DNA of 64,000 nt from Sulfurifustis variabilis (GTDB lineage: Bacteria; Pseudomonadota; Gammaproteobacteria; Acidiferrobacterales; Sulfurifustaceae): contig NZ_AP014936.1 in NCBI RefSeq assembly GCF_002355415.1, forward strand, positions 3,757,501 to 3,821,500, in the 5' to 3' direction. Position numbers and translations under genes: made by a program. The notes under the pieces were generated by a model. That model did not search any database. It saw nothing but the letters and a program-made list of their open reading frames with translations, and was not told the origin of the DNA. Below, one piece after another: positions 1-64,000 of this stretch. The first letter of the stretch is position 1; each line of letters opens with the position of its first letter.

Positions 1-90
1 AGCGGGCGGGGGACGTTCGCAGCGGTCGTCCGGATCGAAACGGGGGAAACGAGAAAATGTTTTTATGCGCTGAGCGATTCTTCTTATCGC

Positions 91-117
91 GGGAAGCGCG
101 CCGCGCGATCGCTTCCC
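91..117 (-). terminator. Possible hairpin after the protease operon
   Basis: A perfect 8-bp stem (GGGAAGCG / CGCTTCCC) with an 11-base loop lies 14 bases past the stop codon of the minus-strand gene ending at 131. No clear T-run follows on the minus strand, so it may slow or protect the transcript end rather than act as a classical terminator. Nothing else is recognisable in bases 1-130. Confidence 0.25.
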
Positions 118-130
118 GAACTGTGCGTGA

Positions 131-487
131 TTACTGCGGGCGATACGCGTAGCTCGGCTGAACGGCGAGGACCTCGGGCGGCGCGATCGAGCGGATCGCG
201 TCGAGCCCCGGATCGCGTCGCAACCGCAGCAGGTAATGCGGACCCGTGACCGGCCGCAGATCGACCACCTCGTGCTCGCGGAAGGCGGCGCGCACCGCTT
301 CGGGATCGGCATGCGGGCGCAGCGTCAGGATATATTCGCCCGGCAGTCGGGTGTCCGGCGCCGGCGCGGCGGCGACGCCGGCGCCCGGCCTGGCGGAACA
401 GCCGCCCGACGCGAGCGCCGCGAGGGCCGCGCGCAGCAATCTTCGCCGTTGCCGGTCGAGGACGCGTGCGCGACCTTCCCGGTTCAT
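131..487 (-). CDS. Small exported protein resembling an S8 protease propeptide
   Basis: 118 aa. An arginine-rich start (RQRRRLLRAALAALASGGC) looks like a Tat or Sec signal; Cys30 could be a lipid anchor, but the lipobox is poor. The mature part reads GEYILTLRPHADPEAV... and ends VLAVQPSYAYRPQ. This matches the pattern of the propeptide of the protease encoded just upstream (GEVLIRFRSG... VESVQPNYIYRP, residues about 52-121). The ATG overlaps the protease stop by 4 bases (ATGA), so the two are translationally coupled. I infer a free-standing inhibitor or folding chaperone of the protease (I9-like). A degenerate duplicated prodomain without function is the alternative. Confidence 0.6.
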   Translation of the reverse strand: MNREGRARVLDRQRRRLLRAALAALASGGCSARPGAGVAAAPAPDTRLPGEYILTLRPHADPEAVRAAFREHEVVDLRPVTGPHYLLRLRRDPGLDAIRSIAPPEVLAVQPSYAYRPQ

Positions 488-2325
488 TGCACCGTGGCCG
501 ACACCGCGCTCGGCGGGTCGATGTGCCGCAGCGCACCCCACGCACTCGCGGCGCGGCCGGTAACGGTCTTCCCGGCGAGCGCGGGCACCGCTTCGCCACC
601 GTGCTGGATCGCGTTCACGACGTCGCTCAGCCGGTAGCCCGGATTGTAGGACCACAGCAGCGCGGCGAGACCGGCCACGTGCGGGGTCGCCATCGACGTG
701 CCGTTCGCGATCGCAACGCGGTCGCTGCCCGACTGCACGGTGTCGATCGACAGCCGCAGGAGACCCACGCCGAAGTTGCTGCTTCCGCTTTCGGCTCTCA
801 GCCTGAAGCCGAGCGTGCACGTGCTGGTGAGGCAGCCAGACAGGTCGTGCGTCACCGGAAGAGCGCGTCCGCCGGTGGTCCCGCTGAACTCGGTCAACCG
901 CCGGGCTTCGCCCGCGACGAACGGGTTTCCGCCGAGCGGGCTTCCTGCGGCCTCGAAGCGATCGTTGGCGCCGACGTCGAGGAATGCGTAATAGGTCACG
1001 CTGGCGCCGAGCAGCCCGCCGCCGAGATCGAAGGTCTTGTAGGCGACCTGATCGATGGGCCCGGTATAGCTCCCGAAGGCGCACCATCCCGCGGGATTGA
1101 CCAGCATCGCCACGGGACCGATGCCGAAATCGCACTGCACGCCCGCCCAGCCGCCACCGACCGTCGCCCATCCGGCGGCGAGGTCGTCCGTCAGCCGGTA
1201 CCCCGGCCACGCGCTCAGCGTGTTGGTCCCCGGCGCGCCGATGTCGACGCTCGCCGCGCCGTAGTTGCTGAAGCTCGCGAGGTCGTAGGCCTGGTCGAGC
1301 GCCGCGACGCAGACGAGATTGTCGTGCGTGAAGTTGCAGGGGTACGTAGGCACGCCGCCGTCGTTATCCAGCCCGGCGTTCCCCGCCGCGGCGACGACGA
1401 GAACGCCGGCGTTGCGGGCGCTGTCGATGCTCGCGCTGAAGAGCGGATCGAAGCTGCCGCCGCCGAGACTGAGGTTGAGGACCCTCGCCCCGTGCGCGAT
1501 CGCGAACTCGATGCCCGCGACCACGCTGGCCGTCGTTCCGCCCGAGTTGCTGAGGGAGCGGATGGCCATGATGCTCGATTGCCAGCAGACGCCCGTCGTC
1601 CCGGCGCCGTTGTTGCCGACGGCGCCGATCGTCGCGGCGACGTGCGTTCCGTGGCCGTTGCCGTCGCCCGGCATGGGGTCGTCGTCGTTGTCGATGAAAT
1701 CGTAACCGTGCCGGGGATAGCCGGCCGCGGCGCCGTCCCACATGGCGCCCGCGAGGTCGCGGTGCGTGTAGTTCACGCCGCTGTCGACCACCGCGACAAC
1801 GACCGATCGGCAGTCGGTCGCGAGATCCCACGCCCGTTCGAGCTGCATGTCCCGTCCCGCCGTTCCGGGGTTGTGGATCGGGTAGCTCGCTCCGGAGACG
1901 GTCTGCGCCGTGTTGGCGAGCGCCCAGAGCTGCGAGTAGTACGGGTCGTTCGGCACCCCGAGGGGCCGATAGATGTAGTTGGGTTGCACGGACTCCACGT
2001 TCGGGTCGGCGGCGTACTCGGCGAGCGCCTGCGCGGTCGTGCCGGCTGCGACACGCAGGTGCGTCACCCGGCCCTGCGCGAGCACGCGCACCACACGATC
2101 GCCGCGGCGCCGGACGGCGGCCTCGCGGTCGTACGCGCGGGCGCCGCTCCGGAACCTGATCAGCACCTCGCCCTCGCGATAGGCGGGCCCGGCGGGCGCC
2201 GCCGCGGGCGTCGGGCTCCCCCGAACGAGCCGGTCATCGGATTCCGCGGCCGGGGCGGCGACGGACAAGAAGACCAGCGCGACGGCGCAGGCCGATGCGG
2301 CCGTGCCTTTGCGGGCGCCAGGCAC
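484..2325 (-). CDS. Secreted S8 family (subtilisin-like) serine protease
   Basis: 613 aa. A signal peptide (about residues 1-27) is followed by a propeptide (about 50-121, ending PNYIYRP) and then the peptidase S8 domain. The catalytic triad is visible: Asp181 in VVAVVDSGVN, His225 in GNGHGTHVA and Ser544 in NGTSMATPHVAG. About 190 residues inserted before the serine motif include a segment that looks like an extra beta-sandwich. There is no C-terminal sorting tail. It is the middle gene of three: it starts directly after the stop of the FN3 lipoprotein and overlaps the propeptide-like gene downstream. Its exact substrate is unknown. Confidence 0.93.
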   Translation of the reverse strand: MPGARKGTAASACAVALVFLSVAAPAAESDDRLVRGSPTPAAAPAGPAYREGEVLIRFRSGARAYDREAAVRRRGDRVVRVLAQGRVTHLRVAAGTTAQALAEYAADPNVESVQPNYIYRPLGVPNDPYYSQLWALANTAQTVSGASYPIHNPGTAGRDMQLERAWDLATDCRSVVVAVVDSGVNYTHRDLAGAMWDGAAAGYPRHGYDFIDNDDDPMPGDGNGHGTHVAATIGAVGNNGAGTTGVCWQSSIMAIRSLSNSGGTTASVVAGIEFAIAHGARVLNLSLGGGSFDPLFSASIDSARNAGVLVVAAAGNAGLDNDGGVPTYPCNFTHDNLVCVAALDQAYDLASFSNYGAASVDIGAPGTNTLSAWPGYRLTDDLAAGWATVGGGWAGVQCDFGIGPVAMLVNPAGWCAFGSYTGPIDQVAYKTFDLGGGLLGASVTYYAFLDVGANDRFEAAGSPLGGNPFVAGEARRLTEFSGTTGGRALPVTHDLSGCLTSTCTLGFRLRAESGSSNFGVGLLRLSIDTVQSGSDRVAIANGTSMATPHVAGLAALLWSYNPGYRLSDVVNAIQHGGEAVPALAGKTVTGRAASAWGALRHIDPPSAVSATVQ

Positions 2326-2706
2326 CTAGGGCACCACCACCGCGATCTCCGCCGACGGCCCGCTGCCGGTCGGGTTGATGGTGGAGTAGGCGACGACCTT
2401 GAGGTAATGCGTGCCGGAAGGCAGCGACAGGATCGCCGCTGTCGGCGCTCGCGCGCCGGAGGCATAAGGGACGTCGACCACGCCCTCGGCCCCGTCGAGC
2501 GCAAAGTCGGGCGACGGGGCGTGATAGACGCGGTAGCCGCCGCCCGGGCCGTTGACCGCGGTCTCCCGGTTCGGGGCCCAGCTCACGCGGACGTTCCCGA
2601 CCCCCGCCACCGCGAGCGACGGGTCGCCGCCGCCCGCGCTGCCGCCGCCTCCGCCGCTGCACCCCGCGAGCAGGCACCAGACCGCCGCCAGCCAGGCGCC
2701 TCGCAT
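2326..2706 (-). CDS. Fibronectin type III-like lipoprotein
   Basis: 126 aa from the ATG at 2706; an upstream in-frame start at 2742 would add 12 residues in front of the signal. The lipoprotein signal MRGAWLAAVWCLLAGC places the acylated Cys at residue 16, followed by a Gly/Ser linker. The remainder has the look of one fibronectin type III domain (VRVSWAPN..., GGYRVYHA, HYLKVVAYS). It abuts the protease gene with no spacer, so it is probably its surface partner or a substrate-binding accessory. The role is inferred from context only. Confidence 0.75.
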   Translation of the reverse strand: MRGAWLAAVWCLLAGCSGGGGGSAGGGDPSLAVAGVGNVRVSWAPNRETAVNGPGGGYRVYHAPSPDFALDGAEGVVDVPYASGARAPTAAILSLPSGTHYLKVVAYSTINPTGSGPSAEIAVVVP

Positions 2707-2895
2707 CGAAACCGCTCGCACCTTCCTCCCTCTCGACTTCACTCGGCGCCGCGACGATCCACGACGCTTCTCTGGTCGAGTCGATCGATACCGCGCACTA
2801 AAGGCGAGGCCACACGCCCTGTCAATTAGGGCAAGAACGACTGGCGCGAAGAGCGGAACCGCGATCGAACCTGCGCCGTTCGTCCGCCTCGCGCG

Positions 2896-3507
2896 TCAGC
2901 GCGCGAGCCTCGCGGCGATCTGCGCGACGTGTCTGCCTTGATAGCGCGCGGCGGCGAGCTCGTTCTCCGAAGGCATGCGTTCGCCCTTGCCGCCCGAGAT
3001 GGTCGAGGCGCCGTACGGCGAGCCGCCCGTGATCTCGTCGATGCGCGACTGACCGGCGAAGCTGTACGGCAGACCCACCACCACCATGCCCTGGTGCAGG
3101 AGCGTCGGGTGAAACGTGAGGATGGTCGACTCCTGGCCGCCGTGCTGCGTCGCCGAGCTCGACATGACGCTGCCGACCTTGCCGATGAGCGCGCCCTCGG
3201 CCCAGAGCCGACCGGTCGCGTCGAGGAACTGGCGCATCTGCCCGCACATGTTTCCGAAACGCGTCGGCGTCGCGAAGATGATCGCGTCGGCCGTCGGCAG
3301 CTCGTCGACCGTCGCGACCGGGATGTGCGCCATGCCCTTCTGCGCCTCGAGCGCGCCCATCTTGCGGAGCACCTCCTCGGGGAGGGTCTCGGGCACGCGG
3401 CGCAGCTCCGCGGTCGTCCCGCTCACCTCGCGTGCGCCGGCGGCGGCGGCGTCTGCCATGCGGAGCACGTGGCCATACATCGAATAGAAGACGACGAGGA
3501 CTTTCAT
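2896..3507 (-). CDS. wrbA: NAD(P)H:quinone oxidoreductase, WrbA type
   Basis: 203 aa, close to the family's usual 198-200. The flavodoxin-like FMN phosphate loop is at the N-terminus ([14 protein letters not shown]), followed by [16 protein letters not shown] and the WrbA-typical [19 protein letters not shown] and [12 protein letters not shown] segments. It reduces quinones by two electrons in the cytoplasm and is usually a tetramer with FMN. The ATG at 3507 is preceded by an AGGAGGGCC-type ribosome site. It is divergent from the DUF421 gene pair; no functional link is evident. Confidence 0.93.
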
Positions 3508-3703
3508 GCGGGGCCCTCCTGGCCGAACCTGCGGCTTCCCTTCCCGCGGCCATTCTGCGAAGCGGGGACGCAGCCCGCAACGCGGAGATGCCGCGGCAAA
3601 ACCGCGTTGGCGGCGCGGGCGACTCGGGCGGACACGGCATTGCCGCGGCGGGTGACCGGCGGGATCATGGCCGAAGGGCCTGCTCCAAGGCACGAGGACG
3701 ACC

Positions 3704-4219
3704 ATGGAAATCCGGTCCTGGCACGGCAAGGGATTCGAGATCGAGGAGGAGCCGGGATTCCACCACGCGAGCTGGCACGTGCAGCGCATCGCCTGGTCGA
3801 TCCTCGCGCTCGCGCTGCTCGCCGCGCTGCTCGGTGCAGTCGGCGGAGGCGGCCCGCTGGCGAAGGCCGAGGCCACGGGCGGACCGGCCGATCCCGTGGT
3901 GGAGCACGAGCGCTTTCCGCACTACAGCGCGCCTTCGACCCTGCGTGTACGCGTCCCCGCCGATACCGCCCGAAACGGCGAGGTGCGCCTGCGGGTCGAC
4001 CGCCGCTACATCGACGGCGTGCGGGTGGAGTCGGTCACGCCGTCGCCCACGCGCGTGGAAGCGGGCGGTGACGAGCTGGTGTACGTGTTCGCCGCCGGCA
4101 CGTCGCGCCCCACGGAGCTCGTCTTCCGGCTGCACATGAACACGATCGGGCGGGTGTCCGGCGCCGTGGCCCTCGGCACCCGTGCCCCGGTCCGCTTCAC
4201 CCAGTTCGTGTTTCCTTGA
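3704..4219 (+). CDS. Single-pass membrane protein of unknown function
   Basis: 171 aa, with the ATG preceded by a GAGGACG ribosome site. A cytoplasmic N-terminus of about 27 residues is followed by one hydrophobic helix (about 30-48, [20 protein letters not shown]). The rest is an extracytoplasmic beta-rich domain with repeated '[19 protein letters not shown]'-like strands. The DUF421 gene starts 16 bases after its stop. The protein resembles companions often found beside DUF421 membrane proteins, but I do not recognise a named family. Confidence 0.7.
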
Positions 4220-4235
4220 CCTCGAGGAGGCGGCT

Positions 4236-4682
4236 ATGGAATCGGTCCTGCGCGGCGCCGCGATCTACGTGTTTCTGCTCGTCATCATGCGCATCTCCGG
4301 CAAACGCTCGTTCGCGGAGATCACGACCTTCGACTTCGTGCTCCTGCTCGTGATCGGCGAGACGACGCAACAGGCGCTCCTCGGCGAGGACTTTTCGCTC
4401 ACCAACGCGTTCATCGTGATCGCCACCCTCGTCGGCATCGACATCGCCCTGTCGCTCTGGAAACAGCGATCGAAGTCCTTCGCGCGCCTGCTCGAGGGTC
4501 GGCCGCTCGTGCTGGTCGCGGACGGCGAGCTCCTCAAGGACCGCATGGACGAGGTGCGCGTGGACGTCGACGACATCCTCGCGGCCGGGCGCGAGCTGCA
4601 GGGCTTGGAGCGCCTCGATCAGATCAAGTACGCTGTGCTCGAACGAAACGGCGGCATCTCGATCATTCCCAGGGAGCGTTGA
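4236..4682 (+). CDS. DUF421 (YetF-like) membrane protein
   Basis: 148 aa from the ATG at 4236, which has CGAGGAGGCGG just upstream. Three hydrophobic helices come first ([23 protein letters not shown]..., [30 protein letters not shown]). A YetF-type cytoplasmic domain follows ([24 protein letters not shown]... [19 protein letters not shown]). It is shorter than Bacillus YetF but typical of proteobacterial members. The biochemical role of the family is not established. The stop overlaps the eboA start (TGATG), so it is co-transcribed with the ebo cluster. Confidence 0.87.
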
Positions 4683-5431
4683 TGAGCGATCCGGCGAAGG
4701 CGGAAGACCTGCGCGCGGCCCTCGAGCGCGCATCGACCGAGGCGGCCGCGTGGCTCGCCGCGGCCCGGGCGCGGCTCTCGACCGGCGGGCCCGCGGCCGC
4801 GCTTGCGCCGCTCTACGCCTCGGCGCGGCGGGACCTCGGCACGCGGTCCGCGATCGACGCCCCCGGTCTCGGGCGCTGTACGGTCGCCGCGGCCGCGCGC
4901 GCCGTCCTGCTCGACGACGCCCTGATGCTCGCGCCCGACGCGGCGCTGGCGCTCGCCCGACACTTATATAGAGAGAGCGACGAGGCCGCGCAGATCGATC
5001 TCGTCCGCAGCCTGCCCGTGCTCGCCTGCGCGCCGGCGCTCGCACCCCTTGCCCTGGAGGCCGGCCGCACGAACAGCCGGGCGGTGTTCGAGGCGCTCGC
5101 GCTCGACAACCCCTATCCGGCACGGCATTACTCCGAGAGGGAATTCAATCAGCTCGTGCTCAAGGCGCTGTTCCTCGGCCTGCCCATCACCCGCGTCGTC
5201 GGGCTCGACGGGCGCGCGAACGCGGAGCTCGCGCGCATGTGCGAGGACTACGTCGAAGAGCGCGAGGCAGCCGGCCGGGCCGTGCCCGCCGACATCTGGC
5301 TCGCCCTGGCGCCGCACGCGAGCGAGCGCGGCGAGACCATGCTGCGCCGCTACGCCGCCTCCGGCGAGGCGTCGCATCGTCGTTATGCTCAGGAAGGCCT
5401 GGCGCACCGCGACGCGTCCGGCCGGCCGTGA
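4682..5431 (+). CDS. eboA: EboA domain protein of the ebo cluster
   Basis: 249 aa, mostly helical and Ala/Leu/Arg rich, with no catalytic motif. I identify it as EboA from the conserved segment around YSEREFNQLVLKALFLGLPI and from its place directly before the TatD-like eboB. The ATG at 4682 overlaps the DUF421 stop. EboA is the least understood member of the ebo set. In cyanobacteria the set is linked to moving the scytonemin precursor to the periplasm. The helical-repeat look suggests a scaffold or binding role, which is inference. Confidence 0.8.
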   Translation: MSDPAKAEDLRAALERASTEAAAWLAAARARLSTGGPAAALAPLYASARRDLGTRSAIDAPGLGRCTVAAAARAVLLDDALMLAPDAALALARHLYRESDEAAQIDLVRSLPVLACAPALAPLALEAGRTNSRAVFEALALDNPYPARHYSEREFNQLVLKALFLGLPITRVVGLDGRANAELARMCEDYVEEREAAGRAVPADIWLALAPHASERGETMLRRYAASGEASHRRYAQEGLAHRDASGRP

Positions 5432-5450
5432 ACCAGAGAGGAATTCGGGA

Positions 5451-6332
5451 ATGCGTTACTTCGATCCGCACATCCACATGGTCTCGCGCACCACGGACGA
5501 CTACCGGAACATGGCCGCCGCCGGCATCGTCGGGGTCGTCGAGCCCGCGTTCTGGCAGGGCCAGCCGCGCACTTCGGTCGGCACCTTCGTGGATTACTTC
5601 AGCACCCTGGTCGGGTGGGAGCGCTTTCGGGCGAGCCAGTTCGGCATCCGACACTACTGCACGATCGCGCTCAACCCGAAGGAGGCGAACGACGTCGCGC
5701 TCGCGGAGGAGGTCATGCGCGTGCTGCCGCGGTTCCTCGCGAAGGACGGCGTGGTCGCGGTCGGCGAGATCGGCTACGACGAGCAGACGGAGGCGGAGGA
5801 GCGCTTCTTCGCCGAGCAGATCGAGCTCGCCCGACGGCACGGGCTGCCCGTCCTGATCCACACGCCGCACCGGGACAAGAAGCGCGGAACCGAGCGCAGC
5901 CTCGCGCTCGTGAAGGAGAGCGGAATCGACGAGGAGCTCGTCCTCGTCGATCACCTCAACGAGACGACCCTCCCGCTTGTGCTCGAGACCGGCTGCTGGC
6001 GCGGCCACTCCATCTACCCGGACACGAAGATGTCCGAGGAGCGCATGGTGGCGCTGCTCCGGCAGTACGGCACCGAGAAGATGGTGGTGAACAGTGCGGC
6101 CGACTGGGGCGTGAGCGATCCGCTCAAGGTGCCCAAGACCGGCGAGGCGATGCGCGCGGCCGGCTTCAGCGAGGCCGACATCGAGACCGTGCTCTTCGCC
6201 AACCCGGTCGCCTTCTACGCGCAGAGCGGGCGGATCTCGCTCGACGAGCTCGGTTCGATCCGCATCGACCAGCGCCGCCTGTGGGAGGACAACTCCGTGC
6301 TGCGCGGCCAGACGCCGGTGATCCAGGAATGA
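5451..6332 (+). CDS. eboB: TatD family metal-dependent hydrolase EboB
   Basis: 293 aa with a good ribosome site (AGAGAGGA). The TatD/amidohydrolase metal signatures are present: DPHIHMVSRTTDDY at the N-terminus (HxH), GEIGYDEQTEAEE, VLIHTPHRDK and VLVDHLNE, plus SAADWGVSDPLK near the C-terminus. These predict a TIM-barrel hydrolase with a divalent metal centre. The next gene starts inside its last codons (ATGA overlap). Its substrate in the ebo pathway is unknown. Confidence 0.88.
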   Translation: MRYFDPHIHMVSRTTDDYRNMAAAGIVGVVEPAFWQGQPRTSVGTFVDYFSTLVGWERFRASQFGIRHYCTIALNPKEANDVALAEEVMRVLPRFLAKDGVVAVGEIGYDEQTEAEERFFAEQIELARRHGLPVLIHTPHRDKKRGTERSLALVKESGIDEELVLVDHLNETTLPLVLETGCWRGHSIYPDTKMSEERMVALLRQYGTEKMVVNSAADWGVSDPLKVPKTGEAMRAAGFSEADIETVLFANPVAFYAQSGRISLDELGSIRIDQRRLWEDNSVLRGQTPVIQE

Positions 6333-7555
6333 GCGCCGAAGGCGGTTGGCGCCGGGAGGAGATCGGGTACTGCAGCAACGTCCACCCCGGCGAGGGCCTC
6401 GACGAGGTGCTCGGGATCATCGAGCGCGGCGTCGGCGCCGTGCGCGCGGCGCGCGGCCTGACCCGCATGCGGGCGGGCCTCTGGCTCTCGCACGCCGCCG
6501 TGGAGGCGCTGGCCGAGACCGGGGCGCGGTCTCGCTTTCGCGCGCGGCTCGACGGCCAAGGCATCCGGCTGCACACGCTCAACGCCTTCCCTTACGGCGA
6601 TTTCCACGCGGAGAGCGTCAAGGAGGCGGCGTTCCTGCCCGACTGGTCGGACGAGCGCCGCCTGCGCTACACGCTCGCGGCGGCCGAGACGCTCGCCGAG
6701 TGCCTGCCTCTCGACGCGGACGAGGGCACGATCTCGACCGTGCCGCTCGGGCTGCGCGCGGCGTGGTCCGGCGAAAAGGAGAACGCCGCGCTCGGTCACC
6801 TGCTGACGCTCGCGCAGGCGCTCGACGAGATCCTCGAGCGCACCGGCCGCGCGGTCCGGGTGTGCCTCGAGCCCGAACCGGGCGGCGCGCTCGAGCGTAC
6901 CGACCAGGCGATAGCCTTCTTCGACCGCTGGCTGCTCCCCGCCGCCGACGCGCTGCGAGTCCCGCGCGACGTCGTCCGCCGTCATCTCGGGATCTGCTAC
7001 GACGTGTGCCACCAGGCCGTGATGTTCGAGGACGCCGCACGCTCGCTCGCACGTCTCCTCGATGCCGGAGTCCCGGTCGGGAAGATCCAGATCTCGAGCG
7101 CGCTCGAGGCGCCCGATGCCGGCGCCGTGCGCGCGCTCGCGGACTACGCCGAGCCGCGTTACCTGCACCAGGTGCGGGTGCCGGGGCGCGAGCGCCTGTA
7201 CGGCGCGCCGGACCTGCCGCTCGCGCTCGCCGATGCGCGACTGCCGGACGACCGGCCCTGGCGGGCGCACTTCCACGTGCCGGTGAACGCCGAGCGCTTC
7301 GAGCACGGCCTGAAGAGCACGCAGGGAGAGGTCCTCAAGGTCCTCGACTTTCTCGCCGCGCACCGCACCTTCCGCCCGCACCTCGAGGTCGAGACGTACA
7401 CCTGGCAGGTGCTGCCCGAGCACCGTCGCCCGCGCGACGAACGCGCGTTGGCGCAGGGAATCGTTTCCGAGATCGAGTGGGTCGAAGCGGAGATGCGAAA
7501 GCGGAACCTGCTCGCGATCGAGACGGCGAGAACGGACACGGTAGCGGTCGAGTGA
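6329..7555 (+). CDS. eboE: EboE, xylose isomerase-like TIM barrel protein
   Basis: 408 aa, starting by an ATGA overlap with eboB. The N-terminus (EEIGYCSNVHPGEGLDEVL) and LHTLNAFPYGDFH, CLEPEPGGALE, GICYDVCHQAVMFED and KIQISSALE are the signature segments of the EboE branch of sugar-phosphate isomerase/epimerase TIM barrels. The Glu, Asp and His residues in them are the expected metal ligands. It belongs to the ebo metabolite-handling set, but the reaction has not been defined for any member known to me. Confidence 0.87.
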   Translation: MSAEGGWRREEIGYCSNVHPGEGLDEVLGIIERGVGAVRAARGLTRMRAGLWLSHAAVEALAETGARSRFRARLDGQGIRLHTLNAFPYGDFHAESVKEAAFLPDWSDERRLRYTLAAAETLAECLPLDADEGTISTVPLGLRAAWSGEKENAALGHLLTLAQALDEILERTGRAVRVCLEPEPGGALERTDQAIAFFDRWLLPAADALRVPRDVVRRHLGICYDVCHQAVMFEDAARSLARLLDAGVPVGKIQISSALEAPDAGAVRALADYAEPRYLHQVRVPGRERLYGAPDLPLALADARLPDDRPWRAHFHVPVNAERFEHGLKSTQGEVLKVLDFLAAHRTFRPHLEVETYTWQVLPEHRRPRDERALAQGIVSEIEWVEAEMRKRNLLAIETARTDTVAVE

Positions 7556-7688
7556 AACGAACAGTCGCACGCTCGCGGCGCTCGGACAAGGGCAAGGGAA
7601 CGCGGGCGGTCACGGGGTCGTCGGCATCGTCACGCGGGCGGGCGCGCGCGCCCGAGACGCCGGGCGCGGCTGGCCGGGTGTCCTGCCC

Positions 7689-9059
7689 GTGACGCGCCGG
7701 CTCGTCGTCCTGGACGTCGTCGGCCTCACGCCCAAGCTGATCGGCCCCGACACGCCGCATCTCGCCGCGCTCGCCCGCGAGGGTTTTCTCGCCCCGCTAG
7801 CGCCCGCCTTTCCAGCCGTCACCTGCACCGCGCAGGCGAGCCTGCTCACGGGGCTGCCTCCGCGAGGGCACGGGATCGTCGCGAACGGCTGGTACTTTCG
7901 CGACCTGGCCGAGATCTTCTTCTGGCGCCAGTCGAACCGGCTGGTCGCCGGCGAGAAGATCTGGGAGTCGGCACGGCGCGCGATTCCCGGCTTCAGCTGC
8001 GCGCAGCTCTTCTGGTGGTACAACATGTACGCGGCGGTGGACTACGCGGTCACGCCGCGGCCGATTTATCCCGCGGACGGGCGCAAGATCCCGGGCCTCT
8101 ACTCCGAGCCCGCGAGCCTGCATCGCCAGTGCGAGGAGCGCTTCGGTCCGTTTCCGCTCTTCAACTTCTGGGGCCCGGGCGCCGACATCCGTTCCTCCCG
8201 GTGGATCGCGGAGTGCGCGCGCCACGTGCTCGACCGGCACCGGCCCACGCTCACGCTCGTCTACCTGCCGCACCTCGACTACAACCTGCAGCGCCTCGGA
8301 CCGCACGACCCGCGGATCGCGGAAGACCTGCGTGCGATCGACGAGGTGACGGGCCGGCTTGCCGAGGACGCGCGCGCGGGCGGCGCGGACGTGCTGGTCG
8401 TATCCGAGTACGGGATCGAGCGGGCGACGGGGCACGTGCACATCAACCGCGTGCTGCGCGAATCGGGCGACCTGCGCGTGCGCGAGACGCTCGGCTTCGA
8501 GCTGCTCGACCCCGGCGCCTCGCGCGCGTTCGCGGTCGCCGACCACCAGGTCGCCCACGTCTACGTGCGCGATCCGGCGGATATCGCGCGGATTCGCCGG
8601 TCGCTGAAAAGCACGCCCGGCGTCGAGCGCGTGCTCGACGCAGAGGGGAAACGGGAGGCCGGCCTCGACCACCCGCGCTCGGGCGAGCTCGTCGCCGTCG
8701 CCGAACCCGGGCACTGGTTCACTTATTATTACTGGCTCGACGACGCCAAGGCCCCCGATTTCGCGCGCACCGTCGACATTCACCGCAAGCCCGGCTACGA
8801 CCCGGTCGAGCTGTTCCTCGACCCGAGGCTGCGGTTTCCGAAGCTCCGGATCGCCCGGCGGCTCGCCCAGAAGACGCTCGGGATGCGCATGCTCATGGAC
8901 GTGATTCCGCTCGCGCCCGAGCTCGTGCGCGGCACGCACGGGCGCGCGGGGTCGAATCCCGACACCGGCCCTCTCGTCATCGGCTCGCGCCGCGACCTCG
9001 GCGCCGGCCGCTTCGATGTGACCGACGTGAAGGCGCTAATGCTGCGCCACCTGACCTGA
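7689..9059 (+). CDS. eboF: EboF, alkaline phosphatase-superfamily phosphodiesterase
   Basis: 456 aa from a GTG start, 133 bases after eboE. The core of a nucleotide pyrophosphatase/phosphodiesterase is visible: VVLDVVGLTPKLIG (first metal Asp), PAFPAVTCTAQASLLTG (nucleophile Thr), HGIVANGWYF, YLPHLDYNLQRLG and the late DHQVAHVYV. There is no obvious signal peptide, so a cytoplasmic enzyme is expected. It probably releases or cleaves a phosphate ester in the ebo metabolite route; the substrate is unknown. Confidence 0.86.
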   Translation: MTRRLVVLDVVGLTPKLIGPDTPHLAALAREGFLAPLAPAFPAVTCTAQASLLTGLPPRGHGIVANGWYFRDLAEIFFWRQSNRLVAGEKIWESARRAIPGFSCAQLFWWYNMYAAVDYAVTPRPIYPADGRKIPGLYSEPASLHRQCEERFGPFPLFNFWGPGADIRSSRWIAECARHVLDRHRPTLTLVYLPHLDYNLQRLGPHDPRIAEDLRAIDEVTGRLAEDARAGGADVLVVSEYGIERATGHVHINRVLRESGDLRVRETLGFELLDPGASRAFAVADHQVAHVYVRDPADIARIRRSLKSTPGVERVLDAEGKREAGLDHPRSGELVAVAEPGHWFTYYYWLDDAKAPDFARTVDIHRKPGYDPVELFLDPRLRFPKLRIARRLAQKTLGMRMLMDVIPLAPELVRGTHGRAGSNPDTGPLVIGSRRDLGAGRFDVTDVKALMLRHLT

Positions 9060-9078
9060 GCGGCGCGGTCGCCGCCGG

Positions 9079-9606
9079 TTAGCTCCTCGGCCGCGGAGCC
9101 GCCGTTTCCGGACTCTTCTCGCGAGCAGCCGGCGCGACGCCCGCACCGTGCACGTACACCATCTCGCCGCCAAGCCAGCCGGAAACACCGAGCAGGACGA
9201 CGGCGACCACGGAGATCACGATCGGCGCGATCGCGCCCGGGTCGCCCGAGACGCGCCACCCCAGGTTGAACGCGAACAGAACCGTGACGGAGAGATTGAG
9301 GATCATGTGCATCGTGCCGATACGGCGGATCGTCCGGTCCCGCATCGAGTAGAGGTCGATGGCGCCGAAGACCGCGGCGGCGATCGCGCCGATGATCCCG
9401 CCCGCGATGGCGTAGAACGCGGTGATGCTCCACGCCGCACCGCCGCCGGCGAGGTACACGGCGTCCGCGACGAGCGAGAACACCCACAGGCCGATGGGGA
9501 AGACCACGAGCATCGGGTGGATGGGATGACCCGCGACGCTCGCGCGGCTCGCCCGCTCGCTCTCGGGCGGCCCGGTGAGCCTGTCGACCCGCGCACGAAT
9601 GTCCAT
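9079..9606 (-). CDS. DUF2231 membrane protein
   Basis: 175 aa. The ATG at 9606 has a near-perfect ribosome site (AAGGAGG). HPIHPMLVVFPIGLWVFSLV is the DUF2231 hallmark; four hydrophobic helices follow, and the C-terminus is a charged Ala/Pro tail. Some relatives are predicted to bind haem through helix histidines, but this is not established. The gene sits convergent to eboF and divergent from eboC, so it separates eboABEF from eboCD. Confidence 0.83.
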   Translation of the reverse strand: MDIRARVDRLTGPPESERASRASVAGHPIHPMLVVFPIGLWVFSLVADAVYLAGGGAAWSITAFYAIAGGIIGAIAAAVFGAIDLYSMRDRTIRRIGTMHMILNLSVTVLFAFNLGWRVSGDPGAIAPIVISVVAVVLLGVSGWLGGEMVYVHGAGVAPAAREKSPETAAPRPRS

Positions 9607-9846
9607 GACGACCTCCTTGTCTGCCGATGATTGTTGGACTGGCTCGGCGGCGCCGAAATCCGCTCCGGCTCGCCCGGCAAGGCCTGCATGGCCGTACGCC
9701 TTTCGGTTACGACCGCCCGCACGCGTGCTGATCCCGGTTCGACGGCTCGGTCGGCGATGAAAGGGTTTCCGGCTTTGAGTATCCTCGTGCGGATGCCCAT
9801 CGCAACGGGTTGCGACACGGCGGCGGCACACGGGACGGGACGCTAG

Positions 9847-10743
9847 ATGCGCTTCGATCGCAGGCGCATGACGCCGCCCGAGCGTGCGCATGCCTTCCTT
9901 CAGCTCATGCGACCGCCCAACCTCGTGACGGCGGCTGCCGACGTGCTCGCGGGCGCGGCGGTCGCCGGCGCTCTGCTCGACCCCCGACTTCTCGCCCTCG
10001 TGCTCGCGAGCGTGCTGCTCTACGCCGGGGGCGTGGTCATGAACGACGTGTTCGACGCCCCGCTCGACGCCCGCGAGCGTCCGGAGCGCCCGATCCCGTC
10101 GGGCCGGGTGACGCGCGCGGAGGGGTTGTCGTTCGGCAGCCTGCTCCTGCTGAGCGGCGCCCTGCTTGGCGCATCGGTGAATTCGACGAGCGGCGCCCTG
10201 GCCGCCGCCATCGGCATCACCGCGCTGGCGTACGACGGCTATGCGAAGGCGAGCCCCGTCCTCGGCCCGGTCGCGATGGGCCTGTGCCGGGCCTTCAACC
10301 TGCTGCTCGGCATGGCCCTCGTGCCGGCCGCGCTCGTCGACGGGTGGCCGGTCGCGCTTCTTGCTCTGCTGCACGTCTCGGCGCTCACGGCACTGAGTCG
10401 CGGGGAAGTCCACGGCGGAAGACGGGTCTTCGGCTGGCTCGCCGTCGCGAGCATCATCGCGGTGGCGGGCGCGCTCGTTGCGTTGAGCGTCCTGCGGGAG
10501 GCCTGGCTCGCGATCGCATTCGCGCTGTTCTACGCGGCCTCGGCGGGGCCGCCCTACGTGCGCACCCTGAGACGCGGCGGCGAGGCGCGCACGGTGCAAG
10601 ACGCGGTCAAGGCAGGGGTGCTCGCCCTGATCGTGCTCGACGCCGGTCTGGTCGCCGTTTACGCGAACGCCGTCTACGGCACTCTGGCGCTTCTCCTGCT
10701 TCCCGCCTCGCTCGCCCTCGCGCGGCGATTCGCGGTAACGTGA
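9847..10743 (+). CDS. eboC: UbiA-family prenyltransferase-like protein EboC
   Basis: 298 aa with about eight membrane helices. The first Asp motif MNDVFDAPLDARERPERPIPSGRVT corresponds to the UbiA NDxxDxxxD site. The second is weaker (SRGEVHGGRR), as expected for the EboC branch. UbiA proteins join a prenyl diphosphate to an acceptor at the membrane; the acceptor here is unknown. The 240-base region between it and the DUF2231 gene must hold its promoter. eboD follows after 4 bases. Confidence 0.88.
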   Translation: MRFDRRRMTPPERAHAFLQLMRPPNLVTAAADVLAGAAVAGALLDPRLLALVLASVLLYAGGVVMNDVFDAPLDARERPERPIPSGRVTRAEGLSFGSLLLLSGALLGASVNSTSGALAAAIGITALAYDGYAKASPVLGPVAMGLCRAFNLLLGMALVPAALVDGWPVALLALLHVSALTALSRGEVHGGRRVFGWLAVASIIAVAGALVALSVLREAWLAIAFALFYAASAGPPYVRTLRRGGEARTVQDAVKAGVLALIVLDAGLVAVYANAVYGTLALLLLPASLALARRFAVT

Positions 10744-10747
10744 GCCC

Positions 10748-11932
10748 ATGGACACCCTCGAACAGCAGTTCGACGTCCGTTACCGCTACCGCGTGCATCT
10801 CACCGAGGACGCGCTCGCGCCGGAAAACGATCTCCTCGCGCGTACCCTCGCGGCCGACCGCGCCGCGCGCCCGCGCGTGCTCGTCGCCGTCGACCGGGGC
10901 GTGCTCGCGGCGCAGGCCGACCTCGCGGCGCGCGTCGAGAGCTACGCCCGGACGCATGCCCTCGACCTCGTGGACGCGCCGCTCGTGCTCCCCGGCGGCG
11001 AGACGGGCAAGAACGAGCCGCGACACCTCGAGCGCGTGCTCGCGGCGATCGAGCGCGGCGGGATCTGCCGTCACTCCTACGTCGTCGGCATCGGCGGCGG
11101 CGCGCTCCTCGACCTCGTCGGCTTCGCCGCGGCGCAAGCCCACCGCGGCGTGCGCATGGTGCGTCTGCCCACGACCGTGCTCGCCCAGTGCGACGCCGCG
11201 GTGGGCGTGAAGACGGGGATCAATGCCTTCGGCAAGAAGAACTTCCTCGGGAGCTTCGCGCCGCCGTGGGCCGTCATCAACGACCTTCGCTTCCTCGACA
11301 GCCTGTCGGTCCGCGACTGGCGTGCGGGCATCGCCGAGGCCGTGAAGGTCGCGCTCGTCAAGGATGCCGCGTTTTTCGAGCGCCTCGAGCGCGACGCCGA
11401 ACGGCTGCTGCATCGTGACCGGGGTGCGATGCGCGCGTTGATCGCGCATGCGGCACGGCTGCACCTTGAGCACATCGCGCGCGGCGGCGATCCGTTCGAG
11501 ACAGGATCGGCCCGCCCGCTCGACTTCGGTCACTGGGCCGCGCACAAGCTCGAGCAGCTCTCGGACTACCGCCTGCGCCACGGCGAGGCCGTCGCGATCG
11601 GCATCGCGCTCGACGCGACCTACTCGCGCCTCGCCGGGTGGCTCGCGGACGACGCGCACGAACGGATCCTCGCGCTGCTGGAGCGGTTCGGATTCGAGCT
11701 CGACGTGCCGGAGCTCGGCGAGGGCGGTCTGCTGGCGGGGCTCGACGAGTTCCGCGAGCACCTGGGAGGCGAGCTGACGATAACGCTCCTCGGGGCCATC
11801 GGGCGGGGTTTCGAAGTGCATGCCATGGACGAGGAGCGCGTGCGCGCGAGCATCGACCGCGTGCGTGCGCGGCCGGGGAGCGGTTCCGGTCAGCCGGCGG
11901 CGAGGCCTTGCGCCAGCGGAGCGGAACGATAG
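10748..11932 (+). CDS. eboD: EboD, 3-dehydroquinate synthase-like sugar phosphate cyclase
   Basis: 394 aa. NAD-binding GGE..K and GIGGGALLDLVGFAA (family GGG signature), then LPTTVLAQCDAAVGVKTGIN, AEAVKVALVKDAAFF and the metal-site histidines in LDFGHWAAHKLEQ and RHGEAVAIGI are all present. The protein is therefore likely an active cyclase. In the ebo context it probably acts on a sugar phosphate other than the shikimate substrate. The C-terminal tail (about residues 375-394) runs 43 bases into the end of the convergent histidine kinase gene and may be a read-on extension. Confidence 0.88.
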   Translation: MDTLEQQFDVRYRYRVHLTEDALAPENDLLARTLAADRAARPRVLVAVDRGVLAAQADLAARVESYARTHALDLVDAPLVLPGGETGKNEPRHLERVLAAIERGGICRHSYVVGIGGGALLDLVGFAAAQAHRGVRMVRLPTTVLAQCDAAVGVKTGINAFGKKNFLGSFAPPWAVINDLRFLDSLSVRDWRAGIAEAVKVALVKDAAFFERLERDAERLLHRDRGAMRALIAHAARLHLEHIARGGDPFETGSARPLDFGHWAAHKLEQLSDYRLRHGEAVAIGIALDATYSRLAGWLADDAHERILALLERFGFELDVPELGEGGLLAGLDEFREHLGGELTITLLGAIGRGFEVHAMDEERVRASIDRVRARPGSGSGQPAARPCASGAER

Positions 11933-14310
11933 GCGCGCGGATCGGCGAGCAGGCGCTTGAGCGTGACCGAGTCGACCGGCTTGGTCAGGTGCATGTCGAA
12001 ACCCGCGGCCGCGCTGCGCTGACGGGCGTCCTCGCTGCCATAGCCGGTCGCGGCGACGATGACCGTGTCGCGGAGCGCCTTTTCCTCGCGCATGGCCTGG
12101 GCGACGGCATAGCCGTCCATTCCCGGGAGACCGATGTCCAGGATGATCAGGTCCGGCGCGTAATCGCGAGCGAGCTCGAGCGCCGCATGCCCGTCGTGCA
12201 CCGTGCGCACGCGGTGGCCCCAGAGCCGCGCGAGCACCGCCAGGCTCTCCGCCGTCTCGCGGTGGTCCTCGACGATCAGCACGCGGTCCGCCGGCTCGCC
12301 CGCCGGCGCGGCGCGGCTCTCCGGAGGCGCCTCCGCGCGCGCGGGCGCCTCGGCGGCAGGCAACCGGATCGTGAACTCCGTCCCCCTGCCCGCGCCCTCG
12401 CTGTAGGCCGCGACGCTCCCCCCGTGGAGATCGACGAGGCGCTTCACCAGCGTCAGGCCGATGCCGAGGCCGCCTGCCTTGCGGTCGAGCGAGCGATCGG
12501 CCTGCATGAAAAGGTCGAAGACGTGCGGGAGGATGTGCGGCGGGATCCCCTGGCCGCTGTCGCGAACGCGGACCGCGACCGTCTCGGCATCGCGCTCGAC
12601 GACGAGCGCCACGTGCCCGCCGTCCGGCGTGAACTTGGCGGCGTTGTTGAGCAGGTTGGAGATCGCCTGCGCGAGGCGCACCGCGTCCGCCTCCAGCCAG
12701 ACGGTGTGCGGCGGGAGCGACACGGTCGCGTGGTGCCGCCTGGCCTCGAGGAGCGGGCGGCTGATCTCGAAGGCGCGCTCGACGACGTCGGCGACGGCGA
12801 CGCGCTCGCGCCGCAGGCTGATCATCCCGCGGGTGATGCGCGAGATGTCGAGCAGGTCGTCTACCACGCGCGTCATCTGGTCGACCTGCCGGTCGAGCAG
12901 GTCGGTCACCCAGCGGAGTCCGGGCTGATCGGGACCCGAGGACAGCCGCAGCACCGACACGGCGTTGCGCATGGGCGCGAGCGGGTTGCGCAGCTCGTGG
13001 GCGAGCATGGCGAGGAACTCGTCCTTCCGGTGGTCGGCATCGAGCAGCGCCTGCTCGGCGGCGCGCCGCTCGGTCACGTCAAGCAGGATGCCGTCGATGC
13101 GCACTCGCCGGCCGGAGTCGTCGAACTGCGCCCGCGCGCGGTCTTCCAGCCAGATGAGCGCGCCGTCGTCGGTACGGCGATAGCGGTACTGCACGACGTA
13201 CTCGGGGCGGTCGGGCGTCGTGCCCTCGACGGCGTCGACCACCGCGGCCCGGTCGTCGGCGTGCACGGTCTGCAGAAACCAGGCGAGGCCCCGACTGCAC
13301 GGACCCGGCGGCAGCCCCAGCACTTCGGCGGCGTTCTCGGAGCGCGTGATCTCGCCGCTGTTCACGTCCCAGTCCCAGGCGACCATGCGCCCGGCGGCGA
13401 GCGCGAGCTCGAGGCGCTGCTCGTGGAGGCGCATCGCGCGCTCCATGCGCTTGCGCTCCGTGATGTCGAGGCAATACCCGATCGCGCCGCGGACCCGCTG
13501 CTCCTCGTCGAACAGCGGCGCGACGCTCGTCAGCAGCGTGCGCGTATCGCCGTCGGCGCGCACGACGTCGAGCTCCGCGCCCTGCACCGCGGCCCCGTGC
13601 GCGATGGCGTAGCGCATGGGGATCTCCTCGGGAGGGATGTCCTGGCCGTCGCGCAGGATCCGGTAGCCCGCCGCGTTTCCGGACAGCGCCCCGCAGACGG
13701 CGTCCGCGCCCTGGCGGGCGCCCAGCACGGCCGTCAGCGCGGAGTTGGCGCGCACCCGCCGGCACTCGGGATCGTCGGCGATCGCAATGCCGACGGGGCT
13801 CAGCTCGATGATGGTCTGCAGCTCCTCGAGGCGGTGTCGCAGCTCATGGTTGAGCCGCGCGATCTTCGCCTCGGCCGCGCGGCGCTCGAGCATCTCGCGC
13901 TCGAGCCGGCGCTGGCGTTCGAGCGCATCCGCCGATACCCGTTCGGCCTCTCGACGCGCTTTCCGCTGCGACGCCGAGAGGAGCGCCCCGATGATCGCCA
14001 CGACAACGTAGAGTGCGAGACCGAAGAGAATGGACGAGTCTTCGGCCAACGCCAGGGAGCCGCGCGGCGGGACGAAGAAGAACTTGGCGGCGAGCGTGCC
14101 GGCCACCACGGTCAGCAGCGCGGGGCCAAGCCCGCCGTACCAGGCAACCACGAGCGTGGCGGCAAAGTAGGTCGCGAAGACGAAGCGGTCGTCGCCGAGC
14201 CAGGGATCGAACAGCAGACGCAGCCCGGTCGCCGCGAGCACCCCGACGACGGCGCTCGCGTAACGCAGGATGGCGGGCCTCTCCCTGGCCATGCTCTTGT
14301 TCGAAGACAA
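11890..14310 (-). CDS. Hybrid sensor histidine kinase with DUF4118, two PAS domains and a receiver
   Basis: 806 aa. An N-terminal DUF4118-type four-helix membrane region (about 15-110) is followed by a coiled coil (110-160), PAS domains (about 165-280 and 290-410), a HisKA domain with phospho-acceptor His in FLAMLAHELRNPLAPM, a HATPase (NLLNNAAKFT, DSGQGI, GGLGIGLTLVK) and a C-terminal receiver with the phospho-Asp in LIILDIGLPGMDG. No partner regulator is adjacent, so its output is unknown. A TTG start at 14310 has AAGGGGGG upstream; the ATG at 14292 is the alternative. Confidence 0.9.
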   Translation of the reverse strand: MSSNKSMARERPAILRYASAVVGVLAATGLRLLFDPWLGDDRFVFATYFAATLVVAWYGGLGPALLTVVAGTLAAKFFFVPPRGSLALAEDSSILFGLALYVVVAIIGALLSASQRKARREAERVSADALERQRRLEREMLERRAAEAKIARLNHELRHRLEELQTIIELSPVGIAIADDPECRRVRANSALTAVLGARQGADAVCGALSGNAAGYRILRDGQDIPPEEIPMRYAIAHGAAVQGAELDVVRADGDTRTLLTSVAPLFDEEQRVRGAIGYCLDITERKRMERAMRLHEQRLELALAAGRMVAWDWDVNSGEITRSENAAEVLGLPPGPCSRGLAWFLQTVHADDRAAVVDAVEGTTPDRPEYVVQYRYRRTDDGALIWLEDRARAQFDDSGRRVRIDGILLDVTERRAAEQALLDADHRKDEFLAMLAHELRNPLAPMRNAVSVLRLSSGPDQPGLRWVTDLLDRQVDQMTRVVDDLLDISRITRGMISLRRERVAVADVVERAFEISRPLLEARRHHATVSLPPHTVWLEADAVRLAQAISNLLNNAAKFTPDGGHVALVVERDAETVAVRVRDSGQGIPPHILPHVFDLFMQADRSLDRKAGGLGIGLTLVKRLVDLHGGSVAAYSEGAGRGTEFTIRLPAAEAPARAEAPPESRAAPAGEPADRVLIVEDHRETAESLAVLARLWGHRVRTVHDGHAALELARDYAPDLIILDIGLPGMDGYAVAQAMREEKALRDTVIVAATGYGSEDARQRSAAAGFDMHLTKPVDSVTLKRLLADPRAYRSAPLAQGLAAG

Positions 14311-14493
14311 AGGCCCCCCTTACGTCGAGAGGCCATTCTAGCCAGCGAACGGGAGCGCACAAGAGCGCGTCGAGAGCCACGACATGAGCAGGGAAATGAA
14401 ACGCATTGATGGCACGCTCCTTGTAATACGAGACGCGTTCCGGTTCCGCGATGCGAAACGCGTCGTTCGAACGGCGTGGGGAGGAAGCATGGA

Positions 14494-15666
14494 ATGAGTA
14501 CGGGACTCGATTGTGATCTGCTCGTGGTCGGCGCCGGAATACACGGGGCGGGCGTCGCGCAGGCGGCCGCCGCCGCCGGGCACGACGTGCGCGTGCTCGA
14601 GCAGACGGGGATCGCCGCCGGAACGTCGAGCCGCTCCAGCAGACTGATCCACGGCGGGCTGCGCTATCTCGAGAGCGCGCAGCTGCGGCTCGTTTACGAA
14701 TCCTTGCGCGAACGCGCGATCCTGCTGCGCATCGCGCCCGATCTCGTCCGCCTGGTCCCGTTCCACATCCCGGTATACCGCGGGATGCGGCGCTCCGCCG
14801 CCCGCGTGCGTGCGGGCCTCTCGCTCTACGCCCTTCTCGGCGGATGGCGCGGGGGCTCGCGTTTCCATTCCCTGCCGCGCTCCACCTGGGACGGGCTCGA
14901 CGGCCTGGATACGCGAGGGCTCGACGCGGTGTTCCGCTACGTCGACGCCCGGACGGACGACGCGGCGCTCACGCGGGCCGTCATGCGCTCGGCGCAGAGC
15001 CTCGGCGCCGAGCTCCTGTGCCCGGCGCGCTTCGTCGCCGCGCGCGCGACGGGCGACGGGATCGAAATCGACTGCACCGAGAACGGGCGCGAGCGCACGC
15101 TGCGCGCCCGTGCCCTCGTCAATGCCGCCGGCCCCTGGGTCAACCGCGTGCTGGCGCGGATCGAACCGCCGCTGTCCGCTTCGCGCATCGAGCTCGTGCA
15201 GGGCACCCACCTGCTCGTTCCCGGCCGGCTCGCATGCGGCATCTACTATCTCGAGTCGCCGCGCGACGCGCGCGCGGTTTTCGCCATGCCCGACGACCAG
15301 GGAGTGCTCGTGGGCACCACCGAAGTGCCGTACGAGGGCGACCCCGGGCGGGTCGCGCCGCTGCCCGCGGAGATCGCCTACCTGAGGGAAACGCTGGCGC
15401 GGTACTTCCCGCGACTCGACGGCGAACCGATGGAGGCGTACGCGGGGCTGCGCGTGCTGCCGGCCATGCCGACCGCCGCGTTCCACCGTCCGCGCGAGAC
15501 CGTGCTCCATGCCGACGACCCGGCGCGCCCGCGGATCGTCAGCATCTACGGCGGCAAGCTCACCACGTACCGCGCGGTGGCGGAGCGGGTCATGGCGCGG
15601 CTGCAGCCTTCGCTTCCCGCCGCAATCCGGCGCGCCGACACCGCGCGGCTCCCGCTCGCCCCCTGA
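14494..15666 (+). CDS. FAD-dependent glycerol-3-phosphate dehydrogenase-like oxidoreductase
   Basis: 390 aa. The N-terminus has the FAD dinucleotide fold (VVGAGIHGAGVAQAAAAAG) and the GlpD signature GTSSRSSRLIHGGLRYLE; YGGKLTTYR near the end is also typical. It stops there, about 110 residues short of E. coli GlpD, so it lacks the C-terminal helical DAO_C domain. It is a short single-domain form, not an obvious truncation, since the frame ends cleanly. The likely reaction is glycerol-3-phosphate to DHAP at the inner membrane. The ATG at 14494 is preceded by GAGGAAGC. Confidence 0.85.
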   Translation: MSTGLDCDLLVVGAGIHGAGVAQAAAAAGHDVRVLEQTGIAAGTSSRSSRLIHGGLRYLESAQLRLVYESLRERAILLRIAPDLVRLVPFHIPVYRGMRRSAARVRAGLSLYALLGGWRGGSRFHSLPRSTWDGLDGLDTRGLDAVFRYVDARTDDAALTRAVMRSAQSLGAELLCPARFVAARATGDGIEIDCTENGRERTLRARALVNAAGPWVNRVLARIEPPLSASRIELVQGTHLLVPGRLACGIYYLESPRDARAVFAMPDDQGVLVGTTEVPYEGDPGRVAPLPAEIAYLRETLARYFPRLDGEPMEAYAGLRVLPAMPTAAFHRPRETVLHADDPARPRIVSIYGGKLTTYRAVAERVMARLQPSLPAAIRRADTARLPLAP

Positions 15667-15792
15667 TGCGAGCCCCGGAAATAGCGCCTCCCGGCCGCTG
15701 AACACCGGGACCGGCGGACCGGCTTGCCAGTACTCGCGGCTTTTCTCACAATGGTCGGCCCGAAACGACAGGATGGGGCGGAGGGAACAACA

Positions 15793-16143
15793 ATGAACAT
15801 CTTCGTATCGAACCTCGACCGCACGATCACCTCCGGTGATCTGCGCCGGACATTCTCCGGCTACGGCACGGTCATCAACGCGATCGTGATGCACGACACC
15901 GCGACCGGGAAGCCGCTCGGGCACGCGCACGTTTACCTGGTTCCGGAGAACGCGGCGCGCGAGGCGATCGCCGAGCTGCAGTTCGCGCCGCTTCGCGGGC
16001 GCCCGATCAAGGTACGCGAGTGCGTGTACCGCGCACGCAGCGACCGCCGGATGCGTCAGTCCGAGGGCATCAAGGTCGAGCGCCGCCGCGCGTCCGACCG
16101 GCGCCGGCAGGGCCTCTCGGATCTTCCCGGCGCGGCTCTCTGA
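15793..16143 (+). CDS. RRM RNA-binding protein
   Basis: 116 aa. One RNA-recognition motif covers residues 1-80. RNP2 is IFVSNL at the N-terminus; RNP1 is changed to LGHAHVYL in place of the usual KGFGFVxF, so aromatic stacking residues are partly lost. A basic tail (RARSDRRMRQ...RRRASDRRRQG) probably adds non-specific RNA affinity. Small RRM proteins of this kind occur singly in many proteobacteria and are often stress-linked. A ribosome site GGAGGG lies 9-14 bases upstream. Confidence 0.85.
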   Translation: MNIFVSNLDRTITSGDLRRTFSGYGTVINAIVMHDTATGKPLGHAHVYLVPENAAREAIAELQFAPLRGRPIKVRECVYRARSDRRMRQSEGIKVERRRASDRRRQGLSDLPGAAL

Positions 16144-16170
16144 TCGCGCGCGACTCGCGGGGGCGTCGCG

Positions 16171-17334
16171 TCAGCCGATCGCGCGCTCGACGGTCCAGTA
16201 AAGGCCGACCGCCGCGATGAGCGCCGAGGCGGGAATCACCACGCGCGCCCGATACCCGGCCCGGTCCCGCCTCCAGAAGACCGCGAGCGCGCAGGCGAGC
16301 GCGATCACCGCGAGCTGACCGAGCTCGACGCCGACGTTGAAGGCGACGAGCCCCGTGACGAATTCCGAGCGCGGCAGCCCCACCTCGTGCAGCACGCCGG
16401 CGAAACCCATCCCGTGCAGCAATCCGAAACCGAACACCACGACCGGCCGCCAGGCATGCAGGCGGGTCGTCACGAGGTTCTCGACCGCGACGTAGACGAT
16501 CGACGCGGCGATCAGCGGCTCCACGATCGCAGGCGGCAGCGAGACGACCCCGTAGATGCCGAGCGCGAGCGTGATCGAGTGCGCGACCGTGAACGCGGTC
16601 ACCTGGATCAGTAGCGGCCGCACGCGTGCGCTCAGCAGGAAAAGACCGAGCACGAACAGGATGTGATCGAGTCCCTTGGGCAGGATGTGGGTGAAGCCGA
16701 GGGCCAGGTACTGTCCGGCGAGATCGACCCGGCCCGGGGCGGCGAGCGCGCCGCGGAGCGGTACGGGATCGCTCGCCTGCCCGTCCTTGAGCCAGGTCGC
16801 AAGGACTTCGGCATCGCCCGCACGGCGCACGCGCAGCACGCTCGACCCGAACTCGGGCGCGTAACGCCAGCGAAAGGTCGCGGCCCCCGCGGGCGTCTCG
16901 CCTTCGAGTCGGATGCGGCTGATCCGCGAGATGCCGACGTCTCCGACCGGCGGTACCGATACGGAAGCGACCCGCGGTCGCGCGGGCTCGCCGTCGAACT
17001 CGACGCGCACGCCGCCGAGCAGCGACGGCACGAACCGGATCGCCTCGCGCTCGAGCTCCCCGGGCGCGAGCGCGCGCAGGCGGTTGTACTCGCGCGCCCG
17101 GGGCGATTCGTCGGTATCCCGGTGGACCGGGCTCACTCCCGCGATCAGCGCCTCGAGATTGGCGGCGATGACGATCTCGTAGCGCTGCTCGTCCACCGCC
17201 ACGTCGACGACCGCCGGCCGGATCTCGTGCGGCCACGCGAGCCCGTGCCAGCCGCAGGCAACGGCGACGAGGGCCGCGAGCCAGACGGCCGGCCGGCAAG
17301 TGATATGCTTGCGCGCGCGCATCGCGACACGCAT
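16171..17334 (-). CDS. HupE/UreJ family membrane protein with exported N-terminal domain
   Basis: 387 aa. A signal sequence (about 1-35) is followed by an extracytoplasmic beta-rich domain (about 36-185) and then six or seven helices. The helices begin with the HupE_UreJ_2 hallmark FTHILPKGLDHILFVLGLFLLS. HupE/UreJ proteins are nickel or cobalt permeases; this long form is a related, less characterised group. The start is uncertain: ATGs at 17334 and 17322 are both possible, and a plus-strand promoter-like element overlaps its first codons. It is divergent from a DUF4198 gene 24 bases away. Confidence 0.8.
   Translation of the reverse strand: MRVAMRARKHITCRPAVWLAALVAVACGWHGLAWPHEIRPAVVDVAVDEQRYEIVIAANLEALIAGVSPVHRDTDESPRAREYNRLRALAPGELEREAIRFVPSLLGGVRVEFDGEPARPRVASVSVPPVGDVGISRISRIRLEGETPAGAATFRWRYAPEFGSSVLRVRRAGDAEVLATWLKDGQASDPVPLRGALAAPGRVDLAGQYLALGFTHILPKGLDHILFVLGLFLLSARVRPLLIQVTAFTVAHSITLALGIYGVVSLPPAIVEPLIAASIVYVAVENLVTTRLHAWRPVVVFGFGLLHGMGFAGVLHEVGLPRSEFVTGLVAFNVGVELGQLAVIALACALAVFWRRDRAGYRARVVIPASALIAAVGLYWTVERAIG
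17301..17309 (+). promoter_or_regulatory. Possible extended -10 promoter for the DUF4198 gene
   Basis: TGATATGCT matches an extended -10 element (TGnTATGCT) about 50 bases before the DUF4198 ATG. It lies inside the 5' end of the divergent hupE-like gene, which implies overlapping control regions or a later hupE start. Confidence 0.3.
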
Positions 17335-17358
17335 GAACGGTGATTGTCCGGGAGATCG

Positions 17359-18171
17359 ATGCGGCGGCAGTGTAGCTCAAGAGTTCCCGCGGCGCTGGCG
17401 CTTCTTGTCGCGCTTGCGGCGCCACGTGCGTACGGCCACGACTTCTGGATCGAGCCTGCGCGCTTCCGGCCGGATCCGGGCAGCGCCCTGACGCTCCCCG
17501 TCCACGTCGGCCAGGACTTCAACGGCGAATCGGTCGTCTTCCTTCCCGACCTCTACGAGCGCTACGTCTACGTCGGCCCGGGAGGAGAAAGGCCCGTGGC
17601 GGGGGTGCCGGGGGACGACGCCGGGCGCATACCGGCCGTGGAGCCCGGCCTCACCGTCGTCGGTTACCGCAGCATCCGCGACCGCGTGACCTTCGACACG
17701 CCCGGGGAGTTCGCGGCATATCTCGAGAAGGAGGGCATGGAGCGAATCGCGGCCTCGAAGAAGCGCCAACCCGCCGGTCGTCCCATCTCGGAGATCTACT
17801 CGCGCGCCGCGAAGGCGCTGATCCAGGCGGGGCCCGTCCGCGAAAAACCGGCCGACCGGCGTCTCGGCTTCCGGATGGAGCTGATCGCCGAACGCAATCC
17901 GTACGCCCTTCGGCCGGGCGAGCCGCTCCCGCTCACGCTCGTCTACGAGAACCGCCCGCTCGAGGGCGCGCTCGTCATCGCCTTCGCCAAGGACCGGCCG
18001 CGCGAGAAGCTGCGTGCCCGGACGGACGGGCACGGTCGCGTGCGCCTCGCGCTCGACCGGCCCGGCGTCTGGGTGGTCACATCGGTGCACATGGTGCCCG
18101 CCCCGCCGCGTACGGATGCGGACTGGGAGAGCACCTGGGCATCGCTCACCTTCGAAGTCCCGGCCAGGTAG
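17359..18171 (+). CDS. Exported DUF4198 protein
   Basis: 270 aa. A signal peptide (about 1-28, cleaving after AYG) leaves the mature N-terminus HDFWIEPARF, which is the DUF4198 signature and puts a histidine at the very end, a common metal-binding arrangement. Two beta-sandwich-like segments follow (LTLPVHVGQDFNGESVV and PLPLTLVYENRPLEGA). Family members accompany nickel/cobalt uptake systems and are thought to deliver or sense metals. Pairing with a HupE-like permease supports metal handling here. Confidence 0.82.
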   Translation: MRRQCSSRVPAALALLVALAAPRAYGHDFWIEPARFRPDPGSALTLPVHVGQDFNGESVVFLPDLYERYVYVGPGGERPVAGVPGDDAGRIPAVEPGLTVVGYRSIRDRVTFDTPGEFAAYLEKEGMERIAASKKRQPAGRPISEIYSRAAKALIQAGPVREKPADRRLGFRMELIAERNPYALRPGEPLPLTLVYENRPLEGALVIAFAKDRPREKLRARTDGHGRVRLALDRPGVWVVTSVHMVPAPPRTDADWESTWASLTFEVPAR

Positions 18172-18190
18172 CGAAGGTACCGGGGACGGT

Positions 18191-18862
18191 TCAGGGCGCG
18201 GTGACGCCCAGGAGCTCCCACCGGACCATGGTTCCGCCGAAGCCCTGAATGCGCTTCACTTCGCCGATCCCGGCGCAGCGCCAGGACACCATCACGAAGT
18301 TCCCGAGCGTTCTGCTCATGCGGGACGTGTGGATCTTGAGGCATCCCGTGTACGCCCCGTACGGGACGGTGACGTTCTCCAGACCCAGCAGGATGTTGGT
18401 CTCGACGACGTGATCCACGATGTTGTTCGGATTCACGCCGTCGTCGACCTCGGTGGCGGAGCCCCAGGTGGCACCCACCTCCATGAAAGCGGTGGCCCGG
18501 GCGATGGGCTTGGTCAGGCGATTGGAGCTCAGCAGGACCGCGCCGCTCGGGTCGTACTTGTCGGTGCGCCGCCACGAGACGGCGTAGGCGCTCTCCTGGA
18601 AGTGAAGTTTGTCGTACTGACAGTTGACGCCCGCATTGGTCCTGATCCGGGTTTTGGTCAGCAGGGTATCCGTCCCGACGGGCTGGCGGCTGAACTCGAC
18701 GATCTCGGCGTCTCCACACATGCCCGCGGACATCGAATAGTGCTTTTGCGTGACGTTCGCCGGTGTCTCGTAGTCCCGATAGTCGTAGCGGGCCGCCCAG
18801 GCGCCGGCGGAAGACGCGAACAACAGGACGCCGACCACGGTACCGATGCGCAGTGCCTTCAT
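18191..18862 (-). CDS. Exported protein of unknown function
   Basis: 223 aa with a clear signal peptide (MKALRIGTVVGVLLFASSAGAWA) and a strong ribosome site (GGAGGAG). The mature protein has three cysteines (in AGMCGDAEI, GVNCQYDKL and YTGCLKIH) and another in WRCAGIG, so disulfides are likely. It ends with a beta-rich region, 'GEVKRIQGFGGTMVRWELLGV'-like. I do not recognise the family. A 9-bp inverted repeat lies about 50 bases upstream. It is convergent with the DUF4198 gene. Confidence 0.7.
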   Translation of the reverse strand: MKALRIGTVVGVLLFASSAGAWAARYDYRDYETPANVTQKHYSMSAGMCGDAEIVEFSRQPVGTDTLLTKTRIRTNAGVNCQYDKLHFQESAYAVSWRRTDKYDPSGAVLLSSNRLTKPIARATAFMEVGATWGSATEVDDGVNPNNIVDHVVETNILLGLENVTVPYGAYTGCLKIHTSRMSRTLGNFVMVSWRCAGIGEVKRIQGFGGTMVRWELLGVTAP

Positions 18863-19238
18863 GATGCTCCTCCGGTATTTCGGTTTTGGTTGGTTATGAT
18901 TGGCCCGGGGCGGCCGTCATTGTTTGACGGCCGGCGGGCGAACGGACGGGGAGCCGTGTGGAACACGGCCCGAATGATCGGTCAGGCGATGGAACCCCCG
19001 GCCTCCCCCTGCTCTCTTTTCTTGATTGTTCAATTTTTTGTTTGTCGGCCGAACCTCCGTGCTTCGGGGTCGGCACACAAGAGCTGGCCATTTCTACCCG
19101 AACGCGATAATGAAGCGCAATGGCCCGGCGCGCCGGAGCGGGACACGGACCGGCGAAGAACCGGAAGCCGCGGCCGAAGTTATCCTTATAACCCATTGAA
19201 AGGGCGAGACGACGGTGACGAAGCGAAAGGATCCACCG
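18863..19238. other. Intergenic region of 376 bases between divergent genes
   Basis: It must hold promoters for the minus-strand exported protein and for the plus-strand tag gene. It contains the inverted repeat at 18911-18933 and a T-rich patch near 19015-19035, and TATCCTTATAACC lies about 60 bases before tag. No open frame in it has coding character. Confidence 0.5.
18911..18933. repeat. Perfect inverted repeat upstream of the exported protein gene
   Basis: CGGCCGTCA and TGACGGCCG form a 9-bp perfect stem with a 5-base loop. There is no T-run, and it is upstream of both flanking genes, so a regulator site or a leader hairpin is more likely than a terminator. Confidence 0.45.
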
Positions 19239-19856
19239 ATGGCGGGCGACGCCCCGCAGCCCAGGCGCAGGCGCTGCGGCTGGTGCGGAACCGATCCGCT
19301 CTACGTGCGCTACCACGACGAGGAATGGGGCGTGCCGGTACACGACGATCGCCGTCAGTTCGAGTTCCTGATCCTGGAGGGAGCGCAGGCGGGGCTGAGC
19401 TGGATCACGATCCTGCGCAAGCGCGAACACTACCGCGCCGCGTTCGCCGGCTTCGATCCCGGGCGCGTCGCGCGCTTCACGAAGCGCGATGTCGCGCGTC
19501 TCCTCGGGAATCCGGGTATCGTGCGCAACCGGCTGAAGATCGAGGGCGCCGTGAAGAACGCGCGCGCGTTCCTCGATGTGCAGGAGGCGTTCGGAAGCTT
19601 CGATGCGTACGCCTGGCGGTTCGTGGACGGGCGCCCGATCGTGAACCGCTGGAAAGCGCTCGGGCAGGTGCCGGCGGTCAGCAAGGAGTCGGACGCGCTG
19701 AGCAAGGACCTGAAGAAGCGCGGTTTCACCTTCGTCGGCTCCACCATCGTGTATGCGCACATGCAGGCGGTGGGCATGGTGAACGACCACCTCGTCGACT
19801 GCTTCCGCCACCGCGAGCTGCGCGGCGCCGGCCGGGCGACCGGGAGGCGGACATGA
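19239..19856 (+). CDS. tag: DNA-3-methyladenine glycosylase I
   Basis: 205 aa. The N-terminus carries the Tag zinc/recognition signature RRCGWCGTDPLYVRYHDEEWG. LEGAQAGLSWITILRKREHYR follows, and the HhH-like region is present. Late residues TFVGSTIVYAHMQAVGMVNDHLVDCFRH complete the zinc site (Cys, His, His, Cys). It excises 3-methyladenine from alkylated DNA. The ATG at 19239 has AAAGGA 7 bases upstream and is preferred to a GTG at 19215. It overlaps the next gene by 4 bases (ATGA). Confidence 0.94.
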   Translation: MAGDAPQPRRRRCGWCGTDPLYVRYHDEEWGVPVHDDRRQFEFLILEGAQAGLSWITILRKREHYRAAFAGFDPGRVARFTKRDVARLLGNPGIVRNRLKIEGAVKNARAFLDVQEAFGSFDAYAWRFVDGRPIVNRWKALGQVPAVSKESDALSKDLKKRGFTFVGSTIVYAHMQAVGMVNDHLVDCFRHRELRGAGRATGRRT

Positions 19857-20554
19857 TCAGGCTGTTTCAATTTCCTCCGGTCTGGGGTCTGCCGAGCGGC
19901 AGCCCCTTCTGCGTAAAGGTCGAGACCTACCTGCGCATGGTCGGGCTGCCGTACGAGACGGTGAACGACTCCGACGTGCGCAAGGCGCCGAAGCACAAGC
20001 TTCCCGTGATCCAGGACGACAGCCGGAAAGTCGCGGACTCCGGCTTCATCGTCGAGTACCTCAAGGCGACGTACGGAGACCCGCTCGATACCCGGTTGGG
20101 CCCCGCCGAGAAAGGCGTTGCGCTCGCGATGCGGCGGCTCATGGAAGAGCATCTCTACTGGTGCCTGCTCTACGTGCGCTGGCAGATCGACGCCCACTGG
20201 CCGGCGATGCGCGAGGCGTTCTTCAGCTTTCTACCGGCGCTCCTGCGCTCGACCGTCGCCAATGCCGCGCGCAAGCAGGTCCAGGCCGAGCTGCACGGCC
20301 ACGGGATGGGCCGCCATACGCCGGAGGAGGTCTACAGCCTCGCGCGCGCGGACCTGGATGCGCTCGCGGCGTTTCTCGCCGACAAGCCCTTCTTCATGGG
20401 CCCCTCGCCGACCTCGCTCGACGCCTGTGCCTACGCGTTCCTGTCGAACGCCCTCTGGGGACCGCCCGAGACGCCCATCCAGCAGCACGCGCGGTCGCTG
20501 GCGAACGTGTGTACGTACTGCGAGCGCATGAAGGACCGCTACTATGCGTCGTAG
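19853..20554 (+). CDS. Glutathione S-transferase-like protein (metaxin/Tom37-like type)
   Basis: 233 aa. A thioredoxin-fold N-domain (about 1-75; SGSPFCVKVETYLRMVGLPYE, KHKLPVIQDDSRKVADSGFIVEYL) precedes an all-helical C-domain ending in the metaxin-like DLDALAAFLADKPFFMG and SLDACAYAFL. The SPFC cysteine is the possible active site. Many such proteins have no measured GST activity. Coupled to tag by an ATGA overlap and to the cupin gene by an 11-base overlap. Confidence 0.87.
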   Translation: MIRLFQFPPVWGLPSGSPFCVKVETYLRMVGLPYETVNDSDVRKAPKHKLPVIQDDSRKVADSGFIVEYLKATYGDPLDTRLGPAEKGVALAMRRLMEEHLYWCLLYVRWQIDAHWPAMREAFFSFLPALLRSTVANAARKQVQAELHGHGMGRHTPEEVYSLARADLDALAAFLADKPFFMGPSPTSLDACAYAFLSNALWGPPETPIQQHARSLANVCTYCERMKDRYYAS

Positions 20555-20990
20555 GCTGCTGGCCGCCGTCATCGCGCTCGCGCCGCTGCCGCTCGCCGGC
20601 GCGGCGGAATGGATCGGCCCGTCCGAGGGCGAGCGTTTCGAGTCCCGACACCTCGAGGACCTGCTCAAGGCGAATCCTCTCGGACCGAAGGAAAACATAC
20701 GCACCGTGCCGCTCGCGAAGGGCGAGCAGAGTCACAACCTGCTCGTCCAGGTGCGCGACCGCGAGCCGCTGCACCTGCACGCCGACAGCGACATCACCGT
20801 CTTTCTGTTGAAGGGACGCGGGAAGATCCGCCTGGGCGACCGGCAGCTGGCGGTGAAGGCGGGCGACGCAATGCACATCCCGCGCGGTACGATCCACGCC
20901 TTCATCAACGAAGGCCGCGAACCGGCCGCCGCGCTCGTCGTCTACAGCCCCGCGCCCGGCCCGGAGGACCGTGTGCTGATCAAGGAGTAG
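20544..20990 (+). CDS. Exported cupin domain protein
   Basis: 148 aa. A short signal peptide (MRRRLLAAVIALAPLPLAGAA) precedes one cupin_2 barrel. Cupin motif 1 is EPLHLHADSDITVFLLKGRGKI and motif 2 is GDAMHIPRGTIHAFIN; the His, His, Glu/Asp and His positions could hold a metal. The ligand is unknown. It overlaps the end of the GST-like gene by 11 bases. Confidence 0.85.
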   Translation: MRRRLLAAVIALAPLPLAGAAEWIGPSEGERFESRHLEDLLKANPLGPKENIRTVPLAKGEQSHNLLVQVRDREPLHLHADSDITVFLLKGRGKIRLGDRQLAVKAGDAMHIPRGTIHAFINEGREPAAALVVYSPAPGPEDRVLIKE

Positions 20991-20997
20991 TGCGCGC

Positions 20998-21810
20998 TCA
21001 GTCGCGCTGTGCGGGCAGAAACCGCGTCCAGTCGTACTCCCCCTTGCCGCTCGTGATGAGCCAGGGATTGCGCAGCGACGGCTTGTTGTACGTCAGCGGC
21101 CGGTTGTCCGGCCCGACCACGCGCCCGCCCGCCTCCTCCACCACGCACTGGGCCGCGGCCGTGTCCCACTCCATGGTCGGCCCGAGCCGCGGATAGACGT
21201 CGGCCGTGCCGTCGGCGACCAGGCAGAACTTGAGCGAGCTGCCCATCGAGACGAGATCGTGCTCGCCGATCCGCTCGATGTACTGCTTGAGCGCTTCGGT
21301 CACGTGCGAGCGCGACGCGACCACCATCGGTCGTCCGCCTCCGTACGCGCGCGCCTGGATGCGCTCGGCGGCGCAAAGCCCCTTCTGCTTCATCGCACCG
21401 CCGCCGCGGCAGGCGCGGTACGAGACGCCCGTGACCGGGACATAGACGACGCCGAGCACGGGCCGGCCGTCCTCGACGAGGGCGATGTTCACCGTGAACT
21501 CGCCGTTCCTGCTCACGAACTCCTTGGTCCCGTCGAGCGGATCGACGAGCCAGAAACGCTTCCATCCCGCGCGTCGTCCGTAGTCGACGTCCGCCGACTC
21601 CTCGGCGAGGATCGGGATGTCCGGCGCGAGCCGCTCGAGCCCTTCGACGATCACCGCCTGCGCCGCGTGGTCCGCGGCGGTGACCGGCGACCCGTCCTCC
21701 TTTTCGGTCACCGTGAATTCGCGTTCGTACACGTCGAGAATGCGCCGTCCCGCCTCGAGTGCGGTCTGCAGTACGGCGTCGAGATAGGCGCACGGGTCTG
21801 CCGCTGGCAT
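20998..21810 (-). CDS. cysQ: 3'(2'),5'-bisphosphate nucleotidase
   Basis: 270 aa, the usual length. The inositol monophosphatase-fold metal motifs are intact: EES after ILA, FWLVDPLDGTKEFVSR and WDTAAAQCVVEEAGG. CysQ hydrolyses the PAP/PAPS by-product of sulfate activation to AMP and phosphate. This agrees with the sulfur-related genes elsewhere in the window, although the family has broad use. It is convergent with the cupin gene. Confidence 0.93.
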   Translation of the reverse strand: MPAADPCAYLDAVLQTALEAGRRILDVYEREFTVTEKEDGSPVTAADHAAQAVIVEGLERLAPDIPILAEESADVDYGRRAGWKRFWLVDPLDGTKEFVSRNGEFTVNIALVEDGRPVLGVVYVPVTGVSYRACRGGGAMKQKGLCAAERIQARAYGGGRPMVVASRSHVTEALKQYIERIGEHDLVSMGSSLKFCLVADGTADVYPRLGPTMEWDTAAAQCVVEEAGGRVVGPDNRPLTYNKPSLRNPWLITSGKGEYDWTRFLPAQRD

Positions 21811-21873
21811 CGTGGTTCCTCGCTTTCTTCGCTATGCTAGCCGGGTTGCCATGGTAGCCGAAACGGAGCGCCG

Positions 21874-22224
21874 ATGATCGCGATCGAAGAGAAAGGGGAC
21901 CTGCTGGAGGTGAGCGTGCTCGGGGAGCTCGCGCTGCCCGACTACCGCAAGCTCGAACAGGCCGTGAGGCGGGAGCTCAAGCAGCTGCCCAAGGTGAAGC
22001 TCCTGCTCGACGTCCGTGGCATGACCGGCTTCACCCTCGACGTCGCCTGGGAAGAAATCAAGTTCACCCGCTCCCACGCCCACGACTTCCGCCGGATCGC
22101 CGTCGTCACGCCGGACCAGTGGGCCCCGTGGCTCTCCTGGGTCAGCGCCGCCTTCACCGACGCCGAGGTGATGCTCTTCGAGGACCCGAGGGCCGCGGAG
22201 GCCTGGTTGCAGGAGCGAAAGTAG
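21874..22224 (+). CDS. STAS/SpoIIAA-like protein
   Basis: 116 aa, soluble. The pattern EEKGDLLEVSVLGELALPDYRKLEQAV and KVKLLLDVRGMTGFTLDVAWEEIKF is that of the SpoIIAA-like STAS group, with the C-terminal EDPRAAEAWLQE helix. It has no phospho-Ser motif of a classical anti-sigma antagonist. The family may bind lipids or membranes; the role is unknown. Confidence 0.85.
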   Translation: MIAIEEKGDLLEVSVLGELALPDYRKLEQAVRRELKQLPKVKLLLDVRGMTGFTLDVAWEEIKFTRSHAHDFRRIAVVTPDQWAPWLSWVSAAFTDAEVMLFEDPRAAEAWLQERK

Positions 22225-22244
22225 CCGAGCCCGCACGGCTCGGC
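22224..22244. terminator. Hairpin between convergent genes
   Basis: An 8-bp perfect stem (GCCGAGCC / GGCTCGGC) with a 5-base loop lies in the 26-base gap between two converging genes and could terminate both. There is no T-run on either strand. Confidence 0.35.
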
Positions 22245-22250
22245 CGGGAG

Positions 22251-23750
22251 TCACAGGAGCGGCTTGATCGGCATCAGCTGCCAGAAACGGGCGCGCGCAC
22301 GCTTCACGAACGACACGTGCCGATCCGGATTCGCGGCCGCATTCCAGCTGTTCGACGGCTGCATGTCGGTCTCGATGGCGACCTCCACCGACCGCGCAAG
22401 ACGATCGTCGTGCGCGATCACCCCCACCTCGGTGTTGAGGTTTTCGGAGCGCGGGTCGAGATTGAACGTGCCGATGTACACCGTCGCGGAGTCGACCACG
22501 AGGGTCTTGGCGTGGATCGCGAAGATCGGCGGCGCGGCGTCGGCCGATGCCGAGCGCGCCATCAACTCTCGCTGCACCTCGGGATCCGGCCGGTACTCGA
22601 AGATTTCCAGCCCCATCCGGAGCAGCTCGCGCCGCTGTCGCCGATAGCCGCCGAAGGCGGCCAGGTTGTCCGTCGACGCGAGCGAATTCGTGCTGATGCG
22701 GACGCGGACGCCGCGGGCGATCGCCTCGCGGAGCAGGGTCTTGGCCTCTTCGGACAGGACCAGGTACGGGGACTGGATGACGATGCTCCGCGTGGCGCTC
22801 TGCACGAGGTTCGCCAGCGCCTCGGACGTGAGGCCGCCCCCGCCCAGCCGGAAGCGGCTGTCGTTCTTGCCCGGTATGTCGCTGATGAACTCCACGCTGC
22901 CCCACGTCACCTGTTCGGCCAGACGCGGGAACGCTTGCGGCATCGACTGGAGGGCGGCGCGCACCTCGGGCCCGAAGTTCTCGGGCGACTGCGCATAGGC
23001 GTGCAGCCCGTCGTGGATGCGCCGCACCTCCTCGTCGCCGACGTCCACGTGCTTCTGCAGCAGCCCGTAGCCGTCGTAGAGCTCCTCGACCCCGGCAGCG
23101 AGCTCGCTTTCCCAGAACCGGTCGAAGCTCGCCTCCATGTCGGCGACCACGCGTCCGAGAACCAGGGCGTCGCGGTCGCGGAAGTTGTAGTCCTGGTCGT
23201 AATCGAAGTACTCGTCGGCCATGTTGCGCCCGCCCGTGATCGCGATCTTGCCGTCGACGATGAAGGTCTTGTCGTGCATGCGCTGGTTGACGCCGCGGAA
23301 GTCCGTGACGACGTTCAGCACGCGCTTGTGGAAGGGCGTCCCGACCGAGTGCTGCGGGTTGTAGATGCGGATCTCGATGTTCGGGTGGCGCGCGAGCGCG
23401 AGCAGCGAGGCGTCCGGCGCGTCGATCAGCAGGTCGTCGACGATGACGCGCACCCGCACGCCGCGCTCCGCGGCGCGCAGGAGCGCCTCCGACGCCAGGA
23501 TGCCGATGTTGTCCGTGCTCCAGATGAAGTACTGGACCGCGATCGACTCTTGCGCGTGGTCGGCGAGCCAGGCCCGGGCGAGCAGCGCCTCCTCACCGCG
23601 CTCGAGCACGTAGACACCGCTCTTCCCCGGATGGGCCGCGATCTGCGAGTCGATAAAGGCCATTCCGGCCTCGGCCGCCGGCGCGAACGCGAGACACAGA
23701 CCGAGCAGCGGTCCGGTGAGCCTCCGCGACAAGCGGATCGCACGGGTCAT
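22251..23750 (-). CDS. Secreted phospholipase D family protein
   Basis: 499 aa from the ATG at 23750 (a GTG at 23768 would add six residues). A signal peptide ends near PAAEAG. There are two complete HKD motifs: MHDKTFIVDGKIAITGGRN and IHAKTLVVDSATVYIGTFN, so one active site is formed by the two halves. The layout is close to cardiolipin synthase C-like PLDs. It lies 35 bases after the acyl-ligase gene, in line with the isoprenoid-lipid operon. It may transfer or remove lipid head groups in the periplasm. Confidence 0.88.
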   Translation of the reverse strand: MTRAIRLSRRLTGPLLGLCLAFAPAAEAGMAFIDSQIAAHPGKSGVYVLERGEEALLARAWLADHAQESIAVQYFIWSTDNIGILASEALLRAAERGVRVRVIVDDLLIDAPDASLLALARHPNIEIRIYNPQHSVGTPFHKRVLNVVTDFRGVNQRMHDKTFIVDGKIAITGGRNMADEYFDYDQDYNFRDRDALVLGRVVADMEASFDRFWESELAAGVEELYDGYGLLQKHVDVGDEEVRRIHDGLHAYAQSPENFGPEVRAALQSMPQAFPRLAEQVTWGSVEFISDIPGKNDSRFRLGGGGLTSEALANLVQSATRSIVIQSPYLVLSEEAKTLLREAIARGVRVRISTNSLASTDNLAAFGGYRRQRRELLRMGLEIFEYRPDPEVQRELMARSASADAAPPIFAIHAKTLVVDSATVYIGTFNLDPRSENLNTEVGVIAHDDRLARSVEVAIETDMQPSNSWNAAANPDRHVSFVKRARARFWQLMPIKPLL

Positions 23751-23785
23751 GAGCGGCGTTCGATGCACGGCGTCGAGCGGGTATC

Positions 23786-25354
23786 CTATCCGGGGTCTTT
23801 TTCAAGCATAGAACGCAGCGCCGGGTAATCGACCTTGGCGTTATGACGCTTGTCGAGCGGAATGCGGGGGACGCCGCGCACCTGGTCGAGCGCCGACCAG
23901 GCGAGCGCCTTTTTCAGCTCGGTCGCATGAAGGGTTCCGATCCCGGACGGTTCCACGACCAGGACCCGTCGCCCCCGATGAGAGACCAGGGCGGCGCGGC
24001 GGACCCCGGGTTGCTCGAGGGCGGCGAGCTCGACCGGAAACGGATAGATCTCGCCCTTGCCATCGACGATCCGCGCGCCCGCCCGGCCGAGGAGCCAGAG
24101 CCTTCCCTCGTCGTCGATATAACCGGCGTCCCCGGTCCTGTGCCAGCGCCGCCCGTCCACGTCGAACTTGGTCTCTTCGTCTCCCCGGCCATGGAGATAC
24201 CCGGGGAGCACGTGCGCGCCGCTCACCACGATCTCGCCGGCGGCGCCGTGCGGGAGGGAGACGCGGTCGAACTCTTTCTCGAGAAAAGGCCCGATCGGCT
24301 CGCCCCACCGGTTCGGCAGGATGCGCAGCCCGATCTCCGGCACGGGGCGTCCCGCGAGCAGCCCCCGACCCGGACCGGATGTCGCTCCCGTGCACTCGCC
24401 ACTCCTCCACCGGCCGTGGGCGATCGGCTCCGCTTCGGTCGATCCGTATACGACCTCGATGACCGCGTCGGGCGCCTGCTCTTGCAGCCGCCGCAGAAGG
24501 GCCGGGAAGACCGGCGCTCCGCCCGTATACACGCGCCGCAAACCGCCGAGGCCGCTTACTCCATGCCGCTCGGCGTGATCCACCAGGCGTTCCAGGAAGG
24601 CCGGCGACGCGGCCGTCCGCGTCGCCCGGTGGCGGCGAACCTGCGCGAGCACCGGCACGGCATCGACCGCGCCCGGGCGGCGGAGATCCGCGTCGGGAAT
24701 GAGGCTCGTGACCCCCGACGCCAGGTTGGCGAGCACGAAGATCGGGAGCGTGGCGAGGTCGATCTCTCCCGCCTGCAACGAGAGGTGCCTGGCGAGCACC
24801 CGGTGCTGCACGGCAAGGAACCCGTGCGTGCGCAGCGCCGCCTTCGGCGTCCCCGTGCTTCCGCTCGTGAACGTGACGAGGGCCGGCGTCGCGTCGGAGG
24901 TCGCCGTGACGTGCGCGAGCGGCGACAACCGCCTTGCGCGCCGCAGACTGACCGCGCCCGGAAAGAACCGGCCGCACACGTAGCGCCTCGGGATGCGCCG
25001 CAGCGCGGGCGACGACCAGATCAGCAGCTGCGCGCGCCACGAGGCGATGATCGCCTTGGGCGGATACATCGCGCAGCAGCCCTCGATGTGCCGGCGTCCC
25101 ATGCCCGGGTCGAGAAACACGGCGACCGCGCCCAGTCGAAAGAGGGCCGACAGGATCACGTAAAGCTCGCCGGACATCGGCTGGAATACGAGTACGCCAT
25201 CCCCCGCCCGCACGCCGTCCGCATGCAGCAGCGCCGCCGCCTGGCCCGCCGCGTGCTCGAGCCCGGCGAAGGTCAGGGTGCCCCCGCGTTCGATGATCGC
25301 GGGCGCAGCGGGACGTTCGCGCGCCTGGGCCTGCAGCAGCTCCGCGAGGTTCAC
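23786..25354 (-). CDS. AMP-dependent acyl-CoA ligase-like enzyme (OleC-like)
   Basis: 522 aa from a GTG at 25354 that overlaps the preceding stop (GTGA). The P-loop LVTFTSGSTGTPKAALRTH, the EVVYGSTEAEPIAH motif, the adenylate-Asp region HRTGDAGYIDDEGRLWLLGR and a late lysine candidate in RHNAKVDYPAL are all visible. The GSTEAEPIAH signature is nearest to the fatty acid CoA ligase/OleC beta-lactone synthetase group. It activates a carboxylic acid as an adenylate. In this operon the acid could be a fatty or isoprenoid acid. Confidence 0.86.
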   Translation of the reverse strand: MNLAELLQAQARERPAAPAIIERGGTLTFAGLEHAAGQAAALLHADGVRAGDGVLVFQPMSGELYVILSALFRLGAVAVFLDPGMGRRHIEGCCAMYPPKAIIASWRAQLLIWSSPALRRIPRRYVCGRFFPGAVSLRRARRLSPLAHVTATSDATPALVTFTSGSTGTPKAALRTHGFLAVQHRVLARHLSLQAGEIDLATLPIFVLANLASGVTSLIPDADLRRPGAVDAVPVLAQVRRHRATRTAASPAFLERLVDHAERHGVSGLGGLRRVYTGGAPVFPALLRRLQEQAPDAVIEVVYGSTEAEPIAHGRWRSGECTGATSGPGRGLLAGRPVPEIGLRILPNRWGEPIGPFLEKEFDRVSLPHGAAGEIVVSGAHVLPGYLHGRGDEETKFDVDGRRWHRTGDAGYIDDEGRLWLLGRAGARIVDGKGEIYPFPVELAALEQPGVRRAALVSHRGRRVLVVEPSGIGTLHATELKKALAWSALDQVRGVPRIPLDKRHNAKVDYPALRSMLEKDPG

Positions 25355-26355
25355 GGCGCGAGCCTCCGGGCATAGAGCGTGTAGCCGCGCATCGGACGGG
25401 CATAGCGGTCGCTGATGTTCCGCGATCGGTTCTCGTCGTGCATGAGGGCATGGATCGCCCGGCGGTAGCCGAGCTCGTGCGCGATCTCCTGCACCCGCCC
25501 CACCATCCATCCACCGAGCCCCGCGCACTGCCGATCGGGCAGAACCGCGACCGTCTTCACGATGACGGTGTCGACCGGCTCACCGCGCGCGGCCTGGAGG
25601 ACATCGGGCAGGGCGAACAGGAATCCGACCAGCCGCTCGCCTGTCTCAGCAAGCAGCGTGAGCTCCGGACGCATGCAGGACCGCACCTGGCGGTACTGCG
25701 CGATGAACTCCGCTTCAGCGATCGGCGTATAGAGAAAGTTCCGCCGGAAGCTGATGGCCGAAAGCGCGTAGATCGCCGCAAGCTCCTGCTCGAACCGTTC
25801 GGGTTCGAAGGGCCGCACGCGGATGCCGCGCTCCGTCCACCGATCGGCCGCCCGGGCGATGCGCGGATCGCGCGCGCTCAGGTCGTCGGTCAGGGCCGAG
25901 CTGTAGTGGGCCAGCCGCGCGAAGCCGGCGGCCTCGAAGTAGCGCGGCCACGCATCCGGGTTGTCGGGCTCGAGGAAGAACGGCGGCGCCGAACGACGTT
26001 CGCTGACGAAGCGGTAACGGCGCCAGGTGTTGCCGTCCATGGGACCGATCGCGAGCGTGCAGCCGCGGCCGGCCAGCTGCGCGCAGGCGTCCGCGAGCAG
26101 GTATCGCGCCGCCGGCTCGTCGAGGGCGGCAAAGTGTCCGATGAGCCCGACGCGTTCCGTGCCGTATGCCGGCGTCTGCGTCCACCAGAGCGAGCAGCGG
26201 GCACGGGCGGCGCCGTGCAGATCGAGGCAGATCCGATGTACGTCGGGCGCGTGGCTTTGCAGCCAGGCCAAATCGAAGGACTCGGCCAGCGCGCCCTCCG
26301 TCGCCTCGCGCCACTGCGACGCGTCGTGCGCCGTGAGGCACCGATAGCCCTTCAC
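25351..26355 (-). CDS. GNAT-fold acyltransferase, double-domain length
   Basis: 334 aa, about twice a single GNAT domain. The second half (about 185-325) has the acetyl-CoA fold, including TVAVLPDRQCAGLGGWMVGRVQEIAHELGY (motif A Q/RxxGxG/A). The first half carries LAIGPMDGNTWRRYRFV and FAALDEPAARYLLADAC, probably a degenerate GNAT repeat. The acceptor is unknown. It is 52 bases after the polyprenol-kinase-like gene and coupled to the ligase gene, so it probably acts in the same lipid route. Confidence 0.8.
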   Translation of the reverse strand: MKGYRCLTAHDASQWREATEGALAESFDLAWLQSHAPDVHRICLDLHGAARARCSLWWTQTPAYGTERVGLIGHFAALDEPAARYLLADACAQLAGRGCTLAIGPMDGNTWRRYRFVSERRSAPPFFLEPDNPDAWPRYFEAAGFARLAHYSSALTDDLSARDPRIARAADRWTERGIRVRPFEPERFEQELAAIYALSAISFRRNFLYTPIAEAEFIAQYRQVRSCMRPELTLLAETGERLVGFLFALPDVLQAARGEPVDTVIVKTVAVLPDRQCAGLGGWMVGRVQEIAHELGYRRAIHALMHDENRSRNISDRYARPMRGYTLYARRLAP

Positions 26356-26407
26356 GACGCCCCTCGCGTTCGAACGCGCCCCGCAGCGACCCGAGGCATG
26401 CCGCGAT

Positions 26408-27739
26408 TCATGCCGTCACCTGGAGCGAGAACAGGCCGAGCAGCGACGCCGCGAAGCCGATGAGCGCCTGACGCGCCCATCGCCAGCCGTCGCCCTTCGC
26501 GCCCCTGATGGTCGGCTCGAGCACCCAGAGCGCAAACGCCGCGGCCACGATCGTCGGCAGCGCGAGCGTCCCCGGGACCACGTGGCTGGAATCGAACCCG
26601 GCATAGACCACCCACGGCACGATCAGGAACAGCCACGCCGTCACGCCGCAGAGCAGGATCGCGCGGCGGGAACGCATCGCCGGCCAGGCTTCAGTCAGGT
26701 CGGCGAGCCCGGCCATCGCGAGCTGCGCCGCGAACGAGAGCGTGAAGACGAAGTGCAGCTCACCCCACGCCAGCGCCTTGGCGAGAAACAGCCACAGGAG
26801 CCCTGCCGCCGACACGCTCAGCACGACCCTCGGATCGTGCGCCCGGGCGAGATCGGCGGGAGCGCGGACCGCGTAGAGCGTATAGCTCAGGAACACGACG
26901 AGCGGCGGCAGCAGCCACGGCCAGCCGCCCACCGACCAGCAGACGTACCCGACGAGCGCGGCGGCGAGCGCACCGCCGTCGTTGAGCGTGGTGCGCCGGC
27001 GCCAGGCCAGCGTGAACGCCACCAGCGCGGCGGCGACGACGAGCCGCGCGCCGAGGCTCGCGACGTCGAACGTCAGGTAGACCTTGAGGAGCACGAAGGC
27101 GCCGAGCGGAACGAACAGGTTGTCGAGGCCGCGCCACGCGATCGCCTCGAACTGCGCGAGCAGCACGCCAAGGATCGCCGCGATGAGCAGCGTCTCCGCG
27201 CGCCCCGTTTCGGTGAACAGCAGAAGCGGCACATGCACGCTGAGGAACGCGACGAGAAAAAAGGCGATGCTACCCTCCGCGCTCTTTTCGCCCTCCCCGG
27301 TGGTGTAGCGGACCTGCCCGTACCGCATGCCGATCAGCGCGGCGAGCGCATCGGCCAGCGTGAGTATCAGGATCGGGACGCCGAAGAGAATCGGGTCTCC
27401 CTTCGCGAGCACGAACAGCAGCGCGACCGCGACCGGAAAATAGATCTCCCCGAGCGACTCGCGATCGACCGCATGCACGACCGCGCCGATGCCGGCGCGC
27501 AGCGTCGTGAACACGCGCAGACCGATCAGCCCGACGACGGCGAGGCCGGCGAGCACCAGCACCGGGGCCGCGGCGTCGAAGAGCCAGGGGAACGAGAGCG
27601 TGACGAGACCCATGAGCACGTGCAGCAGCTTGCGCACGCGCTCGGGCGGCGGCGCGCAGCGGCGCTGATACGTTTGAAGACTCGCGAGCACGCCGCCCAG
27701 CGCGACGAGCACGAGGCCCACGCCCGCCCAGGCCGGCAT
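26408..27739 (-). CDS. Polyprenol/phytol kinase-like membrane protein fused to a DUF92-like half
   Basis: 443 aa with about 12 helices. The first half resembles CTP-dependent phytol/dolichol kinases: RVRKLLHVLMGLVTL, then LADALAALIGMRYGQVRY followed by GEKSAEGSIAFFLVAFLS. The second half (from about residue 240) begins RTTLNDGGALAAALVGY...GGWPWLLPPLVVF, which resembles the start of DUF92 proteins, the family of phytyl-phosphate kinase VTE6. I infer a VTE5-VTE6-like fusion able to phosphorylate an isoprenoid alcohol twice. It starts inside the DUF3419 stop (TGATG). Confidence 0.72.
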   Translation of the reverse strand: MPAWAGVGLVLVALGGVLASLQTYQRRCAPPPERVRKLLHVLMGLVTLSFPWLFDAAAPVLVLAGLAVVGLIGLRVFTTLRAGIGAVVHAVDRESLGEIYFPVAVALLFVLAKGDPILFGVPILILTLADALAALIGMRYGQVRYTTGEGEKSAEGSIAFFLVAFLSVHVPLLLFTETGRAETLLIAAILGVLLAQFEAIAWRGLDNLFVPLGAFVLLKVYLTFDVASLGARLVVAAALVAFTLAWRRRTTLNDGGALAAALVGYVCWSVGGWPWLLPPLVVFLSYTLYAVRAPADLARAHDPRVVLSVSAAGLLWLFLAKALAWGELHFVFTLSFAAQLAMAGLADLTEAWPAMRSRRAILLCGVTAWLFLIVPWVVYAGFDSSHVVPGTLALPTIVAAAFALWVLEPTIRGAKGDGWRWARQALIGFAASLLGLFSLQVTA

Positions 27740-28839
27740 CAGGCGCGCACCTCTTCGAGCACGAACGCGCTGTAGAAGAAGGCCTTGTCCCGGGCGAAGA
27801 GCGCCTCCGCCAGCGCCTCCTGCGGCGCGAGGACGGACACCAGCCGTTCCGGCCGCCGGCGCGGCGCGAGCATGTTCCAGTAGGCGAGCCGGGCCCCGGG
27901 CCGCGCGGCCGCGACCAGGCGCTCGAGCAGCCGCTCGTAGCTCCCGGGCGACATGTACTCGAAGATGTCGCTGAGGTTGAAGCGGCTGACCGCGCCGCGC
28001 CCCACCGCCGGCAGGGCGTCCTCCACGGAACACAGCCGCCATTCGAGCCGGTCGAGGTGGGCGCGGATCGTGTCGAAGTGCTCCGGCCGGAGCGCGAGCG
28101 GCAGCGCGCTCGGGTGCGTGCCGGTGAGTATCCACTGGAGATACGGATTCGCGGCGGGGTCGAGCTTCGTGAGCGCGTGGCGCGTGCGCGAGAGGATCCG
28201 CTCGGCGACGCTCCCTTCGACATAGCGGAAGAAGCTCGGGTCCCGTCCGAGCCGTCCCATGACGAAGCGCGAGAAGAACACGCGAAAGAGCGCGCGCCAG
28301 CGCCAGCTGTCCCACTCCTCGCGGTAGAACCGCTGCCGCTCCTCGGGGGAGCCGCCCGCGAGCAGCCGCGACACGCGCGCCCGGTTGTGCACGAGCGGGA
28401 GGATGCGCGTCCTGAAGAACGCGAAGTAGTCCTCGAACTTCCCGGCCGACCCGATGCCTGCCTCGATCCGCTGCGACTGCGCGTCCCAGAACCGGGCGAC
28501 GTCGGATGAAAGCAGCGGGCGGCAGCGCCGGTAGAGGTCCGCCCGCCGCCGGCTCGGCCGCGAGCCGACGAGCTCGAGCAGCTCGCCGTGCGCGAGCTCG
28601 CGATAGGCGGCGACGCGAAGCTCGAGGCACGCGAGCTGCGCCGGGTTGAGGTCGACGGCGAGGACGCGCGCCGGGCGGCGCGTGAGCAGCGCGAGCGCGT
28701 TGTCGCCGGCCGAGGCGATCGAGAGACACACGTCACCCGGCTCGACCGCGAGCCCCTCGACGAGTATGTCCGCATCCTCCCAGCATTGCGCGTAGCGGAT
28801 GCGGGAAAAGTCGGCGCGCGCCTGTACCTCGCTCGTCAT
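27739..28839 (-). CDS. DUF3419 (BtaA-like) SAM-dependent transferase
   Basis: 366 aa. The SAM-binding fold is visible as DVCLSIASAGDNALALLTRRPARVLAVDLNPAQLACLELR, with YAQCWEDADILVEGL before it and RFNLSDIFEYMSPGSYERLL later. BtaA enzymes move the 3-amino-3-carboxypropyl group from SAM onto diacylglycerol to start betaine lipid synthesis. No BtaB methyltransferase lies beside it, so the acceptor may differ. It overlaps both neighbours (4 and 1 bases). Confidence 0.85.
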   Translation of the reverse strand: MTSEVQARADFSRIRYAQCWEDADILVEGLAVEPGDVCLSIASAGDNALALLTRRPARVLAVDLNPAQLACLELRVAAYRELAHGELLELVGSRPSRRRADLYRRCRPLLSSDVARFWDAQSQRIEAGIGSAGKFEDYFAFFRTRILPLVHNRARVSRLLAGGSPEERQRFYREEWDSWRWRALFRVFFSRFVMGRLGRDPSFFRYVEGSVAERILSRTRHALTKLDPAANPYLQWILTGTHPSALPLALRPEHFDTIRAHLDRLEWRLCSVEDALPAVGRGAVSRFNLSDIFEYMSPGSYERLLERLVAAARPGARLAYWNMLAPRRRPERLVSVLAPQEALAEALFARDKAFFYSAFVLEEVRA

Positions 28840-31505
28840 GCCTCTTCTCCCTCGAGGCGCCGCACGTGGCCGCTCGCGCCGTCCATCTCCACGCGGTCGC
28901 CGTCGGCGAGCCAGCGGGTGACGCCGCTCAAACCCACGATCGCAGGGAGCCCGAGCTCGCGCGCGACGATCGCCGAGTGCGAGAGCAGGCTCCCGTGCTC
29001 GACGAGCAGTCCCGCGGCCGCCGGAAAGAGCATGATCCAGCCGGGATCGGTGCGGGCGGCGACCAGGATCTCGCCCTGCTCGAGCCGCGCGCCGCGCGGA
29101 TCCGTCACCACCCGCACGCGCCCGCGCACGACGCCGGGGCAACAGCCCGTGCCCTTCATCGTGCTTCCATCCGACATGGTCGCAGTCGGCTGCGCCGCGA
29201 GGGGGTGGTCGAGGTACACGATGCCGTGCGCCTGGATCCGGTCGGGAGGCGGCGCCTCGGTTCGGTAGCCCTCGAACTCCGCCTTGCGCACGCGCACCAG
29301 ACCCTCGAGATCAGTCGTGCAGACGGTTCCTTCGACGAAGCCCAGCAGCTCCTCGAGCGTGAGGTAGAAGACATCGCGCGGCGCCTCGAGCCGGTCGAGC
29401 GCGTACAGGCGTTTGCCGATCTCGAGGAAGATGCGCCGAACGCGGCCGAAGAGACGCGTGCGCTCGAAACGCAGGTTCTCCCGATCGCGCACCCGCGCAC
29501 GGGCGTGACCGAGCACCCAGCCGAACACCGCCCGGCGAACGGGACTGCCCCGCAGCCGCTGGGCGACGCGCTTCTCGGCCCGCGCTCGCAGGTCCGGTTC
29601 GCCGCCCTCAGCGGCCACGCGCCCGGTGCGGCGTTCGGCGACGGCGCCCACGGCCCGCAGCAGCGGCAGCGGGTCGTCGTGGAGGGTGGTGCTCTCGAGC
29701 TTGAGCTCCTCCAGGCAGCGGTCGCCGAAGCGCTCGAGATACTCCGCGTAGGCGCGCTCGAGCGCAGGCGCGTCCGCGAAGGCCTGGCGAATGGCGCCGA
29801 GCGAGCCGTGCGCGAGCGCCTGCACGACCTCCGGGTGCGGCGCCGCGAGCTCCGCCATGGCGCGGATGCGCTGCGCCGGCTCGGCGCTGATCATCCCGCC
29901 CTCTCCGCAGAGCAGGTCGTTCTGCAGCGTGCCGTCCGTGTCGTCGCACCAGCGCTCGCAGAGGCGCTTGAGCACGCCGTAGAAGACCATCGCGAAGAAG
30001 TCGTTCACGAGGGGCGCGTCCCAGCGCGTGAGGAGCTCCCGCTCGAGCGCGCGGTAGTAGTCGACGAGCTCGTCCGGCCTTCGCGCCTCGAGCGGCGGCT
30101 GCGGGGAGGCGAGCGCGGTGTCGAGGCGTCCGTAGAACCGTACGATGGAACGCCGGAGGTGTGCGTGATTCAGGAGGAGGCCGCCAAGCGTGCGCGCGAG
30201 GTAAAGCGAGTCGAGCAGCCGTTCCCTGAATCCGGCGCGGCCGAGGTCGGCCGCGAGCGCGTCGGGGAGGCCCTCCTTCACGCCCATCATCTGTTCCATG
30301 AACGCCCGGTTGACGGTGAAGCCGGGCAGGAGCGCGAGCACCCGGTACCAGTTGAGGAGGTTGTAATAGATGCGCCCGTGCACCAGCCCGAGCATGTTGC
30401 GGAACGTGTCCTCGTGCGCGAGCACGCGCGCCGCCGGCACGCGCATCAGATGACAGAACTCGCGGTAGACGTGCTCGTAGGCGCGGCGCGCGAAGGAGAA
30501 GGTCAGCGGCGTCGTGACGCCCGGGTAGCTCTCGGCGATGTTGCTGTTGTCCCAGAGGATGCAAGGGGCGCCGGGATCCGGACGGTTGGCGAGGCCGGTG
30601 ACGGGCCGCGACTGCAGCAGGTACAGGCGGCCGGCGGCGTAGGCCCACTCGATGTCCTGCGGGCGACCGAAGTGCTCGGTCGCCCGCCGCGCGAGCGCGG
30701 CCACCTCGCGCACCTGCTCCTCGGTCAGCACCGGGCGATGGGCGAGGTCGTCCGGCACCGCCACGCGCCGCACCCCTTCGAGCGCTTGCGGGTCCGGGCG
30801 GTGGGCGTCGCGCTTGTGGGCGACGGTCGATTCCACCAGCCGGCCCTCGCGGTCCACCCGGTAGGTGTCGGCGTCGCACTCACCGGAGACGAGCCCGGAC
30901 CCGACGCCGTACACCGCGGCGATCACGGCCACGTCGCGGCGCCCGCTCACGGGGTCGGCCGCAAACGCGACCCCGGACGCGTCCGGGCTGATCATCCGTT
31001 GCACGAGGACCGCGGGAGCGGGCGGCGTACCCGCGATTCCCTGCGAGCGCCGGTAGCTCGCGACGCGCTCGCTGAAGCCCGAGCGCCACACGCGGGCCAC
31101 GCGATCGGCCACGTCGCCGGACGGGACGAAGAGGAAGCTGTCGAGCTGGCCGGCGAAGGAGTGCGAGACGCCGTCTTCGTCGGATGCCGAGGATCGCACC
31201 GCCACCGGTGCGCCGTCGGGACAAAGCCGCCCGAGCGCGGCATCGATCGCCCGGGCCACGTGCGGGCTCACGCTGACGGTGTCCGCCACCGCCCGCCAGG
31301 CGTCGTCGGCGGTCGCCGCCGCGAGACCGCGGCGCTGCGCGTCGTCGAGGCTCGCGCGAAAGGCCGCCGGCGTGATGCAGAACCACGCCGGTACCGGCAG
31401 GCCGGCCATCGAGAGCGGCCGCAATGCGCCCGCCTTTCCGCCGAGCCCGGCCTCGCCTTCGTCGTCCGGGAAGACGATCCAGTTCATCTCGGCCTCTTTC
31501 GTCAT
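28836..31505 (-). CDS. Rifampin phosphotransferase-like dikinase (PEP synthase superfamily)
   Basis: 889 aa. An N-terminal ATP-grasp domain (about 1-330) has AGLGGKAGALRPLSMAGLPVP, VAVRSSASDEDGVSHSFAGQ, VLVQRMISPDASGVAF and DIEWAYAAGRLYLLQSRPVT. A helical middle region (about 340-770; NSNIAESYPGVTTPLTFSFA) comes next. The swivelling His domain is at the C-terminus, with phospho-His843 in HGSLLSHSAIVARELG. The TIM barrel that binds PEP/pyruvate is absent. This order is that of rifampin phosphotransferase, not PpsA, so I expect ATP-driven phosphorylation of another substrate, perhaps a prenyl alcohol. Overlaps of 4 bases with both neighbours. Confidence 0.87.
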   Translation of the reverse strand: MTKEAEMNWIVFPDDEGEAGLGGKAGALRPLSMAGLPVPAWFCITPAAFRASLDDAQRRGLAAATADDAWRAVADTVSVSPHVARAIDAALGRLCPDGAPVAVRSSASDEDGVSHSFAGQLDSFLFVPSGDVADRVARVWRSGFSERVASYRRSQGIAGTPPAPAVLVQRMISPDASGVAFAADPVSGRRDVAVIAAVYGVGSGLVSGECDADTYRVDREGRLVESTVAHKRDAHRPDPQALEGVRRVAVPDDLAHRPVLTEEQVREVAALARRATEHFGRPQDIEWAYAAGRLYLLQSRPVTGLANRPDPGAPCILWDNSNIAESYPGVTTPLTFSFARRAYEHVYREFCHLMRVPAARVLAHEDTFRNMLGLVHGRIYYNLLNWYRVLALLPGFTVNRAFMEQMMGVKEGLPDALAADLGRAGFRERLLDSLYLARTLGGLLLNHAHLRRSIVRFYGRLDTALASPQPPLEARRPDELVDYYRALERELLTRWDAPLVNDFFAMVFYGVLKRLCERWCDDTDGTLQNDLLCGEGGMISAEPAQRIRAMAELAAPHPEVVQALAHGSLGAIRQAFADAPALERAYAEYLERFGDRCLEELKLESTTLHDDPLPLLRAVGAVAERRTGRVAAEGGEPDLRARAEKRVAQRLRGSPVRRAVFGWVLGHARARVRDRENLRFERTRLFGRVRRIFLEIGKRLYALDRLEAPRDVFYLTLEELLGFVEGTVCTTDLEGLVRVRKAEFEGYRTEAPPPDRIQAHGIVYLDHPLAAQPTATMSDGSTMKGTGCCPGVVRGRVRVVTDPRGARLEQGEILVAARTDPGWIMLFPAAAGLLVEHGSLLSHSAIVARELGLPAIVGLSGVTRWLADGDRVEMDGASGHVRRLEGEEA

Positions 31506-32419
31506 GGCAGCAGCAGCGGAAGCACGCCGAGCCCGAGATAGAGAGCGAGCGTCCACACGCCCGAGGCCGTCTCGAACCGCCGCCCCATGCCGCGTCGCGG
31601 CCCGGCGAGGAAACGCATCGCGAGCGCCAGTGCCGCGAGCAGGATGAGCGCGAGCACCGCCGAGACCCAGAGGGTGACGCCGATGACGGCCGCCGCTCCG
31701 GCCGCGCAGGCGAGCGTAGCCGAGAGCGCGAGGACCCATGCGCCGACCGCCTTCGCCCTGCCCCACACGACGGTGTAGGTCTCGACACCCTCCTCCTCGT
31801 CCTCCGGCGCGCGGATCTTGCGGCCGAGCTCGATCACGATCCCGTTGAAGAAGCTCGCCGCCACGAACCAGCCGAGCCCGCGCGGCGGAGCGCCGGCACC
31901 GGCGACCAGCCAGTCGCACGCGGTGGCGTAGAAGTCGATCAGCGGCATGACGAGCATGTGCGTCCAGAGGTAGGTGAACGGCCGCGCCTTCAACCACTCG
32001 CGCACGAAGAACTCCCGGCTCATGAGCCCGAAATAGACCCAGACGACCGCGAGCAGGGGCATCAGCCGCGGATCGAGCGCGAACGCCAGCACGAGCTGCA
32101 GCACCGCCCCGGCGACGCCGATGCGACGGAGCTCGGCAAGCGTGACCAGGCCGCGCGGAACGGGGCGGTACGGCCGGTAGCGCGCGTCCTCCTCCGCGTC
32201 CTTGAACTCGTCGGCGATCCGAAGCTGCAGGAAGAACAGGAGGGAGGTCGCGAACGCGACCGCCACGGCGGCGAGCGGGGGCGGCGCGGCGCCGCGCGCG
32301 AGCGCCGAGTAGCTCGCCGCGGAGAAGCTGAACGCGAGGATCAGCGGGCCGTGCGCGAGCAGGGGAAACCGCTCGCGCTGATAGACCCACCAGCGATTGC
32401 CGCCAGTGACGGTGGCCAT
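31502..32419 (-). CDS. UbiA family prenyltransferase
   Basis: 305 aa with eight or nine membrane helices. The first Asp motif is RIADEFKDAEEDARYRPYRP, continuing VPRG; the second is GRKIRAPEDEEEGVETYTVV. Both carry the expected aspartates and basic residues for binding a Mg-diphosphate. It transfers a prenyl chain to an acceptor at the membrane. The 'ADEFKD' form differs from the quinone-pathway UbiA and from EboC in this window. It is one base after the HMG-CoA reductase gene and coupled to the dikinase gene. Confidence 0.88.
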   Translation of the reverse strand: MATVTGGNRWWVYQRERFPLLAHGPLILAFSFSAASYSALARGAAPPPLAAVAVAFATSLLFFLQLRIADEFKDAEEDARYRPYRPVPRGLVTLAELRRIGVAGAVLQLVLAFALDPRLMPLLAVVWVYFGLMSREFFVREWLKARPFTYLWTHMLVMPLIDFYATACDWLVAGAGAPPRGLGWFVAASFFNGIVIELGRKIRAPEDEEEGVETYTVVWGRAKAVGAWVLALSATLACAAGAAAVIGVTLWVSAVLALILLAALALAMRFLAGPRRGMGRRFETASGVWTLALYLGLGVLPLLLP

Positions 32420-32420
32420 C

Positions 32421-33698
32421 TCAGGCGTCCTTGCCGGAACCGCGTGCGAGCTGTTGATGCGCGCGGGCGAAGTGCCCGGCCGCGAGCGCCCCGATGATCG
32501 AGAGCTCGCCGGCCAGCGCGAGCGCGGCGCAGATCTCGGCCAGGGCCTGCGCATGACCGGGCCCGGCGAGGCCGAGGAGCTCGAGGCAGGCGCGCTGGCT
32601 GGGCAGTCCGGTGCCGCCGCCCACGGTACCGACGATCAGGTTGGGGAGCGTGACCGCGGCATAGAGGTCGCCGTCCCCGGTCAGCTCGAAGCGCGTGACG
32701 CCCACGGCCGACTCGGCGACGCACGCCGCGTCCTGCCCGCACGCGATGTAGAGGGCGGCGAGCCCGTTGGCGTAGTGGCCCTGGACACCGACCGTCCCGC
32801 TCAGCACGCCGCCCATGGCCGACATCCGCCAGTAGTTCACCATCTGCTCCGGCGTCGTGTGCAACCCGGCCTTCACCAGCTCCGCCGGCAGATGAACCTC
32901 GGCCGTCACCTTCTTGCCGCGCACCGAGAGGAACGAAAGCGCACTCGCCTTCTTGTCGCCGGAGAGGTTCGCCTCGACGAAGCTGTACTGCGGCTCGACC
33001 GGCGTGTGCTCGAGGATGTAGCGGCAGACCGCCTCGGTGGCGATGGTCACCATGTTCTGCCCGGCCGCGTCCCCGGTCGCGTAGTCGAAGCCCAGGTAGA
33101 CGTGGTTGCCTTCGACGGTGACGCGCAGGTCGAGAAGGCGCCCGTGCCGGGTCGTCGTCGCCGCCGCGGCGCGGAAAGCGTCCATCTGGCTCAGCACCCA
33201 GCTGACGAACCGCCCCGCCTCGATCAGGTCGCGGAAGGCGAAGCCCGGGGCGCGGCTCACGCCCTCGTTCAGCAGCAGCGCCGTGCAGCCGCCCGCGCGC
33301 GTGATGAGCTGCGACCCCCGGCTGTAGGAGGCGACCAGGGCCGCCTCCGTCGTCGCGAGCGGCACGACGTAGTCGCCCTGCGCATGAAGCCCGTTGACCC
33401 GCAACGGTCCCGCGATCCCCACCGGGAGCTTCACGGTCCCGATGAAGTTCTCGATGTTGCGCTGGTACGCCTCCATCTGCGCCCGGGTCTGCGCATCGAG
33501 CAGCCGCTCGCGCCGCTCGCCGGGGGCCGCCAGGGCCTGCCACCGCGCTTCGACGGTCTCCGCCGTGATGTGCGGCTCGCGCGGTATGCGCGCGAAGGCG
33601 TGGGACTTGGGCGCGAGGCGATACGCGTACTCCTCCACGCTGCCCTCGTTCAGCAGCCGTTCGAGCACGCTAGAGGCGCGGTGATGCGGGGCGGCCAT
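32421..33698 (-). CDS. Class I-like hydroxymethylglutaryl-CoA reductase
   Basis: 425 aa. The catalytic residues are in place: Glu118 (LATTEAALVAS), Lys249 (SGDKKAS), Asp322 (CGQDAA) and His414 near the C-terminus. ENFIGTVKLPVGIAGPL and DAAGQNMVT (NADPH/CoA region) match the class I catalytic domain; there is no membrane anchor. It makes mevalonate from HMG-CoA. Other mevalonate genes are not in the window, which is unusual because most proteobacteria use the MEP pathway. The strong ribosome site (AAAAAGGAGGAG) and the 117-base gap upstream mark it as the first gene of the lipid operon. Confidence 0.93.
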   Translation of the reverse strand: MAAPHHRASSVLERLLNEGSVEEYAYRLAPKSHAFARIPREPHITAETVEARWQALAAPGERRERLLDAQTRAQMEAYQRNIENFIGTVKLPVGIAGPLRVNGLHAQGDYVVPLATTEAALVASYSRGSQLITRAGGCTALLLNEGVSRAPGFAFRDLIEAGRFVSWVLSQMDAFRAAAATTTRHGRLLDLRVTVEGNHVYLGFDYATGDAAGQNMVTIATEAVCRYILEHTPVEPQYSFVEANLSGDKKASALSFLSVRGKKVTAEVHLPAELVKAGLHTTPEQMVNYWRMSAMGGVLSGTVGVQGHYANGLAALYIACGQDAACVAESAVGVTRFELTGDGDLYAAVTLPNLIVGTVGGGTGLPSQRACLELLGLAGPGHAQALAEICAALALAGELSIIGALAAGHFARAHQQLARGSGKDA

Positions 33699-33815
33699 GG
33701 GTCTCCTCCTTTTTAAGGTTGTACACGGTCAGGTGCCGCGGCCGGCGGTGAGACGGGTATCGAAAACCGCAACCGGACATCGGGTGACCGCGAAAGTCAT
33801 TGCCATCGTCGTCGT

Positions 33816-35036
33816 TCACTGCCCGAATACCCGGCTTGTCTCGAACACGCCCGGCGCGAGCCTCTTGCCATTGCGCGCGATAACGCGCTTGAGCGCGAAA
33901 TCGAAGAGCAGCGCGTTGTAACGGCGGATCTCCGAGAGCACCCTCGCCTCGGACGGACGCAGGTACCCGCGCTCAGTCATCCGCGTGAGCGAGAAGATCG
34001 GCATCACCGCCGGCAGCGGGTAGTCCGAGCCGTTGAGCAGCCGTGCGTGCCACTCGCTGCGTTCGAGGACGTTGTCGAGCGGAGGGCCCAACCGGTTCAG
34101 CTGCGTCATCGCCGAAATTTCCCCGTAGAGCTTTCCCTCGTACCGCGCTTCGTTCATCAGCCGCGCGAACAGCTCGAAGTTCGGCATGGCCGGCCCGTTC
34201 GGCCCCTTGTCGAGATCAACGCCCTCGCCGAGCGAGGCGCAGTGCGCGACGATGACCGTGACGCCGTGGTCGAGCGCGCGGCGGAGCTTGAGCGGATTGC
34301 CGAAGGTCTGGGCGTCGCCGCCGTGCACCGCGAGCTCCTCGCCCGCGTGGGTCAGGAGCGGCAGGCGCAGGCGCGCGAGCGTCTCGTAGAAGCGGTCGCA
34401 GCGCGGCGACGCGGGATCCATCCCCATGGCCGGCGGCAGCCACTTGATCGCGCGCGCCCCTTCGCGCGCCGCCGACTCGAGCGCCTCGACGGCGTCCGGC
34501 CGGTAGGGATGGATCGAGGCGATCGCGACGAAGCGCTCCGGAAACCGCTGCGCGAGCGCGAGGGCGTAGGCGTTCGGCGTGTGGAAGGACGTCAGGTCTT
34601 CGCGGCGGGCGCCGTTGTCGTCGTAGTGGTAGTCGAACGCGAGCAGCATCAGCCGCGTGCCTGCCGGAAAGTCGTCCTGCAGGCGCATCAGCCGCTCGAG
34701 GTAGGCCACGTCGATTTCGGGCGCGCCCTGCGCGCAACCGGCGTTGAGGTAGAAGCGCTTCTGCGCGTACTGAATCGGATGCGCCGCGCTGTCCATCGCC
34801 GGCGTCACCCAGATGCCGGAGTCGCTGTCGCCCACCCCGATCAGGTGCACGTGCGTATCCCATACGCGAGCGGCGTCGATCCCGTCGAACGCCGCCCGCA
34901 CGAGCTCGTGCCGGGCAAGAGGCTCGGGGAGCGGCGACAGGCACGGATTCCACACGCCCTCGTCCGGCCACAGGCCGTAACCGGCCGCGCCGAACCCGCC
35001 GAGTCCCATCACCCCCAGGAAAGTCCTGCGCTTCAT
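33816..35036 (-). CDS. Amidohydrolase family protein with Tat signal
   Basis: 406 aa. The N-terminus KRRTFLGVMGLGGFGAAGYG is a twin-arginine signal, so a folded metalloenzyme is exported. The amidohydrolase_2 fold is suggested by RVWDTHVHLIG (HxH), LLTHAGEELAVHG, VIVAHCASLGEG and LLNGSDYPLP (late Asp). The substrate is unknown. It overlaps the rhombosortase gene by 4 bases, placing it in the same operon, although it has no GlyGly-CTERM tail. Confidence 0.86.
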   Translation of the reverse strand: MKRRTFLGVMGLGGFGAAGYGLWPDEGVWNPCLSPLPEPLARHELVRAAFDGIDAARVWDTHVHLIGVGDSDSGIWVTPAMDSAAHPIQYAQKRFYLNAGCAQGAPEIDVAYLERLMRLQDDFPAGTRLMLLAFDYHYDDNGARREDLTSFHTPNAYALALAQRFPERFVAIASIHPYRPDAVEALESAAREGARAIKWLPPAMGMDPASPRCDRFYETLARLRLPLLTHAGEELAVHGGDAQTFGNPLKLRRALDHGVTVIVAHCASLGEGVDLDKGPNGPAMPNFELFARLMNEARYEGKLYGEISAMTQLNRLGPPLDNVLERSEWHARLLNGSDYPLPAVMPIFSLTRMTERGYLRPSEARVLSEIRRYNALLFDFALKRVIARNGKRLAPGVFETSRVFGQ

Positions 35037-35599
35037 GTTCTTGTTCTCATGATCAGAACGGCCATCACGCCGGCCGCGGCTCCCGCTAGATGCGCACCGG
35101 GGAGAACCGGCCAGGCCGTGTGCTTGACGATGCCCCCACCGGATGCGAACTCCAGCCCCAGTTTCGCGGTCGCGGCGGCGGCGACCGCCGCCAGCAGCCA
35201 CCGCTGTCCTCCCTCCTGCCAGCGCGCGACGAGCCCGGCCGCGAGGAGGCCGTACAGCACCCCCGAAAGGCCGCAGTAGCGCCCGATGTCGGGCCGAAGC
35301 GTCCAGAGCCAGGCGTCGATCGCCGCCGCACTGATCCCAAATAGTAGTCCCCAGCGCGCGGGGTGCCGCTCGAAAAGCACGCCGAGCAGGCCGAGCCCCA
35401 GGAGGTTCGCAGCCAGGTGACTGGCGTCGGTGTGGGCGAGATGCCCTGTCACGAGCCGCCAGACCTCCCCATCGCCGATCGCCTCCCGGTCGAAAACGAG
35501 TGTCTCGGGGGCCGAACCGGCAATGAGGAACATGACGGCGGCGAGGACACCGAACGTCACGGATGCCCGAGGCACCGCCATGGCGGCCGGGCCGTTCAT
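35033..35599 (-). CDS. rrtA: Rhombosortase (rhomboid-type intramembrane protease)
   Basis: 188 aa with six helices. Rhomboid features include VWRLVTGHLAHTDASHLAANLLGLGLLG, the catalytic Ser in YCGLSGVLYGLLAAG and the catalytic His in PGAHLAGAAAG. The small size and the neighbouring GlyGly-CTERM lipoprotein identify it as rhombosortase. It cleaves GlyGly-CTERM tails in the inner membrane so the proteins can go to the cell surface. The ATG at 35599 overlaps the lipoprotein stop (ATGA); an internal ATG at 35581 is possible. Confidence 0.9.
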   Translation of the reverse strand: MNGPAAMAVPRASVTFGVLAAVMFLIAGSAPETLVFDREAIGDGEVWRLVTGHLAHTDASHLAANLLGLGLLGVLFERHPARWGLLFGISAAAIDAWLWTLRPDIGRYCGLSGVLYGLLAAGLVARWQEGGQRWLLAAVAAAATAKLGLEFASGGGIVKHTAWPVLPGAHLAGAAAGVMAVLIMRTRT

Positions 35600-36426
35600 C
35601 GCCGCGCCCGGCGCAGCCCCCATGCAAGGGGGGCGAGCAAAAGCAGCATCCACGCGTCGAGCGCGCCCGAGCCCGAGAAGCCGGGCCGGTACGAGACCTT
35701 CACGCTCTTGTCCTGCTTGATGCGTTCCTTGAAACCGTCGATCTCGGTGCCGAGGTTCGCGATCATGTCGACGGTCGCGAGATCGAAGCCCTCCTCCATC
35801 GCCACGCGGCGCTTCACGTCGTCGCCGATGTAGGTCGAGTAGTGCTTGTTCGCGGCCACCCCCGGAGCATGAAAGAGCAGCTTGTGGGTACGCACGTCGA
35901 ACACCGCCGTGTCGACGAAGGTCCGTACCTCGTGGCGGTTGGCCGGGACGGTATAGGCACCGACGATGGTCCAGTAGAGGAACCCGAGGTTCGTCTGGTC
36001 CGTGTTCGCCACCTGGTCGTACGAGACGAGCGCGATCACGTCGAGGTTGAACAGCCGCGCGATCTGGTCGAGCGTCCCGAAGCCCTTGCCCGACCGCATG
36101 AAGGCGTCGGGGATGAGCACGATCTGGTTGATGAAGGGGCGGTCGAGAAACGCCGCCTTGGCCTTGATGAGCAGCTCGTTCTTCTTCGGCTCCGAGAGCG
36201 CGCCCCGCGACTCGGGCACGAAGCCGATGCCGACGTTGAGCGGCAGCGGCAGGTTCGGCACGGTCTGGTCGTAGGCCGGGGGCAGCTCGCCCTTGGGGTA
36301 GAGGAAGTCCACCAGGCTGCTCGAGACGCTCTCGCGGCTGCGGTTCATGTGGGCGCAGCCCGCTATGAGCACCGCCACCCAAACGGCCACGACGGTCCAG
36401 AACCAGGGAAAACTTCGCGTTTTCAT
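35596..36426 (-). CDS. Rhombotarget lipoprotein with GlyGly-CTERM tail
   Basis: 276 aa from the ATG at 36426, which has GAGGAG at the best spacing; the ATG at 36432 sits too close to it. The lipobox LIAGC gives Cys24. The C-terminus has the GlyGly-CTERM layout: a GSGAL motif, a hydrophobic run WMLLLLAPLAWGL and a basic end RRARR. It is encoded directly upstream of rhombosortase, its presumed processing enzyme. The main domain (about 40-240) is mixed alpha/beta and has no known function. Confidence 0.9.
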   Translation of the reverse strand: MKTRSFPWFWTVVAVWVAVLIAGCAHMNRSRESVSSSLVDFLYPKGELPPAYDQTVPNLPLPLNVGIGFVPESRGALSEPKKNELLIKAKAAFLDRPFINQIVLIPDAFMRSGKGFGTLDQIARLFNLDVIALVSYDQVANTDQTNLGFLYWTIVGAYTVPANRHEVRTFVDTAVFDVRTHKLLFHAPGVAANKHYSTYIGDDVKRRVAMEEGFDLATVDMIANLGTEIDGFKERIKQDKSVKVSYRPGFSGSGALDAWMLLLLAPLAWGLRRARR

Positions 36427-36461
36427 AGCCATCTCCTCGTGTTGTGTCGGGCAGCGTCCCG

Positions 36462-36490
36462 TTGACATAATGAACGCTGTTCAATATTCT
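36462..36490 (+). promoter_or_regulatory. Promoter of the TetR-aas-lplT operon
   Basis: TTGACA (36462-36467), a 17-base spacer and TATTCT (36485-36490) form a near-consensus sigma-70 promoter 37 bases before the TetR ATG. An operator fills the spacer, so a bound repressor would block RNA polymerase. Confidence 0.75.
36471..36483. promoter_or_regulatory. TetR-type operator, copy 1
   Basis: TGAACGCTGTTCA is a palindrome with 5-base arms (TGAAC/GTTCA). It lies between the -35 and -10 boxes of the TetR gene promoter and within the region that must also serve the divergent rhombotarget gene. Confidence 0.75.
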
Positions 36491-36501
36491 TAGCACTATA
36501 C

Positions 36502-36514
36502 TGAACGATGTTCA
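36502..36514. promoter_or_regulatory. TetR-type operator, copy 2
   Basis: TGAACGATGTTCA has the same arms as copy 1 and differs only in the centre. The two centres are 31 bases apart, about three helical turns, so two dimers would bind the same DNA face. It lies downstream of the -10 box and before the ATG. Confidence 0.75.
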
Positions 36515-36526
36515 ATAGGGGGCGGC

Positions 36527-37147
36527 ATGGGACGGCGGAGCAAGCAGGCGGAGCACAGCCCGGAGGAGATCCGGGAGATGGCGCTGGCGGCGGCCAAGCG
36601 CATCGTGGCCAAGCAGGGCTACGGGGCGCTATCGACCCGCAAGGTGGCGGCCGACATCGGCTATGCGGTCGGAAGCCTCTACCTCGTCTTCAAGAATCTC
36701 GACGACCTGATCCTGCACGTGAACGGCTCGACCCTGGACGACCTCCACAACGCGCTCGAGGCGACGGCCGTGCGCTGCAGGGATCCGGAGACGTGCCTCC
36801 TCGCGCTCGCCCGCGAGTACATCCAGTTCGCGTTCACTAACCGGGCGCTCTGGAGCCTCGTCTTCGAGCACCCCGCTCCGCAGCGGCGGCCCACCTGGTA
36901 CCAGGACAAGGTGGCGCGCATGTTCGAGATGGTCGAGGGGCAGCTGCGGGGAATCGCACCCGAGCGCGCGCCCAAGGACCTGAAGCTCGCCGCCCACGCG
37001 CTCTGGAGCGGCGTTCACGGGGTGTCCGTGCTCGGCCTCGCCGACCGGCTCGACGAGAGCGGGCGCGCGGCGGCCGAGAAGCTCGCCGCCTCGCTCGTCA
37101 CGAACTACCTGGTCGGCTTCAAGCAAAAAACCAAGAACCGCGGCTAG
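36527..37147 (+). CDS. TetR family regulator of the aas-lplT operon
   Basis: 206 aa. The helix-turn-helix (about 35-55) reads TRKVAADIGYAVGSLYLVFKNLDDLI; a C-terminal ligand domain with WSLVFEHPAP and the TetR_C-type end follows. It begins a plus-strand operon with the acyltransferase/ligase gene 27 bases on. Two identical-arm operators in its own promoter imply autorepression. The shared intergenic region suggests it also controls the rhombotarget-rhombosortase operon. The ligand is probably a fatty acid or acyl-CoA (inference). Confidence 0.9.
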   Translation: MGRRSKQAEHSPEEIREMALAAAKRIVAKQGYGALSTRKVAADIGYAVGSLYLVFKNLDDLILHVNGSTLDDLHNALEATAVRCRDPETCLLALAREYIQFAFTNRALWSLVFEHPAPQRRPTWYQDKVARMFEMVEGQLRGIAPERAPKDLKLAAHALWSGVHGVSVLGLADRLDESGRAAAEKLAASLVTNYLVGFKQKTKNRG

Positions 37148-37174
37148 ACTCGAAGGGCCGCAAGGGAGGATTCC

Positions 37175-39337
37175 ATGGGTTGGCTCAAAACGATCATAAG
37201 AACCGTGCTGCGGCTCTGCTACCGGGTCGAGGTCAGCGGGCTCGAGCACTTCCACGCGGCGGGTCCGCGCGTCCTCGTCGTCGCGAACCACACCTCGTTT
37301 CTCGACGCCGTCCTGCTCGCCGCCTTCCTGCCCGACGACCTCACCTTCGCGATCAACACGCACATCGCGCGGCGCTGGTGGGTGCGCCCGTTTCTGAGAC
37401 TCGTCCGCTCCTTTCCCATGGACCCGACCAGCCCCTACTCCACGCGGGCGCTGATCCGCTATCTCCAGGAGGACCGCAAGGCGGCGATCTTTCCCGAGGG
37501 CCGGATCACGGTCACCGGCTCGCTCATGAAGATCTACGACGGCACCGGCATGATCGCCGACAAGTCGCGCTCGGTGCTGCTGCCCGTGCGCATCGACGGG
37601 GCGCAGTACACGCCGTTCTCGCGCCTGCGCGGGCGGGTGCGGCTGCGCTGGTTCCCGCGCATCCGGCTGACGATCCAGCCTCCGACCCGGATCGAGCTGC
37701 CCGAGACCGTCCGCGGCCGGGCGCGCCGCCAGAAGGCCGGTGCCGTGCTGTCCGACATCATGACCCAGATGATGTTCGCGACCTCGAATTACCGTAAGAC
37801 GCTGTTCGACGCGCTGCTCGACGCGAAACACATTCACGGCGGACGGCATCCGGTCGTCGAGGACATCGAGCGTCGACCGCTGAGCTACCGCGACCTCGTG
37901 ATGCGCGCCTTCATTCTCGGGCGCCTGACGGCGCGGATCACCAAGCGGGAGGCGCCCGTCGGCGTGCTGCTTCCCAATGCGGCGGGTACCGCGGTCGTCT
38001 TTTTCGGCCTGCACCTCTACGGCCGCGTCCCGGCGATGCTCAACTACACGGTCGGCGTGCAGGGCATGCTGTCGGCCTGCCGCACCGCCGGCATCCATAC
38101 GGTGCTCACCTCGCGCCGGTTCGTCGAGGCCGCGAAACTCGGGGCGGCCGTCGAAGCCCTCTGCAAGGAAGTCGAGGTCGTCTTCGTCGACGATCTCCGC
38201 CACCGGGTCGGCGCGCTGGACAAGCTCAGCGCGCTCCTCGCGGTCCCGTTCGCGCGCCTGCTCTACCACGGCTTCCTCGGGGCGCCGAAGCCCGAGAGTC
38301 CCGCCGTCATCCTCTTCACCTCGGGCTCGGAGGGCGCGCCCAAGGGCGTGGTCCTGTCGCACGCGAACCTCCTCGCGAACGCGCAGCAGATCGCCGCGCG
38401 CTTCGCCTTCAGCAGCCGCGACAAGATCCTGAACGCCCTGCCGGTGTTCCACTCCTTCGGGCTCACGGCCGGCACCCTGCTACCGATCCTCGCCGGCATG
38501 CGGACCTTCTTCTATCCGTCGCCGCTGCACTACCGGATCGTTCCGGAGATGGCCTACGACGTGAACGCGACCGTGCTGTTCGGCACGAACACCTTCCTCA
38601 AGGGCTACGCGCGCTACGCGCACCCGTACGACTTCTACAGCGTGCGCTACGTCTTCGCCGGCGCCGAGAAGCTGCAGGACGACGTCCGTCGCGTGTGGAT
38701 GGAGAAGTTCGGCGTGCGGATCTTCGAAGGCTACGGCGCCACCGAGACGAGCCCGGTACTGACGGCGAACACGCCCATGGACTATCGCCCGGGCAGCCCG
38801 GGACGCTTCGTGCCCGGCATCGAATACCGCCTCGAGCCCGTGTCCGGCGTGGAAACCGGCGGCCGCCTGCACGTGCGCGGCCCGAACGTCATGCTCGGCT
38901 ACCTGCTCGCCGACCGCCCGGGCGAGCTCGTCCCGCCCCGCTCCTCCCTCGGGGAAGGCTGGTACGACACGGGCGACATCGTCACCGTGGACGAGGACGG
39001 ATTCCTATATATACAGGGCCGGGCCAAGCGCTTCGCGAAGGTCGGCGGCGAGATGGTCTCGCTCGCGCTGGTCGAGGAGCTGGCGGCCCGCACCTGGCCG
39101 GAGGCGCAGCACGCGGTCATCAACCTGCCGGACGCGCAGAAGGGCGAGCAGCTCGTGCTGCTCACGAACCGGCGCGACGCGAGCCGCGCGGAGCTCCTCG
39201 CGCGCGCCCGGGCCGACGGCATCGGGGAGATCAACGTGCCCAAGCGCATCGTGACGACGAAGAACCTGCCGGTGCTCGGCACGGGGAAGACGGACTATGC
39301 GGCGGCGAGAGCGTTCGTCGAGAAGGAGGTGGCGTGA
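37175..39337 (+). CDS. aas: Bifunctional lysophospholipid acyltransferase/acyl-ACP synthetase
   Basis: 720 aa, the same as E. coli Aas (719). The PlsC-type acyltransferase domain (about 1-190) has NHTSFLD (38-44) and FPEGR (106-110). The AMP-binding domain (about 215-715) has ILFTSGSEGAPKGVVLSHANL, EGYGATETSPVLTANT and YDTGDIVTVDEDGFLYIQGR, with a late lysine in PVLGTGKTDY. It re-acylates lyso-phosphatidylethanolamine taken up by LplT. The ribosome site GGGAGGA is clear; the stop overlaps lplT by one base. Confidence 0.93.
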   Translation: MGWLKTIIRTVLRLCYRVEVSGLEHFHAAGPRVLVVANHTSFLDAVLLAAFLPDDLTFAINTHIARRWWVRPFLRLVRSFPMDPTSPYSTRALIRYLQEDRKAAIFPEGRITVTGSLMKIYDGTGMIADKSRSVLLPVRIDGAQYTPFSRLRGRVRLRWFPRIRLTIQPPTRIELPETVRGRARRQKAGAVLSDIMTQMMFATSNYRKTLFDALLDAKHIHGGRHPVVEDIERRPLSYRDLVMRAFILGRLTARITKREAPVGVLLPNAAGTAVVFFGLHLYGRVPAMLNYTVGVQGMLSACRTAGIHTVLTSRRFVEAAKLGAAVEALCKEVEVVFVDDLRHRVGALDKLSALLAVPFARLLYHGFLGAPKPESPAVILFTSGSEGAPKGVVLSHANLLANAQQIAARFAFSSRDKILNALPVFHSFGLTAGTLLPILAGMRTFFYPSPLHYRIVPEMAYDVNATVLFGTNTFLKGYARYAHPYDFYSVRYVFAGAEKLQDDVRRVWMEKFGVRIFEGYGATETSPVLTANTPMDYRPGSPGRFVPGIEYRLEPVSGVETGGRLHVRGPNVMLGYLLADRPGELVPPRSSLGEGWYDTGDIVTVDEDGFLYIQGRAKRFAKVGGEMVSLALVEELAARTWPEAQHAVINLPDAQKGEQLVLLTNRRDASRAELLARARADGIGEINVPKRIVTTKNLPVLGTGKTDYAAARAFVEKEVA

Positions 39338-40545
39338 TGACCCGCGGCCTCTATGCGCTCCTCGTCGCGCAGTTCCTGACGGCGTTCGCGGACAACGCGA
39401 TCCTGTTCACCGCGATCGCCATGGTCCTGAACGCGCCCGGCACCGGCGCCTGGTACATCCCGGCGCTGCAGAGCGCCTTCCTCATCGCGTTCGTCGTGCT
39501 CGCGCCCTGGGTCGGCCCGTTCGCCGACAACCGGCCGAAGGCCGTGGTGCTGATGATCGGGAACCTGCTCAAGGGCGCCGGGGCCCTGCTGATTCTCGTC
39601 GGGCTCGAGCCGCTCCTCGCCTATGCCCTCGTCGGCGTCGGCGCCGCCGTCTACGGGCCGGCGAAGTACGGCATCCTGCCCGAGATGCTGCCGCACGATC
39701 GCCTGGTGCAGGCGAACAGCCTGATCGAGGGCTCGACCATCGTCGCCATCATCGCCGGCACGGTCGTCGGGGCGCGCGTCGCGGACGCCTCGATCCACTC
39801 GGCGCTGCTCGTCGTCGTCGCCTGCTACGGCCTCTCGCTCGCGACGACGTTCCTGATCCCGCGGATCACGCCGCGCCACGCCGGCGAGGGACGGGGGGTG
39901 CGCCATTTCATCGACATGATGCGCACGCTCTTCGCGAGCAGCCGCGCCCGCTTCGTCATGCTCGGCACCAGTCTGTTCTGGGCCGCCGCCGCGGTGCTGC
40001 GCCTGCTCCTCGTCGCGTGGGCGCCGGTCGTGCTCCTCACGCGCAACACCGCCGACATCGCCGACCTCACGCTCGCCCTCGCCATCGGCATCGTGATCGG
40101 GGCGGTGCTCGTGCCCAAACTCATCCCGATCGAGCGGCTGCGCCGCGCGCGCCTCGCGGCCTACGCGATGGGCGTCTTCATCCTGGTGCTGAGCCAGATC
40201 GAGGCCGTCTGGCCGGCGCGCGCGGCGCTCGTCTTCGTCGGCATCACCGGCGGACTCTTCATGGTCCCCGTGAACGCCGCCCTCCAGGAGATCGGCCACC
40301 TGACCATCGGCAGCGGCGGCGCCGTGGCGCTTCAGAACTTCTTCGAGAACGTCGCGATGCTCACGACCGTCGGCGTCTACACCTTCGCCGCCGCGAACGG
40401 CGCGCCTCCGGTAGCCTCGATCGTGACCGTCGGCATCCTGGTCCTCATCGCCACGTTCCTCGTCTCCTGGCATTTGCCGCCGGATCCGAACGGCAAGGGG
40501 CAGGAGTCCGTCATCGCTCGGGGGGCGGGCGGGGAGACCGGCTAG
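39337..40545 (+). CDS. lplT: Lysophospholipid transporter LplT
   Basis: 402 aa, an MFS permease with 11-12 helices. FLTAFADNAILFTAIAMVLN, LIAFVVLAPWVGPFADNRPK and GPAKYGILPEMLPHDRLVQANSLIEGSTI are LplT signatures. It flips lyso-phospholipids from the outer to the inner leaflet for Aas. It starts inside the aas stop (TGATG), a typical aas-lplT arrangement. Confidence 0.93.
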   Translation: MTRGLYALLVAQFLTAFADNAILFTAIAMVLNAPGTGAWYIPALQSAFLIAFVVLAPWVGPFADNRPKAVVLMIGNLLKGAGALLILVGLEPLLAYALVGVGAAVYGPAKYGILPEMLPHDRLVQANSLIEGSTIVAIIAGTVVGARVADASIHSALLVVVACYGLSLATTFLIPRITPRHAGEGRGVRHFIDMMRTLFASSRARFVMLGTSLFWAAAAVLRLLLVAWAPVVLLTRNTADIADLTLALAIGIVIGAVLVPKLIPIERLRRARLAAYAMGVFILVLSQIEAVWPARAALVFVGITGGLFMVPVNAALQEIGHLTIGSGGAVALQNFFENVAMLTTVGVYTFAAANGAPPVASIVTVGILVLIATFLVSWHLPPDPNGKGQESVIARGAGGETG

Positions 40546-40561
40546 GGAACGGGCCGCGATC

Positions 40562-41620
40562 TCAGAGCCAACGCTTTTTCCGGAAATAAGCCAGCATTCC
40601 GGCGCCCAATCCCAACATGGCGAGCCAGGTGACGGGGTAGCCCCAGGGCGAGTCGAGCTCCGGCATGTGACGGAAGTTCATGCCGTAGACGCTCGCGATG
40701 AAGGTCGGCGGGATGAACACCGTCGCGATGACGGTGAGCACCTTGATCACCTCGTTCAGGCGATTCGTCGAGCTCGACATGTAGAGCTCGAGCATTCCCG
40801 AGAGGACCTCGCGAAACGTCTCGATCGTGTCGACGACATGGATCGTATGGTCGTAGACGTCGCGGAGGTAGACGGCGGTCTCCGGGCGGATCAGCGCCGA
40901 GCGCTCGCGCTCCAGGCCGCCGATCACCTCGCGCAACGGCCAGACCGAGCGCCGCAGCACGAGCGTTTCGCGCCGCAGATGGTGGAGGAGGCGCAGCGTC
41001 TGCGGTCCGGGGCCGGAGACGAGCTCGTCCTGCAAGGCGTCGATGCGCTCGCCGAGACGTTCGAGCACGATGAAGTAGTTGTCCACCACCCGGTCCAGCA
41101 GCAGGTAGGCAAGGTAGTCGGCTCCGGACTGCCGTACGCGGGCGCGGTCCTTGTCGATCAGCGCCTCCACCGAGGCGAACGCGCCGCTCGGGCCCTCCTC
41201 GACCGATACGACGTAGTTCTTCCCGAGGACGATGCTGATCTGCTCGATCTCGATCGCGTCTTCCGTCCCGTCGCTCAGCATCTTGAGGACCAGGTAGGCG
41301 TATTCGCCGTAATCCTCGAACTTGGTCCGCTGGTCGGTATTCAGGATGTCCTCGATGACCAACGGGTGCAGGCCGAGTTGTTCCAGCCGCTTCAGACGTT
41401 CGGCGTCGTGGGCGCCCACGGCATGCAGCCACGTGATCCCCGGACGCGCGAGGTACGGCAGCGCCTCCTCGACGGCCGCGATCTGCCGACGCTCGAGCGC
41501 GCCGTCCTCGTAGTGCACGAGACGAAGCTCCGTGGTCTCGCTCCGCCGCTCCCCGATGTGCACCGGCGTGCCGGGCGGCAGTCCCGCCTTCCGCGAGCGC
41601 TTCTTGAGCAATCTGCGCAT
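40562..41620 (-). CDS. corA: CorA magnesium/cobalt channel
   Basis: 352 aa from the ATG at 41620 (an in-frame ATG at 41674 would add 18 residues). A large cytoplasmic funnel precedes two C-terminal helices. The signature YGMNF lies at the end of the first helix, followed by the acidic loop MPELDSPWGYP. LRDVYDHTIHVVDTIE is the long stalk helix. It carries Mg2+ through the inner membrane. It is convergent with lplT, 16 bases apart. Confidence 0.94.
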   Translation of the reverse strand: MRRLLKKRSRKAGLPPGTPVHIGERRSETTELRLVHYEDGALERRQIAAVEEALPYLARPGITWLHAVGAHDAERLKRLEQLGLHPLVIEDILNTDQRTKFEDYGEYAYLVLKMLSDGTEDAIEIEQISIVLGKNYVVSVEEGPSGAFASVEALIDKDRARVRQSGADYLAYLLLDRVVDNYFIVLERLGERIDALQDELVSGPGPQTLRLLHHLRRETLVLRRSVWPLREVIGGLERERSALIRPETAVYLRDVYDHTIHVVDTIETFREVLSGMLELYMSSSTNRLNEVIKVLTVIATVFIPPTFIASVYGMNFRHMPELDSPWGYPVTWLAMLGLGAGMLAYFRKKRWL

Positions 41621-42133
41621 ACAGCACCTTTGCAAGAATCGTTGGCCCGGTTCGTATGATCCATCAAGCGACATGAGGAAAGAAGAACGGGCAACTCGAA
41701 CAGCCGCTTTGCTGCTCGAATTAACATTGGAACAATCGAAATCGCCTCGTAAGTCGGAGAGGACGAGGTGAAAAATACTCTAACGCCGGTGACGAGGGCG
41801 TTGCGTGCAATACCTTTCCCGCTCTTTTCTCCGTTGGCTTCGGGGTCGAGCTTTCCGCGAAGATCGATGCGCTGAAGATACAACGGCTATCGATTTCCTA
41901 GAGGCCACATCCCCTCACACCTTAGCGACTCTCGACCCGTCGAGCCGGCTTCGCCGTCGCCGCGGGAATATTAAGAAAGCCTGAAACGTCGCGCGCCCGC
42001 GTTTGCGCTGCACGGCTTTGTTTGTCACAGTCGGTGTCGACGCCGCGCGCCGGCAGATGTACTCCAGGGAAGGCAGGCGCCCAGACGGAGACGCGCTGCG
42101 CGATTCACGCACAATAACCCTCGGAGGAGCATC
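41621..42133. other. 513-base non-coding region between corA and a DsrE-like gene
   Basis: No frame here looks coded. It is AT-richer than its surroundings near 41690-41780. It ends with a strong ribosome site (GGAGGAGC) for the DsrE-like gene. It must hold divergent promoters for corA and that gene; its length leaves room for a leader RNA or small RNA, which I cannot confirm. Confidence 0.5.
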
Positions 42134-42715
42134 ATGCGTTTCACCGCTGTTATCAGCGCCACCACCCTGTTGTTCGCCGCTTCCGCTCAGGCCGGGCCGA
42201 GCTCCAACAGCAACATCGCCTGCCCGGTCGGGCTGGTGAGCGGGCTCGATCTCGATACCGAATTCGGTCCGGGTACGGCCGCGCTCACGAAGTGCCTGGA
42301 GAAGCGTACCCACGTCAAACTGGTCTTCCAGATCAACCAGGCGCCGCCCTACGCGCTCGGCAACATCGCCAACGTGATCGACGACTACGAGATCACGCAC
42401 GGCATGAAGGCGGGCCGCGATTACGAGATCGCCGCCATCGTGCACAGCGCCGGCGGGACGACGGTGGTGAAGAACGACGTGCTGCTCGCGCACGGCAAGC
42501 CCGGCAACCCGGGCGAGGCCCAGGTGCGGGCGCTGATCGAGCGGGGCGTGAAGTTCTACTTCTGCCAGAACACGACGCGCGCCTACCTCAAGAACGGGAC
42601 GCTCACCCCCGGCAACGCGACCGCCGAGATCATCGAGGGCGTGGAGTACACGACCGCCGGCCTCTCGTCGCTGGGTGACTTCCAGAGCAGCGGCTGGACG
42701 TACGTGCAGCCGTAG
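42134..42715 (+). CDS. Exported DsrE/DsrF-like protein
   Basis: 193 aa. A signal peptide (MRFTAVISATTLLFAASAQA) is followed by a DsrE-fold domain: HVKLVFQINQAP, IAAIVHSAGGTTVVKND, RALIERGVKFYFCQNTTRAYL and a tail SLGDFQSSGWTYVQP. The Cys in FYFCQNT sits where DsrE-like proteins carry a persulfide-forming residue. Periplasmic sulfur trafficking is plausible. It is a single-gene unit ended by a strong terminator. Confidence 0.84.
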   Translation: MRFTAVISATTLLFAASAQAGPSSNSNIACPVGLVSGLDLDTEFGPGTAALTKCLEKRTHVKLVFQINQAPPYALGNIANVIDDYEITHGMKAGRDYEIAAIVHSAGGTTVVKNDVLLAHGKPGNPGEAQVRALIERGVKFYFCQNTTRAYLKNGTLTPGNATAEIIEGVEYTTAGLSSLGDFQSSGWTYVQP

Positions 42716-42739
42716 ACCTCTAGGAAAAGCGGCAAACCG

Positions 42740-42776
42740 GGCCCCGGCGGCGGATTCCGCCTCCGGGGCCTTTTTT
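42740..42776 (+). terminator. Rho-independent terminator
   Basis: A GC-rich stem (GGCCCCGG ... CCGGGGCC, with a further GCGG/CCGC pairing inside) runs 42740-42770 and is followed by six T. It starts 25 bases after the DsrE-like stop. Confidence 0.88.
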
Positions 42777-42859
42777 CATACGGCTGGCTGGTGACCTCGA
42801 ATTGGTGGAGCTGCCAGAATAGGTTGCTCGCCATTCCCCCTAAACACTGATCAAGTGCC

Positions 42860-43534
42860 ATGTGCGGCCGGTTGAACGTCCACGACAGCACGGCAATCCA
42901 GAAGCTGATGTCCGGGCTCGGGCTGCCGGCGCTTCCGTCGCGGCCGCCGCGGTACAACATCACGCCGACCTCGCCCGTCGACGTCGTGCTGGCGATGGAC
43001 GACATCGCCGAGATGGAGTGGGCGATCGAGTTCCGTGATTTCCGGCATCCGAACACCAAGGTGGAGACGGTGAAGCGCCGGCCGGATCTACAGAAGCTGC
43101 TGCGCGACAACCGCTGCCTCGTGCCAGTCAATCGCTTCTACGAATGGCCCGACCCGGCGGTGAGACCCAAGTGGCAGGGAATCAAGACCCGGTTCTGCAT
43201 CCACACGCCGGAGGACGTCATGCTCCTCGGCGGCATTTACAGGATCAATCCGCACGGCGTCATGCAGTTCAACATCCTCACGACGGACCCCAACGAGCAG
43301 ATCGCCGACTTCCACCACCGCATGCCGGTCATCGTGCCGCCCGCGAAGGCGCCGGCGTGGATGCGGAGGCGCGATCTCGCAGAGGTGTACGCGATGACCG
43401 AGCCCTATCCCAACGAGCTCATCGTCTATGAATGCGACGGATTCGTGGACAGCGGCCGCAATGACGACCCGCGATGCATGCAGCCGGCGGCGCGTACTGG
43501 CGAGCGCTCGCAACCCCAAGGACAGCTTCTCTAG
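42860..43534 (+). CDS. SOS response-associated peptidase (YedK/HMCES)
   Basis: 224 aa. Catalytic Cys2 (MCGRLN) becomes the new N-terminus and crosslinks to abasic sites in single-stranded DNA. The other conserved residues are in PRYNITPTS (Asn), VNRFYEWP (Glu) and HHRMPVIVP (His). The protein protects abasic DNA during replication. It is monocistronic after the terminator. The last 25 or so residues (SGRNDDPRC...) look like a variable tail. Confidence 0.92.
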   Translation: MCGRLNVHDSTAIQKLMSGLGLPALPSRPPRYNITPTSPVDVVLAMDDIAEMEWAIEFRDFRHPNTKVETVKRRPDLQKLLRDNRCLVPVNRFYEWPDPAVRPKWQGIKTRFCIHTPEDVMLLGGIYRINPHGVMQFNILTTDPNEQIADFHHRMPVIVPPAKAPAWMRRRDLAEVYAMTEPYPNELIVYECDGFVDSGRNDDPRCMQPAARTGERSQPQGQLL

Positions 43535-43576
43535 CTCACCCGATGCTGCCGGATCCCCGGACAGCGAAATGGACGC

Positions 43577-43969
43577 TCAGTACCCGAATTCGCCCGACCA
43601 GCGCCCCCTGTAATCGAGCGAGATCCAGCGTGGCATGAATGCGGCCGCGCGCTTGAGCGGCAGCCGTTCGAGATCGGGCCGTCCCTCCACGTCGCCGACG
43701 ACGCAGGCACGCGTCGTGACGGCGCGGAAGCTGACGTTGACGTTCGGGGTCAGCGCGCCGCGGGCGACGGCGTCGCGGGGCGCGGAGAGAAAATACACGC
43801 GCTTGCGCAGGAAGCAGCTGAAGTAGAGCTCCATCTCGATTTCGAGCGCCTCGCGCTGGTCGCGAAGCGCGCGCTCGGCGCGCCGGGTGAGGCGCAGGTC
43901 GAGGGTGCGGCCGCCGAGGAGCAGTTGCGGGGGAATACCGGGGTCGGCGAGCGGCCGGACGGCGTTCAT
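43577..43969 (-). CDS. Conserved-looking protein of unknown function
   Basis: 130 aa, soluble, alpha then beta. A charged helix (LTRRAERALRDQREALEIEMELYFSC) is followed by FLRKRVYFL and a C-terminal strand region ending PRWISLDYRGRWSGEFGY. I do not recognise a family. It overlaps the rhodanese stop by 4 bases, so it is translated together with it and may serve in the same process. Confidence 0.6.
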   Translation of the reverse strand: MNAVRPLADPGIPPQLLLGGRTLDLRLTRRAERALRDQREALEIEMELYFSCFLRKRVYFLSAPRDAVARGALTPNVNVSFRAVTTRACVVGDVEGRPDLERLPLKRAAAFMPRWISLDYRGRWSGEFGY

Positions 43970-44853
43970 GGTTCCCTCCCCTTCTTGAGCGGCGCGTCGG
44001 CGTGGGCTGCGTATTCGTTCATGGAATTGGCGTAGACCTTCACCTTATCGTAGCCGAGGCTGCGGAGCGTCAGGTACGTCTGCGCGGCGCGGTGGCCGGA
44101 GCGGCAGTAGGTGATGACGGGGCGGTCCTTCTTCACGCCGAGGGATTCGAGCGTCGGCTGCAGGGCCGCCGGCGGGCGGCGGGCGAAGCCGCGCGGGAGG
44201 TCGAGCGCCCGGTCCCACGACCAGAGCTTCGCGCCGGGGACGTGGCCGCTCCGCGGCTCTCTCGGGCTCCCGGCGTATTCCTCGTCGGAGCGCACGTCGA
44301 GCAGCAAGGGGCTGTGGCCCTCGGCGGCGCTACGCACCTCGGCAAGGGTCGCCTCGTTGTCCCGGCCCGGACCGTCGAGCGTGTACGTCGTCGGGGCCCG
44401 GGTGACCGGCTCGTTCACGACGCGCCGGCCGTTGAGCACCCAGGTCACGAGGCCGCCGTCGAGCACCGAGACCTTCGGATGGCCGATGCGCTCGAGCTCC
44501 CAGAAGAGGCGCGCGGCGTTGAGGCCGCCCATGTCGTCGTAGAGCACGACGTGACGGTCGCGCGCGATGCCGACGTTACCGAGCAGCGCCGCGAGCTCGG
44601 CATCACTAAGGCGGGTCGGGAACCTGGCCGCCGGAGGCTTCTTGACGATGGCGTCGTACGGGAGGTGCACGGCGCCGGGCAGGTGAAAGCGCAGGTACTG
44701 CGTCGGGTCGCTCATGTCCACGAGCACGACGTTCGGGTCGTCGAGCCTCGCGGCGACCCAGGCGTCGTCGACCAGTACCGGCGCGGCCTCAGCCATGGCG
44801 GCAACGAAAGCCAGGAGGACGGCGACGAGGCCTTTCGGAATGAAACGAGACAT
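43966..44853 (-). CDS. Exported sulfurtransferase with two rhodanese domains
   Basis: 295 aa. The signal peptide ends AMAEA. The N-terminal rhodanese domain (about 30-140) lacks an active-site Cys (VVLYDDMGGLNAARLFWEL). The C-terminal domain (about 175-285) has it in ITYCRSGHRAAQTYLT. This is the layout of thiosulfate or mercaptopyruvate sulfurtransferases. Export puts it in the periplasm, where it could handle thiosulfate or persulfides. It leads a two-gene unit. Confidence 0.9.
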   Translation of the reverse strand: MSRFIPKGLVAVLLAFVAAMAEAAPVLVDDAWVAARLDDPNVVLVDMSDPTQYLRFHLPGAVHLPYDAIVKKPPAARFPTRLSDAELAALLGNVGIARDRHVVLYDDMGGLNAARLFWELERIGHPKVSVLDGGLVTWVLNGRRVVNEPVTRAPTTYTLDGPGRDNEATLAEVRSAAEGHSPLLLDVRSDEEYAGSPREPRSGHVPGAKLWSWDRALDLPRGFARRPPAALQPTLESLGVKKDRPVITYCRSGHRAAQTYLTLRSLGYDKVKVYANSMNEYAAHADAPLKKGREP

Positions 44854-44907
44854 GCGCGATCTCCGTGGACGGCATGGTTCTTATGACTTGGGTCGTCGAC
44901 GCGGGGT

Positions 44908-45444
44908 TCACCCGAGCCGGGCCGACTGCTCCTTCTTGAGCGCCGTCAGCTCCTTCCAGTGACTCACGACCGCCGGCATCTCGGGCGGAGCCAGGTCGAG
45001 ACCCAGCGCCCGGGGGATGTCGGCGCTCGGCACCCGGCGCCCGCCTTTCAGGAAAAGGCCGCGGACGGTCGCGATGGCGTGCACCGTGTCGTCGCGCTCG
45101 AAGCGCTGCTCTATATAGAAGTACTTCTCGTCCCAGGTGAGCAGGCGCGTCACGAGCTCGAACCTCTGGAAGGGGTCGAGCGGCCGGATGTAGTTGATCT
45201 CGGCCGCCGAGAGGACCGGGGCCCAGCGGTTCTTGAGCAGCAGGCGGCCCATGCCGTTCTGGGCGATCAGGTGCAGCCGGCCGAGGTCCATGAACGTGAG
45301 GTAGCGGCCGTTGTTCATGTGGAGATTGAGGTCGCAGTCCAGGGGCCAGACGCGGAACGCGATCCGGGACTCCGCGAACACGTCGCGGCGCGCCACGAAC
45401 GGCAGCAGCAGGAGCAGCTTCAGGAAACGGAGATAAAGGTTCAC
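44908..45444 (-). CDS. Acyl-CoA thioesterase, 4HBT hotdog fold
   Basis: 178 aa from a GTG at 45444 with GAGGA at good spacing; an in-frame start further upstream would run past the divergent gene's start and is unlikely. The hotdog motif reads RVWPLDCDLNLHMNNGRYLTFMDLGR, with the conserved Asp and helix. ERDDTVHAIATVRGLFLKGGR follows. It probably hydrolyses acyl-CoA; its substrate is unknown. The gap to the divergent phosphatase gene is 61 bases and contains TTATTATAA. Confidence 0.83.
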   Translation of the reverse strand: MNLYLRFLKLLLLLPFVARRDVFAESRIAFRVWPLDCDLNLHMNNGRYLTFMDLGRLHLIAQNGMGRLLLKNRWAPVLSAAEINYIRPLDPFQRFELVTRLLTWDEKYFYIEQRFERDDTVHAIATVRGLFLKGGRRVPSADIPRALGLDLAPPEMPAVVSHWKELTALKKEQSARLG

Positions 45445-45505
45445 GCGGTCGGCATCCTCGCACTTATAATAACGGCCCCATCCGAAACTGCCACGAGACA
45501 CCCCG

Positions 45506-46156
45506 ATGGTCGCCTGGGACGCGGTCGAGACGCTGCTGCTCGACATGGACGGCACGCTGCTCGACCTGCACTACGACAACCACTTCTGGCTCGAGCACGT
45601 GCCGCTGCGATACGCCGAGAGCCGCGGCCTGGATCCGGTGGCCGCCAAGCAAGAGCTCCTCGAGCGCTACAAGCGCGCGGAAGGCACGCTCGACTGGTAC
45701 TGCGTCGACTACTGGACGCGCGAGCTCGGGCTCGACATCCCGCTGCTCAAGCAGGAGGTCGAGCACCTGATCGCGGTGCACCCGCACGTGATCGACTTCC
45801 TTCACGCCGTGCGGGCGCGCGGCAAGCGCATCCTCCTGGTCACGAACGCCCACGGCAAGGCGATCGACCTCAAGTTCCGGCGCACGCAACTCGGGGGGCA
45901 CTTCGACGCGGTCGTGTGCGCGCACGACCTGCGCGTGCCGAAGGAGCACGCCGGTTTCTGGCACAAGCTCCGGACGCTGCACCCGTTCGAGAACGAGCGG
46001 GCCCTGCTCGTGGACGACAGCCTGCCGGTGCTGCGCGCGGCGAAGGCCTACGGAATCGCCCAGGTCCTGGCGGTGAAGCGGCCCGACTCGAAGCAGCCGG
46101 AGAAGGCCATCGCCGAGTTCCCGGCGATCGCGAGCTTTCTCGACATCATGCCCTGA
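45506..46156 (+). CDS. yrfG: HAD family GMP/IMP nucleotidase
   Basis: 216 aa. The HAD motif I is LLLDMDGTLLDLHYDNHFW; motif II is LLVTNAH; motif III has the lysine in RVPKEHAGFWHKL; motif IV is LLVDDSLPVLRAA. Length and the FWLEHVP segment match E. coli YrfG, which removes phosphate from GMP and IMP. Its last 11 bases overlap the end of the convergent TetR gene. Confidence 0.87.
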   Translation: MVAWDAVETLLLDMDGTLLDLHYDNHFWLEHVPLRYAESRGLDPVAAKQELLERYKRAEGTLDWYCVDYWTRELGLDIPLLKQEVEHLIAVHPHVIDFLHAVRARGKRILLVTNAHGKAIDLKFRRTQLGGHFDAVVCAHDLRVPKEHAGFWHKLRTLHPFENERALLVDDSLPVLRAAKAYGIAQVLAVKRPDSKQPEKAIAEFPAIASFLDIMP

Positions 46157-46808
46157 CGCGCCGGCCCGTTCCCGAAACGGCCTCGCGCGCCGCCCAGCCT
46201 TCGATCATCGCGGCGATGATCGTCTCCGACTGCGCGGCGAGATCGAAGCGCCGGTTCGAGAGGATCCAGCGGAAAGCGAGGCCCTGCACGGCGGCGATCA
46301 GCAGGCAGGCGTGCTCCTCGGGCTGGATGTCGCGGCGCACTTCCCCGGCGGCCTGCGCGGCCGCGAGCAGGCCCGTCAGGAACTCCAGAAAGCCCTTCAC
46401 CATGCGATTCATGCGATCGCGCAGCTTCGGGTCGCCGCTCTGCAGCTCCTCGGAAAACAGCAGGCGCGGGATGCCGGGCTGACGCTCGATGAAGCGCAGG
46501 TGGAAGCGGATGACCGTCTTCAGCCGCTCGAGCGGCGAGAGGCCCTGGAGGTCAAGCTCTTTCAGTCCCTCGCGCAGGCGCTGCTCGATCGTGTCGACGA
46601 GCGCGATGAGGACGTGGCTCTTGGTGCCGAAGTGCAGGAAGAGCGTGGGCTGCGCGATGCCCACGGCCTGCGAGAGCGAGCGCGTGGTGAGCCCGGAGAC
46701 GCCGCCCCGCCGGATGATGTCCCAGGCCGCCTCGATGATGTCGTGGCGGCGGACCTCCCCCGACTGGCGGCCGTTTCGCTTCCTGAAGGGTTTTTTCGTG
46801 CGCGGCAT
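46146..46808 (-). CDS. TetR family regulator
   Basis: 220 aa from the ATG at 46808. A basic N-terminal arm (RTKKPFRKRNGRQSGEVRRHD) precedes the HTH TTRSLSQAVGIAQPTLFLHFGTKSHVLIALV. The C-domain has HLRFIERQPGIPRLLFSEELQSGDP, a signature of fatty-acid or exporter-linked TetR regulators. The minus-strand FadL block begins right upstream in the opposite sense of reading order, but it is not co-directional with a shared promoter. No operator was found nearby. Confidence 0.88.
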   Translation of the reverse strand: MPRTKKPFRKRNGRQSGEVRRHDIIEAAWDIIRRGGVSGLTTRSLSQAVGIAQPTLFLHFGTKSHVLIALVDTIEQRLREGLKELDLQGLSPLERLKTVIRFHLRFIERQPGIPRLLFSEELQSGDPKLRDRMNRMVKGFLEFLTGLLAAAQAAGEVRRDIQPEEHACLLIAAVQGLAFRWILSNRRFDLAAQSETIIAAMIEGWAAREAVSGTGRRVRA

Positions 46809-46899
46809 GGCCCTATCCCTGGCGCGCGACTTTAGCACAAAAGGATCGGCCGTCCCTGGCCGAAAAGCGCGGCGTGAGCGCCGCCAGAGGAGAGACGAT

Positions 46900-47109
46900 T
46901 CAGCCGCAGCAGCCGCGCGCGTCGGCCTTGCCGTTCAGGCGCGTGAGCATCCACGCGAGCGGGCAGAAACCGGTGATGCCGCTCTGCGCGAGGTTCGCGC
47001 CGACGAAGACCGGCAGCCACACCCAGTTCGGATGCACGAAGTGCGCGAGACCGATCCCGGCGAGCACCATGCTGCCGGCGGCGAAGTGGACGATGCGATC
47101 GACGTTCAT
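46900..47109 (-). CDS. DUF2892 (YgaP-type) inner membrane protein
   Basis: 69 aa with two hydrophobic helices (VHFAAGSMVLAGIGLAHF and LPVFVGANLAQSGITGFCPL). The GITGFCPL motif is the DUF2892 mark and its Cys, with the terminal CCG, suggests sulfur or metal handling. It lies 9 bases after the FadL gene and is probably co-transcribed. Confidence 0.85.
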   Translation of the reverse strand: MNVDRIVHFAAGSMVLAGIGLAHFVHPNWVWLPVFVGANLAQSGITGFCPLAWMLTRLNGKADARGCCG

Positions 47110-47118
47110 GGCTGTCTC

Positions 47119-48261
47119 CTAGTACTTGTAAGTGACCTGCAGGTTGAGGATGTTCTGCTCCAGCTCGATCACCTGCAGCGGCGCGGTGTTCGACTTCACC
47201 TCGTTGTTGAACGCGTGCATGTACGAGAGCGAGCCGTACACCTTCTGGCCGAGCCGGCGCGTCGCCCCGAGCGAGACGTGCTTCTCGACCACGGCGAGCG
47301 AGCCGATGTTGTTCGCCACGTCCTCGGGCCCGATGGGCGACTCGCCGTAGTTGAACCCGGCGCGCACCGTGGTCTTGGCGTTCACGGTTTTCTGGATGCC
47401 CACGGCGTACACCGTCTGGTCCTCCCAGCCGAAGTTGAGCGTGGAAGTCCCGGACGGGCCCTCGAGGTCCACGCGGTCGAGCACGTCGCCGAAGTAGATC
47501 CGCTTCACGTCGAACTCGACCAGCAGGCCGGGGTTGGGCTGGAACGCGAGACCCACGGCAAGCTGCCGAGGCGCGTTCATCTGCATCTCGAAGCGGCCGG
47601 TCTGCGTGTTCCACTTGAAGTCGCCCATTTCCTGCTCGCTGATCCACGCGGCGCCGAGCTGCAGCCGGTCGGTGAGCTTGTACGTGAGGCCGGCCGAGAC
47701 GCCCCAGCCGAACACCTGGTTCTGCGGCAGCTGGAACGCCGGCGTGGACATCGCGAGGCTCTGGTAGTCGAAGTTGAGGGCCGCGCCGAGGGACAGGCGG
47801 TCGTTCACCCGGTAACCGAAGCCCGGGGCGATCTTGTAGAACTGCTTGGTGGTCACGATCGCCTGGGTGCCCGGCATGGGGCTGACGTCGGCGAAGTCGA
47901 CCCCCATTCCGGAAAGCCCGCCCATCCCCATCCCGAAATACAGGCGGTCGTTCACGTTGAACGCGACGGCGCCGCCGGGCATGAGATAGAGCTCCGAGTC
48001 GCTCTCGAAGCCGTTCGCCTGGCGCTTCGGGTTCAGGAAACCGAAACCGAGGTCGGTGCGGACCTCCTCGATGCCGAGGTTCGTGAGGCCCGCGGGGTTG
48101 GTGAGCACCGTCCCGGCGTCCTGCGGCGAGGCGACCACCGCGCCGGCCATGCCCCACTGCACGGCCGTCACGCCGATCATCTGATCGCCGTTCGTCGCCC
48201 ACGCGGACGCGGCGGCGAGGCAGGACGCGCCGAGCGCGCCCCCGATCACGTACTTGCGCAT
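47119..48261 (-). CDS. OmpP1/FadL/TodX outer membrane transporter
   Basis: 380 aa. A signal peptide ends near SAWA, leaving the FadL-type mature N-terminus TNGDQMIGVTAVQWGMAGA. Repeated amphipathic strands follow, and the protein ends in NLQVTYKY with a terminal aromatic, as expected for a beta-barrel. FadL proteins let hydrophobic compounds such as fatty acids cross the outer membrane. The ribosome site GGAGGAG is strong. The DUF2892 gene follows it. Confidence 0.9.
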   Translation of the reverse strand: MRKYVIGGALGASCLAAASAWATNGDQMIGVTAVQWGMAGAVVASPQDAGTVLTNPAGLTNLGIEEVRTDLGFGFLNPKRQANGFESDSELYLMPGGAVAFNVNDRLYFGMGMGGLSGMGVDFADVSPMPGTQAIVTTKQFYKIAPGFGYRVNDRLSLGAALNFDYQSLAMSTPAFQLPQNQVFGWGVSAGLTYKLTDRLQLGAAWISEQEMGDFKWNTQTGRFEMQMNAPRQLAVGLAFQPNPGLLVEFDVKRIYFGDVLDRVDLEGPSGTSTLNFGWEDQTVYAVGIQKTVNAKTTVRAGFNYGESPIGPEDVANNIGSLAVVEKHVSLGATRRLGQKVYGSLSYMHAFNNEVKSNTAPLQVIELEQNILNLQVTYKY

Positions 48262-48298
48262 GTGTACTCCTCCTCCAATACCGGTGGTTCTGTCCGGG

Positions 48299-48913
48299 TC
48301 ATTTCACGAGGTTCGCCGATACGCCCGGCTTGCCCCGGAACTTCTGGTGGCACGCGACGCAGCCGACCATGATGTCGGAGAGGCGCGCGGCGGCGCCCGC
48401 CATGTCGCCCTTGTCGGCCGCGACCGCGAGCTTGAGCGCGTTGCCCTCCACGGCGTCGTTCATCGTCTGGAGCACCCCGAGGTCTGCGTCGTTCACCTGG
48501 TCCAGCGCGAAGTACGGAAGCAGTCCGCCCTTCGGGATGCGATGGCCTGCGAGGCGCCTCGCGCTGTCGGCCGCCTGTTCCGCGTTGTCGGCGGCGATAC
48601 CGCTGACGATGCTTTCGTAGTCCGCGAGCACTTCCTGCATGACCTGACGCAGCGTCAGCTCCTTGCTCCGTCGGGGATGCTGGTCGTGCAGCTTCTTCAT
48701 CATGGCCTTGGTCTGCGGCGACAGCGCCATGACCTTCTGGCGCAGCTCGGGCGTGTAGCTCAGCACGCGCTCGCGCTCCTCGGGCGGCATCTTCTGGAGC
48801 TGGGCCTGCATCTCCTTCGGCGGGGACGCGCCCTGCGCGTGGACGATCAGCGGGGCAATGGATGCCGCGAGCACGAGCAGGGCGGTGCGGCACGAACGGT
48901 GGCGCGGGGGCAT
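48299..48913 (-). CDS. Cytochrome c'-like exported protein
   Basis: 204 aa. The signal peptide ends VHAQ. A charged helical N-part (EMQAQLQKMPPEERERVLSYTPELRQKVMAL) is followed by a helical bundle. The single haem motif CVACHQKF is near the C-terminus, as in c'-type cytochromes. The extra helical N-part makes it longer than normal cytochrome c'. It may bind gases or carry electrons in the periplasm. Confidence 0.83.
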   Translation of the reverse strand: MPPRHRSCRTALLVLAASIAPLIVHAQGASPPKEMQAQLQKMPPEERERVLSYTPELRQKVMALSPQTKAMMKKLHDQHPRRSKELTLRQVMQEVLADYESIVSGIAADNAEQAADSARRLAGHRIPKGGLLPYFALDQVNDADLGVLQTMNDAVEGNALKLAVAADKGDMAGAAARLSDIMVGCVACHQKFRGKPGVSANLVK

Positions 48914-48939
48914 GGAAGTTCTCCGTTGTGGGATCGGGT

Positions 48940-49707
48940 TCAGTCGGTGACGGGCACGGCAACGCTGATGAGGCCGAACACGTCGCCCTCTTTCAGGCCA
49001 TCCTTCTCGTAGCCGAGGATGTCGCGCTCGCCTTTCGGCTCGCCGTGACAGGCGAGGCAGGGCTTCATCAGGGGGACGGGTTCGTAGTAGCGGTACACCT
49101 TCTGCTTGCCCATCATCGCGAACTCGCCGAAAGGCCTGCCGCCGAAACCGGCGGACGTCGCCCGCACGAGCGCCTTGCGGTCGAGCTCGTCGGGTCTGTT
49201 GGCGGGATGGCGATAGGCGCGAGACGGCTGGCGCGTCACGATACCGGTGCGCGTGTTGAGCAAATCGCCGGTTTCACGCGCCCACTTCGCCGGGAGGAAG
49301 TTCTTCCAGCCCACGCCCTTCACGTTCAGACGGTCCTGGTTGTTGTCGATGCTCTGCTTGCCGGCCCAGAGCAGCTTCTCGAGGATCGGCTTCTGCTCGG
49401 GCGTGAGGCCCATCAGCTCGGGCTCCAAAGTCGCCTTCCAGTGCGCCATGAAGTAGTCGCCGGTGAAGCCCTTGTCGCCGAGCTTCGGGTCGGTGAGCTT
49501 GCCCATGTGGCCGAAAATCACGAGGCGGCCCTTCGCGAGCGCCTTGGCGATCAGCTCTGCGGTGGCCTGGCCTTGCGCGGTCGGGACTTTGTCGATGAAG
49601 AGCGACTCGGGTTGCCCTCCGCGCGCCGCGTCCCCGATTTCCGCCTGCACCGTGACCGAAGCGACGGCCGCCAGGCCGGCGAGCAGTCCGCGGGACATGG
49701 GTCGCAT
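48940..49707 (-). CDS. Exported DUF3365 haem protein
   Basis: 255 aa from the ATG at 49707, which has GGGAGGA upstream. A signal peptide ends near VQA. DUF3365-type features include KNFLPAKWARETGDLLNTRTG and the C-terminal haem motif CLACHGEP followed by GLISVAVPV. The fold is a PAS-like haem sensor or electron carrier. It lies 26 bases ahead of the cytochrome c'-like gene and probably forms an operon with it. Confidence 0.85.
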   Translation of the reverse strand: MRPMSRGLLAGLAAVASVTVQAEIGDAARGGQPESLFIDKVPTAQGQATAELIAKALAKGRLVIFGHMGKLTDPKLGDKGFTGDYFMAHWKATLEPELMGLTPEQKPILEKLLWAGKQSIDNNQDRLNVKGVGWKNFLPAKWARETGDLLNTRTGIVTRQPSRAYRHPANRPDELDRKALVRATSAGFGGRPFGEFAMMGKQKVYRYYEPVPLMKPCLACHGEPKGERDILGYEKDGLKEGDVFGLISVAVPVTD

Positions 49708-49738
49708 GGTGTGGTCCTCCCCGTGTGGTTGCGATCGC

Positions 49739-49762
49739 ATGATTATATGATCGTATGATCAC
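49739..49762. repeat. Three tandem 8-base units (ATGATNNN)
   Basis: ATGATTAT, ATGATCGT and ATGATCAC follow each other directly and are trailed by ATCA. The array is AT-rich in GC-rich surroundings and sits about 30 bases upstream of the DUF3365 start codon. It could be a regulator or anaerobic-control site, or part of the promoter. Confidence 0.45.
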
Positions 49763-49894
49763 ATCAAGCGCCCGCGAAGTGCAAGACCGACATCGCCTTC
49801 GGGAATCATTCCAGAATGAGAACGAGTCGAGGCGGACGAACCGGTGCGCTATGATCCTGCGATCGGCATCACGTCGTTACGTCACGGAGGGATC

Positions 49895-50476
49895 ATGCGA
49901 CGCCTGACACTCATCCTCGCTTTCGGGCTCGCGCTGGGGGCCTGCCAGACGGCGCGCTACGAAGGCGACGTGTCCTCCCCCTACTACGCCCCGCCGGCCG
50001 GCACGCGCGTGATCCTGAACCGCGAGATCACGATCCCGTCCGAACAGGTGAGCGTCATGCTCCAGAACGGAGAGATCGTGCGGGCGGGTGAGATCAACAC
50101 CTACCATCCGCACTGCAAGTTCGAGGTGCGCCGCCGACTCGAGGTAGCGCAGGCCGTGAAGCCCGACGATTTTCTCGTGACCCGCGTCGAGCGCAGTCTG
50201 CTGCACAGCGTCGACGCGGGCGCGGTGCTGCACGCGCGCGTGTCCGTCGGCATCGGCATCGGTATCGGCGTGGGCGGGGGCGTGAACGGCGACGGGCCGA
50301 GCGTGCAGACGTACGCGACGCGCATGAACCTGCATTCGGACAGGCAGCCGGACGTCCTCCGCCTGACGTGCGGCCAGTGGGGCTACCCGTACGACGGCGA
50401 GCACGTGAGCGTGAACGGAATGCGCAAGGCGCTCGGTGACGTCATCACGCTGAAGTTGCCGGTGCCGAAGGGCTGA
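49895..50476 (+). CDS. Lipoprotein of unknown function
   Basis: 193 aa from the ATG at 49895 (ribosome site CGGAGGG). The lipobox LGAC gives Cys17. The mature protein has PPAGTRVILNREITIPSEQVSVMLQNGE, a conserved-looking CKFEVRR core and a glycine/isoleucine alternation (VGIGIGIGVGGGV). Two further Cys (HCKFEV and LTCGQW) could form a disulfide. It resembles proteobacterial lipoproteins of unknown role. Confidence 0.75.
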   Translation: MRRLTLILAFGLALGACQTARYEGDVSSPYYAPPAGTRVILNREITIPSEQVSVMLQNGEIVRAGEINTYHPHCKFEVRRRLEVAQAVKPDDFLVTRVERSLLHSVDAGAVLHARVSVGIGIGIGVGGGVNGDGPSVQTYATRMNLHSDRQPDVLRLTCGQWGYPYDGEHVSVNGMRKALGDVITLKLPVPKG

Positions 50477-50536
50477 CGCGGAGACGCGTTCTCCGCGCGC
50501 ACGTGCGGGGCGTATTCGATAAGCGGCCGGGAACCG

Positions 50537-50923
50537 CTATTCGCGCGACAGCGGCGCGAGGCGCGCGGCGTTCTCCTCCCAGTGCCGGCCGTCGAAAGGC
50601 TCGACGGTCATGCGCCGGACGGTGCCGGGCTCCAGGCAGCGGGCGTTGACGCTGTAGCCGTCGGGATTGGAGCGCGGCACGTAGAACGACTTGATGCCGC
50701 AGGTCCTGCAGAAACGGTGCTTCGCGGTGCGCGTGCCGAACGTGTAGGTGGCGAGCCGGTCCTCACCCCGGAGCAGGCGGAAGCGCGCGGCGGGTACGAT
50801 CAGGTGAAGGTAGCCGGACTTCGAGCAGATCGAGCAGTTGCACTCGGTCACCACCAGCTCGGCCGGCGCCTCCACCTCGAACTGCACGGCGCCGCAGTGA
50901 CACCCGCCGCGGTGGGTCGCCAT
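50537..50923 (-). CDS. GFA family glutathione-dependent formaldehyde-activating-like protein
   Basis: 128 aa. The zinc-binding Cys pattern is complete: GGCHCGAVQF, ECNCSICSKSG and HRFCRTCGIKSFY. The GFA fold (Mss4-like) holds two zinc ions. Most members have no proven formaldehyde activity. It starts inside the stop of the YkgJ-type gene (TGATG). Confidence 0.9.
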   Translation of the reverse strand: MATHRGGCHCGAVQFEVEAPAELVVTECNCSICSKSGYLHLIVPAARFRLLRGEDRLATYTFGTRTAKHRFCRTCGIKSFYVPRSNPDGYSVNARCLEPGTVRRMTVEPFDGRHWEENAARLAPLSRE

Positions 50924-51372
50924 CAGGCCTTCTTCGCAGCATTGACGGCGGCCGGCTTGAAACGCCGGTCCCAGTTTTTGAAGCGCTTGCGGCAGTACTT
51001 GAGCAGCGCCTCGTAGTCCGGGAAATAGAGCTCGAAGTCGCCCTCGCCGGCAGGCCCGTCGAACTCGCAGTCGTCGTTCTTGTGGTCGCGGCAGACCTGC
51101 GGGCGGTTCTCGTAGATGCCGCATCGCCCGTCCGGCTGCAGGTGGCGGCAGGTGTTATTGACCAGGAGGAACCAGCCTTCGCTGTCCTTGTAGAGCTGGG
51201 TGTTGACGTGGGAGATCTGCCAGATGAGCAGATCGAAGTCTTCCATCGAGCGCGGTGCGTCGATCTGCTGGGTCAGGTAGGTGCAGCAGGTGGACCCCTT
51301 GCAGAAGCTGCACTTGTTTTCCGGCGTGATCTTCACGTCGCCCGCCGGCCTGATGGGTATCACGGTGGTCAT
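50923..51372 (-). CDS. YkgJ family cysteine cluster protein
   Basis: 149 aa. Cysteine pattern CSFCKGSTCCTYL, CRHLQPDGRCGIYENRPQVCRDH and a late CEF, the CxxCxxxxC-type metal or Fe-S cluster of the YkgJ/CxxCxxCC group. An unusual C-terminus (YCRKRFKNWDRRFKP) is basic. The function of the family is unproven. It is coupled to the GFA gene. Confidence 0.88.
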   Translation of the reverse strand: MTTVIPIRPAGDVKITPENKCSFCKGSTCCTYLTQQIDAPRSMEDFDLLIWQISHVNTQLYKDSEGWFLLVNNTCRHLQPDGRCGIYENRPQVCRDHKNDDCEFDGPAGEGDFELYFPDYEALLKYCRKRFKNWDRRFKPAAVNAAKKA

Positions 51373-51503
51373 ACAGGTTCTTCTCGGGCCAAAGAGCGCG
51401 CCATTATAGAGGCGCACTTCGAGCAAGACGAGGCGCGGGAGCCTCGCCACATTCCCCTAACCCCGGGATACAATAGGGAAATGCTCAAACCGTCGTTCGC
51501 CCG

Positions 51504-52349
51504 ATGAAGCTCTCCCCGGCCGCCTTCCGCGAATGGGAGTACAAGCGCATCACCCTGCTCGGCATGTCGGGCGTGGGGAAGACGCGCCTGGCCGTGCGCC
51601 TGCGCCGCCAGAACTGGTTTCACTACTCGGGCGACTACCGGATCGGCACGCGCTACCTCGACGAGCCGATCCTCGACAACATCAAGAGCCAGGCGATGCA
51701 GATCCCGTTCCTGCGCGAGCTGCTGCGCTCGGACTCGATCTACATCGAGAACAACATCACGGTCGACAACCTCCGGCCGGTCTCGAGCTTTCTCGGCAAG
51801 CTCGGAAACCCGGAACAGGGCGGCCTCGGGCTCAGGGAGTTCAAGCGGCGCCAGGCGCTGCACCGGCAGGCGGAGATCGCGGCGATGCGCGACGTGCCGG
51901 AGTTCATCGGCAAGGCGCACGACATCTACGGCTATCGCCACTTCGTCAACGACGCCGGCGGCAGCGTGTGCGAGCTCGAGGACGACGCGGTTCTCGAGAT
52001 CCTCGCCGCGCAGACGCTCATCCTCTACATCAAGGCGACCGAAACGGACGAGCACGCGCTGATCCGCCGCGCGGAGGAGGATCCCAAGCCGCTCTACTAC
52101 CGGGACGCCTTCCTCGACGAGCAGCTCGCCGTGTACCTGCGCGAGCACGATCTCGACTACGTGGCGCAGATCGAGCCGGACGCCTTCGTGCGCTGGATGT
52201 TTCCCCGGCTCTTCTACTCGCGCCTGCCGCGCTACGAGGCGATCGCCCGGGAATACGGTTACACCGTCACCACGGAGGAGCTGGCGGCGGTCGAGGACGA
52301 AGAGGATTTCCTCGCCGTCGTGGAGCGCGCGATCGCGCGCGGACGCTGA
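51504..52349 (+). CDS. P-loop ATPase/kinase-like protein next to metA
   Basis: 281 aa. A Walker A loop sits at residues about 18-27 (LLGMSGVGKTRLAVRL). The rest is alpha/beta with LILYIKATETDEHALIRRAEEDPKPLYYRDAFLDEQLAVYL, which resembles a nucleoside/shikimate-kinase-like fold. The exact family is not recognised. It ends 9 bases before metA and reads in the same direction, so they are co-transcribed. It may regulate or support methionine synthesis (inference). Confidence 0.72.
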   Translation: MKLSPAAFREWEYKRITLLGMSGVGKTRLAVRLRRQNWFHYSGDYRIGTRYLDEPILDNIKSQAMQIPFLRELLRSDSIYIENNITVDNLRPVSSFLGKLGNPEQGGLGLREFKRRQALHRQAEIAAMRDVPEFIGKAHDIYGYRHFVNDAGGSVCELEDDAVLEILAAQTLILYIKATETDEHALIRRAEEDPKPLYYRDAFLDEQLAVYLREHDLDYVAQIEPDAFVRWMFPRLFYSRLPRYEAIAREYGYTVTTEELAAVEDEEDFLAVVERAIARGR

Positions 52350-52358
52350 GGGGGCAGG

Positions 52359-53429
52359 ATGCCGCTCGTTGCCAGCACCGATCTGCCGACCTTCGATCGT
52401 CTCCGCCAGGAGGGCGAGACCGTGCTCGCGCGCGACGTCGCGCTGCACCAGGACATCCGCGAGCTGCACATCGGCCTGCTCAACATGATGCCGGACGCCG
52501 CGCTCGCCGCCACCGAGCGCCAGTTCTTCCGGCTCGTGGGCGAGTCGAACCAGATCGCGCAGTTCTACATGCACCCGTTCACGCTGAAGGAGCTCCGGCG
52601 CGGCGCGGAAGCGACCGCCTACGTGAAGCGCTACTACGAAACCTTCGACGAGATTCGGGAGCGCGGGCTGGATGCGCTCATCATCACCGGCGCGAACGTG
52701 ACCCAGCCCGATCTCGCGCTCGAGCCCTTCTGGAAGCCGCTTAACGGGGTGATCGACTGGGCGTACGAAAACGTCACCTCGACGCTGTGCTCGTGCCTCG
52801 CGACCCACGCGGTCATGGAGTTCCGCTACGGCAAGAAGCGCCGGCACCAGGGTTTCAAGCGCTGGGGCGTGTACTCGCACCGGGTCACCGACCGCAAGCA
52901 CCCGCTGGTCGCCGGCGTGAACACGCGCTTCGACGTGCCGCACTCGCGCTTCAACGACGTCTCGCGCGCGCAGTTCGAGCAGGCGGGCCTGCACGTGCTC
53001 GCCGAGAGCGAGGTCGCGGGCGTGCACCTCGCGGTGAGCGAAGACCTGTTCCGCATCGTCTTTTTCCAGGGACACCCCGAGTACGACATCAACAGCCTGC
53101 TCAAGGAGTACAAGCGCGAGGTCGGCCGCTTCGCCAAGGGCGAGATCGGGGACTACCCGCCGTTTCCGGAGAACTATTTCACGCCGCAGACCCAGGCGAT
53201 CCTCGAGGAGCACCAGGAGCGGGTGGCCGCTGCGCGCCGCAACGGGACCCCGGTGCCTCAGCTGCCCGAGTCGCTGCTCGCCGGCGGGCTCGACAACACC
53301 TGGCACGATACCGCGGAGGCGGTGATCAACAACTGGATCGGACGGGTTTACCAGCTCACGAACATCGACCGCCGCCTTCCCTTCGCCGAGGGCGTGGATC
53401 CGGCCGACCCGCTGGGGCTCAAGGCCTAG
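52359..53429 (+). CDS. metA: Homoserine O-acyltransferase, MetA family
   Basis: 356 aa, longer than E. coli MetA (309). The catalytic Cys146 is in STLCSCLATHAVMEF, and the His-Glu pair is in VFFQGHPEYDINSLLKEY. LHIGLLNMMPDAALAATERQFFRLVG opens the family fold. It acylates homoserine at the first step of methionine synthesis. The region deciding acetyl or succinyl use (LIITGANVTQPDLALEPFW) is unlike E. coli MetA, so I leave the donor open. The extra length is at the C-terminus (about 310-356). Confidence 0.9.
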   Translation: MPLVASTDLPTFDRLRQEGETVLARDVALHQDIRELHIGLLNMMPDAALAATERQFFRLVGESNQIAQFYMHPFTLKELRRGAEATAYVKRYYETFDEIRERGLDALIITGANVTQPDLALEPFWKPLNGVIDWAYENVTSTLCSCLATHAVMEFRYGKKRRHQGFKRWGVYSHRVTDRKHPLVAGVNTRFDVPHSRFNDVSRAQFEQAGLHVLAESEVAGVHLAVSEDLFRIVFFQGHPEYDINSLLKEYKREVGRFAKGEIGDYPPFPENYFTPQTQAILEEHQERVAAARRNGTPVPQLPESLLAGGLDNTWHDTAEAVINNWIGRVYQLTNIDRRLPFAEGVDPADPLGLKA

Positions 53430-53454
53430 CGGCCGGATGAAGTCCTTTGCTCGC

Positions 53455-53475
53455 CCTTTCCCTCGACGGGAAAGG
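53455..53475. repeat. Hairpin in the metA-LysR intergenic region
   Basis: CCTTTCCC and GGGAAAGG form an 8-bp stem with a 5-base loop about 25 bases after metA. There is no T-run. A similar GGGAAAGGGAAA patch lies near 53557. The two may be repeat-like or may form an end structure. Confidence 0.35.
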
Positions 53476-53625
53476 ATCGGGAGAGGGTGTGGCTCAGGGA
53501 TCGCGCATCACGCCGTGATTCGGGGCGACACGTTCGCCTCCCCACTCCTGCGGGGAAAGGGAAACCATAAATAGGACCGTTTTGGACAGACGGCTGGGCC
53601 GCGTCTTTTCCGGCGGTGATCGCGC

Positions 53626-54525
53626 TCAGGCCTTCTCCCGCAGCAGCGCAATGAACGCCTCGGCCACCGGATGGTCGAGATTCGCGCGGTGTCGCGCGAT
53701 CCACAGCACGCGCATGATGCGAAAGCCCGTGACCTTGAGCCGCGCCAGCCGACCCTGCGCGACCCGCTCGATGACCGCGAAACGCGGAAGGAAGCTCACG
53801 TGGCGCCCGCGCGAGAGGATCTCCACGATCGCGTCGGTCGAACCCACTTCCATGGCCACGTTCACGCGCTCGATCCCGATGCGCCGCAATGCCTCGTCGA
53901 GCGTATCGCGGATCGCGGAGCGGCGCTCGCGCAGGACGTAGTTGAGCTGCGGCACCTGTTCCACGGGCAGGAGCTCGGTGCCGGCGAGCGGATGCTGCGG
54001 GCCGCACACCAGCCAAAGCTCGTCCTCCATCCACTTCTGGACGAGGATGTCGGGATGGTCCGGTGCGCTCTCGAGGAGCGCGAGGTCGGTGACGCCGCTG
54101 GCGAGGCGTGTCTGGATGCGCCGGCCGTACCCCATGCGCGAGTTCACCCGGTAATCGGGAAACCGCTCCGAGAACTGCAGCAGCAGGCTGGGGAGCAGAT
54201 GCTCGCCGATCGCGAAGGTCACCTCGAGCCGCAGGGTAGTCTGTCCGGACGCCACGCTCTGGAGGTCCTCGCGCAGCGCAAAATGGCGGTCGAGCGTCTG
54301 GACCGCGAGGAGGTAGACCTTCTCGCCCGCCGGCGTCAGCCGCAGTCGTCCGCCCACCCGCTCCATCAGCCGCACGCCGTAGCAGGCCTCGAGCGTCTTG
54401 AGGCGCTTCGTCACGGCCGGCTGGCCGATGCGCAGCACCCGGGCGGCCTCGATCACGCCACCCTTCTCGACGACGGCGCGCAGCGCCGCCCATCCGTCCA
54501 GCTCGGGCAGGAATTTATATTCCAT
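53626..54525 (-). CDS. LysR family regulator
   Basis: 299 aa. The winged HTH (about 18-60) reads LRAVVEKGGVIEAARVLRIGQPAVTKRLKTLE, and a LysR substrate-binding domain follows (LRLEVTFAIGEHLLPSLLLQFSERFPDYRV). It is divergent from a TauE-type permease and a small membrane protein, which it probably controls. The intervening 145 bases are AT-rich (ATTAAAGAATATG next to the start). Confidence 0.9.
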   Translation of the reverse strand: MEYKFLPELDGWAALRAVVEKGGVIEAARVLRIGQPAVTKRLKTLEACYGVRLMERVGGRLRLTPAGEKVYLLAVQTLDRHFALREDLQSVASGQTTLRLEVTFAIGEHLLPSLLLQFSERFPDYRVNSRMGYGRRIQTRLASGVTDLALLESAPDHPDILVQKWMEDELWLVCGPQHPLAGTELLPVEQVPQLNYVLRERRSAIRDTLDEALRRIGIERVNVAMEVGSTDAIVEILSRGRHVSFLPRFAVIERVAQGRLARLKVTGFRIMRVLWIARHRANLDHPVAEAFIALLREKA

Positions 54526-54669
54526 TAAAGAATATGTTGCACGCGCGTTTCATTGGAAGCGCTGCATCGGATCGTACAGAATGAGTTTGCGTTGCCGGTT
54601 TCGCTGCTCGTTCGAGTAGTCTGCCGTCCCGCATTTTAATTGCCTCAGGGAATATTGTCCTTTGCTTCA

Positions 54670-55029
54670 ATGAATGTCAGCAGCGGCATCAAGGTTTCCG
54701 GCCCGCCGGCCCGGCATGGCGGGGCCCCGGTAGCGGCGCGGACCCCGGAGTCCGACTCGCCCGCGGCTCCCGGGCTCAACGCGGTCATTGACCCCCGGCC
54801 CGCGATCGCCGAACGGCTGGCCGCCACGGCCCTGGGCGGGCTGAGCATCGCGCTGTACGCCGTCCTATTCTGGTTCGACGAGGAGCTCATCGAGCTCGCC
54901 CAGTCGACCCGCCGCGGGGACAAGCGGTTCTTCTTCGTGCCGATCGCCGTGGCGCTTCTCTTCTCCTTCGTGCACGGCGCCTTCACCGGCCGTTTCTGGG
55001 ACGTCCTGGGCCTGAAGGCAAGAACCTAA
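54670..55029 (+). CDS. Small membrane protein preceding TauE permease
   Basis: 119 aa from the ATG at 54670. A disordered Pro/Ala N-part (about 1-50) is followed by two helices (TALGGLSIALYAVLFWF and FFFVPIAVALLFSFVHGAF) and a short tail. The downstream permease begins 11 bases after its stop. It looks like a helper subunit of that permease; I know no named family. Confidence 0.7.
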   Translation: MNVSSGIKVSGPPARHGGAPVAARTPESDSPAAPGLNAVIDPRPAIAERLAATALGGLSIALYAVLFWFDEELIELAQSTRRGDKRFFFVPIAVALLFSFVHGAFTGRFWDVLGLKART

Positions 55030-55040
55030 ACCGGGGCCGC

Positions 55041-56117
55041 GTGGACGCGATTCCCTTCCTCCCGCTCGACCCCCTCAGCATCCTGCTGCTGTTCGTCGTC
55101 GGATTCATCGGCGGCATGGTGAGCGGCTTCATCGGCTCCGGCGGCGCCTTCGTGCTGACGCCCGCGATGATGAGCCTCGGCGTGCCGGGCGTCGTCGCGG
55201 TGGCGAGCAACATGGCCCACAAGTTTCCGAAGGCGCTGGTCGGCGCCATGAAGCGCGCGCGATACGGGCACGTGGACGTCAAGCTCGGGATCGTGCTCGG
55301 CATCTTCGCCGAGGGCGGCGTGTTCGCGGGCAAGGAAATCATGACCCGTCTGCGCGCGGTGTACGGCGATACGGGAACCGACCTCTACGTCTCGGCGATC
55401 TTCGTCGTCGTGCTCGCCGTCGTGGGCGGGCTCGTGCTGCGCGACGCGCTGCTCAACCGGTCGAGCCGTCCGGCGGGCACGCGCCAGGCGCTGCCCGCGG
55501 CCGCCCGCTGGGTCCGCTCGGTGCGCATCCCCGGCACCATGATGCGCTTCAAGTCGATGAACAACGCCGAGGTGTCGCTGCTTCTGGTCGCGCCCCTCGG
55601 CTTCGCCACCGGCCTGCTCGCGGCCTCGATCGCGGTCGGCGGCTTCGTCGGCGTCCCGGCGATGATCTACCTGCTGGGCGTGCCGGCGATCATGGCGACG
55701 GCGACCGAGCTGGTGGTGGCGTTCGTCATGGGGCTGGGCGGGAGCCTCTTCTACGCGTGGGAGGGTTTCGTCGACATCCGCCTCGCGATGATCATCCTCG
55801 CGGGCTCGCTGTTCGGCATCCAGATCGGGGCGATCGCGACGACCTACGTCCGCGAGCAGCTGGTGAAGCTCGTGATGGGGATGATCATGGTGGTCGTGCT
55901 GTTCAGCCGGCTGTTCAAGATGCCCGTCTACCTCGCCGACCTCGGGGCCGTCCCGGCGCTCTCGCCCTCGCTGCACGGCGCCCTGGACGCGCTGAGCGTG
56001 GCGACCCTCGCGCTTGCGCTTCTCGCCGGCGCCGGCGCCATCCTCATCGCGCTGGCGCGCGGCATTGCCGCCCATCGCCGGCGCCACGGCATGCTGGAGC
56101 CCGCGGCCGTCGACTGA
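55041..56117 (+). CDS. TauE/SafE family sulfite/anion exporter-like permease
   Basis: 358 aa from a GTG start, with eight or nine helices. The family signature is FVVGFIGGMVSGFIGSGGAFVLTPAMM at the N-terminus; a second occurs as VGGFVGVPAMIYLLGVPAIMATATELVVAF. The protein probably moves a sulfur-containing anion or another small anion. It is controlled, I infer, by the divergent LysR protein. Co-transcribed with the small membrane protein. Confidence 0.88.
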   Translation: MDAIPFLPLDPLSILLLFVVGFIGGMVSGFIGSGGAFVLTPAMMSLGVPGVVAVASNMAHKFPKALVGAMKRARYGHVDVKLGIVLGIFAEGGVFAGKEIMTRLRAVYGDTGTDLYVSAIFVVVLAVVGGLVLRDALLNRSSRPAGTRQALPAAARWVRSVRIPGTMMRFKSMNNAEVSLLLVAPLGFATGLLAASIAVGGFVGVPAMIYLLGVPAIMATATELVVAFVMGLGGSLFYAWEGFVDIRLAMIILAGSLFGIQIGAIATTYVREQLVKLVMGMIMVVVLFSRLFKMPVYLADLGAVPALSPSLHGALDALSVATLALALLAGAGAILIALARGIAAHRRRHGMLEPAAVD

Positions 56118-56130
56118 GTCGGGCGCGCGG

Positions 56131-56556
56131 TCAGGGGGCGCGCGAACGCTTCTGTCTCACCTTGTCGCCGAACTTCTCGGCGAGAATCACGAACCGCTCG
56201 TGGGTGCCGCGGCTGATCACGTCGATTCCGTCGCTCGCCTCGACCTCGAACACGAGCCGGCGCCCGTCCACCTCGGCGAGCCGCACGCGCGCCACGACCT
56301 CGAGCCCGGGAGGCGTCGCGGCGACGTGGCTGACGTTCACGTGCGTGCCGACGGTCTGCTCGAGCGGCCAGTCGAGGTGCGGGTTGACGGCCTGGATGCA
56401 CGCCCACTCGATGAAGCCGACCAGGAAGCCGGTCGCGAAAACCTCGGGCATCACCTGAAACTCCGGCGCCTCGCGGTAGAGATGCGGGACGGTCTTCGTG
56501 TCCGGAACCCGAAAGCGCAGGGTGTGCTCAAGTCCCGGTTTGAGCGATTCCTTCAT
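56131..56556 (-). CDS. FlK-like thioesterase
   Basis: 141 aa. Hotdog fold of the fluoroacetyl-CoA thioesterase type: the Thr and Glu in VFATGFLVGFIEWACIQA and the His in TVGTHVNVSHVAATPPG match the FlK catalytic triad. RLAEVDGRRLVFEVEASDG follows. Natural substrates of such relatives are unknown. It converges on the TauE gene, 13 bases apart. Confidence 0.87.
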   Translation of the reverse strand: MKESLKPGLEHTLRFRVPDTKTVPHLYREAPEFQVMPEVFATGFLVGFIEWACIQAVNPHLDWPLEQTVGTHVNVSHVAATPPGLEVVARVRLAEVDGRRLVFEVEASDGIDVISRGTHERFVILAEKFGDKVRQKRSRAP

Positions 56557-56714
56557 GCAGACCTCGACTGACGGGCAGCGCCTTGGCCCCGGGGCTTCCT
56601 GCGTACGGGGCACGCGCTGCCTGGAATGCGGGCCCGGGGAAGATAGCGCCTGTGGGTGCGGCCACGCAACGGCAGGCCGCGCCGCGGGGCGGCCCGGTCG
56701 CAACCGCGCTCCGG

Positions 56715-57530
56715 TCAGGAGTCGAATTTCGGCAACTTGAGCTTGCCGAACTTGGCCTCGTGGTAGCCCTCCGCGCCGCCGTCCATGAAGTAGTAGTTCT
56801 TCACGCCTTCCTTCTCGAGGTAGTACTGAAACCACGGCGCCTGCTTGCCGACCTTGTCGTAGACCAGCAGCGGCTTGTCGCTGCGTTTCGCCCTGGCGAC
56901 CACTTCGGCGATCTTCGCGCGATCGTCGAGCGGCGCGCGCTCCTCCTTGAAGGGAAAGAGCGCGACGTCCCGCTGGCGCAGGTCGCGGATGTCGAGCACG
57001 ATCGCGGCGCCCTTCTCCACCCGCGCCTCGAAATCGGCGGCGGAGATCACGCGGGCCTTGTACGCCTCCTTGTCGATGAGGTCGCTCGGGGCGATCGGGC
57101 TGCGGCCGAGCAGCACGCTCGCCTCCGGGTACTTCCGCGTCCAGACGTCGAGGCCCGCGTCGTAGGCGTACACGTTGGTCACGCCGGCGTTGATGGCGTA
57201 CTCGGCGGCCTCGTACGATTTTTTGCACGTCGTGCCGTTGCAGTAGAAAACGATCGGCCTCGCCGACTGCTTGCGCAACTCGAGCGCCGCGGCCGGGAGC
57301 TTGTCCTTGCTGAGCGGAATGTGAAGCGCGCCCTTGATGTGCAACGTGTCGTACTCGTAGCGCGATCGCACGTCGACGAGCGCGACTCGCTCCAGCTGGC
57401 CGTGCAGCGACTCGGCCTCGATGATCGGCACGTGCTTGTACCTGGCGCGATGCGGGTACTTCGCCTGGTCGGCCTGGGCGGCGCCGACGAATCCCAGGAT
57501 GACCAGAATGGATGTGAGCGACTTTTTCAT
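56715..57530 (-). CDS. Exported double rhodanese protein
   Basis: 271 aa. Signal peptide MKKSLTSILVILGFVGAAQA. The first rhodanese domain (about 35-130) has the active-site Cys in VFYCNGTTCKKSYEAA; the second (about 145-255) ends in LLVYDKVGKQAPW, with no Cys at that place, so it is inactive. This reverses the order of the other rhodanese in the window, where the second domain is active. It may act on periplasmic sulfur species. Confidence 0.88.
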   Translation of the reverse strand: MKKSLTSILVILGFVGAAQADQAKYPHRARYKHVPIIEAESLHGQLERVALVDVRSRYEYDTLHIKGALHIPLSKDKLPAAALELRKQSARPIVFYCNGTTCKKSYEAAEYAINAGVTNVYAYDAGLDVWTRKYPEASVLLGRSPIAPSDLIDKEAYKARVISAADFEARVEKGAAIVLDIRDLRQRDVALFPFKEERAPLDDRAKIAEVVARAKRSDKPLLVYDKVGKQAPWFQYYLEKEGVKNYYFMDGGAEGYHEAKFGKLKLPKFDS

Positions 57531-58054
57531 TTTCGATGCCTTCGGCGTTGAGTGTGAGTGGTGGTCGCATTCCGTCGCCGTCGTGCGGCTCGCCGGTTTC
57601 GGCGCGCCTCCCCCGGGCCCGTTTTAGAGCAATTCTCATGCCCGCCGGTGGAGACGCGTTCGATCAACCGTTTGGGCTACTTCTGACCGGACACGAAAAA
57701 GAAAGCATGCGGCTTGGAGGCGCGTGCTTGTCGCAGGACGTCACGCTCCCGCGATTTATGAGCGGATAACCGATTGTTATGACGCCTACCGGAGTACTCC
57801 TTCGCCTTAGGACGGCCACCGCTCGACTGCTCATAGCCCTGTCTTGTTTGGGCGCGCGCAGCCGGCGGCTTCCGCGATCGCACGACGACCAAAGCCTGTC
57901 CGCGCGGCGTGAAGTTGCTGACCTGACGAACTCCTGCGTTGCAGCGCACGCTCCTCGACCCGCTTCCCTTCGTGGCTTTTCCGGCGCTTCTCAGCGCATT
58001 CCACGATTGTTCGCTTCTTCGGCGTGTGCTTCGATGCGGCACGGAGGTGCGGAG
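57531..58054. other. 524-base gene-poor region
   Basis: No convincing gene. The minus-strand translation between 57677 and about 58030 gives a low-complexity, repeat-like peptide (AARAQTRQGYEQSSGGRPKA and similar), and the plus strand is equally open, a pattern I would expect for a repeated intergenic element or element end. The ribosome site GGAGGTGCGGAG at its right end serves the next gene. Confidence 0.4.
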
Positions 58055-58558
58055 ATGAACAGGGACGTCACCCGCCGGACGCTGTGCGTCGCGCTGGCCA
58101 GCGTACTGGCATTGCCGCTCGGCCCCACAGCGCATGCGATCGATCTCTACGCGCGCGCCATCGGCGATCCGTACTCCTACCAACCCGAACGGGCACCGCC
58201 GCCCGAGCCGGTCCCCGCGGCACCGGCGCCGGCCGCGGAGGAATCGCTTCCCGCACTGGGCGGCGAAGAGGCAACGGGCGCGAGCCCGGCGGAGAGCGGC
58301 GGATGGTCCTGGGGCCGCGTGCTCGTGGGGATCGCGGTCGTCGGCGCGATGGCGGCGCTGGCCAGCAAGAGCGGCGGAGGTGGCCAGGTGAACGTCGACA
58401 GCGGTTCCGTCGGCAGTGTGGGCACCACGACCCCGACCGCTCCCGAAGCCGGTTCGGGCGGCGGCGACACCGGCTCGGGACCTCTGCCGACGCTCCCGCT
58501 CCCGGGCGGCGATGACGACGACGATGACGACGACCGGAAGGGCAAGAAACGACGGTAG
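58055..58558 (+). CDS. Exported low-complexity protein of unknown function
   Basis: 167 aa from the ATG at 58055. A signal peptide ends AHA. The mature protein has a Pro/Ala stretch (PPPEPVPAAPAPAAEE), one hydrophobic helix (VLVGIAVVGAMAALAS) and a Gly/Ser/Thr-rich stretch. An acidic run of eight Asp is followed by basic RKGKKRR. The helix could anchor it to the membrane. The acidic end could bind cations. I do not recognise a family. Confidence 0.65.
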   Translation: MNRDVTRRTLCVALASVLALPLGPTAHAIDLYARAIGDPYSYQPERAPPPEPVPAAPAPAAEESLPALGGEEATGASPAESGGWSWGRVLVGIAVVGAMAALASKSGGGGQVNVDSGSVGSVGTTTPTAPEAGSGGGDTGSGPLPTLPLPGGDDDDDDDDRKGKKRR

Positions 58559-58691
58559 ACGACGCGCTTTCCCGAGCACGTGATCCCCCGTCCTCCCTCC
58601 CGCTGACCCGACAACAGATCGACCTGCCTACCGGCGTTCCCTGATTGCTGGCACGCTGCTTGCAATCCTTTCCTGCGGCGCATCGGCGCCA

Positions 58692-58780
58692 ACCGACAAA
58701 GGCTACCTCGCGCGAAAGCGCGGGGGCGCAAAGTCACCGGTCTACCGGGCCTCGGCCCCAGGACAGCGGGACTGCCGGAC
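58692..58780 (+). promoter_or_regulatory. Cyclic di-GMP-I (GEMM-I) riboswitch
   Basis: Conserved GEMM-I features occur in order: an A-rich entry (ACAAAGG), a stem CCTCGCGC-GAAA-GCGCGGGG with the GAAA tetraloop, the core GCGCAAAGTCACCGG, and the second arm with GGACAGCGGGACTGCCGG. The tetraloop and its receptor, and the AGCnGGG...GCC end, are characteristic. It lies about 90 bases before the exported protein gene at 58872 and should control it through c-di-GMP. Confidence 0.88.
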
Positions 58781-58871
58781 GGAGCGAGCGGGCCATCGGG
58801 CCCGGGCGCCCCCTTCGCGGTGCACCCCCGTCATCCGAGACCGAACTTGTGGCCGCACGAGGGAGGTCGAC

Positions 58872-59423
58872 ATGCGATACCCGGAGCAAGTCGCAGAAGA
58901 CGGCAGGGCCGCGCACCGGTGCCGGCATCGTTCCGTCGTAGCCGCGCTGCTGGCCCTCGTCGGCATCGGGATGACGTCCCCCGCGACGGCGGGCGACGTG
59001 AGCCTGCTCATCAACGGCAAGGCGTTCCATATCGATCCGCCCGCGAACACGAACTACAACGAACGCAACTGGGGCGTCGGAATCCAGTACGAGCTGGACG
59101 AGCGCGTCAAGGAGAACTGGGTCACCTTCCTGCAGGCGTCCGAGTTCCGTGATTCGAACCGCAACGTCTCCGCGTACGCCGGCGGCGGACTGATGCGGCG
59201 TTACGAGTTCCGCTCCGGAGACGTGCGTCTCGACGCCGGCGCGATCGCGTTCCTGATGTACCGCAAGGATTTCCGCGGCGGGAACCTCTTCCCCGGTGTC
59301 CTGCCCGCGCTTTCGATCGGCACGCCCCGCGTGGCGCTCAACCTGAGCTACGTACCGAAGGTGGACCCGAAGATGGTGCCGATCGTGTTCGTGCAGCTGA
59401 AGCTCACCCTGGGCAAGCTCTGA
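58872..59423 (+). CDS. Exported protein of unknown function under riboswitch control
   Basis: 183 aa. The ATG has a perfect-looking ribosome site (GGGAGG, 6 bases away). A signal sequence (about 1-41, ending ATAG) is followed by alternating hydrophobic strands: RNWGVGIQYELDERVK, WVTFLQASEF, SAYAGGGLMRRYEFR, LDAGAIAFLMYRKDF, and the terminal strand VFVQLKLTLGKL. This fits an eight-stranded outer membrane barrel of PagP-like size. No PagP catalytic motif is seen, so the function is open. Confidence 0.75.
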   Translation: MRYPEQVAEDGRAAHRCRHRSVVAALLALVGIGMTSPATAGDVSLLINGKAFHIDPPANTNYNERNWGVGIQYELDERVKENWVTFLQASEFRDSNRNVSAYAGGGLMRRYEFRSGDVRLDAGAIAFLMYRKDFRGGNLFPGVLPALSIGTPRVALNLSYVPKVDPKMVPIVFVQLKLTLGKL

Positions 59424-59436
59424 TCCGGCACCCGGC

Positions 59437-60018
59437 TCAGGGCGCGAGCCGCAGCGAGCGCCAACCGCCGTCCGGCACGCGTTCGTACCGCACGCGCTCG
59501 TGCAGCCGGTTCTCGCGGTCCTCCCAGAACTCGTAGACCTCGGGTATCACCCGGTAACCGCCCCAGTGGGGAGGGCGCGGCACCGGCCGGCCCGCGTAGC
59601 GCCGTTCGAGCTCGCGCACGCGTTCCTCGAGCGCCGCGCGGCTCTCGATGACCCGGCTCTGGTCCGAGGCCCACGCGCCGATCTGCGAGCCCCGCAGGCG
59701 GGCGGCGAAGTACCGATCGGAATCCGCGGCGGCCGTCATCTCCACCCGCCCCTCCAGACGTACCTGGCAGCCCAGCGGATCCCACCAGAAGAGCAGCGCG
59801 GCCCACGGATGGCGCGCGATGTCCTCGCCCTTGCGGCTCTCGTAGTTCGTGTGGAACACGAATCCGCGCGCGTCGTAGGAGCTGAGCAGCACGACGCGCG
59901 CGGTCGGGCGGTCGTCCGCGCCGACGGTCGCCAGCGTCATCGCGTTGGGCTTCGCGATGCCGGCGGCACAGGCCTTGTCGAACCAGGTGCGAAAAAGCGC
60001 GAGGGGATCGTCGATCAT
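59437..60018 (-). CDS. pdxH: Pyridoxamine 5'-phosphate oxidase
   Basis: 193 aa. The FMN-binding PNPOx fold has RVVLLSSYDARGFVFHTNYESRKGEDI and HPWAALLFWW. The C-terminal PNPOx_C region (RPPHWGGYRVIPEVYEFWEDRENRLHERVRYER) is intact. It makes pyridoxal 5'-phosphate. It lies 74 bases after a MocR-type regulator on the same strand, which suggests PLP-linked control. It is a little shorter than E. coli PdxH (218). Confidence 0.93.
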   Translation of the reverse strand: MIDDPLALFRTWFDKACAAGIAKPNAMTLATVGADDRPTARVVLLSSYDARGFVFHTNYESRKGEDIARHPWAALLFWWDPLGCQVRLEGRVEMTAAADSDRYFAARLRGSQIGAWASDQSRVIESRAALEERVRELERRYAGRPVPRPPHWGGYRVIPEVYEFWEDRENRLHERVRYERVPDGGWRSLRLAP

Positions 60019-60092
60019 CGGGAAGGAATGCGTCGTGTCGCGGGACGCCTACACTGCCGTTCGGCCGGCGCGCGGTCAATGCGCCGGACGGC

Positions 60093-61541
60093 TCAGTGGC
60101 TCGCCGCCTCGGCCCGAGCCCGCGCCGGTCCGGTCGCGCCCGCCTCGATGGCGCGCTCGAGAAAGCGATAGAGCCTGCCATCGCCGCAGAACGCCACGTT
60201 GAACCGCAGCCAGCCGCTCGACTCCAGGCGCGGGCTGAACACGTTGCCGGGCGCGAGCATGATGCCGTCCTGCGCCGCGCGGCGCGCGACCTCGGCCGCG
60301 TCCAGCCCCTCGGGCAGCCGCGCCCAGACGAACATGCCCGCCTCGGGTTGCCGGTAGAGCGTCAGGCCGCAGTCCTCGAGCCGCCGGCACGTCGTGCCGA
60401 TCGCCCGTCCGAGCCGCTCGCGCACGCGGTCGAGGTGCTTGCGGTGATGGCCGTCGGTCAGGATCTCGTAGACCACGCGCTCGCAGATCTCCGAGGTCGT
60501 CAGGCCGGAGAGGAGCTTGAGATTGGTCAACGCCTCAGCAAGCTCGCAGTGGCAGGCGATGTAGCCGACGCGCAGCGCCGGCGCGATCGTCTTCGAGAAG
60601 CTGCCGAGGTAGACGACGCGGTTGAGCTGATCGAGCGTCGCGAGACGCTGCGCGCTCTTGTGCTCGAGGTCGGCGAAGACGTCGTCCTCGACGACGATGA
60701 AGTCGTGCCGCTCGGCGAGCTGAAGGATCCGGTAGGCGGCGGCGGCCGTGAGGTTCGTGCCCGTCGGATTCTGGAGCACGGTGTTCATGAAGAGCGCCTT
60801 CGGCTTATGCGACTCCACCAGTTTTTCCAGCGCGGCGAGGTCCGGGCCGTCGGGCGTACGCGGCACGCCGATCAGCGTCGCGCCGGTGAGCCGGAGCGTC
60901 GCGAACAGGGTGTAGTAGCCGGGATCGTCGACGAGCACCGTATCGCCCGGCTGCAGCAGATAGCGGCTGACGAGTGCGAGCGCGTCGCTCGCGCCCTTGG
61001 TCAGCACGATCTGGGAGGGCTGCGCCGCGATGCCGCGCTCGGCCAGGAGCACCTGCATCTGATCGCGCAGCGGCGCGTGGCCCTTCGGCTCCCCGTACTG
61101 GGTGAGGTGCGCCCCGCCCTCGCGCGCGAGCGTGCGCAGGCTGCGCTGTATGCCGTCCTGGTCGAGCCAGGCCTCCGGCAACCAGCCGCAACCGGCCTTC
61201 AGCTCCAGCGACTGGTTGGAGAAGATGCCGCGCATCAGCCAGATGGCGTCGACCGCGCGCTCCAGCACGCACTTGCGCTCCTCGGAGCTTGCGGGGAGCG
61301 GGCGTGCGGCGACGTAGAACCCGGAGCCACGGCGCGACACGAGGTAACCCTGCGCCACGAGGCGGTCGTAGGCCTCGACCACGGTGAAGCGGCTGACGTC
61401 GTGCTGCTCGGCGAACTGCCGGATCGACGGCATGCGCGCCCCCGGCCGCAGCACGCGCTCCTCGACGCGCTGCTTGAGCGCCGAGACGATCTGATCGACC
61501 AGCGATTCCGGGCTGTCCGGCTTGATGGGTATGACTGGCAT
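60093..61541 (-). CDS. MocR-type regulator (GntR HTH fused to aminotransferase)
   Basis: 482 aa from the ATG at 61541. The GntR winged helix (about 15-80; ARMPSIRQFAEQHDVSRFTVVEAYDRLVAQGYL) is followed by a fold-type I aminotransferase domain (about 130-475) with the PLP lysine in YLGSFSKTIAPALRVGY. MocR proteins bind PLP as a cofactor-like signal. With pdxH just downstream, PdxR-like control of PLP synthesis is plausible, but relatives also control unrelated genes. Candidate operators lie just upstream. Confidence 0.9.
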   Translation of the reverse strand: MPVIPIKPDSPESLVDQIVSALKQRVEERVLRPGARMPSIRQFAEQHDVSRFTVVEAYDRLVAQGYLVSRRGSGFYVAARPLPASSEERKCVLERAVDAIWLMRGIFSNQSLELKAGCGWLPEAWLDQDGIQRSLRTLAREGGAHLTQYGEPKGHAPLRDQMQVLLAERGIAAQPSQIVLTKGASDALALVSRYLLQPGDTVLVDDPGYYTLFATLRLTGATLIGVPRTPDGPDLAALEKLVESHKPKALFMNTVLQNPTGTNLTAAAAYRILQLAERHDFIVVEDDVFADLEHKSAQRLATLDQLNRVVYLGSFSKTIAPALRVGYIACHCELAEALTNLKLLSGLTTSEICERVVYEILTDGHHRKHLDRVRERLGRAIGTTCRRLEDCGLTLYRQPEAGMFVWARLPEGLDAAEVARRAAQDGIMLAPGNVFSPRLESSGWLRFNVAFCGDGRLYRFLERAIEAGATGPARARAEAASH

Positions 61542-61560
61542 GAGAGTGTCCCGGTTGACC

Positions 61561-61649
61561 GAGCGGTACAGAGCCGCTCGTTGTTCAGAGACAGAACCGA
61601 TCAATTACCTGCAAAACTGTACATGCCGCGTCCGCCAACTGACATGTAC
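61561..61649. promoter_or_regulatory. Candidate MocR operator region
   Basis: Inverted GTACATG (61619-61625) and CATGTAC (61643-61649) are spaced 17 bases apart. A stem GAGCGG/CCGCTC at 61561-61579 contains GGTACA. GTAC-type half-sites in head-to-head order suit a MocR or GntR dimer. They lie between the regulator's start and the divergent lipoprotein gene. Confidence 0.5.
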
Positions 61650-61718
61650 CGTACCGGCTCAGTTTAGTCATAGTGTCCGGCGCGAGGCAACGGCCTCTTG
61701 TCCGGCGGAGGGTCCGGG

Positions 61719-62165
61719 ATGCGCGCGCACGCGGTGTCGTCATTGCTCATCGGTCTGGTGCTGGCGGGTTGCGCCGAGCGCGGCACGATCGAGCCGGCTG
61801 CCCGTATCCAGCCGTCCCCGACGGCAGTCGAGCTTTCCGAGGCGACGTCGGCCGAGCGCGAGCGCGCGCGTGCCGGCGCGCGCCTCGAGCTCAGCCGCCG
61901 CCTGCGCGAGCGCAGCCGGTATCACCTCCTGGTCGCGCACGGCATCGGATCTGCCGAAGCCCTGGCGTCCATGGATGCGGCGATCGCGCGGATGCACGCG
62001 CGCATCGAGGCGCTGCAAGAACCGCATCCGGCCAGCGACGCGCAGGACTCCGCCGCCGGCTGCGATGCGGACCCCGCGCCGTCAACGGGCCGCACAGGGC
62101 GCCCGGCCGCGGCCGGATGCGACGGTGTCCTGGCGTTGTGCCTGCGATCGGACCGGTGTCGATGA
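61719..62165 (+). CDS. Small helical lipoprotein of unknown function
   Basis: 148 aa from the ATG at 61719. Lipobox VLAGC (Cys at residue 18). The mature part is a charged helix (SAERERARAGARLELSRRLRERSRY... MDAAIARMHARIEALQ) and a disordered tail with several Cys. It is divergent from the MocR gene. No family recognised; an efflux-linked role is possible since it precedes the RND region. Confidence 0.55.
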   Translation: MRAHAVSSLLIGLVLAGCAERGTIEPAARIQPSPTAVELSEATSAERERARAGARLELSRRLRERSRYHLLVAHGIGSAEALASMDAAIARMHARIEALQEPHPASDAQDSAAGCDADPAPSTGRTGRPAAAGCDGVLALCLRSDRCR

Positions 62166-62466
62166 GGAACGACCAGATACAAACGGAAACGCGATCGACA
62201 TTTTCGGGAAACCGGCGACAGGTAGGGTGCGACGGTATCGAGGTCGCTGTTCCGCACGACGTTCCGATGCCGGCTCGCGTTGTCGATTTCGCAGCGCGCC
62301 GTTCGACGTAAGAAAAGAGCCGGCGTCCTCCGGACACCCGGCGGGCCGCCCGGCGAAGCCGTATTTCCCTGGGGGGAACCGACGGGCGCGCAGCGCTTGA
62401 CCTTCCCATCATGGGAAGGTCGACACTTCCGGCCGGCATCAAACGTAGAGTTGCGAGGAGACGGTC
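62166..62466. other. 301-base region ahead of the efflux operon
   Basis: Nothing coding-like is seen in it. Its right end holds the metal-type operator at 62397-62427 and the ribosome site GAGGAGACGG of the small ORF at 62467. Confidence 0.5.
62397..62427 (+). promoter_or_regulatory. CueR/GolS-type MerR-family operator promoter
   Basis: TTGACC (62397-62402), a 19-base spacer and GACACT (62422-62427) form a MerR-type promoter with the typical long spacer. A perfect palindrome with 11-base arms (GACCTTCCCAT / ATGGGAAGGTC) runs 62399-62421. The ACCTTCC...GGAAGGT arms match the CueR/GolS copper- and gold-sensor operator. It lies about 40 bases before the small ORF and ahead of the RND pump, so the pump is probably metal-inducible. 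Confidence 0.78.
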
Positions 62467-62673
62467 ATGAAACGGTTCGGTCTGTTTTCGTCTCATCACG
62501 AGCGCGAGCGCGGCGAGCTCTGCCGGCTCGAGCGGCTGGCGGTCGCGGCGCGGCTCGGCACCGCCCACCTGGACGGCGTCGCCCTCGACGCTCGCGCCCA
62601 GGCGCGCCTCGCGGAGCAGAGCCCGCGGCTGGCCGCCGCTCCAAACGCTTCGCGGGAGATCTGCCATGCCTAG
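62467..62673 (+). CDS. Small ORF between metal operator and RND adaptor
   Basis: 68 aa with a strong ribosome site (GAGGAG) and an 8-base overlap with the adaptor gene start, so it is translated. The sequence is Ala/Arg/Leu rich and helical, with SSHHERERGELCRLERL (His, His, Cys) near the N-terminus, a possible metal site. I do not recognise the family. Confidence 0.5.
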   Translation: MKRFGLFSSHHERERGELCRLERLAVAARLGTAHLDGVALDARAQARLAEQSPRLAAAPNASREICHA

Positions 62674-63874
62674 ACACGAGCCGACAGGCCTGCCGCAAGG
62701 GCGCACCGCGCTTCTCGCCGCCGCTATCGCGTCGGCCATGCTCGCCGTCGCCTGCCAGCCCTCGGGCACGGCCGTGGCCAAGACGGCGCCGCCGGCGCCG
62801 ACCGTGAGCGTTGCCGAAGTCGTGCAGCGGGAGGTGGTCGACTGGGAGGACTACACCGGACGGCTCGAGGCGGTGAAGCGCGTGGAGGTGCGCCCGAGGG
62901 TGAGCGGCTATGTCCTCGGCGTGCACTTCACCGAGGGCGCGGAGGTGCGCAAGGGACAGCTCCTGTTCCAGATCGACCCGAGGCCGTTCCAGGCCGAGGT
63001 CGACCAGGCGCGCGCCGAGCTCGAGCGCGCACGCTCGCAGCAGGTGAAAGCGAAGGGCGATCTCGCTCGCGGGGAGCGTCTGCTCGCGGCGCGCGCGATC
63101 TCGCGCGAGGAGTACGACCAGCGCACGGCGGCGAGCCGGGAGGCCGACGCCGCGGTGCGCGCGGCCGACGCCGCGCTCGAGGCGGCCGCGCTCAACCTCG
63201 AGTTCACGCGGATCACGGCGCCCATCGCCGGGCGCGTGAGCCGCGCGCAGGTCGTCGAGGGCAACCTGGTCGCGGGCGGCAGCGCGAGCGCGGCCCCGCT
63301 CACCACCATCGTCTCGCTCGATCCGATCTACGCGTACTTCGATATCGACGAGCGCGCGTTCCTGCGCCACGCGGCGCAGGCGCGCAACGGCGCGGCGAAC
63401 GGCGGGCTGCCGGTCGCGCTCGGCCTCGGCAACGAGGCGGGCCATCCGCACGAGGGGCGTCTGGACTTCGTGGACAATCGCGTCGACCCGGAGACGGGCA
63501 CGATCCGCGCGCGCGGGGTGTTCCGCAACGCCGATCGCCGGTTCACGCCGGGGATGTTCGTGCGCGTGAAGCTGCCGCTGAGCGAGCGCTACCCCGCGCT
63601 GCTCGTCAACGAGCGTGCGATCGGCACCGACCAGAGCAACAAATTCGTGCTGGTGCTGGACGAAAGCAATGCCGCGCAGTACCGCGCGGTGAAGCTCGGC
63701 CCGGCGATCGACGGCATGCGGGTCGTGCGCGAGGGACTCCAGGCGGGCGAGCGCGTGGTCGTCAACGGGCTCCAGCGCGTGCGTCCGGGCATGCCGGTCG
63801 CGCCCGAGGCCGTCTCGATGCTGAACCTCAAGCCCGAGGGCGACGCCGCGCGCGTCGCCCGGGCGGCGCACTGA
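62666..63874 (+). CDS. RND efflux periplasmic adaptor subunit (MexE/AcrA type)
   Basis: 402 aa. A lipoprotein-type signal ends near VACQPSG (Cys about 30). The adaptor domains follow in order: biotinyl-lipoyl half (DYTGRLEAVKRVEVRPRVSGYV), helical hairpin (about 110-165), second lipoyl half (LNLEFTRITAPIAGRVSRAQVVEGNLV) and beta-barrel/MP domains. SLDPIYAYFDIDERAFLR and VRPGMPV are typical of MexE-type adaptors. It links an inner membrane RND permease to an outer membrane channel. Confidence 0.92.
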   Translation: MPRHEPTGLPQGRTALLAAAIASAMLAVACQPSGTAVAKTAPPAPTVSVAEVVQREVVDWEDYTGRLEAVKRVEVRPRVSGYVLGVHFTEGAEVRKGQLLFQIDPRPFQAEVDQARAELERARSQQVKAKGDLARGERLLAARAISREEYDQRTAASREADAAVRAADAALEAAALNLEFTRITAPIAGRVSRAQVVEGNLVAGGSASAAPLTTIVSLDPIYAYFDIDERAFLRHAAQARNGAANGGLPVALGLGNEAGHPHEGRLDFVDNRVDPETGTIRARGVFRNADRRFTPGMFVRVKLPLSERYPALLVNERAIGTDQSNKFVLVLDESNAAQYRAVKLGPAIDGMRVVREGLQAGERVVVNGLQRVRPGMPVAPEAVSMLNLKPEGDAARVARAAH

Positions 63875-63884
63875 GGGACCGGCC

Positions 63885-64000
63885 ATGCGCTTGAGCCACT
63901 TCTTCGTCGACCGGCCGATCTTCGCCGCGGTGCTCTCCGCGATCCTGTTCATCGTCGGCGCGATCTCGCTCTTCCAGCTGCCGATCTCCGAATACCCGGA
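63885..64000 (+). CDS. RND efflux permease, partial at window end
   Basis: The ATG at 63885 is 10 bases after the adaptor stop. The visible 38 residues (MRLSHFFVDRPIFAAVLSAI... then FQLPISEYP) are the standard first helix of HAE1 (AcrB/MexF) permeases. The gene should run about 3 kb beyond the window. Confidence 0.9.
   Translation, partial: MRLSHFFVDRPIFAAVLSAILFIVGAISLFQLPISEYP

Follow-up and report, generated by a model that had tools for sequence, protein, structure and literature searches.

A unit of seven genes led by a class-I HMG-CoA reductase (HMGR) homologue recurs in 11 phyla, and its leading gene probably encodes, as judged from the substrate-pocket residues, an FcrA-type fatty acyl-CoA reductase rather than a working HMG-CoA reductase. 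We give an even chance to the reading that the unit has spread horizontally and directs the synthesis of an ether-type aminolipid whose building blocks are fatty alcohols and not mevalonate. Within this pathway the first step, assigned to FcrA, is the only one with strong support, and we infer the product.

The locus and its conservation

The window analyzed is a 64,000-nucleotide stretch of Sulfurifustis variabilis, and the operon lies at positions 22251-33698 on its minus strand. The original prediction placed eight minus-strand genes there, and all eight were confirmed. From the first gene onwards, the features are:

33703..33710, minus strand: Shine-Dalgarno-like AGGAGGAG ahead of the first gene (read from the sequence; the consensus is general knowledge)
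32421..33698, minus strand: P0001, predicted FcrA-type fatty acyl-CoA reductase, HMGR class-I homologue (Pfam HMG-CoA_red, 4.8e-118; pocket residues)
31502..32419, minus strand: UbiA-family prenyl/alkyl transferase (Pfam UbiA, 3.6e-14)
28836..31505, minus strand: PEP-synthase/Rph/PigC-like dikinase, PEP-binding barrel not recognised (Pfam PPDK_N and PEP-utilizers mobile domain)
27739..28839, minus strand: DUF3419 protein, putative BtaA-like 3-amino-3-carboxypropyl transferase (Pfam DUF3419, 1.8e-72)
26408..27739, minus strand: two-part membrane protein with a phytol/dolichol-kinase-like N half and a DUF92-like C half (weak DUF92 match, C half)
25351..26355, minus strand: tandem-repeat GNAT acyltransferase (Pfam Acetyltransf_1, 2e-5; structure-model matches)
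23786..25354, minus strand: OleC-like AMP-forming acyl ligase (Pfam AMP-binding, 2.7e-49)
22251..23768, minus strand: PLD/cardiolipin-synthase-like protein, loosely attached (Pfam PLDc_2)

With the start codons chosen, the junctions from the HMGR homologue through the GNAT gene are a 1-base gap, two 4-base overlaps, a 1-base overlap and a 52-base gap; the GNAT and ligase genes overlap by 4 bases, and 17 bases separate the ligase and PLD genes.

The first seven genes (HMGR-like, UbiA, dikinase, DUF3419, phytol-kinase/DUF92-like, tandem GNAT and OleC-like ligase) were found all together in 45 of 80 UbiA-anchored loci, and 33 of these 45 complete loci keep the window's gene order. Hence, the grouping is far beyond chance, and this neighbourhood search across genomes, which had been proposed as a check, revealed an order that is not unique to this genome. 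The HMGR homologue is first in the block in 33 of the complete loci and immediately before UbiA in 44. The PLD gene was present in only 3 of the 80 fetched loci, where it lies upstream of HMGR. It is loosely attached, so that of the eight-gene operon first described seven genes form the conserved unit and PLD is not part of it. The carriers include many metagenome bins, cultured strains (Roseinatronobacter sp. S2, Luteolibacter pohnpeiensis and Rubritalea profundi among them) and a Roseinatronobacter plasmid, which bears a complete operon; judged by length and coordinates, two pairs of loci share a contig (L058 with L032, and L073 with L034). In some clusters a radical SAM/SPASM protein and two membrane proteins adjoin UbiA. 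The claim of an undescribed, conserved lipid-type operon is supported, in a host genome that gave no HMG-CoA synthase match. A description of it was not found in the literature searched (titles and the starts of abstracts, with preprints and most subscription papers outside the scope).

The leading gene and the mevalonate question

Grossi et al. 2025 (PMC11948995) describe FcrA, a member of the HMGR class-I superfamily that acts as a fatty acyl-CoA reductase and makes fatty alcohols. Its published marks are Ser684 changed to Glu, loss of the Lys that contacts the carboxylate of HMG, and a bulky residue in place of Leu862; a published FcrA did not reduce HMG-CoA, and FcrA supports wax esters elsewhere and is perhaps linked to ether lipids. 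The Lys in question, residue 735, is printed there as 795, and its binding of the HMG carboxylate is described in PMC9500038.

In the operon proteins the catalytic Glu559, Lys691, Asp767 and His866 are kept in 47/47 aligned rows, as is Arg590. In the numbering of the window's protein, Glu118, Lys249 and His414 had been named correctly as the catalytic residues, and the Asp is 323, not 322. These residues alone did not show HMG-CoA to be the substrate. Ser684 is replaced by Glu and Leu862 by Phe in all 47 operon proteins, whereas 11/11 mevalonate-type enzymes have Ser and Leu. Similarly, Lys735 is kept in 11/11 of these controls and lost in 47/47 operon proteins (M in 31, V in 10, T in 2, I in 2, A in 1 and L in 1). 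It is because these three pocket changes match the published marks that we read the HMGR homologue as FcrA. In the W862 group, Ser684 is kept in 7/9. On a quick tree, built with no characterised FcrA sequence, the pocket marks appear as one change, and the operon proteins split from the human enzyme, 6hr7 and the mevalonate-type rows with an SH-aLRT of 95. The 47-row alignment consisted of the window plus 46 of the 47 listed operon frames (L071 was left out); other frames from the 62 loci with an HMGR homologue were left out as truncated, of odd length or with ambiguous letters.

If the leading gene were a working HMG-CoA reductase, it would supply the pathway with mevalonate or a prenyl alcohol, as was originally predicted; the HMGR fold and the catalytic residues, both present, speak for this. 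HMG-CoA synthase was searched for with PF08540 in the host and in 50 cluster genomes of which the completeness is not known, 40 of them with an HMGR homologue in the locus, and was found in none (0/51). The same search finds the enzyme in 22 of 30 mevalonate-type genomes and misses it in 8, so its absence from one genome is weak evidence and from 51 strong. IspH, of the MEP route, was present in 47/51 genomes. Since the pocket residues are changed, with the HMG-carboxylate Lys (PMC9500038) lost throughout, and HMG-CoA synthase was not found, mevalonate feeding was rejected; the inactivity of a published FcrA on HMG-CoA (PMC11948995) also stands against it, and we regard it as very improbable.

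Use of the fatty alcohol and the proposed pathway

The HMGR matches of the class sample, 57 in all, were divided into 19 genomes lacking K735 (residues read in each), 30 mevalonate-type genomes, set by E values of 1e-58 to 1e-42 with residues read in 11, and 8 weak matches placed in neither group. HMG-CoA synthase matches occurred in 3 of the 19 K735-less genomes, none of them with the operon. Fatty-alcohol consumers accompany other K735-less homologues. All eight genomes of the W862 group have WS/DGAT, which was detected in 13/361 other genomes and in 0/30 of mevalonate type; the eight represent 5 families, and the Fisher tests ignore kinship. AGPS is weakly linked (3/19 K735-less genomes, one being the query's own, against 8/350). 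An alkyl-DHAP synthase and an acyltransferase share the gene run at L048, and at L036 lie one gene away. Wax-ester-synthase and alkyl-DHAP-synthase neighbours point to a fatty alcohol independently of the FcrA paper. An FAD enzyme near the L037 HMGR homologue, grouped with AGPS by BLAST, was rejected as lactate-dehydrogenase-like.

In the six class-sample genomes with operon-type FcrA (the host and five others, counting G208, on whose short contig the operon would not be visible), neither WS/DGAT nor AGPS was found at 1e-60. The operon itself may therefore use the alcohol. That FcrA instead serves storage wax esters and sits in the operon by chance is scarcely believable: the role of FcrA in wax esters elsewhere (PMC11948995) and the WS/DGAT of the W862 group would fit, but these six genomes lack a WS/DGAT match, and in the complete loci FcrA mostly stands at the head of the block and, in all but one, right before UbiA.

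The presence of the kinase-like protein tracks that of FcrA. Among loci spanning both DUF3419 and GNAT, a table that does not contain the plasmid, the DolK C half is present in 45/47 with FcrA against 1/9 without it. The pattern breaks at L094, with both halves and no FcrA found, and at L064 and L092, with FcrA and no C half; the plasmid copy has FcrA, and the C-half profile gave no match there at 1e-4. An APH/EcKL domain is fused to FcrA in L038 and L049, and L092 has a DAGK-type domain. The protein itself had no Pfam match at 0.001. Its C half matched DUF92 at 0.0064 in the window, and 7 of 37 family members matched at E ≤0.5 (best 6.3e-5) in an alignment of the window and 36 of 38 listed frames; the N half is, by its motif, putatively of phytol/dolichol-kinase type. 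The confident 443-residue model had no PDB fold match at E 0.001.

The UbiA family profile, made from 34 chosen members, has digeranylgeranylglyceryl phosphate (DGGGP) synthase as its nearest PDB match (1.4e-8) and also matches chlorophyll synthase (7e-6). The DGGGP synthase models PRK12882/12883 gave 22 and 19 bits, below their cut-offs of 296 and 353, and the EboC model was matched weakly by 6/34 members. A six-gene cluster of eustigmatophyte plastids reportedly includes a UbiA-type gene. Since UbiA enzymes normally take allylic prenyl diphosphates, the enzyme may add an isoprenoid chain instead of an alkyl chain. In 10/10 searched genomes with an FcrA-less cluster no FcrA was found elsewhere in the genome, so the operon core can run without it. 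These clusters, the UbiA chemistry and matches, and IspH in most genomes are consistent with an isoprenoid hybrid in which a small acceptor, polar or aromatic, receives a MEP-derived prenyl chain from UbiA, and FcrA and the kinase only add a second, fatty chain. We consider this unlikely, though it deserves some weight, because no aromatic-acceptor gene is among the seven and the kinase C half tracks FcrA.

The dikinase matched the NCBIfam models PRK06241.2-2 (803 bits), RedH (366), Rph (352) and PigC (321), all under cut-off. At least 97% of 78 aligned rows keep its mobile-domain His, and Pfam recognised only PPDK_N and the mobile domain, with no PEP-binding C-terminal barrel as in PEP synthase. 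With the RedH and PigC matches, the patchy spread and the plasmid copy in mind, one could picture the dikinase as a PigC/RedH-like condensing ligase, and the product as a secreted fatty-alcohol natural product (a signal or antibiotic) and not a membrane lipid. The same seven genes are nevertheless shared across phyla, and over the 45 complete loci the identity of the HMGR homologue is 54-78%; none of the seven encodes a transporter, regulator or carrier protein, and no other gene family recurs in more than 7 loci. We judge such a product to be rather improbable.

For the fatty-alcohol aminolipid we propose the following route. The FcrA-type enzyme, backed strongly by its sequence marks and the published relative, would use NADPH to turn a long-chain acyl-CoA into a fatty alcohol. 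The phytol-kinase-like/DUF92-like protein may phosphorylate this alcohol once or twice, and the UbiA protein would form an ether between the activated alkyl (or prenyl) chain and an alcohol acceptor; the dikinase would presumably phosphorylate the acceptor or an intermediate in an Rph-like manner. The DUF3419 protein, to judge from its family and from BtaA, would transfer a 3-amino-3-carboxypropyl group from SAM and so supply a homoserine ether head; the aminocarboxypropyl lipid first suggested remains plausible. Finally, the tandem GNAT may acylate the amine with an acyl group from the OleC-like ligase. The GNAT structure model matches tandem GNATs (7q3a, 2.7e-16; mycothiol synthase). The ligase matched PRK09274 at 360 bits, under cut-off, and reached 216 and 187 bits with the OleC beta-lactone synthetase models (cut-offs 900 and 850).

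Two variant clusters combine FcrA, UbiA and dikinase with a CDP-alcohol phosphotransferase, a CarS-like domain and the FcrA-fused kinase. In L038 the CDP-alcohol transferase is fused to the CarS-like domain; L049 has one by Pfam and a second gene of the same BLAST family. Such swapped partners would be expected of a shared core that carries different polar heads. It is possible, if unlikely, that many phyla share a fatty-alcohol ether aminolipid pathway of archaeal-style logic, in which FcrA would supply the alcohol and the fused two-step kinase an alkyl diphosphate; the DGGGP-synthase-like UbiA would use this non-allylic alkyl donor to form the ether, and the heads would be homoserine ether or CDP-alcohol-derived phosphodiester. 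If UbiA does make ethers from alkyl donors, bacterial ether lipids would gain another, new biosynthetic route.

Comparison with known systems

That 11 phyla share these seven genes suggests a bacterial lipid, or a product resembling one, to which the literature searched assigns no genes. For FcrA, known since 2025 from wax esters and perhaps ether lipids, the operon adds a new setting and a pathway that can be tested. It is a warning, too, that bacterial class-I HMGR annotations often conceal fatty acyl-CoA reductases (57% in one balanced set, PMC11948995). The window's protein resembles the FcrA described there in its catalytic tetrad, the Ser684 to Glu change, the lost Lys, a bulky residue 862 and its occurrence in bacteria without mevalonate genes. 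It differs in having Phe, not Trp, at 862 and, by Pfam over its 425 residues, no N-terminal carrier domain, and in belonging to a seven-gene operon; the main text of that paper nowhere uses the words UbiA, gene cluster or DUF3419.

The DUF3419 protein is homologous over its full length to the BtaA family of betaine lipid synthesis (profile 4-382 of 385). Relatives on rhizobial replicons were near full-length by tblastn (24-30%), and none were found in viral contigs. Unlike the BtaA/BtaB pair, the seven genes show in Pfam no N-methyltransferase of the BtaB type, and a tandem GNAT is there instead. The dikinase shares with Rph, PigC and RedH the ATP-binding and mobile His domains and the unrecognised PEP barrel, but falls below the cut-off of all the named models. 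VTE6 is a DUF92 protein, and the likeness to the VTE5/VTE6 phytol salvage for tocopherol lies in an alcohol kinase and a DUF92-like half adjoining a UbiA gene; here the halves are fused, the predicted substrate is a fatty alcohol and the similarity is weak. From the archaeal ether-lipid route (DGGGP synthase, CarS and CDP-alcohol phosphatidyltransferase) the operon differs in that its alcohol would come from FcrA, no glycerol-phosphate prenyl synthase is among the seven, and the main form has a DUF3419 head. The likeness lies in a UbiA protein nearest to DGGGP synthase, and in the CDP-alcohol transferases and CarS-like domain of the variants.

Layout and spread of the operon

The eight minus-strand genes originally predicted at 22251-33698 are all present in the window, as judged by its reading frames and by Pfam and NCBIfam matches:

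33698-32421, minus, HMG-CoA reductase (HMGR) homologue, first gene
32419-31502, minus, UbiA
31505-28836, minus, dikinase
28839-27739, minus, DUF3419 protein
27739-26408, minus, two-part membrane protein, kinase-like, with a DUF92-like C half
26355-25351, minus, GNAT, tandem type
25354-23786, minus, AMP ligase
23768-22251, minus, PLD

A Shine-Dalgarno-like AGGAGGAG precedes the first gene. The host genome is a single contig of 3,958,814 bases (completeness 100%). Immediately upstream of the operon lies an amidohydrolase (33816-35021). In L056, an Acidiferrobacterales bin, its 65% homologue is on the downstream side of the operon, so the gene may travel with the operon in this lineage. L056 also holds the closest HMGR homologue (78% identical) among the best 80 of 187 loci. 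A rhombotarget lipoprotein (35596-36468; TIGR04179, 260.8 bits against a cut-off of 150) adjoins a frame ending at 35033, rhomboid-like by eye, and the two are perhaps a rhombosortase-type pair.

A collection of 84,980 species was scanned with a five-member UbiA alignment, which yielded 187 relatives. The best 80 loci, most of them from metagenome bins and many cut by contig ends, were queried with the window proteins by tblastn. UbiA was found in 80/80 loci, the dikinase in 77, DUF3419 in 67, the HMGR homologue in 62, the kinase-like protein in 59, and GNAT and the ligase in 56 each. The neighbourhood recurs across genomes: these seven genes are complete in 45 of the 80 loci, spanning 11 phyla (Verrucomicrobiota foremost, n = 17) and always on a single strand, with the window's order in 33, GNAT and ligase in front in 11, and the HMGR homologue last only in L064. 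The predicted eight-gene operon holds for seven genes conserved together; PLD is only loosely attached (3/80 loci). The PLD homologue (54-60%) lies directly upstream of HMGR in L082, L083 and L115 (Nitrospirae and Geobacter-type), whereas in the window it is downstream.

All seven genes are found in Luteolibacter pohnpeiensis (L097), Rubritalea profundi (L134) and a 136.7 kb plasmid of Roseinatronobacter sp. S2, where HMGR spans the record start. Four further class-sample genomes (G290, G084, G270 and G065) show the operon order, cut by a contig end in G270 and with broken genes in G065. In the latter (L035, on a 2.66 Mb contig) a stop lies within the HMGR homologue and the kinase gene is broken; this copy is decaying or poorly assembled. 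L068 carries, between dikinase and DUF3419 (13674-18321), a class-III aminotransferase protein and a second dikinase-like frame.

The HMGR homologue and FcrA

The first gene had been proposed to supply mevalonate, a role that our data do not support, and its product is probably not a mevalonate enzyme. Genome searches found HMG-CoA synthase neither in the host nor in 50 genomes with the cluster, of which 40 have the HMGR homologue at that locus. IspH, an enzyme of the MEP route, was present in 47/51 of these genomes, and the same synthase search was positive in 22/30 mevalonate-type genomes of the class. In all 47 aligned operon proteins (human numbering) Glu559, Lys691, Asp767 and His866 are intact, as are Arg590, Asp690, Lys692 and Asn755, and Ser684 is replaced by Glu, Lys735 is substituted and Leu862 is replaced by Phe. 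The mevalonate-type proteins of the class retain Ser684, Lys735 and Leu862 (11/11). Lys735 forms a salt bridge to the HMG-moiety carboxylate of bound statin (PMC9500038). On a quick tree a single branch (SH-aLRT 95) separates proteins bearing Lys735 from those lacking it (K735-less). Three of the 19 K735-less genomes gave a hit for HMG-CoA synthase in this search (G069, G139 and, below the cut-off, G167).

FcrA, a homologue of HMGR, is described as converting long-chain acyl-CoA by reduction into fatty alcohol and as not reducing HMG-CoA (Grossi et al., ISME J 2025; PMC11948995). Its marks are Ser684 to Glu, loss of the HMG-binding Lys (printed as Lys795 and equated here with Lys735), and a bulky residue for Leu862 (PMC11948995). 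The operon protein shows every one of them.

Fatty alcohol, its likely users and a predicted kinase partner

The neighbours of K735-less homologues also point to fatty alcohols. A wax ester synthase gene precedes the homologue in L041; in L048 the genes after it encode a PlsC-type acyltransferase and an alkyl-DHAP synthase (AGPS), and in L036 an acyltransferase-AGPS fusion is one gene away (PDB matches by phmmer, 1.9e-115 and 3.4e-142). The L036 homologue (row L008) falls within the operon clade on the quick tree, on a long branch that makes its placement unsure. With co-occurrence computed without kinship correction, wax ester synthase (WS/DGAT) occurs in 8/8 genomes of the group with Trp at 862, to which L041 belongs, from 5 families, versus 13/361 others, and AGPS alone in 3/19 K735-less genomes versus 8/350, a weak link. 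Either enzyme is found in 10/11 non-operon K735-less genomes (G003 counted through the query itself); neither was found in G017. In six genomes of the class sample that carry operon-type FcrA, the host included, neither WS/DGAT nor, at E 1e-60, AGPS gave a match, and therefore the operon itself may consume the alcohol. The FcrA authors suggest roles besides wax esters, ether lipids included (PMC11948995).

FcrA appears mostly accompanied by a predicted kinase. The DUF92-like C half is present in 45/47 loci with FcrA versus 1/9 without; the pattern is broken by L064 and L092, which have FcrA but lack the C half, and by L094 (C half, no FcrA found). The Roseinatronobacter plasmid copy is a further exception, with FcrA and no C-half profile match at 1e-4. 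FcrA and an APH/EcKL kinase domain form one fused protein in L038 and L049, and in L092 (16984-19170, a cyanobacterial bin) an FcrA-like stretch, its frame apparently shifted, runs into a diacylglycerol-kinase/YegS domain; no DolK half was found in that locus.

FcrA is dispensable for the core, since the clusters that lack it had none elsewhere in 10/10 searched genomes. Of 7 other genomes, in which the UbiA locus stands alone or is truncated, 6 have an HMGR homologue at a contig edge or in another place.

The proposed product and known systems

Only the first step, in which FcrA would convert acyl-CoA to fatty alcohol, is strongly supported. When 34 UbiA proteins were searched as a profile, the closest relatives of solved structure were digeranylgeranylglyceryl phosphate synthase (1.4e-8) and chlorophyll synthase (7e-6). 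A CDP-alcohol transferase occurs in L049 and, joined to a CarS-like domain, in L038. Together with the DUF3419 protein, the tandem GNAT and the kinase pattern, these relatives lead us to infer an ether-type aminolipid as the putative product. Against this reading, UbiA may carry a prenyl chain, and there is room for a natural product, since the dikinase shows similarity to PigC and RedH in addition to Rph (NCBIfam). In L120, L125, L130, L133, L121 and L065 the UbiA cluster is flanked by a block, seen mainly in clusters without FcrA, that consists of a radical SAM/SPASM protein (identified in L125), a membrane protein with two repeats and, by BLAST family in each of them except L065, a small membrane protein.

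Among the matches listed in the open-access literature excluding preprints, no description of the operon was found. The DUF3419 protein belongs to the family of BtaA, which makes a homoserine ether lipid from diacylglycerol and SAM (PMC10685587). The membrane protein resembles VTE5 and VTE6 only weakly in sequence; VTE6 belongs to the DUF92 family, and VTE2 is related to UbiA. VTE5 and VTE6 supply VTE2 with phytyl diphosphate made from phytol (PMC11926002). Since the operon protein carries each FcrA mark and the main text of the FcrA paper does not use the terms UbiA, gene cluster or DUF3419 (PMC11948995), the enzyme is of a known kind and the novelty is the operon. We rate it as an operon of lipid type built around an already described family of reductases; that it is a new ether-lipid route is less likely.
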